From a virus: a stretch of DNA of 26,197 nt. Under the pieces are notes generated by a model. The model was not told the DNA's origin. It did not search any database and worked only from the letters and a program-made list of their open reading frames with translations. Position numbers and translations under genes: made by a program. Below, piece by piece: positions 1 through 26,197 of the stretch. The DNA lies in IMG/VR virus record IMGVR_UViG_3300026484_000282, positions 1-26,197 of that record, one strand, 5' to 3'. Numbering within the stretch: the stretch's first letter is position 1; each line of letters begins with the position of its first letter.

Positions 1-18
1 ATCGCACCGGGGACGCCA
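1..18 (+). tRNA. 3' end of a tRNA gene (partial), probable prophage attachment target
   Basis: The first 18 bases read as the 3' end of a T loop, a T-stem 3' strand (CGCAC), an acceptor 3' strand (CGGGGAC), discriminator G and an encoded CCA at 16-18. The last eleven bases differ at one position from the 3' end of E. coli tRNA-Glu, but Asp, Asn and Ser tRNAs also carry discriminator G, so the identity is open. The rest of the tRNA lies left of the window. tRNA 3' ends are classic targets of phage tyrosine integrases, and phage genes begin about 120 bases further on, so an att core probably overlaps this segment. Only 18 bases are visible. Confidence 0.55.
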
Positions 19-59
19 ATGCTTCAAAAGCCCCATAAAATCGGATTTTCTAAAACTAA

Positions 60-101
60 AAATCAAAAATGTCAGTGGATTTTAGCGGCTTTTTACTGAC
101 A
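60..101 (-). terminator. Candidate rho-independent terminator of the lysis end of the late operon
   Basis: Read on the minus strand, TGTCAGT (101-95) pairs with ACTGACA (76-70) over 7 bp, with an 18-base loop that contains a small AGC/GCT pairing. The second arm is followed by TTTTTGATTTTT. It lies 35 bases past the lysozyme stop codon, where the long minus-strand operon should end. The large loop weakens the call, and the same bases are part of a repeat family that could instead bind integrase. Confidence 0.4.
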
Positions 102-150
102 ATTTTACTGACAGTTTAGGAGTTATATTTGATTGTTAATTGTCAGTAAA
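70..150. repeat. TTTACTGACA repeat cluster at the prophage end
   Basis: Two direct copies of TTTTACTGACA lie at 91-101 and 103-113, 12 bases apart. An inverted copy TGTCAGTAAA lies at 141-150 and a partial inverted copy TGTCAGT at 70-76. The first and last full copies form a perfect 13-bp inverted repeat (92-104 with 138-150). The 141-150 copy is inside the lysozyme 3' end, and the 13-bp match covers its stop codon. Next to a tRNA attachment target, short direct and inverted repeats are what integrase arm-type sites look like. That function is inference. Confidence 0.5.
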
Positions 151-552
151 GTTGTTACTTTTTATCATTTCACAAACATCCTCACATCTGCTTTTAACCT
201 GCTCACACCACCTGCTATTTTTAGCCTCTTGTGCCGCTTTTTTAAAGTCGCCCTCTTTTACCGCCTGTATTAATTTTTTAAAGGTTAAAAATCTCGGTTT
301 ACCTAAATTGAAATCCATATCTATTAAAGCTATTTTTATGTTTTCAGGCAGACTGTCGAAGTTCGGAAAAATCTCTCTTAATTCGTTTTCGCACCTTTTA
401 ATATCATTTTCAAGCAAATACATCGCTTCATCTTCACTAATTCCGTTTTCTTCTATATTTCTGCCTACGCCGATTGTGAGTTTTCCTGCGGGGCAGAGAT
501 ACGGTTTAAGTCTAAGTCCCTCGTGTTTTATTATAAAATCTTTAACGGTCAT
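136..552 (-). CDS. T4-type phage lysozyme (endolysin, GH24)
   Basis: A 138-residue muramidase that cleaves the N-acetylmuramic acid to N-acetylglucosamine bond of peptidoglycan to lyse the host. The N-terminus carries the GH24 catalytic pattern at exactly T4 spacing: Glu11 in HEG, Cys20 in YLCPAGKLTIG, where T4 has Asp, and Thr26. The E-8-D/C-5-T form with Cys is common in phage endolysins. There is no signal peptide or N-terminal anchor, so it should accumulate in the cytoplasm and depend on the holin encoded four genes upstream. The start at 552 has AAGGA five bases before it and overlaps the end of the 59-residue upstream gene. It is the last gene of the late operon; its final codons fall in the TTTACTGACA repeat cluster. 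Confidence 0.93.
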   Translation of the reverse strand: MTVKDFIIKHEGLRLKPYLCPAGKLTIGVGRNIEENGISEDEAMYLLENDIKRCENELREIFPNFDSLPENIKIALIDMDFNLGKPRFLTFKKLIQAVKEGDFKKAAQEAKNSRWCEQVKSRCEDVCEMIKSNNFTDN

Positions 553-721
553 TTACGTCCTTTACAAATTTTTCGTTATATTCTTTTATCTGTTCGTTAA
601 GAAATTTGTTTGCTTTAATTAATTCTTCTTTATCTTTTCTGCATTTTTTTAGCTCTTCCATAAGCGTTTTAAAATCCTCAAGGGGCATTTCTACGATTTC
701 ATCTTTTACTTTTGTTTTCAT
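542..721 (-). CDS. Small coiled-coil protein in the lysis cassette (59 aa), unknown role
   Basis: A 59-residue, highly charged protein predicted to be helical throughout (MEELKKCRKDKEEL, then NEQIKEYNEKF), with one cysteine near residue 28 and no membrane segment. AAAGGA lies six bases before the ATG, which overlaps the Rz1 stop codon as ATGA. Its own stop overlaps the start of the lysozyme gene by 11 bases. This tight packing between Rz1 and lysozyme suggests translational coupling and a lysis-related or simply co-transcribed role. I do not recognise a family. The ribosome site and perfect fit in the operon make it a convincing gene despite its length. Confidence 0.75.
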   Translation of the reverse strand: MKTKVKDEIVEMPLEDFKTLMEELKKCRKDKEELIKANKFLNEQIKEYNEKFVKDVNDR

Positions 722-891
722 TTTTTTTCCTTTATATAATAATGTATTGTAAAGTGTTTATCTTTTGTGGTATTTACTTCATAAGTCTGCAGTCCCGGGC
801 AAGGTGTTTTTACATAAACATATTCTTTTTTAACACAGCCGCTAAAAATAAAGAGTGTGATAACCGACAGAAGTATTAATTTCAGTTTCAT
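718..891 (-). CDS. Rz1-like o-spanin lipoprotein (57 aa)
   Basis: A 57-residue lipoprotein, the outer-membrane half of a spanin pair that fuses the inner and outer membranes in the last step of lysis of Gram-negative hosts. A Lys-containing start is followed by a hydrophobic stretch and the lipobox FSGC, with lipidation expected at Cys19. The mature part is about 39 residues. The ATG lies 50 bases inside the 3' end of the Rz-like gene in another reading frame, with GGAT upstream; Rz/Rz1 pairs commonly overlap this way. The mature chain has only two prolines, unlike the proline-rich lambda Rz1. The stop overlaps the next start as ATGA. The call rests on lipobox plus position. Confidence 0.82.
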   Translation of the reverse strand: MKLKLILLSVITLFIFSGCVKKEYVYVKTPCPGLQTYEVNTTKDKHFTIHYYIKEKK

Positions 892-1114
892 TTTTATCCT
901 TTGTCTGTTTTTTTAAGACTTCTTTTTTCGCTTTTTGCCTTGCCTCAAAACTTTTAATTTTAGTGTTTTGCTTTTCTTTTACAATTTCCGCTTGTTTTTG
1001 TCTGACTTGACGCTGTAAATCTTTTCTAACATCTTGTATATGCGTTATATACATATATAAGGCAATCACAAACGCAATAAGCGTAATTGCTATAATATTA
1101 CTTAAACTATTCAT
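842..1114 (-). CDS. Rz-like i-spanin (inner-membrane coiled-coil protein)
   Basis: A 90-residue protein with one N-terminal transmembrane helix (about residues 6-24) followed by a long charged coiled-coil region rich in Lys, Gln and Glu. This is the topology of Rz-type i-spanins, which sit in the inner membrane, reach across the periplasm and bind the o-spanin. It follows the holin gene with overlapping stop and start and has AAGGAG upstream. The Rz1-like lipoprotein gene begins inside its 3' end. No sequence family is recognised; the assignment uses topology, size and position. Confidence 0.82.
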   Translation of the reverse strand: MNSLSNIIAITLIAFVIALYMYITHIQDVRKDLQRQVRQKQAEIVKEKQNTKIKSFEARQKAKKEVLKKQTKDKNETEINTSVGYHTLYF

Positions 1115-1476
1115 TCATTCTCCTTTTTGTGCGTTTCTTTTATAATATCTACCGTTTTTTCAAGTCCTAATTTTTCAGCTAACATAATCTCTCCTAAATA
1201 AACCGCTCTTGTGCCTTGATGTGCTACAAATCCTGCAGCGGCAACACTTAAAAGTTCGTTAATACCCCAGCCCTGCAGTGCAATATATGTTAAAACCGCA
1301 AACCCTGTGCTGCTTGCAAAATCTGTAAAAAAATACAAAATTTTTTGTGTCTTAGTTAGATTTTTGTTTGTTAAAACCCTTCTTATATAGTTTAAATAAG
1401 CTCCCCATAATCCGAAAAATAAAACAATTATTACTGATAAGGAGCTTAAATCGTGTAAATTGTTTTTATGCGGCAT
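1111..1476 (-). CDS. Phage holin (LydA / holin 3 superfamily-like)
   Basis: A 121-residue membrane protein with three likely transmembrane segments (about residues 10-31, 46-66 and 70-87) and a charged C-terminal tail. Small size, several membrane segments, a basic stretch between the first two, a Gly/Ala-rich third segment and a position just before the Rz/Rz1 and lysozyme genes are typical of holins. The WGAY segment and the Gly/Ala-rich third segment recall the LydA type. It would set lysis timing by permeabilising the inner membrane so the signal-less lysozyme can reach the wall. The start has AAGGAG six bases upstream. Confidence 0.85.
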   Translation of the reverse strand: MPHKNNLHDLSSLSVIIVLFFGLWGAYLNYIRRVLTNKNLTKTQKILYFFTDFASSTGFAVLTYIALQGWGINELLSVAAAGFVAHQGTRAVYLGEIMLAEKLGLEKTVDIIKETHKKENE

Positions 1477-1485
1477 TTTTTCTCC

Positions 1486-1818
1486 TTATTGTCTATATTT
1501 GATTATGTGATATATTCTCACTGCGTAATAAAAAACACATCTTGTGAATTTTGAAACGCTTATTTCTTCTAAGCATTCTTTTAAATACTTATCCGCCTTT
1601 TTATACTCTCCTCTATCGCACAAATAATCGTGAATAATCGCACACGGCAAGTAATCCGTGCGGTTTGGAGGATAAATACACCAAAAAGGTCTTGGTACAC
1701 TTGCCCCGTCTGTGCGGAAATTCTTCGGCACCTCTATATCTTTATAACGGACAGACTCTAAAAGTTTGAATTTATGGTTTCGTAAAGGTTGTAATTTAAA
1801 ATCTGAATATTTAAGCAT
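1486..1818 (-). CDS. DUF1353 family phage protein
   Basis: A protein of 110 residues when started at the ATG at 1818, which has AAGGA eight bases upstream; earlier in-frame Met codons lack such a site. It shows the DUF1353 pattern: a VPxxFxTDGASVPRPFW stretch, then AIIHDYLCDRGEYKKADK and a C-terminal YYAVRIY. The conserved Asp and His-Asp residues suggest a small metal-binding or enzyme fold, but the family function is not established. In phages it often lies near lysis or tail genes, as here between a 134-residue unknown protein and the holin. It overlaps the upstream gene by 8 bases. Confidence 0.85.
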   Translation of the reverse strand: MLKYSDFKLQPLRNHKFKLLESVRYKDIEVPKNFRTDGASVPRPFWCIYPPNRTDYLPCAIIHDYLCDRGEYKKADKYLKECLEEISVSKFTRCVFYYAVRIYHIIKYRQ

Positions 1819-2215
1819 TATAAACATCCTTAATAATATCACCTATTTTAGCTTGTCTGTCAAATATTTTTTTAATCATCTTATCGCCCTCTTTAGCAAA
1901 CTGAACATCTGCTAAAGTCTGTATATTATCAAAAACTTTAATCATTTCTTCAATCATTTCTTTGTCTTTAATTTTGTTTTTAGTTGTCGTAGGTAATGCT
2001 TCATAAATTCTTTTAATAACAGACATTAAAAGAGAAATCATCTTTGCATTGTCTGCAATACTGTCAGGTAAATCAAACACTTCTTCTTGTATTCTCTTTC
2101 TTGCTAAACCTTTTTTAATATTCTCACTTTCAGAAGCTACAGGAATTTCCTGTATTGCTTTTTTGTAATATAAACCGTCTTTTGTAGTTACAGTTTCTTT
2201 TATTTCGTATCTCAT
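1811..2215 (-). CDS. Hypothetical protein after the tail fibre gene (134 aa)
   Basis: A 134-residue soluble protein with no recognised family. The first 25 residues look beta-rich (RYEIKETVTTKDGLYYKKAI); the rest is helical and charged. AAAGGA precedes the start. Lying directly downstream of the receptor-binding fibre gene, it could be a fibre assembly chaperone, since those usually follow their fibre gene, but the sequence shows no known chaperone motif. It could equally be an accessory lysis or morphogenesis protein. Confidence 0.7.
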   Translation of the reverse strand: MRYEIKETVTTKDGLYYKKAIQEIPVASESENIKKGLARKRIQEEVFDLPDSIADNAKMISLLMSVIKRIYEALPTTTKNKIKDKEMIEEMIKVFDNIQTLADVQFAKEGDKMIKKIFDRQAKIGDIIKDVYNA

Positions 2216-2219
2216 TTCA

Positions 2220-3437
2220 TTATCCTTTCTTCCATAAATTTGAAGTGAATGGTTCTACAATCTCCAATCCTTTATTAGGAGCTACTATTTTTCTTTGTAT
2301 AACTCTACCTTCTTTCGCTAAATCAGAATATACAGTTATGAATTTAGACCCGTCATAAGTTGTTGTTTTAGGAATTAATTCGTTAAAACTTGTATCCGTT
2401 ATGTCCGTTTTTGTAGCCTCTATCGCTATGCTTACAGACGGCAGTTGCTTTTTAAAGGCTTTTTTAGGTGCTTCTGATAGGTTTGCAGATGATATATCTG
2501 CTATGTATTTTCTTGCTTGTTCATTGTATAATTTACTAATCTCATCTTCAGTTAAAGAACGGTTGAAAATACGAAATTGATCAATTAAACCTACAAATTG
2601 GTTTCTTATATCACTATCGTCTGGTGAATTTATAAAAGCACCTATTATTTGTCTGTAAGAATTGGATGGTAAATAGAAATTAAAATCAAATGTCCCTATC
2701 AATTCTCCATTCAAATATATATAATAAGTGTTGCTGTTTTTGTTGACAATTAGATTGTGCCATTTATTTAATGATACTGCCTTAGAACCTATAAAAACTT
2801 TTTTATAGCTTACATTTTTATGGTCACCACCTCTACCTCCTATCACTATTTTATAATCGGTATCTATATAAATTTGAAAATTAGTCCATCCTGCATCATT
2901 TTGGTCAATTTGAAAAATAATTTTTTTTTCATTGATTTCATTAGTTAGATTAAACCATATTGATATATATTTTTGTGCTTCATCAATAATATCATGCAAG
3001 GGCAAATTAACATAACTACTTCCATCAAACTTAGCTGCTTTTCCATATTTGCCATTCTCATAATCTTCAGTCCCACCCCAAGTTCCATTATAATTTCCAG
3101 ATAAATCATTGACATTCTCACCATCAAAAGTATAGGTTGCTATACAACTTCCATCTCCAAAAATATCAAGTGTTTGTGTAGTATCTATTATTCCTATTGT
3201 TACAGAACCAAGTTTTGTTTCAACAATATTATTGTCATTCTTAATAAGCAACACATCATCTTTTTCATTTACTTCAGTAGTAGTAACTAAGTCAGTATTT
3301 GTAGTATCATCTAAAAGAGTTATTTCTTCAGGTCTGTAGTTTACAGCAGTATCTGTAACTTTTGCAAAATCACTATCACCATCGTCCTGTGTAACAATCT
3401 TTTCCAGATATATTGCATTATCTTTTATTGCTTTCAT
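2220..3437 (-). CDS. Tail fibre / receptor-binding protein with LamG-like domain
   Basis: A 405-residue protein, probably distal in the tail and in contact with the host surface. Residues ~1-90 are a Thr/Asp-rich adaptor-like region. Residues ~95-310 form a concanavalin A/LamG-type jelly roll: it begins CIATYTFDGENVNDLSGNYN, has KYGKAAKFDGSSYV, a KWHNLIVNKN strand and YLNGELIGTF, and closes with FVGLIDQFRIFNRSLTEDEI, the signature end of this fold. Such domains usually bind glycans. The last ~95 residues are separate, ending SNLWKKG. It has AAGGAG before the start. The N-terminal region is unlike the neighbouring fibre protein, so the LamG domain may be the exchangeable specificity module. 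Confidence 0.85.
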   Translation of the reverse strand: MKAIKDNAIYLEKIVTQDDGDSDFAKVTDTAVNYRPEEITLLDDTTNTDLVTTTEVNEKDDVLLIKNDNNIVETKLGSVTIGIIDTTQTLDIFGDGSCIATYTFDGENVNDLSGNYNGTWGGTEDYENGKYGKAAKFDGSSYVNLPLHDIIDEAQKYISIWFNLTNEINEKKIIFQIDQNDAGWTNFQIYIDTDYKIVIGGRGGDHKNVSYKKVFIGSKAVSLNKWHNLIVNKNSNTYYIYLNGELIGTFDFNFYLPSNSYRQIIGAFINSPDDSDIRNQFVGLIDQFRIFNRSLTEDEISKLYNEQARKYIADISSANLSEAPKKAFKKQLPSVSIAIEATKTDITDTSFNELIPKTTTYDGSKFITVYSDLAKEGRVIQRKIVAPNKGLEIVEPFTSNLWKKG

Positions 3438-3446
3438 TTATACTCC

Positions 3447-3905
3447 TTAATATTCAAATCCATCGTTTGTATCAGCGTTTGCATCAAAATCTGCATTATT
3501 TATGCTTCCATCCGCTATCACAGGAACGTTTAAGACGGTTATATTTTTAGTAGTCGTATCACTTCTCGTTTTACCCGCCTCAACCGCATAACAAGTAACT
3601 GTAAATTGTGTATCTTCTTCAACTTCTTCTGTAGTTAATGTAGCAGTTTTACCCCCGTTATAATTAATATCTCCAGCGTCCGTATTAAAATAGTAATCCG
3701 TATTATCCTTATAATTTGTTATTGTTATCGTTACTTTAGTATCTTCATTTGCTTGCTTTGGTAAAGATAGGGTGGGAGCTTCACTTTTTATTTCTATAAA
3801 TTTTGAATTAATTTTATTTGAACTCCAAGTTTTATTTGTAGCTATTGCATTATCATCAATCATCGCCCCGCTTCCATTTCCGCTTACAGGATAAATAATA
3901 TTCAT
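3447..3905 (-). CDS. Tail fibre-like protein with Ig-like segment
   Basis: A 152-residue protein. Residues ~14-37 contain the motif IDDNAIATNKTWSSNKI, common in phage fibre and neck proteins. Residues ~43-125 are beta-rich with alternating Thr/Val (KVTITITNYKDNTDYYFNT, then TATLTTEEVEEDTQFTVTCY), like a bacterial Ig-like domain, and the tail is Asp/Asn-rich. It is probably an accessory tail fibre or decoration component. It lies one base after the 80-residue gene upstream and immediately before the LamG fibre. Confidence 0.7.
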   Translation of the reverse strand: MNIIYPVSGNGSGAMIDDNAIATNKTWSSNKINSKFIEIKSEAPTLSLPKQANEDTKVTITITNYKDNTDYYFNTDAGDINYNGGKTATLTTEEVEEDTQFTVTCYAVEAGKTRSDTTTKNITVLNVPVIADGSINNADFDANADTNDGFEY

Positions 3906-3906
3906 T

Positions 3907-4149
3907 TTAAACCCCTACATTGTCTATAATAATATTTGTGCTTCCTCTTACGCATTTTACCCACACTTCATCTCCACCCGAATAACTAAAAATCTCATTG
4001 TTACCCAGCATGAACCCCGCTTCCGGTGTTTCCCCCTTTTTTACAGTCGCCACCTCTACATATTCAAGTCCTCTGTTTTGTATTACAACCACTTCTCCGT
4101 TCCCGACTTTTTGCCAAGTGTTTGTGATTTTTATATTTCTTGTCGCCAC
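3907..4149 (-). CDS. Small beta-rich tail-associated protein (80 aa, GTG start)
   Basis: An 80-residue beta-rich protein starting at GTG (4149) with AAGG six bases upstream. The sequence (ITNTWQKVGNGEVVVIQNRG, later IFSYSGGDEVWVKCVRGS) resembles small phage proteins that put a beta-sandwich on the virion surface, but I cannot place it in a named family. The position between baseplate-like genes and the fibre genes suggests a minor tail or capsid decoration protein. Confidence 0.65.
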   Translation of the reverse strand: MATRNIKITNTWQKVGNGEVVVIQNRGLEYVEVATVKKGETPEAGFMLGNNEIFSYSGGDEVWVKCVRGSTNIIIDNVGV

Positions 4150-4206
4150 AGTAAGCCTTTTTTTATTTAAATAATAAGGGATTAAAAGATTGTTTTTTGG
4201 GAAAAA

Positions 4207-4338
4207 TTAGAAAGAGAGATTTTTTAGTTTAATTGTTTGCGTATTTTGCTTTTTGATTTTAACTATCTTTTTATATTCATTTGTTTTTTGTGATTTTCTT
4301 ATTTGTTTTTCAATCAGTTTGTTAAGCTCTTTAATCAT
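4207..4338 (-). CDS. Lysine-rich small protein (43 aa), unknown
   Basis: A 43-residue basic protein (13 Lys) starting MIKELNKLIEKQIRK, predicted helical. The ATG at 4338 overlaps the stop of the hub-like gene upstream by 8 bases, and GAGG lies just before it. It fills an otherwise empty stretch of the operon. I see no homology. Codon use and position support it moderately; it may be a minor tail-tip component or simply a short spacer ORF. Confidence 0.5.
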   Translation of the reverse strand: MIKELNKLIEKQIRKSQKTNEYKKIVKIKKQNTQTIKLKNLSF

Positions 4339-4684
4339 ACCTCACCGCCTTGATTTTTGTTTTAATAACCCCGTCTTTGAAATAATGCGTTATCTTTTTA
4401 ACGATAAACTTTGTTTTTGTAAGGTCTCTTGGTATTCTGTAAGTCGGGGCATAAACTTCTATAATGTCGTTAATCTTTAAAGGTGCAAAATAGGTGCTAA
4501 ACTCCACTTCCTGTTTATCGTATCCGTATTCTAAAAATTCGGATGTAGCTCTTAATGTAGCAATAGTTTCATTTGCAATAAGACTGTCATTAATCTCTTT
4601 GCTCTCACCCTTTCGGTCGATTTCAAAAACTCCGCTGTATAAAGGGGTTTGATTTTCCTGAATTTGTTGTGATTTTATTAGCAT
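4331..4684 (-). CDS. Baseplate/tail hub-related protein, C-terminal-like domain (117 aa)
   Basis: A 117-residue protein that looks like the end of a tail hub protein: KINDIIEVYAPTYRIP gives a bound on a ligand-like barrel, followed by KFIVKKITHYFKDG and IKTKIKAVRYD, the pattern seen at the end of gp27/gp44-like hub proteins. It follows the 475-residue hub-like gene with one Cys-rich gene between. AAAGG precedes the start, which overlaps the previous gene by 7 bases. It may be a naturally separate hub subunit. Confidence 0.6.
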   Translation of the reverse strand: MLIKSQQIQENQTPLYSGVFEIDRKGESKEINDSLIANETIATLRATSEFLEYGYDKQEVEFSTYFAPLKINDIIEVYAPTYRIPRDLTKTKFIVKKITHYFKDGVIKTKIKAVRYD

Positions 4685-5229
4685 TTTAAGCCTTTATTAA
4701 AATAACATATATCTATATACCTTTTTGGTTTAATTATAAGTATATTTTTTTGTACAATATAATAAGCATACACATAATCTTTTGTAGGCATCCCATATTT
4801 ATCAATTATTTCTGGTGGTAGTTTATAAGTTTGCTGGCGATCTGGACTATAAGAACACATATAGTCAGGTTTTGTTTCAAGTAAAACTTTTCCATCTTTT
4901 ATAATTTTGTCTATTCTGTTAGTGTTTGTAGCCCAATAAAAGGGTTCTTTAATCATTGTTATATCTTCTATTTTTTCGTCTTTCACATAAAAACAAGACT
5001 CTTCATAATGAACCGAAGTATCAAATTCTTCTTTAAAAATACAAGAAATAAATTGTGGCTTATATCTCTCACCCCCCTCACACCCCTCAACTAAATACTC
5101 CCCGTTTATTATTTTCCTACAGGGGCTTGGATTTGCAAAACACCCGCTGTTAGCGCCTATCACATACTCCCCGTCGATTATCCTCATAACCTCGCCGTTT
5201 GCTTTTCTAATTTCCGTTACTTTTCCCAT
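4678..5229 (-). CDS. Cysteine-containing tail-region protein (183 aa), unknown
   Basis: A 183-residue protein with eight cysteines, unusual among its neighbours. The N-terminus has an imperfect tandem repeat: IIDGEYVIGANSGC at residues ~17-30 and IINGEYLVEGCEGG at ~40-53. No signal peptide or membrane segment is seen. GAGGTG precedes the start, which overlaps the hub-like gene's stop as TAATG. It is likely a tail-tip or baseplate component because both neighbours look like hub proteins. Cysteines could bind metal or form crosslinks in the mature virion. Confidence 0.65.
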   Translation of the reverse strand: MGKVTEIRKANGEVMRIIDGEYVIGANSGCFANPSPCRKIINGEYLVEGCEGGERYKPQFISCIFKEEFDTSVHYEESCFYVKDEKIEDITMIKEPFYWATNTNRIDKIIKDGKVLLETKPDYMCSYSPDRQQTYKLPPEIIDKYGMPTKDYVYAYYIVQKNILIIKPKRYIDICYFNKGLKC

Positions 5230-6653
5230 TATTGCACCTCATTCATATAAATCTGCTTTTTGTTTGCATACCAGTCTAAATATAAAGGCTCCTGTCCGCT
5301 CATTTCGAATTTATAAGTATTGTATTCGCTTATGTTAAATTCCAGCTCCCCGAATGCATTGCTTGTATAAGTCCCCATAACCGCAAAAACATCGCCGTCT
5401 TTTCTTGATATTGTTATGTTTTTATTTATTGCCTCGCCGTAATCAATACCCCAATCTCTCATAAGATTAAGGGTAAAATCGTAAGGGATTGGATAATATC
5501 CGTTAAGCTCTATTTTGTGTTCATAATCAATAACTTGATTAAAATGCGTAATATGAAAATTAACTGATTTTGGATATTTCGAATGTTCTATCGTTCCGTG
5601 TAAAACTTTTGTTTTGTAGGTAATTTTAAGCTCTCCTTTTTCTACCTTATCAAATACAAGCAAATTATGACCTTTCTCGAAACTGTAATTCTCAACCCCC
5701 TCAATCGCTATTATTTCTTCAATTCCCCCCGTAAGCCTTACAAACTCATCGTTATTAAGCTCATATCTTTCAACCAAAATCCTCTCCCCCGTTTCATAAG
5801 CGACATTGCAATTAGGCTCTCGTATTGTAGGAGAATAATAAATAACAAAAAAGGCATTTACGGGACTTATTTTGTAGGTATTTCCCTCATCATCCGTATA
5901 AATTATTACATTATCAGGACTGCAGCACTGCGGGGAGTCTTTTATTTCAAGCGTAATAATAGGCTTTGCCGTAAAGGCTTTATCGTCTTTTTTATTTATG
6001 TAGATTTTGTTAATCTTTTTTTCGTCTTTGTTTGTAGATGTGCTAAAATCGATAATGTCGCTTAATTCGCTAAATCTCTTAACAGCTATGTCGTCTTTAT
6101 TTATCCGTTTTTTATCTTCAAAATACAAAACACCCCTGTAAAAGTAATAATCAAACTCCGTAATTTTGCTTATGTCCTCAATAGCCTCTTCAATGCTTTT
6201 ATTCTCTACCGTATAATCAAACAATAAAGGAATGTCGGTTAAGTTCTCACTGTTAACCGTTACATCGGGCAATAAAGTAGCAATCAAGCCCTTAACTGAG
6301 TTTGTCTGAATTGTCTTATTTAAATTGCCTGTGTATTTGTAGGTATATTTTATTGTCCTGCTTTTGCAGTAAACTTTTATATTGTTATTTTTTAAATAAT
6401 CAATGTTGTCAATTACAAATTTTTCGATTATCTCTTCACCGTCGTCTATTTTATATCTAACCTCTACCCGTTCAATTAAATCCCCCACAATTGCAGGGTC
6501 AATATACAAATCATTTACCACAAAAATTAAAGAATTATAAATTTTATGAATGCTTATATCAAAAATTCCATCCTGAATAGATACTATCTTATCGTCAATT
6601 TTCTTTTTCTGCCCCAAATGGTTTGTAAAATATACGCTTAAATATACTTCCAT
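5229..6653 (-). CDS. Tail hub / baseplate protein (gp27/gp44-like)
   Basis: A protein of 474 residues from the second of two adjacent ATG codons, which is better spaced from AAGGA (the other Met is at 6656). N-terminal beta-rich part, then a region like the barrel domains of tail hub proteins: SVKGLIATLLPDV, followed by KSIEEAIEDISKITEFDYYF and YRGVLYFEDKKRI, the usual hub pattern of a short helix then a test of a yy-g-l strand. The role would be the ring at the tail tip that connects the tube to the fibres. The second half, with ITISRKDGDVFAVMGTYTS, has no recognised domain. The hub call is from pattern and position, not from a firm family match. Confidence 0.65.
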   Translation of the reverse strand: MEVYLSVYFTNHLGQKKKIDDKIVSIQDGIFDISIHKIYNSLIFVVNDLYIDPAIVGDLIERVEVRYKIDDGEEIIEKFVIDNIDYLKNNNIKVYCKSRTIKYTYKYTGNLNKTIQTNSVKGLIATLLPDVTVNSENLTDIPLLFDYTVENKSIEEAIEDISKITEFDYYFYRGVLYFEDKKRINKDDIAVKRFSELSDIIDFSTSTNKDEKKINKIYINKKDDKAFTAKPIITLEIKDSPQCCSPDNVIIYTDDEGNTYKISPVNAFFVIYYSPTIREPNCNVAYETGERILVERYELNNDEFVRLTGGIEEIIAIEGVENYSFEKGHNLLVFDKVEKGELKITYKTKVLHGTIEHSKYPKSVNFHITHFNQVIDYEHKIELNGYYPIPYDFTLNLMRDWGIDYGEAINKNITISRKDGDVFAVMGTYTSNAFGELEFNISEYNTYKFEMSGQEPLYLDWYANKKQIYMNEVQ

Positions 6654-6655
6654 CA

Positions 6656-7402
6656 TCAGTCCTTAAAGTTTTTAAAGATTATCCGAACGGGCGGATTTCT
6701 TAAATCGTAAGCAATTCTTTCAAATGCATAATTTGTAATGTTTTTAAAAGGCTTGATTTTATATTTAATGTTGTTGTTAACATCTTTGAAAGGTTTAATT
6801 TTGTATTTAATGTTATTATTAATATTTTTAGCAGACAAAATCTTATATTTTATGTCGTTTTTTGTCTGTTTAAAATCTTTTAGCTCATTTTTTAGCTTAC
6901 ATAAACAAATGCTTTTTTTTGTGATTATTAAATTTTTAATAAATCCTGCGTCATTCCCTGCTGATGTACTTACATCTTTTGTATATTCAAATTTTATCTC
7001 TATTGTTGTAGGGGCATCAAAAGTTTTTGTATAATTCGCATAATCCGTCTCACCAGATATATGTATAACCCTCTCTCCGTTTAAATATACATTTAAAAAA
7101 TCATAATTTTGCTCGGAGCTGACTTTATAATCAAAGCTTATTTTTAAGACCTGTTCAAAAGTTTTGTATATGCAAGCGGTTTGCCTGTCGCTAATGTCCT
7201 CATTTGTAAATTCCCCATTTGCGTTTTTAATAAACCCATAGCTACACCTATTCCAGTCCGAAATGTCAGTTATTTGTTCTTCTGTTGCAACAATCTTATT
7301 ATAATTTTTAAAATTATCTTTTATAACTTCTCTTACGCTTAAGTTTGCATTACTATAATTTTTTACCTGATTGTGTAAAGTAATGTTTATATTATTACTC
7401 AT
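6656..7402 (-). CDS. Minor tail protein with C-terminal tandem 14-residue repeats
   Basis: A 248-residue protein. Residues ~45-165 look like a carbohydrate-binding-type beta sandwich (WNRCSYGFIKN, LKISFDYKVSSE, LNVYLNGERVIHISG, TTIEIKFEYTKD). The C-terminus has three tandem 14-residue units containing IKYKI, spaced NDIKYKILSAKNI, NNIKYKIKPFKDV, NNIKYKIKPFKNI, then FERIAYDLRNPPVRI. GTGAGG precedes the start. Lying between the 221-residue tail gene and the hub, it is probably a distal tail or baseplate component. The repeats are basic and beta-prone. Confidence 0.65.
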   Translation of the reverse strand: MSNNINITLHNQVKNYSNANLSVREVIKDNFKNYNKIVATEEQITDISDWNRCSYGFIKNANGEFTNEDISDRQTACIYKTFEQVLKISFDYKVSSEQNYDFLNVYLNGERVIHISGETDYANYTKTFDAPTTIEIKFEYTKDVSTSAGNDAGFIKNLIITKKSICLCKLKNELKDFKQTKNDIKYKILSAKNINNNIKYKIKPFKDVNNNIKYKIKPFKNITNYAFERIAYDLRNPPVRIIFKNFKD

Positions 7403-7406
7403 AGCC

Positions 7407-8072
7407 TCACTTTAAATCATACCAGATGTTTAAGATAAATTCATTTACAGGGTCTTCCATAGGCTCCGTAAAAGGTTGCACCACTTCTTTAATCCAAAAT
7501 CCTTTATATTCATTTTCGTTTAAAGCATCTAAAAAAATAGTGCTACTTGCTTTTAAGTTGCTAACATCATCATCGCTAACCGTTTTAAAAGTAATTTCCG
7601 AACCATTTATGTTTTCAACTTCCCAAGTTACTAATTTTGTATTATCTTCTTTATAAAAAGTTATTTTATCGTCTGCTTTTACAAATTTGCTCACATCCCT
7701 GTCTGCCGTAACCTTTTTATTGTCTTTATCATAAGCTGTTACTAAAAACCCACCGTAAAGTCTCAAATTGCTTTTGTCTAAATCACTTTCAAGTTCGGTA
7801 TTGCTTCCTGCTTCAAAAAGATATATTTCCTCTGTAGGGGAGGTGGTAAACGAAGCCACATCAAGCCCAAGTGTTAAAACATCAACGGTCGCTTTTATGA
7901 AAAATTTGAAATACCTTTCTCCGCCTATTTCTGCAGTGTAGGGTCTTACAGGCAAAAGCAGATTGTTTAAAACCCCACTTTCAATTAGTGCATCCGTATC
8001 AATGTCATCTCCGTTATTAGAAGGGTCAAACTCATCTATTTTTAAACTTTTATAAAATTCTAAATCCGCCAT
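7407..8072 (-). CDS. Tail protein (221 aa), unknown family
   Basis: A 221-residue acidic, beta-rich protein. Residues ~50-80 and 190-221 (YKGFWIKEVV, EFILNIWYDLK) look like one structural unit, with an inserted domain between about residues 100 and 175 (LVTAYDKDNKKVTADRD, LVTWEVENINGSEITFKT). It is in a tail gene run, three genes after the tape measure position, so a distal tail or baseplate ring role is plausible. No family is recognised. Confidence 0.65.
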   Translation of the reverse strand: MADLEFYKSLKIDEFDPSNNGDDIDTDALIESGVLNNLLLPVRPYTAEIGGERYFKFFIKATVDVLTLGLDVASFTTSPTEEIYLFEAGSNTELESDLDKSNLRLYGGFLVTAYDKDNKKVTADRDVSKFVKADDKITFYKEDNTKLVTWEVENINGSEITFKTVSDDDVSNLKASSTIFLDALNENEYKGFWIKEVVQPFTEPMEDPVNEFILNIWYDLK

Positions 8073-8126
8073 TTTTAGCCTTTTTTGTTTATTTTAGCTT
8101 TTACAGTTTTTGTTTTTTTCCAAAAT

Positions 8127-8504
8127 CTAAGCATAAGCCATCTTAATTGTAACTTTATACCACTCGCTCCCCTCATACAACATCTCGGCTTTTACTACTT
8201 CTTTTTCTTCAAGTCTAAATCTCGCCTTAACCGTGCTGTTATCCGTTGTCGTCAAATCAACCGTTAAACCTAATTCATTTGCTAAATTTACTATTTTTTG
8301 TAAAGTTTCAAGCCTAAGCCAGCCGTTCTCCATACTCTCAAGCGTTATATTATTTGCATTATCACGTCTTATGCTTTCAAAAACTATTTTAGAACCGCCA
8401 AGCGTATTAAAACTAACCGCCTTGACGTTTTTTATTTCAAAACTTTCAAGCAAGAATAAAGGGTTGTCAAGCTCAATCCCGCCGATTTTTTTTATTCTAA
8501 CCAT
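8127..8504 (-). CDS. Tail protein directly downstream of the tape measure (125 aa)
   Basis: A protein of 125 residues from the ATG at 8504, which overlaps the tape measure stop as TGATG and is seven bases from AAAGGA. A GTG one codon earlier is less well spaced. The sequence is a mixed alpha/beta small domain (AVSFNTLGGSKIVFES, LRLETLQKIVNLANELGL, WYKVTIKMAYA). The place directly after the tape measure is where distal tail or tail-tip genes usually lie. No family can be named with confidence. Confidence 0.72.
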   Translation of the reverse strand: MVRIKKIGGIELDNPLFLLESFEIKNVKAVSFNTLGGSKIVFESIRRDNANNITLESMENGWLRLETLQKIVNLANELGLTVDLTTTDNSTVKARFRLEEKEVVKAEMLYEGSEWYKVTIKMAYA

Positions 8505-11500
8505 CACATTATCCTTTTAAAATAACTTGCAAGTTGTTTTGCCGTCATTTCATCGCTTTGCATTTCAAAATTTGCTCCATCAGGAAATTTAAAGTTCACA
8601 TTTACCGTATCGCCGCTTGTATTGTTTGCACTTGGCAAATTCCCTACATATCCGCCCGTTGCGAATTTAGGAAGTTTAAAGCTGTTTAACTTTTCAAACA
8701 AATCCGTTCCAAACATACTAACTGCTTCTTTTCTTATAACAAACTCCCCGTCTTCCAAAAGTGCTAAATTCCTATCGCCCCCGCCGTATCCCGGAAGTTT
8801 GCCGCCGTTCGCAAGTTTAATAAGTCCGCCCGTTGCGAATTTAGGAAGTTTGTCTTTTAAAATATCCTGTATTAAAATATTAAGGTTATCCTCGCTTAAT
8901 GTTGCTGCCTGTTTATTGTATTTAAAGAGATTTGCAAATCTGTATTGTAATAAGCCGTCATTTACTCCGTATTTAGTCAAAAATTGTGTAGCCATTATAT
9001 TGTAATCAATTGGTCGATAAGCCGGATTATTTATTAAAGAATATCCGGCTTGTAAATATCTTGGCGTATTATTCACACTGTTTTTAGCAAATCTTTGGAA
9101 ATCTATTTTTATCTCTTCTTTGCTTGGAACATTTAACGTTATTAGTTTGTTATAAAAACTTTTAAGCCTGTTTAAATCCATAACATAATCAAAATCAGGC
9201 GGTAAAACTATACTTTCGTCTATTTGTAATTGCGATAATCTGTTTCTTATCAAATCTTTATATTTATCTACTTGTGCTAAATAATCATTTATTCTTTGCA
9301 CTAAATTATTTACCGTTTCGTCTAATTTTTTAACGCTTTCTTCGTCCGTTTTTAATTTGCTTTGCAGTGTTTTTAATTTGCTTTCGTATTCTTTATATCC
9401 TGCTTCGTCTAACGTTTTACCTTTTATGTTCGCTTTGTAATCCGTAATAGCTTTTTGGTCGTTTTCGTATTTGCTTTTTGTGTCCTCTACTTTTTGTATT
9501 GTGTTTTCAATTTCTTTTTTTTCAGGTCTGTCTGTGCCTCTGAAATGCTCCAAAAGCTCTTTTAACGTGCTTAAATAATCGTCCAATTTACTTATAATAT
9601 CCCCATCGCTATATCCGCCACTACTGCCGCCTGATAAATCCGACAATTGCGTTATAAGTTGTTGTGGTCTTCCTATCTCTACAAGTCCACCCGTTGCAAA
9701 TTTAGGGAGCAGTTTATTGTTTAGTCTATATAAAAAGTCCTCTCCGTAATGTTTAACGGCATCTCTTTTTACTACAAACTCTCCTCTTGTAAGTAAAGCC
9801 GGAACGTCATCGGAGTTTAAAGGGTCATCTCCCGGAATTCTGCCCTGCACTTTTCTAAATCCTGCAATACCCCCTGTAGCGTGGGTTTCTACCGTCTTAA
9901 TGTAATGTATTGTTGTAATTGTTTTAGGAATTTGACTAAGTTTATGTAAAGCCTGTGAAACATCGCTTTTTACTTTTACGGTAGGTTTCAGGTCTTTGGC
10001 TTTTAAATTAACTTTTTTTAATTTTTCCTCAGGCTCTTTTGTATTAGCGTAGAACTTAATAACCTCTTTTTTACCGGTAACCTTGTCGGTAACTTCCATA
10101 ACCGCCGCTAAAACGGGCTTTGTGTCTGCTTCTACTTTAACTTTTGCTTTTGTGTTTTCTACTTTTTTAAGTTCCGCTTTTGCTTTATCCGTATCTACAT
10201 TAACGTCTTTTTTCTGTTTAAGTTTTTCGTCTAACTGTTTAATTTGAGCGTCTAAATTCTTAATCGCTTCTAATGCCGCACTCGTATCAATATCCACTTT
10301 TTTACCCGTAAGCGTTTCGATTAACTGTTTTTCAAGATTCAGTCTTTGCATTTCAAGATTTAGTTGAGCTTTTGTCGCTTCAAGCTCTGTTTTAAGGTTT
10401 TGTATTTTAGCTCGTGCCGCTGCCTCTTCCTGTGCCTTTGCCTTTGCATAATATTCGTTCGTTACGCTCTCAAGTTGTCTTAGTCCCGCTATTGCTGCGG
10501 CGTTTGCCTGCTTTTTGCTAACTATTACCTTGCCGTTTTCTTTTATTTCCGTATTTGCAATAGAAGTCATTAAATTTTCATATTGCGACATATACCTTTT
10601 AGCCTGAGCCAAGTCGCCGTTTCTTATTGCTTCTTTTGCTTTTGCAAGTCTTATTTCCGCCTGTTTTTGTTTATCTAAATATTGCTCATAAGAAGAAGCA
10701 GTTGACATTTTTAAATTATGTATTTTATTTTCGATGTCTTCAATAGCGTTAAGTCTTTCGGTTTCAAGCTGTTTAAGCCTCGCATTAAGACGTGTCTGTA
10801 TATCCGCAATTTTATCCGCAAGGTCTTTTTCTTTACTTTTTAGTCGTTCAATAGCGTTATTATGTAATTCAATTCTTTGCTTGTATTTATCTTTAAATTG
10901 TTTTATTTCCTGTAAATTGTAATATTGTATAATCTCCGCTTTTGCTTTTTCAAAATGCACCGTATCGCCTAAAAGCGTTTTCGCTTTCTCTATTTCCTCA
11001 TCTCTTAATTGTAAAACGGTTTTTGTAGTATCTTTTTCTTTTTGCAATCTGCTATCTAAACTTTTTAAATATTTTTCCTGCTCTTTTGTAAGTTTTTCTG
11101 TCGCCTGTTTTGCTTTTACCGCACTGTCTTTCGTTCCCTCAAACGGTTTTGTGTTTTTTAGTTTGTTTTCTGTCGCTTGTAAAACTTTTAATCTCTCTTG
11201 CAAGGTTGCTAACTGTCTTTTGTATTCATCCGTCTTATCAAGCCCGAGCATTTCATCCCATATGCTGTCGCCGTCTTTAATTTTGTTCTGCAATTCTTTA
11301 ATCTGAGCTTTTGTAGTTTCGGTAAGTTTTTCAGTTTTCTTTTTTAATCTGTCTATCTCATCGCCCGTTAATTTAAATTCTTTCCTCCCGTCTTTAAGCA
11401 CCATTGCGTCTTGCAATTTCTTCATAACGCTTTCAAAATCGGAAGTATTGCTTTGCAATTTTTTTGTTTCGCTGTTAAGCTCTTTTATTTCGTCATTCAT

Positions 11501-12916
11501 TTCATCAAACGCCGCACTTGCCGCTAATACCGCAACAGTTATAGACGCCAATACCGGATTAGCCGCAGCAAGTTCAAGCATTGCCGCACCTAATGCCCTT
11601 ATTTTAGTTATTAATGTTGTTATTACCGCTCTTAATGCACCGTATTTTGCTATTGCCTCAGCACCGATAACCGCTTCCAAAACGGCTTTGGCTTTTGCTA
11701 AACTGTAAAATGCCGCAGTTAACTCCACTATCGCATTAATTAAATGCTGATGTGCATCGTAAAAATCTGTAATATTGCTAACCCCCGCTGTTAAAAGTTT
11801 TAGAAATTCTGTTAATGTGGGTAATAACTGTTGCCCTATCGTTAAAGCAAGTTTTTCTAATGCACTCATTAATGTTTTAAAATTACCTTCAAGCGTATTT
11901 CTCATCTGTTTTGCTATTTTTTCACTTACACCTGCGGCTTTTTTGTTTTTCTCTAATAATTTAGAATAGCTTTTATCAACCTCGCTTAATAAAATTAATG
12001 CGGCTTTTAAGCTCTCCTGCCCGAATATGTCTTTAAGATACGCTATTCTTTGCTGTTGCGTCATATCTTTCATCTTAGCGTTTAACTGCCCTAAAACGTT
12101 TTTAAGCCCTACAAATTTCCCTTTGCTGTCGTATGCTTTTACACCTAATTCCTCTAAGGCTTCTTTTGCTTTTCCGACGGGTGCCGCCAATCTCGTTATT
12201 ACTTGTGCCAAATTTGTTCCGGCAATAGTTCCCTGCAATCCCGCATTACCTAAAACACCTAACGCTGCAGATGTTTCTTCTATGCTTATACCCAAAGAGT
12301 GTGCTGTAGGTGCCGCAAACTTCATCGCCTCACCCAACTGCTGTATATCCGTGTTTGCATTTGTAATAGTGGCACTCATTACATCAACTACCCTTTTCAT
12401 CTCTTCGGCACTTAATCCAAAACCACTCAAAATGTTTGATGAAATATCACTTGCCCTTGCTAAATCCATTTGCCCTATTGTCGCTAAATTTAAAACATCT
12501 GCCGTTGATTTTAATATCTCGTTTGTTTTAAAACCTGCCATCGCTAAATAATTCATACCCTGCACTACTTGTGAGCTGGTATATTCAGTTGAACCGCCAA
12601 GCTCCATAGCCTTTTGCTTCATATTTTCAAGCTGTGCCGCACTTGCTTGAGATACCGCACTGAGTCTTGCTAAGCTTTGTTCAAAATCCGCAACCGTTCC
12701 GATAACGTTCTTAATAACTTCAAATCCTGCATAAGCAGTTACGACTGTTTTTATCCCTTTTGCTATTTTGCTAAATTGTTTTTCTTGTTTTTCTAAATCA
12801 ACATTGCCTTTTTTTACATCATTGCTAAATTTCTTTATTTCATTTTCAAGCTTCTTAATATCCTCAACCGCCTGTTTTGTGTTTGCTAATATCTCAATTT
12901 GTAGTTTTTTATCCAT
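8504..12916 (-). CDS. Phage tail tape measure protein (TP901 type)
   Basis: A 1470-residue protein that sets tail length and helps DNA passage. Residues ~1-60 are coiled coil. Residues ~65-310 match the TP901/PhageMin_Tail domain (ADFEQSLARLSAVSQ, GSTEYTSSQVVQGMNYLAMAG, LGISIEETSAALGVLGNAGL, LKDIFGQESLKAALIL). Residues ~385-465 are Ala-rich and hydrophobic, with membrane-like helices. Long charged coiled coils follow. The C-terminus carries repeats of GEFVxxxxAV...LN...LPKFATGG with short DNA repeats. By the usual ~0.15 nm per residue it would give a tail near 200 nm, if unprocessed. GGGCGG precedes the ATG. Confidence 0.95.
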   Translation of the reverse strand: MDKKLQIEILANTKQAVEDIKKLENEIKKFSNDVKKGNVDLEKQEKQFSKIAKGIKTVVTAYAGFEVIKNVIGTVADFEQSLARLSAVSQASAAQLENMKQKAMELGGSTEYTSSQVVQGMNYLAMAGFKTNEILKSTADVLNLATIGQMDLARASDISSNILSGFGLSAEEMKRVVDVMSATITNANTDIQQLGEAMKFAAPTAHSLGISIEETSAALGVLGNAGLQGTIAGTNLAQVITRLAAPVGKAKEALEELGVKAYDSKGKFVGLKNVLGQLNAKMKDMTQQQRIAYLKDIFGQESLKAALILLSEVDKSYSKLLEKNKKAAGVSEKIAKQMRNTLEGNFKTLMSALEKLALTIGQQLLPTLTEFLKLLTAGVSNITDFYDAHQHLINAIVELTAAFYSLAKAKAVLEAVIGAEAIAKYGALRAVITTLITKIRALGAAMLELAAANPVLASITVAVLAASAAFDEMNDEIKELNSETKKLQSNTSDFESVMKKLQDAMVLKDGRKEFKLTGDEIDRLKKKTEKLTETTKAQIKELQNKIKDGDSIWDEMLGLDKTDEYKRQLATLQERLKVLQATENKLKNTKPFEGTKDSAVKAKQATEKLTKEQEKYLKSLDSRLQKEKDTTKTVLQLRDEEIEKAKTLLGDTVHFEKAKAEIIQYYNLQEIKQFKDKYKQRIELHNNAIERLKSKEKDLADKIADIQTRLNARLKQLETERLNAIEDIENKIHNLKMSTASSYEQYLDKQKQAEIRLAKAKEAIRNGDLAQAKRYMSQYENLMTSIANTEIKENGKVIVSKKQANAAAIAGLRQLESVTNEYYAKAKAQEEAAARAKIQNLKTELEATKAQLNLEMQRLNLEKQLIETLTGKKVDIDTSAALEAIKNLDAQIKQLDEKLKQKKDVNVDTDKAKAELKKVENTKAKVKVEADTKPVLAAVMEVTDKVTGKKEVIKFYANTKEPEEKLKKVNLKAKDLKPTVKVKSDVSQALHKLSQIPKTITTIHYIKTVETHATGGIAGFRKVQGRIPGDDPLNSDDVPALLTRGEFVVKRDAVKHYGEDFLYRLNNKLLPKFATGGLVEIGRPQQLITQLSDLSGGSSGGYSDGDIISKLDDYLSTLKELLEHFRGTDRPEKKEIENTIQKVEDTKSKYENDQKAITDYKANIKGKTLDEAGYKEYESKLKTLQSKLKTDEESVKKLDETVNNLVQRINDYLAQVDKYKDLIRNRLSQLQIDESIVLPPDFDYVMDLNRLKSFYNKLITLNVPSKEEIKIDFQRFAKNSVNNTPRYLQAGYSLINNPAYRPIDYNIMATQFLTKYGVNDGLLQYRFANLFKYNKQAATLSEDNLNILIQDILKDKLPKFATGGLIKLANGGKLPGYGGGDRNLALLEDGEFVIRKEAVSMFGTDLFEKLNSFKLPKFATGGYVGNLPSANNTSGDTVNVNFKFPDGANFEMQSDEMTAKQLASYFKRIM
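8651..8851 (-). repeat. C-terminal LPKFATGG repeats of the tape measure gene
   Basis: A perfect 27-base direct repeat lies at 8651-8677 and 8825-8851, coding KLPKFATGG. A third, diverged copy lies near 9686-9710. On the protein level these belong to longer units with a GEFV-AV-LN-LPKFATGG order (ends near 9680 and 8650). The near identity of two copies suggests recent duplication or gene conversion. Confidence 0.8.
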
Positions 12917-12925
12917 TTCCGCCCT

Positions 12926-13159
12926 TTAAATAGAAAAATTCTCAACTTCTTCTAAATCCACAACCTCTTTTTCTTTCACAAAATCTTTAAAGTCGCTGTC
13001 TTTTGCAAAACGTGCAATTCTGTTAGCAATAGCTATATTTTTAATCATTTCCTCTTTTTCTTCATAGATTTGCTCTATTGCTAAAAGAAAAGCACTTAAA
13101 CCATATTCTTCGGGGTTTGTGTGATTATGGGAGATAAGAAGAGAAATTAGTTTTAGGAT
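12926..13159 (-). CDS. Tail assembly chaperone frameshift extension (gpGT-like)
   Basis: A 77-residue open frame with no start codon of its own, entered by -1 frameshift from the upstream chaperone gene. Reading continues after AAA AAA AAA as ATC CTA AAA, and runs to the TAA at 12926, ten bases before the tape measure ATG. The product of 165 residues (88 plus 77) would be the longer chaperone form. The sequence (LSAFLLAIEQIYEEKEEMIKN and so on) is charged and helical, typical of the C-terminal part of lambda G/T-type and related pairs. Two-product chaperone genes just before the tape measure are almost universal in long-tailed phages. Confidence 0.85.
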   Translation of the reverse strand: MLKLISLLISHNHTNPEEYGLSAFLLAIEQIYEEKEEMIKNIAIANRIARFAKDSDFKDFVKEKEVVDLEEVENFSI

Positions 13160-13422
13160 TTTTTTTTATCGGTTTTGTCTTCTCCTTTTTCGTCAAAATG
13201 TTTAGCGTTTAATTCAAAAAAAGCTTCCTCAACCGCTTTTAACGCTTCAATAGTTGCATTTTCAAGTTCTTCAATAGTGAGATTTGAATTATCGGCAATA
13301 AGCTCGTAATTGTTTTTATACTCTTTGTTTGCAAGTTTAATAAGAGACTTTACGTTTATTTCGTAAAGCTCTACCTCTTTATCATCAAATTCAAGGACTT
13401 TTTTTTCTCTATAAAATTTCAT
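13153..13422 (-). CDS. Tail assembly chaperone (gpG-like)
   Basis: An 89-residue acidic protein that should coat the tape measure during tail assembly. It lies between the tail tube gene and the tape measure gene, where lambda G/GT genes sit. It ends GEDKTDKKKS with a nine-A slippery run (13159-13167) directly before its stop, so ribosomes can shift -1 into a 77-codon open frame. The heptamer A AAA AAA is in the correct register for -1 slippage. AAAGGA precedes the start. Confidence 0.85.
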   Translation of the reverse strand: MKFYREKKVLEFDDKEVELYEINVKSLIKLANKEYKNNYELIADNSNLTIEELENATIEALKAVEEAFFELNAKHFDEKGEDKTDKKKS

Positions 13423-13431
13423 TTATTTCCT

Positions 13432-14196
13432 TTACGCCAAAACTTCTTTAACCAAAAACTGCTGTCCCTCAGGTCTTGTAGTGTCTTTAAGCACTTTTCC
13501 TTTAAGTGTAACTTTCTGAATATCCTCAGCACTCTTAAGTGCAAAATCTCCGTCAAGTGAGAGGTTTGCTCTAAATATTTCAGTCTTAGACGGCTTTCCG
13601 TGAAGCGGTTTAGAAATAAATCTTAACGCCACCTCCTGAGATGTTTTGTTAAGCGATGTAAACGTTCCAATTTTAACTGCGTCGCAGTCAAACGTTACTT
13701 TTACATCTTTGTCAACTAAAACTCCGTCTTTTGCAATTTCAACCGTTCCGAATTCATAATCTACGCTGTAATCAACTCCTTCTTCTGCTGCAACGTCTTC
13801 GCTTCCGTCATTGTAGGTAACGACAACATTTTTAACTTTTCTTTTCCCAAGCTCATATACCGCACCTGCCGCCGCACTTGTAATATCCACCTCTAAACCT
13901 GTCTCACTCGCTTGTTTAACTTCGTTGTATTCCCCGCTAAATGCAAGGGCTAAGGTTGTAGGGTTTAAATCGGCTGTTTGAATGCTTATCTCTGCACTTA
14001 CTGCCTTTGTAACCTCCAAGTCGGTTGTAAGGATAGTGCCCTCGCTGTTTTGGTGTTCTACCTTATCAACCTTGAAGGATACCGTAGCACTCTCAGTCTG
14101 TCCGAAATACCTGAAATTGTCTTCACCCGCCAATTTTACATAAAGCTCTCCACCGCCGATATAATAGTTATCCGCAAAATTTCTGTTAACCGCCAT
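13432..14196 (-). CDS. Major tail tube protein
   Basis: A 254-residue beta-rich protein between the capsid and tail chaperone genes. Start MAVNRNFADNYYIGGGELYV. The C-terminal part, NLSLDGDFALKSAEDIQKVTLKGKV, matches the end of tail tube proteins of siphophages. The middle (residues ~95-165, KVKNVVVTYNDGSEDVAAEE) looks like an inserted repeat-type domain that could face outward on the tube. AAGGAG precedes the start. Confidence 0.85.
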   Translation of the reverse strand: MAVNRNFADNYYIGGGELYVKLAGEDNFRYFGQTESATVSFKVDKVEHQNSEGTILTTDLEVTKAVSAEISIQTADLNPTTLALAFSGEYNEVKQASETGLEVDITSAAAGAVYELGKRKVKNVVVTYNDGSEDVAAEEGVDYSVDYEFGTVEIAKDGVLVDKDVKVTFDCDAVKIGTFTSLNKTSQEVALRFISKPLHGKPSKTEIFRANLSLDGDFALKSAEDIQKVTLKGKVLKDTTRPEGQQFLVKEVLA

Positions 14197-14206
14197 TGTT
14201 CACTCC

Positions 14207-15181
14207 TTATTTGGTTACGATTTTTACAAATCTCTGTTGTTTGGTCTGGAATTTTTTCTCCCAGTTAGTGTCTTTTGCTAAATCTGCAAGCGTCGGACTC
14301 ATTCCCGATTTTCTCCAGCTCCAACCTACCGGGTGTAATACAAACCCCTGTCTGCTTATAACGGTTGTATCTCCGCTTCCTTTTCCTGATAGAGGGTTTC
14401 TGTGAAGTTCAATTAAAGGCATATCTCCGCCAAGCTCTTTTTGAGCGAATGCAAAAATACCTCTTTGTGCGATAATTGATGTATAACGTTTGTTTCCGTC
14501 TTTGTCTGTATCAACCGGCATTAAGTCATTTACCGTTACTTTATAATTTCCATACATTTCAATAGGTTTTGCTCCCTCTTCGCTTGGCTGAATAACCTCG
14601 ATTAAGTTTTGTTTTTTCAAATCCGCATAAATTTTAGAATGCACAAACATCTCTTCAAATTTATCCTGATGATCACCAAGCAAAGACACACCGTCGATTA
14701 TTACACTTGCACCGATGGTATCATTAACCTCAAGCGTTAAATCAGTCCCCGCTTTTTTGGAAATGCCCACTAAAATATTAATCATTCTTCTTTGTAAATC
14801 CCTGGCCCAGTAATTACCGATAACATCCCTAATTACTTTTGCCGGGTCGCTGTCTCTTGCTAAAAGTGCCGCAAGATGTGAATATTTATAAGCTTTAGAA
14901 TAAAGCCCAAGCACCGCAAACATATTACTCCAAGCAAGTTTGTTTGTAGTAATTTCGTCATCGCTGTCGTCCATCGCCTCAGGTTCTGTGTAATCAGGCT
15001 CGTCTATATAAGGCATTTCAAATCTACTACCCGCTTTTGCAGCATTTACTGTGCTTTGTAAATCGGGACTTGTAATAATTAAAGGTGAATTTAATATATT
15101 TTTAAGTTCAGGTGCTTCGTTTAAGATGTCGTTCGTCCACAAAGTCGCCTGAAACAAATCCTGTAATTTAATTTTAGGCAT
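14207..15181 (-). CDS. Major capsid protein (HK97-fold, probable)
   Basis: A 324-residue protein following the scaffold gene. Features typical of capsid proteins: a GSRFEMPYIDEPDY N-terminal arm region, WARDLQRRMINILVG in the spine helix, and the segment FVHSKIYADLKKQNLIE followed by YTSIIAQRGIFAFAQ, as in phage coat proteins. No protease gene or N-terminal delta domain is visible, so the scaffold must be a separate protein, which the preceding gene supplies. AAGGAG precedes the ATG. Confidence 0.88.
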   Translation of the reverse strand: MPKIKLQDLFQATLWTNDILNEAPELKNILNSPLIITSPDLQSTVNAAKAGSRFEMPYIDEPDYTEPEAMDDSDDEITTNKLAWSNMFAVLGLYSKAYKYSHLAALLARDSDPAKVIRDVIGNYWARDLQRRMINILVGISKKAGTDLTLEVNDTIGASVIIDGVSLLGDHQDKFEEMFVHSKIYADLKKQNLIEVIQPSEEGAKPIEMYGNYKVTVNDLMPVDTDKDGNKRYTSIIAQRGIFAFAQKELGGDMPLIELHRNPLSGKGSGDTTVISRQGFVLHPVGWSWRKSGMSPTLADLAKDTNWEKKFQTKQQRFVKIVTK

Positions 15182-15191
15182 TTACTGCTCC

Positions 15192-15800
15192 TTACTTTAA
15201 TTTTTTTAATAACTTTGCTGTTAAGGTATCTTCTTTAAATCCTGTCCCGCTGTTGCTTCCGGCACCGCTCCCCTCGTTTCCTTTTGCTTTCAAAAGGTGC
15301 GGTTTGCTTTCAAAAAATTCCTTAATACCATCATCAAGGCTTTTTCCGTCTTTAAACTTAACTTCACCGTCGATTACATCAACTCTTTGCTTAATAACCT
15401 CCGCCACAACCTCAGGGTCGATTACTTCGTAAGAGCCTATCGCTTTGCTTAAAGCGTTTTCAATTCTTAAACTTTTGCTTGTAGCCTCAAGCTGTTTTAA
15501 TTTGTTTGTTAATTCCTCTTTTTCTTTTTTTTGAGCCTCAAGCTCTTTAACTAATTCTTTTTTACCCTCTTCTTTTGCCTTAGCAATTCTCTCATCAAGG
15601 CTTTTTAACTGCTCTTCAAGCGAATTTTTAGAGTTTGCAACCTCTTCGTAGGTCTGACTTAGCTCTTTATACTTTACTCTCCACTCCGCTGCTTCGTCTC
15701 TTAGTTTTTTTAATTCTGCACCTAAATCGTTGTCGATTTCTTTTGCCGCTTCTTCACTGATTTTTCCTGCCTCAAGCAGTTTTTGCAATATTTTTAACAT
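15192..15800 (-). CDS. Capsid scaffolding protein
   Basis: A 202-residue protein with a coiled coil over about residues 25-115 (AEWRVKYKELSQTYEEV, LEEQLKSLDERIAKAKEE, LKQLEATSKSLRIENAL), a small region around residues 118-168, then a Gly/Ser linker (GNEGSGAGSNSGTG) and a basic tail ending LLKKLK. A coiled-coil body with a basic C-terminal hook that binds coat protein is the classic plan of phage scaffolds. It lies directly before the major capsid gene. GGAGG precedes the start. A divergent plus-strand gene block begins on its other side. Confidence 0.85.
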   Translation of the reverse strand: MLKILQKLLEAGKISEEAAKEIDNDLGAELKKLRDEAAEWRVKYKELSQTYEEVANSKNSLEEQLKSLDERIAKAKEEGKKELVKELEAQKKEKEELTNKLKQLEATSKSLRIENALSKAIGSYEVIDPEVVAEVIKQRVDVIDGEVKFKDGKSLDDGIKEFFESKPHLLKAKGNEGSGAGSNSGTGFKEDTLTAKLLKKLK

Positions 15801-15900
15801 TTACACCTCCCGTGTTTTGCTAATTGTAAAATCTTTAAGGCTCATTTTTTGGAAAAAACCGCAACACTTAAAAGATAAAATAAACTAAAAAAGGCGGAAA
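15801..15900. promoter_or_regulatory. Divergent control region between scaffold and connector genes
   Basis: One hundred bases between two genes that start in opposite directions. On the minus strand TACAAT (15828-15823) lies 23 bases before the scaffold start, a plausible -10 box, with no clear -35. On the plus strand AAGATAAAAT (around 15871-15880) could serve as a -10 for the portal block. Both are only sequence likenesses. Promoters must be here or close, because the block 15901-18310 cannot be transcribed by the main minus-strand operon. Confidence 0.35.
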
Positions 15901-16200
15901 ATGATTTATTCGTATGAAGACGAATTTTTAATCGGGGGTGTAGATACGATAGAGCTTGAAAACATAGAAGCCAAAAAATACAATTTTGTCCTTAATAAGC
16001 TAAACATTGACGATAATTATTATCTTGAAAAACTGACTAAATCCCTTGTATATATGCACCTTGCAAAAATGCAACTTGAAAGCGAGGGAATGAAAGCGAA
16101 ATATGATGTGTATAAAGCCGAATATGCACATTTTTTCAATCTTGCGAAAAATAATAACTCGATTATAAACATTAAAAACATCCCTATACAAAGGGGTTAA
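15901..16200 (+). CDS. Head-tail connector-like protein (99 aa)
   Basis: A 99-residue mostly helical protein (LEKLTKSLVYMHLAKMQLES, YDVYKAEYAHFFNLAK) ending IPIQRG. This size and helical makeup resemble gp6/gp15-type connectors, which sit on the portal and receive the tail. It opens the plus-strand block with AAGGCGG before the ATG. Two bases separate its stop from the next gene. The call comes from the neighbours, which are tail completion, gp10-like and portal proteins. Confidence 0.55.
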   Translation: MIYSYEDEFLIGGVDTIELENIEAKKYNFVLNKLNIDDNYYLEKLTKSLVYMHLAKMQLESEGMKAKYDVYKAEYAHFFNLAKNNNSIINIKNIPIQRG

Positions 16201-16201
16201 A

Positions 16202-16585
16202 ATGATTGACATCGTTCCTGTCTTACACAACGTAAAAGAGCTGATACAAAGCCTTAATATTTACAAAAGTGTTAAACTCGGTCTTGAAAAGGGAGCAGAC
16301 AAAGCGATTAACTGCCCTTTTGCAAGAATTATCGTAGATGAGATTGAACACAGGGGAGCTTTGATTGATTTGCATTTAAGCATCGTTATAGCTTTTAATA
16401 CAAAAAACGACTATGAAAAACTGTATGAGGAATTTTTTACAACCGAATACACTACTAAAATGTCGCTTTTCAAACTACCTTACAAAATAGAACTTATTAC
16501 GTCTATTACAGATGAGGACAGACTTGTTAATCTTAAAGCCGGAATTATTAAATTTAAGATAATAGGGCTTTGCAATGCGAATTAA
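16202..16585 (+). CDS. Tail completion/terminator-like protein (127 aa)
   Basis: A 127-residue alpha/beta protein, with a helix near the start (VLHNVKELIQSLNIYKSV), a hydrophobic strand region (LIDLHLSIVIAFNTKND) and a final strand (AGIIKFKIIGL), similar in order to gp17/gpU-type tail terminators. Such proteins cap the tail tube and join it to the head. It overlaps the next gene by 11 bases. The call rests on fold order and neighbours. Confidence 0.6.
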   Translation: MIDIVPVLHNVKELIQSLNIYKSVKLGLEKGADKAINCPFARIIVDEIEHRGALIDLHLSIVIAFNTKNDYEKLYEEFFTTEYTTKMSLFKLPYKIELITSITDEDRLVNLKAGIIKFKIIGLCNAN

Positions 16586-17021
16586 GTTTTCCTCAACAAA
16601 AGAGATATTTGAAACCCTTGATAAAATAACTGACACATCACAGATGATTAAAAACGTAACTGCGGCAACACATAAAGAGGTTAAAAACCAAGCTAAAAAG
16701 CATTTTATTAAAGGAACGCTGCACCGAAACATCTTAATGAAAACAAAAGGCGGTGCGGGTATCGTCTGGATAGCCGATGACGATATGCTTGTCAGCTGGA
16801 AAAGTAAAAGGATAAATTATGCGACTTTCGTTTTATTCGGAACCCGTCCGCATTTAATCTGTCCTAAAAACAGAAAATATTTAAGGATTTTTTCTAAACT
16901 CGACAGATTCAGATTTGATAACAAATGTGTCCACCATCCGGGTTATGAGGGCGACGACTTTTTACACAAAGCGGCAAAAAAAGTATTTGAAAATTTAGAT
17001 AAACTGATTAAGGAGAATTAA
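16575..17021 (+). CDS. HK97 gp10-family tail/neck protein
   Basis: A 148-residue protein with the HK97 gp10 family pattern: INYATFVLFGTRPHLICPKN followed by KYLRIF, then CVHHPGYEGDDFLHKAAKKVF. The FGTRPH and HPG-FL-A parts are the recognised family features. Its family is a neck or tail completion component needed for head-tail joining. It overlaps the upstream gene by 11 bases, and its TAA overlaps the portal ATG as TAATG. Confidence 0.85.
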   Translation: MRIKFSSTKEIFETLDKITDTSQMIKNVTAATHKEVKNQAKKHFIKGTLHRNILMKTKGGAGIVWIADDDMLVSWKSKRINYATFVLFGTRPHLICPKNRKYLRIFSKLDRFRFDNKCVHHPGYEGDDFLHKAAKKVFENLDKLIKEN

Positions 17022-18310
17022 TGGACTTATCAACTGCTACAAAAATATGGGAATTTGCAAACGAAGCGTATGAGGGAAGCGGAGGATTTTTAACAGGCGA
17101 ATACATAGACAAATACCCCCGTGAAAGCGACGAAAAGTATGAAGAAAGGCAAAAAATAGCCTATTACACAAACATTTTCGCAAGTAAAATAAACAGATAC
17201 ACAGGTTATCTTTTTAAACAGACGCCTACCCGTAACAGCTCAAACAACTTAATAAGAATGATTTTTGACGACGTAAATAATAAAGGCGACAGTATAGACG
17301 TTTTTATGTCTAATTTTGCAAAACACGCAAAAGTCAGAGGCGTTAATTTATTGCTTGTAGATATGCCTAAAAACATACCGGCTACACTCGCTGAACAGAT
17401 TGACAGCCGCTCACTGCCTTACTTCACCGAAATTGCACCTGAGAGGCTTGTAGCTTTTAAACTCGATAACACAGGCAAGTTTGAATATGTAGCTTTTTCT
17501 GATGTTATAGACAACTCTACAATGCAAAAGCAAGATATAAAAAAAGTTATAAGATACTACGATAAGCAAAGCTGGAAGATATTAGACGCCGAAGATACCG
17601 ATAAAGTAATCGAAAGTGGAGAACACAATCTCGGAATATGCCCTGTGTTAATCTTCTCCGAAACGGGCGAATTCCCCGCAACAGGAGAATTTACGCAAAT
17701 CGCCGCACTTGCAAAGAGGCATTATAACCTACAAAGCGAACTTGACGAAATACTAAGGGGACAGACTTTTTCTATCCTTACACTTAATGCCGATACCGCA
17801 AGTGATGTAGAAGTAAAACTCTCTACCGACAACGCAATAATTTACGGCAAGGAATTCAATAAACCCGAATACATCGCTCCCCCTGCGGCACCAGCTGAGA
17901 TTTATCAACAGAAAATCAAAGACATTGAAGCTCAAATTGATAAAATAGCCTTTGATATATCTACAAACGAAAAACAAGAAAGCGGCATTGCACTAGATAT
18001 TAAGTTTCAAGGTCTTAACGCCTCTTTATCAAATTTTGCTCTAAGGCTTGAAGATTTGGAACTGAGGGCATTTGATGTTGTATGCAGGTATCTTAATATC
18101 AAAAACGATGTCGATATTTTGTATCCTAAAAACTTCAATATCATCGACATTGAAAAAGAAATCGGAATATTAAGCGAAATGAAACAGCTTGTAAATTCTC
18201 CGACATATTTCAAATTAAAAGCCCTTCAGATTATCAGTAACGACCTTAGCACTATTGATGTTGATAACTTTGATGAAATTTCACAGGAGATTGAGGATAG
18301 TTTTAAATAG
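17021..18310 (+). CDS. Portal protein (DUF4055-like)
   Basis: A 429-residue protein, probably the twelve-fold portal ring through which DNA is packaged. The N-terminus EYIDKYPRESDEKYEERQKIAY with a following helix, GYLFKQTP, and ITEIAPERLVAFKLD-type segments match DUF4055 portals. Residues ~295-350 carry the long helix region (IEAQIDKIAFDISTNEKQESGIAL). It is the last gene of the plus-strand block. Terminase large subunit is ~3 kb away on the other strand; usually the two genes are adjacent and co-directional. Confidence 0.85.
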   Translation: MDLSTATKIWEFANEAYEGSGGFLTGEYIDKYPRESDEKYEERQKIAYYTNIFASKINRYTGYLFKQTPTRNSSNNLIRMIFDDVNNKGDSIDVFMSNFAKHAKVRGVNLLLVDMPKNIPATLAEQIDSRSLPYFTEIAPERLVAFKLDNTGKFEYVAFSDVIDNSTMQKQDIKKVIRYYDKQSWKILDAEDTDKVIESGEHNLGICPVLIFSETGEFPATGEFTQIAALAKRHYNLQSELDEILRGQTFSILTLNADTASDVEVKLSTDNAIIYGKEFNKPEYIAPPAAPAEIYQQKIKDIEAQIDKIAFDISTNEKQESGIALDIKFQGLNASLSNFALRLEDLELRAFDVVCRYLNIKNDVDILYPKNFNIIDIEKEIGILSEMKQLVNSPTYFKLKALQIISNDLSTIDVDNFDEISQEIEDSFK

Positions 18311-18328
18311 ACCACCCACTGCGGCGGA

Positions 18329-18357
18329 AAATCTTCCTATAAGGTAGGTAGAGATTT
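18329..18357. terminator. Candidate bidirectional terminator hairpin between convergent genes
   Basis: AAATCT (18329-18334) pairs with AGATTT (18352-18357), and inside it CCTA (18336-18339) pairs with TAGG (18345-18348). It lies between the portal gene and the convergent minus-strand gene. On the minus strand it continues AGATTTTCCGCC with a short T run; on the plus strand no T run follows. Weak alone, but placed where a terminator is needed. The adjoining 18311-18328 is unusually GC-rich and holds no gene that I can see. Confidence 0.35.
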
Positions 18358-18363
18358 GCATAA

Positions 18364-18534
18364 TTAGACTGATTCAACTTTTTTGGATTTCTTTTTCTCT
18401 TCTTTTATTCTTTTTAAATCTTTTTCAAGTTCTCTTTTTATAGTCTCTTCATCAGCTAAATTACGGCTTTCTAAATCGATATAAAGAAATTTTATTTTTT
18501 CTTCTCTTGTAAATCCGTCTAATAAACTTGCCAT
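18364..18534 (-). CDS. Small charged protein (56 aa), unknown
   Basis: A 56-residue protein starting MASLLDGFTREEKIKF and ending in a Lys-rich helix (RIKEEKKKSKKVESV). The ATG lies one base after the stop of the acidic 91-residue gene; ribosome site AGTGG is weak. It is the last minus-strand gene before the inverted block. Charge and size do not fit a known phage family. It could be an orphan small capsid-associated gene or part of the putative toxin locus. Confidence 0.55.
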   Translation of the reverse strand: MASLLDGFTREEKIKFLYIDLESRNLADEETIKRELEKDLKRIKEEKKKSKKVESV

Positions 18535-18535
18535 T

Positions 18536-18811
18536 TTAAGCCACTAACAAAATATGCTCATTAATATAATTTTTTAACCATTTAATTTCATTTTCTACTA
18601 ACGGATCTTTTTTTTCTATATTTACTTTTTCTAAAATAGAATTTAGCTTTGTTAGCAAATCATCAAAATACTCAGCTTCTTTTTCACTTAAACTACTGCT
18701 ATCAATTTTTTCTAAAACCGGTCTAATTTCCCAAATATCATAAAAATTTACTTCACTTGGTATTGTTTTTAAGAGAATTGTAAATTCTTTTAAAAGTTTG
18801 TTGTAGTTCAT
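18536..18811 (-). CDS. Putative immunity protein for the MuF-linked toxin (91 aa)
   Basis: A 91-residue acidic, all-helical protein (LLKEFTILLKTIPSEV, EKEAEYFDDLLTKLNSILEKV, LVENEIKWLKNYI). It overlaps the 3' end of the MuF gene by 59 bases in another frame, with GGGG seven to eight bases before the ATG, so translation is coupled. Immediate downstream position, small size and acidity are typical of immunity genes of polymorphic toxins. No immunity family is recognised, so the role follows from position and the toxin call. Alternatively it is just an unknown minor head gene. Confidence 0.55.
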   Translation of the reverse strand: MNYNKLLKEFTILLKTIPSEVNFYDIWEIRPVLEKIDSSSLSEKEAEYFDDLLTKLNSILEKVNIEKKDPLVENEIKWLKNYINEHILLVA

Positions 18812-21251
18812 TTTTTACCCCTTTTATTATATTATCGGCTTTTTTATGGACATCTAAAAAATGAGGCATATTCTCATCAATTTTATAACTTGTCATTAAA
18901 TCGCCTTCTTCATTAAAAATCACTGCCCAATTATTTATTTCCGCTTCAAAATATATATTATCCCAACTCTTTTTATATATTGCAATATTAACTTTTTCAC
19001 ACTCAGATAAACATCTTAAAGTTTTTTCCAAATAATCAAATTCATTTTCTATATGCCCTAAACCTTTTCTTTTTTCTATATGTGTTAAAAATTTTTCTTT
19101 ATTTCTCCACAACTTCTCAAAACTCTCAATTGCTTTTTCTTTTGAACTAACATCAAAATTTTCAAACTTCTTTAAAATAGCTTCTTCATACTTTTTCATA
19201 AGACTATTATACTCCTTACCCTCTAAAATGTCAACATACTTTTTAATCGGATATTTAGGTCTTATAGTATTAAAAATCTCTTCAACATCCTCACCGTTTT
19301 TAAATCGCACAAGCTTCTCTCGGCTCCCGAGTATCTCAATCTGTTTTTTCTCGCTAAATTTACTCATCGTCTCTTTAACTGCCGTTTTCCAACTTTTACG
19401 TTTACCTTTTACTTTTTTGTAGTAAGGCGTATAAATGCAGTAACAGTTACCACTAAAACAAGTTTTTCCGTTTCTTCTAACCCATAAAATATTATATTTT
19501 TCAAGTTCTACACAATAAACCAAATCATTATACTTAACCTCTTTAATTTCTAAATTACTCACATTTGCATTTTTGCTTCTTTTAAGTCTTATTACCCAAA
19601 TATCTTCATTTATTGTATATTTCCCATTTCTAAATTCAATTTCTTTACCTTTCACTTTTTGCAAGTAAAAACTTGGCTGATAACCGCATTTTAAAATAAG
19701 TTCTCCTAAATCATCCGCTAACCTCTTGCTTGAAGTATAAAAAAGATATTCAGGTTTGTTTTTATATCCCTTAAAATCTTTTTGAGGTCTTATATATCCA
19801 TCGCAACTAACAAAAGCCTCTAAAAACTTCCATAAATATTTAGTATCTAATTCTTTTATTTCTTTCGGAATAAATTTATCTTTTGCTTTACCAAATTGCA
19901 TTAAATATGCACCAAAATTACCACTAAACCCTACATAACCTTTTGCATAATAAGGATTAAAACCTAATCTTTCAATAACTTTATAAATTCTTTCTTGATT
20001 ATCTTGTTGTCCTATCTGAATTTGATAATGTTTCTTTCTCTTTGTAACGCTACCATCACTTAACCAATATCCCATAAACTCACAAAAAGCCATCGTTTCA
20101 AATTCAAATTTATCTATTTTAATTGTTTTTACATCTATACCATCCCAAAAAGCAGTTCTTGGAATTTTAAACTCTGTATTATTGCATTTGTCAGCCTCAA
20201 CAAATTCAAATTTGTTTACTCTTTTTCCGTTTTTTGTCACTCTTTTATAGACCGCCATATTATGTTTATTGGTAACCAATAAATCGAAATGTTTATGCTT
20301 GAAGCTAATCATTCTATCATTATTTAACCAACAGACAAAATTTTTAGCTTTTATAAATTCAATTTTTCTATTTTCAGGATTAAAACTCAAAAATTCTTCA
20401 TCTCCTTTCAAATCTCTAAAAAATTTCCATCCCTCATTTGTGTAAACTTCTGTATCTTTATCATAACAATGCGGATGAAGTGGTAAAGTTCTCATCTCTC
20501 TTTTCGGAATTACTCCCCGTCCGTATCCGACATCAAGGTTTGCGTAAAAATCGCAAATGTCTGTTTTTTTATGTGCGGGGGACATTTCAAACTTAACAAA
20601 CTCAACTTCATCATCTTCAAGCATATCTTTAGCTCTTTTACTCATAAAAGCCCTGTGCGTTTCGGTTTTTGCAATTCTGTTTGCATAATATCTCATTTTT
20701 TCGTGGTAAGCGGTATTTAAAAGCTTTTGAAGTTCCTCATCGGTAAATGTATCCATTTTTCTTATTAAGTCTTTATACGCAATTCTTAAAGGCTTTGTTT
20801 TTAACTTTTCAATTTGCTTCATTATTTCATCATCTCTTTTTTCAAGTGCTTTTAATAGATATTTCGGTAAAACTTTTTTAGCTTTCATTGTCTCATCTCT
20901 AAAATCATAACCCTCATAAATTTTTAAGGCAATTTCCCTAATTGTTTCTTTTGCTTTAATTCCTTCATATAGGATTTTGGTAATCATCTTTGAAATGTCT
21001 TTTGCATTTTTATACAAAACATCACTAAGCATAACAGGAGTAATTGCAATTTGAGGATTTGTATTTACAAAATAAAAACTCCCGAGCTGTTTATAAAGTT
21101 CATCTTCAATCTGCTTTTTAACCTCTTCATTATATTTCGCAAGGTAAAAATCAACCATCTCCCCAAGCGTTTTTTTATTCCACTCCGGTCGATTTCGGTA
21201 TTCGTGCAACACTTTTTTTAAAAGTTCCTCCGCCTGTTTTTTAAAATCCAT
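18753..21251 (-). CDS. MuF / SPP1 gp7-like head morphogenesis protein, intein-containing, with C-terminal putative BECR RNase toxin domain
   Basis: The primary product is 832 residues; removal of the intein (262-602) leaves 491. Extein residues ~1-261 and 603-660 form the MuF/gp7 head protein: TETHRAFMSKRAKDM, a CDFYANLD segment, and the HPHCYC motif, split by the intein. The C-terminal ~170 residues are not needed in ordinary gp7 proteins. Residues ~715-805 (FLTHIEKRKG, GHIENEFDYLEKTL, WAVIFNEEGDLMTSYKID) resemble BECR-fold RNases of phage toxins: a conserved His in the first helix, basic residues nearby, and a terminal T-S-Y strand. This matches MuF polymorphic toxins. AGGAG precedes the start, which overlaps the Mor-like gene. 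Confidence 0.85.
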   Translation of the reverse strand: MDFKKQAEELLKKVLHEYRNRPEWNKKTLGEMVDFYLAKYNEEVKKQIEDELYKQLGSFYFVNTNPQIAITPVMLSDVLYKNAKDISKMITKILYEGIKAKETIREIALKIYEGYDFRDETMKAKKVLPKYLLKALEKRDDEIMKQIEKLKTKPLRIAYKDLIRKMDTFTDEELQKLLNTAYHEKMRYYANRIAKTETHRAFMSKRAKDMLEDDEVEFVKFEMSPAHKKTDICDFYANLDVGYGRGVIPKREMRTLPLHPHCYDKDTEVYTNEGWKFFRDLKGDEEFLSFNPENRKIEFIKAKNFVCWLNNDRMISFKHKHFDLLVTNKHNMAVYKRVTKNGKRVNKFEFVEADKCNNTEFKIPRTAFWDGIDVKTIKIDKFEFETMAFCEFMGYWLSDGSVTKRKKHYQIQIGQQDNQERIYKVIERLGFNPYYAKGYVGFSGNFGAYLMQFGKAKDKFIPKEIKELDTKYLWKFLEAFVSCDGYIRPQKDFKGYKNKPEYLFYTSSKRLADDLGELILKCGYQPSFYLQKVKGKEIEFRNGKYTINEDIWVIRLKRSKNANVSNLEIKEVKYNDLVYCVELEKYNILWVRRNGKTCFSGNCYCIYTPYYKKVKGKRKSWKTAVKETMSKFSEKKQIEILGSREKLVRFKNGEDVEEIFNTIRPKYPIKKYVDILEGKEYNSLMKKYEEAILKKFENFDVSSKEKAIESFEKLWRNKEKFLTHIEKRKGLGHIENEFDYLEKTLRCLSECEKVNIAIYKKSWDNIYFEAEINNWAVIFNEEGDLMTSYKIDENMPHFLDVHKKADNIIKGVKNELQQTFKRIYNSLKNNTK
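19446..20468 (-). other. Intein with LAGLIDADG homing endonuclease in the MuF gene
   Basis: A 341-residue in-frame insert from Cys262 to Asn602. It has block A (CYDKDTEVYTNEGWKFF), block B with TxxH (DLLVTNKHNMAV), two LAGLIDADG motifs (FMGYWLSDGSV at ~392-402 and FLEAFVSCDGYI at ~476-487), block F (DLVYCVELEKYNILWV), and block G ending CFSGN followed by Cys+1. Splicing would restore HPHCYC. The penultimate residue is Gly, where most inteins have His. The LAGLIDADG part should cut an intein-free allele and promote spread of the intein. Confidence 0.93.
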
Positions 21252-21519
21252 TTAAACTCTCCTGTTCCGCAGTTATTATTCTTACCCGGCTTACGCTTTT
21301 ATCGAATATGCTTGCAAGCTCCGCTATTGCCTCCCCTCTGCTTATTCCCGCCGCTCTCATCTGCTTGTATAAAGTTCTAATCTCTTCATATTCGCTCTGT
21401 TTTTTCCTAAAATAAATCCGCCATCCCGCAAATCTTTTCAAAAATTCTTTAATCTGTTTTTCGTTAAGCCCGATTTCTTTTAATTCATTTATCACATAAA
21501 ATTCGTTTGCCTCTATCAT
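21241..21519 (-). CDS. Mor-like DNA-binding protein (92 aa)
   Basis: A 92-residue protein similar in layout to the Mor/C activators of Mu-like phages: AGWRIYFRKKQ as the short strand before the DNA-binding part, then a helix-turn-helix (GISRGEAIAELASIFDKSVSRVRII). Mor activates middle transcription in Mu, but here the gene sits between terminase large subunit and the head gene in a terminase-type phage, so its target is unknown. It might act on late promoters, including that of the inverted block. ATGA overlap with terminase; CTGGAG as ribosome site. Confidence 0.65.
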   Translation of the reverse strand: MIEANEFYVINELKEIGLNEKQIKEFLKRFAGWRIYFRKKQSEYEEIRTLYKQMRAAGISRGEAIAELASIFDKSVSRVRIITAEQESLNGF

Positions 21520-22706
21520 ATCAGCTCCAGTTTAAGGGATTTTGTTTTACCCGATTTTGCAATATAAGGAGTTAAAGCGTAACGCATAGCGTCCATTGCA
21601 TCGTCATTTAGCTTTATAGGCTCATCTAACGTATTTCCGTCTTTATCTTCTTTCCAAGCGTATAATTCAATTTCTTTTAAAATATTCACACTTCTTTTTG
21701 TGATGTGAATATTAAAATTCTTAACAGTGTTAATCCCTTCAAATACGGCTTTATTCGCTTTGTCTATGTTAAATCCCGCCGCTTTCCATTCTTTTATCAA
21801 ATCAGGTCTTGCACTGTCTGCATATATCTGTATTCTTTTAGCCCAAGACATATTTCTTTTAGCCCATTCAACCACTTTCGGATTTTCCCAGCCCTGCCTG
21901 TAAAACAATTCATCTACATATAAATTTTTGTTATCAATTCTTACATGAACGATTGCATAAGGGTGGTTAAATCCGAAGTCAATACCGATATATTCTTTTT
22001 CAAAATACTCAGGCATTTTGTCTATTGTTTCGTATTTAGGATAAATAAAACCTTTAAGAGTTCCCCACTCCCCTAACGCATAGACTTTATAATATTCGTA
22101 ATTGTCTCTTTTTAGCCTTTCCATCACGGCTCTATATTCGCCGTCAATAAAAGGGTTATCAAGGTATATTGTTTTTAAAATAAACGTATCGGGAGGCGTA
22201 AAATCAAAAAACTTTTTCTTTATCCAGTGCTGAGCCGATACGGGGTTAAAAGTTATAATTATCTGTTTGTAGTGCTTAGTTTCGCCTCTTAGCCTCAAAT
22301 CCAGCTGGTCGAAATCCCCCTCTTTAAGCTCCGTGGCTTCCTCTACCCAAATACCCGTAATCCCCGCAATGGATTTTATCTTTTCGGGGTTATCCATTCC
22401 GAACATTACGATTTTATTACCGTTTAAAAGACATTCTATCGACATATTCGTTTCGTTTATTTTAAATTCTTCATCAAGCCCGAGCTGATAAATTAAATCC
22501 TTAAACAAAGCAAAGACACTCTCTCTTAATGTCCTTGCGACTTTTCTGACTACTAAAAATTTATGAGGAGTTTCGCTAAGCATTCGAAGGAGCATTTTTT
22601 GAGCGGCGACATAAGACTTCCCGCTCCCAGCCCCGCCGTATAACACTGCATAACGATTTTTACAGGTTAGAAAATCTTTATACGCTTTACTTACTTTCAG
22701 GTTCAA
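21516..22706 (-). CDS. terL: Terminase large subunit (PBSX-type)
   Basis: A 396-residue DNA-packaging motor. The N-terminal ATPase has Walker A GGAGSGKS (24-31) and Walker B-type GIWVEEA (118-124, Glu122/Glu123). The C-terminal nuclease has IGIDFGFN (Asp243), IYADSARPD (Asp297) and DDAMDAMRYAL (Asp368/369/372), the RNase H-like metal-binding residues. Translation starts at TTG (22706), with AGGTGG about eight bases upstream; there is no ATG. The start lies 20 bases inside the small terminase gene, so translation is coupled. Confidence 0.96.
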   Translation of the reverse strand: MNLKVSKAYKDFLTCKNRYAVLYGGAGSGKSYVAAQKMLLRMLSETPHKFLVVRKVARTLRESVFALFKDLIYQLGLDEEFKINETNMSIECLLNGNKIVMFGMDNPEKIKSIAGITGIWVEEATELKEGDFDQLDLRLRGETKHYKQIIITFNPVSAQHWIKKKFFDFTPPDTFILKTIYLDNPFIDGEYRAVMERLKRDNYEYYKVYALGEWGTLKGFIYPKYETIDKMPEYFEKEYIGIDFGFNHPYAIVHVRIDNKNLYVDELFYRQGWENPKVVEWAKRNMSWAKRIQIYADSARPDLIKEWKAAGFNIDKANKAVFEGINTVKNFNIHITKRSVNILKEIELYAWKEDKDGNTLDEPIKLNDDAMDAMRYALTPYIAKSGKTKSLKLELI

Positions 22707-23262
22707 CTATTTCCACCTTTATCGTTTTATTTTCAACTGTCTGATTGTTTTGAATGTTCACCTGTTGCGAAAACCTCGGCACAACCCCTAATGTCTGTCC
22801 CGCTTTGTCTATTGCGTCAACAAGACTTTTAAGCTCCCTTGGATTTAACTTTCTTTCAACTACTCTTATTTCTCCCATTTCCCCCGATACAGTCGCTATC
22901 TCTTCAACTTTCCCGTCTTCAAGGGTTTCTTTTACTTTTTGCGTTGCAAGATATTGTAAAGAATGTATATAATCTCTAACGTCACTTATTTCTTTAATCG
23001 CTCTCTCAAATTTTTTAGGATTTACCCCTGTTTCCTTTTTTGTTTCCTTTATTATTTCTTGTTTCCTTTTGTTTCCTTTTTCTATCTCCACAAGCTCAGC
23101 AGTGACTTTTGTATCAATTTTCTTCCAGCCCTCTTTTTTTGCTTTTTTACTTATACTGCCTTTTGCTACCCCATATTTCTTTGCAAGCATTTCAAGCGTA
23201 TAAGCCCCCGTAACATAATCAGCTTTAAGCTCTTCCCACTGCTCTTTGCTAAGCCTCGCCAT
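22687..23262 (-). CDS. terS: Terminase small subunit
   Basis: A 191-residue DNA-recognition subunit. Residues ~1-50 form a helix-turn-helix (ADYVTGAYTLEMLAKKYGVA, KGSISKKAKKEGWKKID), followed by a helical oligomerisation region (KKFERAIKEISDVRDYIHSL) and a C-terminal beta part that should contact the large subunit (NIQNNQTVENKTIKVEIVEP). AAGGAG precedes the ATG, which overlaps the upstream stop as TAATG. Confidence 0.93.
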   Translation of the reverse strand: MARLSKEQWEELKADYVTGAYTLEMLAKKYGVAKGSISKKAKKEGWKKIDTKVTAELVEIEKGNKRKQEIIKETKKETGVNPKKFERAIKEISDVRDYIHSLQYLATQKVKETLEDGKVEEIATVSGEMGEIRVVERKLNPRELKSLVDAIDKAGQTLGVVPRFSQQVNIQNNQTVENKTIKVEIVEPESK

Positions 23263-23639
23263 TAATACTCCTTAACTTCCCAGCTCTTATTTTTCCAGCT
23301 AAGTTCCCTAAAAACTACATCTTTAAATTTTTTCAGAAAAATCTTTTTCTTAATCTGATACTCTTTTGTCTTAACACCCTTTACATCCTCAACAACTCTT
23401 CTACCTTTTTCGTCTAAATACTCAAAATCTGCACGATAAGTCATCTGTCTTATTGCTTTTCCATTTCTATAAAACCCCTCTTGTAGCAAAAAGACAGGCT
23501 GGAGTATCAAATTACTTATTACCCCCGCCTTTTCAAGTAGTTTAAGTTCTAAATACCTCTTAGCCTCTTTCTTGCTGTCAAATTTAAACCCATCGAATTC
23601 GACGGGTTTAGCATTGTATTTGTGTTTTCTAAATCTCAT
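23262..23639 (-). CDS. DUF1064 phage endonuclease-like protein
   Basis: A 125-residue protein with the DUF1064 pattern: KYNAKPVEFDGFKFDSKKEA and KRYLELKLLEKAGVIS, then LQPVFLLQ, YRADFEYLDEKG and VVEDVKGVKTKEYQIKKKIF. The E-rich core with D/E-V-K-G-x-K-T matches the PD-(D/E)XK-type fold of phage endonucleases/Holliday-junction enzymes. It lies directly before the terminase small subunit, a common place for it. The start overlaps the previous gene by 11 bases. Confidence 0.9.
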   Translation of the reverse strand: MRFRKHKYNAKPVEFDGFKFDSKKEAKRYLELKLLEKAGVISNLILQPVFLLQEGFYRNGKAIRQMTYRADFEYLDEKGRRVVEDVKGVKTKEYQIKKKIFLKKFKDVVFRELSWKNKSWEVKEY

Positions 23640-23967
23640 TCTGCCTCCTCAAAATCTTCTGTCGTGTTTGTAGATTTTCATTTCTCACTCTCCTTTCAAA
23701 TCTATTACAACCAAAATTTTTATCATCCAAAACATCCAAGGTGCATTTACATCTTGCACCTTGAAATATTCTGCATTTACCATCTCGATATTTCGCACAA
23801 TTTTTACAAACTCTACTTTCTAAATCATCATAGATTTTATCTATAAAAACATCTATAACTCTACCTTGATAAGGCAACTTTACAACTTTGTTAAAACAAT
23901 ATTCAAACATTTCTTCAAAAACTCCACCCTTTCTCCAAAACTCTTTTTTAGCCCCTTCTCTTGTCAT
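23629..23967 (-). CDS. Cys-rich zinc-binding-like protein (112 aa)
   Basis: A 112-residue protein with C-x2-C-x7-C-x7-C-x-C-x11-C between residues ~54 and 88 (CKNCAKYRDGKC, ARCKC, FGCNRFE). The CxxC and CNRFE ends resemble small zinc-ribbon modules in phage early regions. The last 20 residues are basic. AAGGAGGAAGAT precedes the start. The function is unknown; it may be DNA- or RNA-binding. Confidence 0.75.
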   Translation of the reverse strand: MTREGAKKEFWRKGGVFEEMFEYCFNKVVKLPYQGRVIDVFIDKIYDDLESRVCKNCAKYRDGKCRIFQGARCKCTLDVLDDKNFGCNRFERRVRNENLQTRQKILRRQNEI

Positions 23968-23977
23968 ATCTTCCTCC

Positions 23978-24169
23978 TTACCAATTTATCGTTCCTAAAT
24001 AATAACTTCTCATTACAATTGCTAAAATTTCGTAATCAGGGCAATTTTCAAGCACCCACTCAATATTTTTCTTTGCTTCTTTTTCATTGTCTGGTTCTAC
24101 AAAATCTAATTCATATTCATCTTCAATATCCCAGCCCGGATTTAATAATTGATATTCTTCAATTGTCAT
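23978..24169 (-). CDS. Small acidic protein (63 aa), unknown
   Basis: A 63-residue acidic protein (MTIEEYQLLNPGWDIEDEYE). ATGA overlap with the gene upstream and AGGAGAAGGAG before the start make it a solid gene. Size and charge are those of small phage early proteins such as host-takeover or anti-defence factors, but I recognise no family. Confidence 0.7.
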   Translation of the reverse strand: MTIEEYQLLNPGWDIEDEYELDFVEPDNEKEAKKNIEWVLENCPDYEILAIVMRSYYLGTINW

Positions 24170-24435
24170 CTCCTTCTCCTTTTCACTCTCTTTGCAATTT
24201 CTAATTTCAATTTCTCAACTTCTTTTAATGCATTAGCTTTTTCATCTTTACAAACCTTTAAAGCTACAATTAAATTTTCATAGTCTTGTTTTAATTTCTC
24301 ATTTTCTTCTCCTAAACTATCGCAAAAGGACATATATTTTTCTAATCTAGTCTCAACCTCCTCTGTATAAAACTCTATTTCTCTTATCTGTTTTGCAGTA
24401 TAAAGCCCCAATTTATTAAGCACTTTTTCTAACAT
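24166..24435 (-). CDS. Coiled-coil protein (89 aa), unknown
   Basis: An 89-residue protein from the ATG at 24435, which has AGGAG about five bases upstream; an earlier in-frame ATG at 24474 lacks this and would enlarge overlap with the gene upstream. The body is coiled coil (YTAKQIREIEFYTEEVETRL, ENEKLKQDYENLIVALK), and it ends RVKRRRR, which could bind nucleic acid. The start overlaps the previous gene by 20 bases. Confidence 0.7.
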   Translation of the reverse strand: MLEKVLNKLGLYTAKQIREIEFYTEEVETRLEKYMSFCDSLGEENEKLKQDYENLIVALKVCKDEKANALKEVEKLKLEIAKRVKRRRR

Positions 24436-24928
24436 CGTTCTCTCCTGTAATCTGTTTGTAAAGCATCTCGCCAAACTGATACGAATTCAAGATCAGCGGG
24501 CTTAAATGTCTATAATTCCCCTCACCCTCAACCTGTGCTTCTTTTGCTACAAGCTCTGTTAGTTTTGCAACTCTGTTTTTATGCACTTTAAATTTTCTGC
24601 CGTTGTTTTTTACGTATTCGCTATAAATGCTTAAAGCCGCAGGAAGTGCCGCCCAGCCCTGTTTAACGAAACGGTTGTTCTCAATCCCTTTGAGAATGCT
24701 TTTGTGTTTTGCTTTAATAGCGTCAAATCCTGTAACGTTCAGTTCTTTGTCTAAAAACTGCAGTATAGCCATCAAATCCTTTACAACCATCCTATCCGCT
24801 TTGCTTAATTTCCACTCCGGCACCTGTATGATTATTTCGCCCTCAATTACCTTTGCTACCTCGGAATTAATTAAGTGAAACGTAAACAAATCCGCAATCG
24901 CATAAAGCACTAAATATTCGTTTTTCAT
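24416..24928 (-). CDS. Helical phage early protein (170 aa), unknown
   Basis: A 170-residue soluble, mostly helical protein (VLYAIADLFTFHLINSEVAKV, DRMVVKDLMAILQFLDKEL, FVKQGWAALPAALSIYSEYV), no membrane segment. ATGA overlap with the winged-helix gene and AAAGGACGA before the start. It is in the early/replication neighbourhood. No family is recognised. Confidence 0.72.
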   Translation of the reverse strand: MKNEYLVLYAIADLFTFHLINSEVAKVIEGEIIIQVPEWKLSKADRMVVKDLMAILQFLDKELNVTGFDAIKAKHKSILKGIENNRFVKQGWAALPAALSIYSEYVKNNGRKFKVHKNRVAKLTELVAKEAQVEGEGNYRHLSPLILNSYQFGEMLYKQITGENDVRKSA

Positions 24929-25191
24929 TTTTCGTCCTTTAAAATTTTTATCCCGACCTTATGCATCGTTCCGAACATTGCAAAGCTTCTTTTTGTTTCG
25001 ATAAGCCTTTTTCTCTCAAGCAGTTTTAAAAAATTACTTATAGTGCTCGGGTAATAATCCATATCCCTCGCCAAATCCGCAGCGTTCATTACGTAATAGC
25101 CCTCAATCTGCGGATATTTTCTTATTGCTTTAAGAGCTCTTTTAATATAAATTCTTGATTTTTCTTTCGGTGTCTGTTTTGTTTTTCTCAT
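24925..25191 (-). CDS. Winged-helix DNA-binding protein (88 aa)
   Basis: An 88-residue protein with a winged-helix core: NAADLARDMDYYPSTISNFLK as helix-turn-helix, then KLLERKRLIETKRSF as the recognition helix end and wing. The N-terminus is basic. It lies directly after the replication-associated gene with ATGA overlap, so a regulator or replication accessory role fits. Confidence 0.8.
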   Translation of the reverse strand: MRKTKQTPKEKSRIYIKRALKAIRKYPQIEGYYVMNAADLARDMDYYPSTISNFLKLLERKRLIETKRSFAMFGTMHKVGIKILKDEK

Positions 25192-25826
25192 GCCGTTATC
25201 CTTTTAGCGTTTGCTAAATTAGCGATTAGTTTTGTGACTCTGTTTTGTTCTTCTTTGTAGGTTAAAACTTTTTGATTCTGAGTTTTAGTCGGATAGTCTG
25301 CCGTGATTAGTAAAGTTTTCGTATCTTCCAAAAGTGCCCTTTGTTCGTTTGCCTTTATGCTTATCTCACCCTGCAGTGCCGCTTTGTAGGTTTTAATAAA
25401 CTCTTTTTTTATCCAGCTTAGCTCTTCGTATGTTTTAGTCGCAAGTTCACTAAATCCGCCGCAGAGTTCCACAACCGCAGGGATTAGCTCATCTTCAAAC
25501 TCTGCAACTGCCGTATAACCAACTCCTCTTTCAATCGCATACACTACACTATCCCAAGCTTTTTGTGCTATAATTTCGATGTCTAAGTCGGAGTGTTCTT
25601 TTTTAGCGGCAATAAATGCACTTGGTTCAGGCATTCTTCCATAAGACCAAGTTTTCATTACCTTTTTTGCCGCTTTTTGGAATTCTCCAATATTTTCAAA
25701 CTCATCTGCTAATGCAAACCAGTAGCTTTTTAAGTCCATATCATCAAGTTTTCTACCACCATTAAATCTTTTAGCTAAAAGTTGTAAAGTTTCTGCAAAC
25801 ACATTTGAATCTTTTTCAGTTAGCAT
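25188..25826 (-). CDS. Phage replication-associated protein (DUF6475-like)
   Basis: A 212-residue helical protein. The N-terminus (FAETLQLLAKRFNGGRKLDD, LKSYWFALADEFENIGEFQK) and RMPEPSAFIAAK resemble DUF6475/replicative helicase loader-type phage proteins: a conserved helical domain in which a Trp-containing helix and a P-x-P-x-x-F segment recur. Such proteins help load the host replicative helicase on the phage origin. AAAGGAGG precedes the start, which overlaps the upstream gene by 11 bases. The name is from pattern only. Confidence 0.6.
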   Translation of the reverse strand: MLTEKDSNVFAETLQLLAKRFNGGRKLDDMDLKSYWFALADEFENIGEFQKAAKKVMKTWSYGRMPEPSAFIAAKKEHSDLDIEIIAQKAWDSVVYAIERGVGYTAVAEFEDELIPAVVELCGGFSELATKTYEELSWIKKEFIKTYKAALQGEISIKANEQRALLEDTKTLLITADYPTKTQNQKVLTYKEEQNRVTKLIANLANAKRITA

Positions 25827-26197
25827 GTAATCCTCCTTTTATTGAATTTACAAACTTATCAATCTCAGTTTTTGCCGCTTTTACCCACTCACTATCTTCG
25901 TTTGACTTTTCTTTTTTCTCTTCTTTTATGTAACTTGCTTTGATAGTCTTCCATTCGTTCTCTTTCATAATCTCGGCAAGTTCATAAGCAGACTTTTTCG
26001 TAGCAAGCGAAGCGTTTAAAATCTCTTTAAGCAATCCTCTAAGTCCTGAGATTGTCTTTATCGGTTTTTCTATCTCGTCTCTATAAAAAATCAAATCCCT
26101 AACAAACTCCTCATCTACTCCTAAGTCATTCATCAGACTTTGAACTAAAACGTCTTCAAAAAACTTTTTTTCTTTTTTATTTATTTTTTCTTTTTTT
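25816..26197 (-). CDS. Replication protein C-terminal part (partial, runs off the right edge)
   Basis: At least 126 residues, open to the window edge: the frame continues past the first Met (26133) as KKEKINKKEKKFFEDVLVQS, and no ribosome site precedes that Met, so the true start lies beyond the window. The visible part, FVRDLIFYRDEIEKPIKTIS and LAEIMKENEWKTIKASYI, resembles the C-terminal end of phage replication initiators. The end overlaps the next gene by 11 bases. Confidence 0.6.
   Translation of the reverse strand, partial: KKEKINKKEKKFFEDVLVQSLMNDLGVDEEFVRDLIFYRDEIEKPIKTISGLRGLLKEILNASLATKKSAYELAEIMKENEWKTIKASYIKEEKKEKSNEDSEWVKAAKTEIDKFVNSIKGGLHAN

Follow-up and report, generated by a model that had tools for sequence, protein, structure and literature searches.

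An inherited portal and neck gene block antisense to the capsid genes, with a putative two-way late promoter, in relatives of the Nitratiruptor phages

The window analysed here, a metagenomic viral contig that is the whole of a 26,197-bp IMG/VR virus record, carries all phage genes on the minus strand except four plus-strand ORFs at 15901-18310. Is such an antisense block real, how did it arise, and how might it be expressed together with the rest of the late genes? The initial annotation had reported four head-tail genes on the plus strand amid minus-strand late genes, and both the ORF list and the AT skew, which flips from about -0.2 to +0.15/+0.24 at 16001-18000, bear this out. The canonical arrangement, in which portal is in line with terminase, scaffold and capsid, was not found in the window.

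The inverted operon begins with a 99-aa all-helical neck protein (neck99, 15901..16200), followed by a 127-aa tail terminator (16202..16585), a 148-aa HK97-gp10-like/Neck1 protein (16575..17021; phrog_5, E=1.6e-9) and, as its last gene, the 429-aa portal protein (17021..18310; phrog_145, E=6.4e-69). The tight internal coupling claimed earlier was seen as an 11-base overlap and a TAATG junction, while the first gap is 1 base (16201) and not 2. To the left, the block diverges as described from the head scaffolding gene (15192..15800, minus strand; phrog_206, PF06810), which opens the capsid-tail operon and is separated from the block by a 100-bp spacer (15801..15900); the SPP1 gp13-like major capsid protein (MCP) is encoded at 14207..15181 on the minus strand (phrog_247, PF20036). 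The right junction is convergent, with a 53-bp gap (18311..18363) between portal and the minus-strand packaging run. The block does not directly face the MuF head morphogenesis gene (18753..21251, minus strand; phrog_1657, PF14528), which carries a LAGLIDADG intein, as minus-strand ORFs of 56 aa (18364-18534) and 91 aa (18536-18811) precede it. The large terminase gene terL (21516-22706) is on the minus strand, the same as capsid. The gene order within the block indeed differs from what a mere reversal of the usual order would give.

The window portal was 60% identical to the '44 kDa structural protein' of phage NrS-1, while its match to DUF4055 was weak. The phrog_5 family of the 148-aa protein is annotated 'tail completion or Neck1'. 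For the 127-aa protein, an AlphaFold model (pLDDT 88) searched with Foldseek matched lambda gpU, T5 p142 and the P74-26 neck with probability 1.00 and E values of 1e-5 to 1e-6; the tail-terminator fold agrees with the 'completion' label given to it before. The 99-aa protein was modelled as a helix bundle (pLDDT 75), for which Foldseek found no significant PDB structural match, and sequence searches of solved structures with the neck99 and terminator profiles returned nothing meaningful. The fold search settled the terminator alone and not neck99, which on its modelled helices is a plausible connector/adaptor candidate; its family is kept in the block of approximately 58 loci. All four block genes had dN/dS values of 0.03-0.15 in comparison with L002/L003, indicating purifying selection and thus working genes.

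In order to find relatives, about 100 loci were gathered by scanning viral and genome collections, and all ORFs of these loci were searched iteratively with profiles made from genes of the window, NrS-1 and MW202423. Loci holding portal plus scaffold or capsid were scored, the strand being judged against capsid or, failing that, scaffold. Portal was antisense to capsid or scaffold in 86 loci, which are related loci and not independent samples, some being repeats of one contig or prophage; the inverted portals formed 53 clusters at 90% identity and 23 at 60% identity. All scorable close portal relatives were inverted except one (L114). For SSU5 and L029 the scoring was manual, based on annotation and a weak scaffold hit, while L062, L063, L066 and L067, in which portal follows terL on the same strand, were left unscored with the capsid gene outside the fragments. 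Two records from the scan are mentioned in their own right: in G003, an Epsilonproteobacteria MAG, portal is split over the contig ends C10/C58 (profile positions 1-248 and 199-425), and L012 (JALVUY010000103.1) is a phage contig of the clade in a Methanocaldococcaceae (archaeal) MAG, probably by binning error.

The cultured Nitratiruptor phages NrS-1 and NrS-3 carry this inverted block between the same neighbours, the portal match of NrS-2 likewise lay on the minus strand of its record, and prophages on three single contigs of about 1.8 Mb (L047-L049) shared the layout. The window has the order of the NrS-type clade, scaffold, then neck99-terminator-gp10-portal, then MuF-TerL. NrS-2 and NrS-3 virion DNA was assembled as circles at 102x and 68x, and the complete genomes are present in their hosts as prophages (PMC9723563), so assembly error is excluded for these relatives. 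An assembly or binning artefact, which could be suspected of a metagenomic viral contig, is hardly conceivable as an explanation, given that the same junctions recur in cultured phages, in single-contig genomes and in numerous independent assemblies; the misassembly first suspected was not confirmed.

A portal tree of 95 rows, with SH-aLRT calculated by the quick method and with long outgroup branches, placed all inverted rows on one side of a single branch (SH-aLRT 99), and the window portal was inside the supported antisense clade (SH-aLRT 99). Far relatives (n=7, portal identity <= about 26%) had the usual co-directional order, and in Tunturi_4, HTVC112P, SSU5, DSL-LC06 and Nitrincola 1M3-16 portal, scaffold and capsid were on one strand. 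The plasmid collection yielded distant phage-plasmid portals only, at about 24% identity. The tree requires one inversion, and two changes once L114 is scored. Locus L114 (G403) carries terminase-portal and, about 12 kb away, gp10-neck99-terminator-scaffold-capsid, all on one strand; as it is nested in the inverted clade (SH-aLRT 99.8), its co-directional order represents a return. Apart from this one nested lineage, the relatives share the inversion, cultured phages included. On the sequence evidence, the inverted block is a real, stable and inherited layout. As a separate observation, in L125-L127 (G403, 52 kb) portal and neck genes are back on the capsid strand with MuF now opposite, and portal adjoins terL, with tail-fibre-like genes then following.

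Inside the clade, two main internal orders were observed, neck99-terminator-gp10-portal in the window, NrS and vent phages and portal-gp10-neck99-terminator in the more distant half, both of which keep the block antisense. A third arrangement (L087, L089, L115 and L120) had portal antisense and gp10, neck99 and terminator after the tail genes on the capsid strand, and in L050 the capsid gene was antisense to portal but a scaffold-like ORF was on the portal strand. The MCP of the window was 13-31% identical to other MCPs of the clade. These data bear on whether the orientation is a frozen accident, that is, a single inversion without function that persisted only through the difficulty of relocating essential genes whose promoters work. 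A single origin demands no repeated selection, and L114 is a viable return to the co-directional order; however, sub-clades differ in internal order, and capsid genes have diverged or been exchanged, whereas portal stayed antisense in 86 loci, and the promoter pair described below holds a fixed spacing. We regard a frozen accident as a serious contender falling somewhat short of an even chance. That the block is a site-specific invertible segment switching portal expression, as its sharp edges might suggest, is very improbable: long inverted repeats were absent (the best edge pair, 15836-15853 and 18853-18870, is 18 nt with 83% complementarity), no recombinase was recognised among the window genes checked, and none of the 86 loci showed the opposite orientation with matching flanks, nor did the loci lend support to the two coexisting orientations considered at first.

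The 100-bp spacer was examined for the separate late promoter that the initial annotation had held to be implied, along with independent transcription of the block. Support came from a predicted divergent -10 pair, TAAAAT for the portal/neck operon (15876..15881, plus strand) and TACAAT for the scaffold-capsid-tail operon (15823..15828, minus strand), between which lies a shared core, TTTTTTGGAAAAAA (15845..15858), at a distance of 22 nt from the -10 on the capsid side and 23 nt from that on the block side. The pattern TTTT(GG/CC)AAAA-N17-20-TAnnnT had 5 matches in the window compared to 0.22 in shuffles (0/100 as high), and four of the five preceded phage gene starts. Two of those were in the divergent spacer, one per direction; further minus-strand copies were TTTTGGAAAA-N19-TAAAAT at 8091..8125, before gene 7407-8072, and TTTTCCCAAAA...TATTAT at 4171..4205, before gene 3907-4149, the fifth match being the reverse reading of this last site.

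In most close relatives the spacer is about 100 bp long and alignable. The inner edges of the divergent -10 hexamers were 46-48 bp apart in 18/18 spacers read (47 in 15/18), with the core at a fixed place, whereas each other -10 pair distance occurred in 1-7 of the 18. In 2000 mononucleotide shuffles of these AT-rich spacers the mean was 6.4/18 and the maximum 15, a comparison that is not a strict probability, the 18 spacers being from related loci. The NrS phages showed the same -10 geometry with a G-run core instead of T4GGA4, indicating that the recognised sequence drifts. Visual inspection of spacers from the more distant half of the clade (L010, L023-L028, L060 on) revealed no conserved core, and in several of these loci the called starts overlap at the spacer position. 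In L022 a C5-cytosine methylase gene (8907-9905, minus strand; PF00145) is inserted between gp10 and portal, accompanied by an additional divergent promoter pair of this kind, which suggests that the predicted promoter element is modular. At the place where L022 carries the methylase, L003 shows a gap of 342 bp that contains the same core. The divergent spacer of NrS-1 (L008 23366-23401) contains an inverted repeat, ATTTGTGAAGT...ACTTCACAAAT, and TTTGTGAAG occurs 6 times in NrS-1 compared to 0.7 expected; the repeat was rejected as a shared element, with two spacer copies that are only partly kept in NrS-3 and L049.

Promoters of Campylobacterota depend chiefly on the -10 element and AT-rich upstream DNA. 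The spacer could hold a back-to-back pair of conventional sigma-70-type promoters that are backed by AT-rich upstream DNA and have no activator in common, and T/A-rich stretches flanking the core and -10 hexamers close to TATAAT fit such an arrangement. We consider it possible but on the unlikely side, as both the GG/CC core and the exact 22/23-nt spacing are seen again at the solitary late promoters 8091-8125 and 4171-4205, and the host assembly shows no enrichment of the full pattern. A 1.5-Mb Nautiliaceae assembly gave 3 pattern matches, equal to the reversed-pattern control, and 2 of them were inside a phage contig; by this count the late-promoter pattern is not a host promoter class. A generic sigma-70 scan was not above chance. 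The core itself, nearly symmetric in A/T, could serve as an AT-rich upstream element and not as a site for an activator.

Taken as a whole, the block is likely an inherited portal/neck operon that forms a rightward unit of its own, and one two-way late promoter would switch it on at the same time as the scaffold-capsid-tail operon. The window phage is probably a siphophage with a host in the Nautiliaceae (Campylobacterota). Its genes would form three units: early and packaging genes on the minus strand from 26133 down to about 18364; neck, tail terminator, gp10 and portal on the plus strand at 15901-18310; and scaffold, capsid and tail on the minus strand from 15800. The second and third units would start back to back from the putative promoter in 15801-15900, where both directions appear to share one core between the divergent -10 hexamers. 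A late regulator of the phage, or RNA polymerase itself, may recognise this core, so that the gateway and shell operons fire together; no activator for the core was identified. We infer transcription from the predicted sites, a shared activator and insulation from sequence features, the last in the sense that the inverted block may shield the capsid operon from packaging-gene read-through. No convincing (bidirectional) terminator was found in 18311-18363, where the weak hairpins were no stronger than those of shuffles, and the convergent gap of NrS-1 and NrS-3 is only 2-3 bp, so read-through or collision is possible. A bolder proposal, which we hold to be doubtful, is that a phage-encoded activator on the single core couples both promoters or fires them alternately, thereby fixing the portal/neck to scaffold/capsid ratio for head assembly, in which case the 46-48 bp spacing would be the conserved control element of the clade, evolved apart from P2.

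A portal out of line had been held to be exceptional. It is so with respect to the usual order, but P2-like phages already have portal antisense to scaffold and capsid. The divergent pP/pO late operons of P2 (Peduoviridae) have in common with the window a portal that is antisense to and divergent from the scaffold-capsid operon, scaffold and capsid being O and N in P2. An activator site is annotated in the P2 record (NC_001895) at 3057-3087, with TSS 3016 for P,Q on one side and TSS 3127 for O,N,M... on the other. For the P2-like phage Smp131, PP' and PO' were predicted as one 18-bp site that is used in both directions (PMC3931495). By analogy with P2, a two-way late promoter would be a workable mechanism. 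However, the P2 large terminase (P) runs with portal whereas terminase and MuF of the window are on the capsid strand, the P2 tail terminator R is in the capsid operon whereas terminator and neck genes of the window run with portal, and P2 is a myophage while the NrS relatives are siphophages. The Ogr-type motif TGT-N12-ACA had no site in the spacer and no enrichment in the window, and no Ogr-like CX2CX22CX4C zinc-finger protein was found in the window, a contig that may be incomplete. Divergent portal/capsid operons are therefore not new in kind; compared to P2, the window differs in phage lineage, in the genes that make up the inverted operon, in having its terminase on the capsid strand, in the site and in how deeply the layout is conserved. 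NrS-1, NrS-2 and NrS-3 resemble the window in the genes present, their order and the inverted orientation, with NrS-1 and NrS-3 read throughout, but differ in the G-run promoter core and the early region. The window shares with the SPP1-type head/neck module a gp13-like capsid, scaffold, MuF, portal, gp10-like protein and tail terminator, but those co-directional relatives that were checked carry portal, scaffold and capsid on a single strand. A description of the inverted block in NrS-type phages was not found in the open literature; in the 2022 NrS paper (PMC9723563) 'portal', 'opposite' and 'orientation' are absent and 'invert' occurs only within 'invertebrates'.

The near-universal collinearity of portal, scaffold and capsid in tailed phages could thus be broken once and then stayed broken across a wide clade, in which internal gene order was reshuffled while orientation was conserved. 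The predicted late promoter is a concrete and testable one in phages of deep-sea vent Campylobacterota, for which cultured phage-host pairs exist, and would be an independent parallel to the divergent late promoters of P2. Annotators should not take such blocks for assembly errors; the NrS records label portal merely '44 kDa structural protein' or 'structural protein'.

Several neighbouring observations were made. In L002, the sequence between portal and MuF folds in a way that suggested a tRNA, which was rejected when ARAGORN reported none in 19 loci. The MuF intein lies at about residues 259-601 of the ORF, right after a conserved HPH motif; MuF of the close relative L004 (IMGVR_UViG_3300026488_000035) is intein-free (HPHCYCVYTPYY), and L075 (14564-16672) seems to hold an insert at the same site (HPHCLPGDALIT...HNCRC). 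The capsid, portal and terminator genes of L004 are about 92-97% identical to those of the window, while its TerL (12690-13886) is of a clearly different type from that of the window, with dN about 0.7; by sequence comparison, the terminase is replaced beside a conserved inverted block in L004. This contig, also binned in a Nautiliaceae MAG (L011), carries at 15636-18961 (minus strand) a type IV CRISPR effector set, in which PADLOC identified Csf3/Cas5 (4e-31), Csf2/Cas7 (4e-53), Cas11 (8e-9) and Csf1/Cas8 (2e-25), accompanied by a CysH/PAPS-reductase-like gene.
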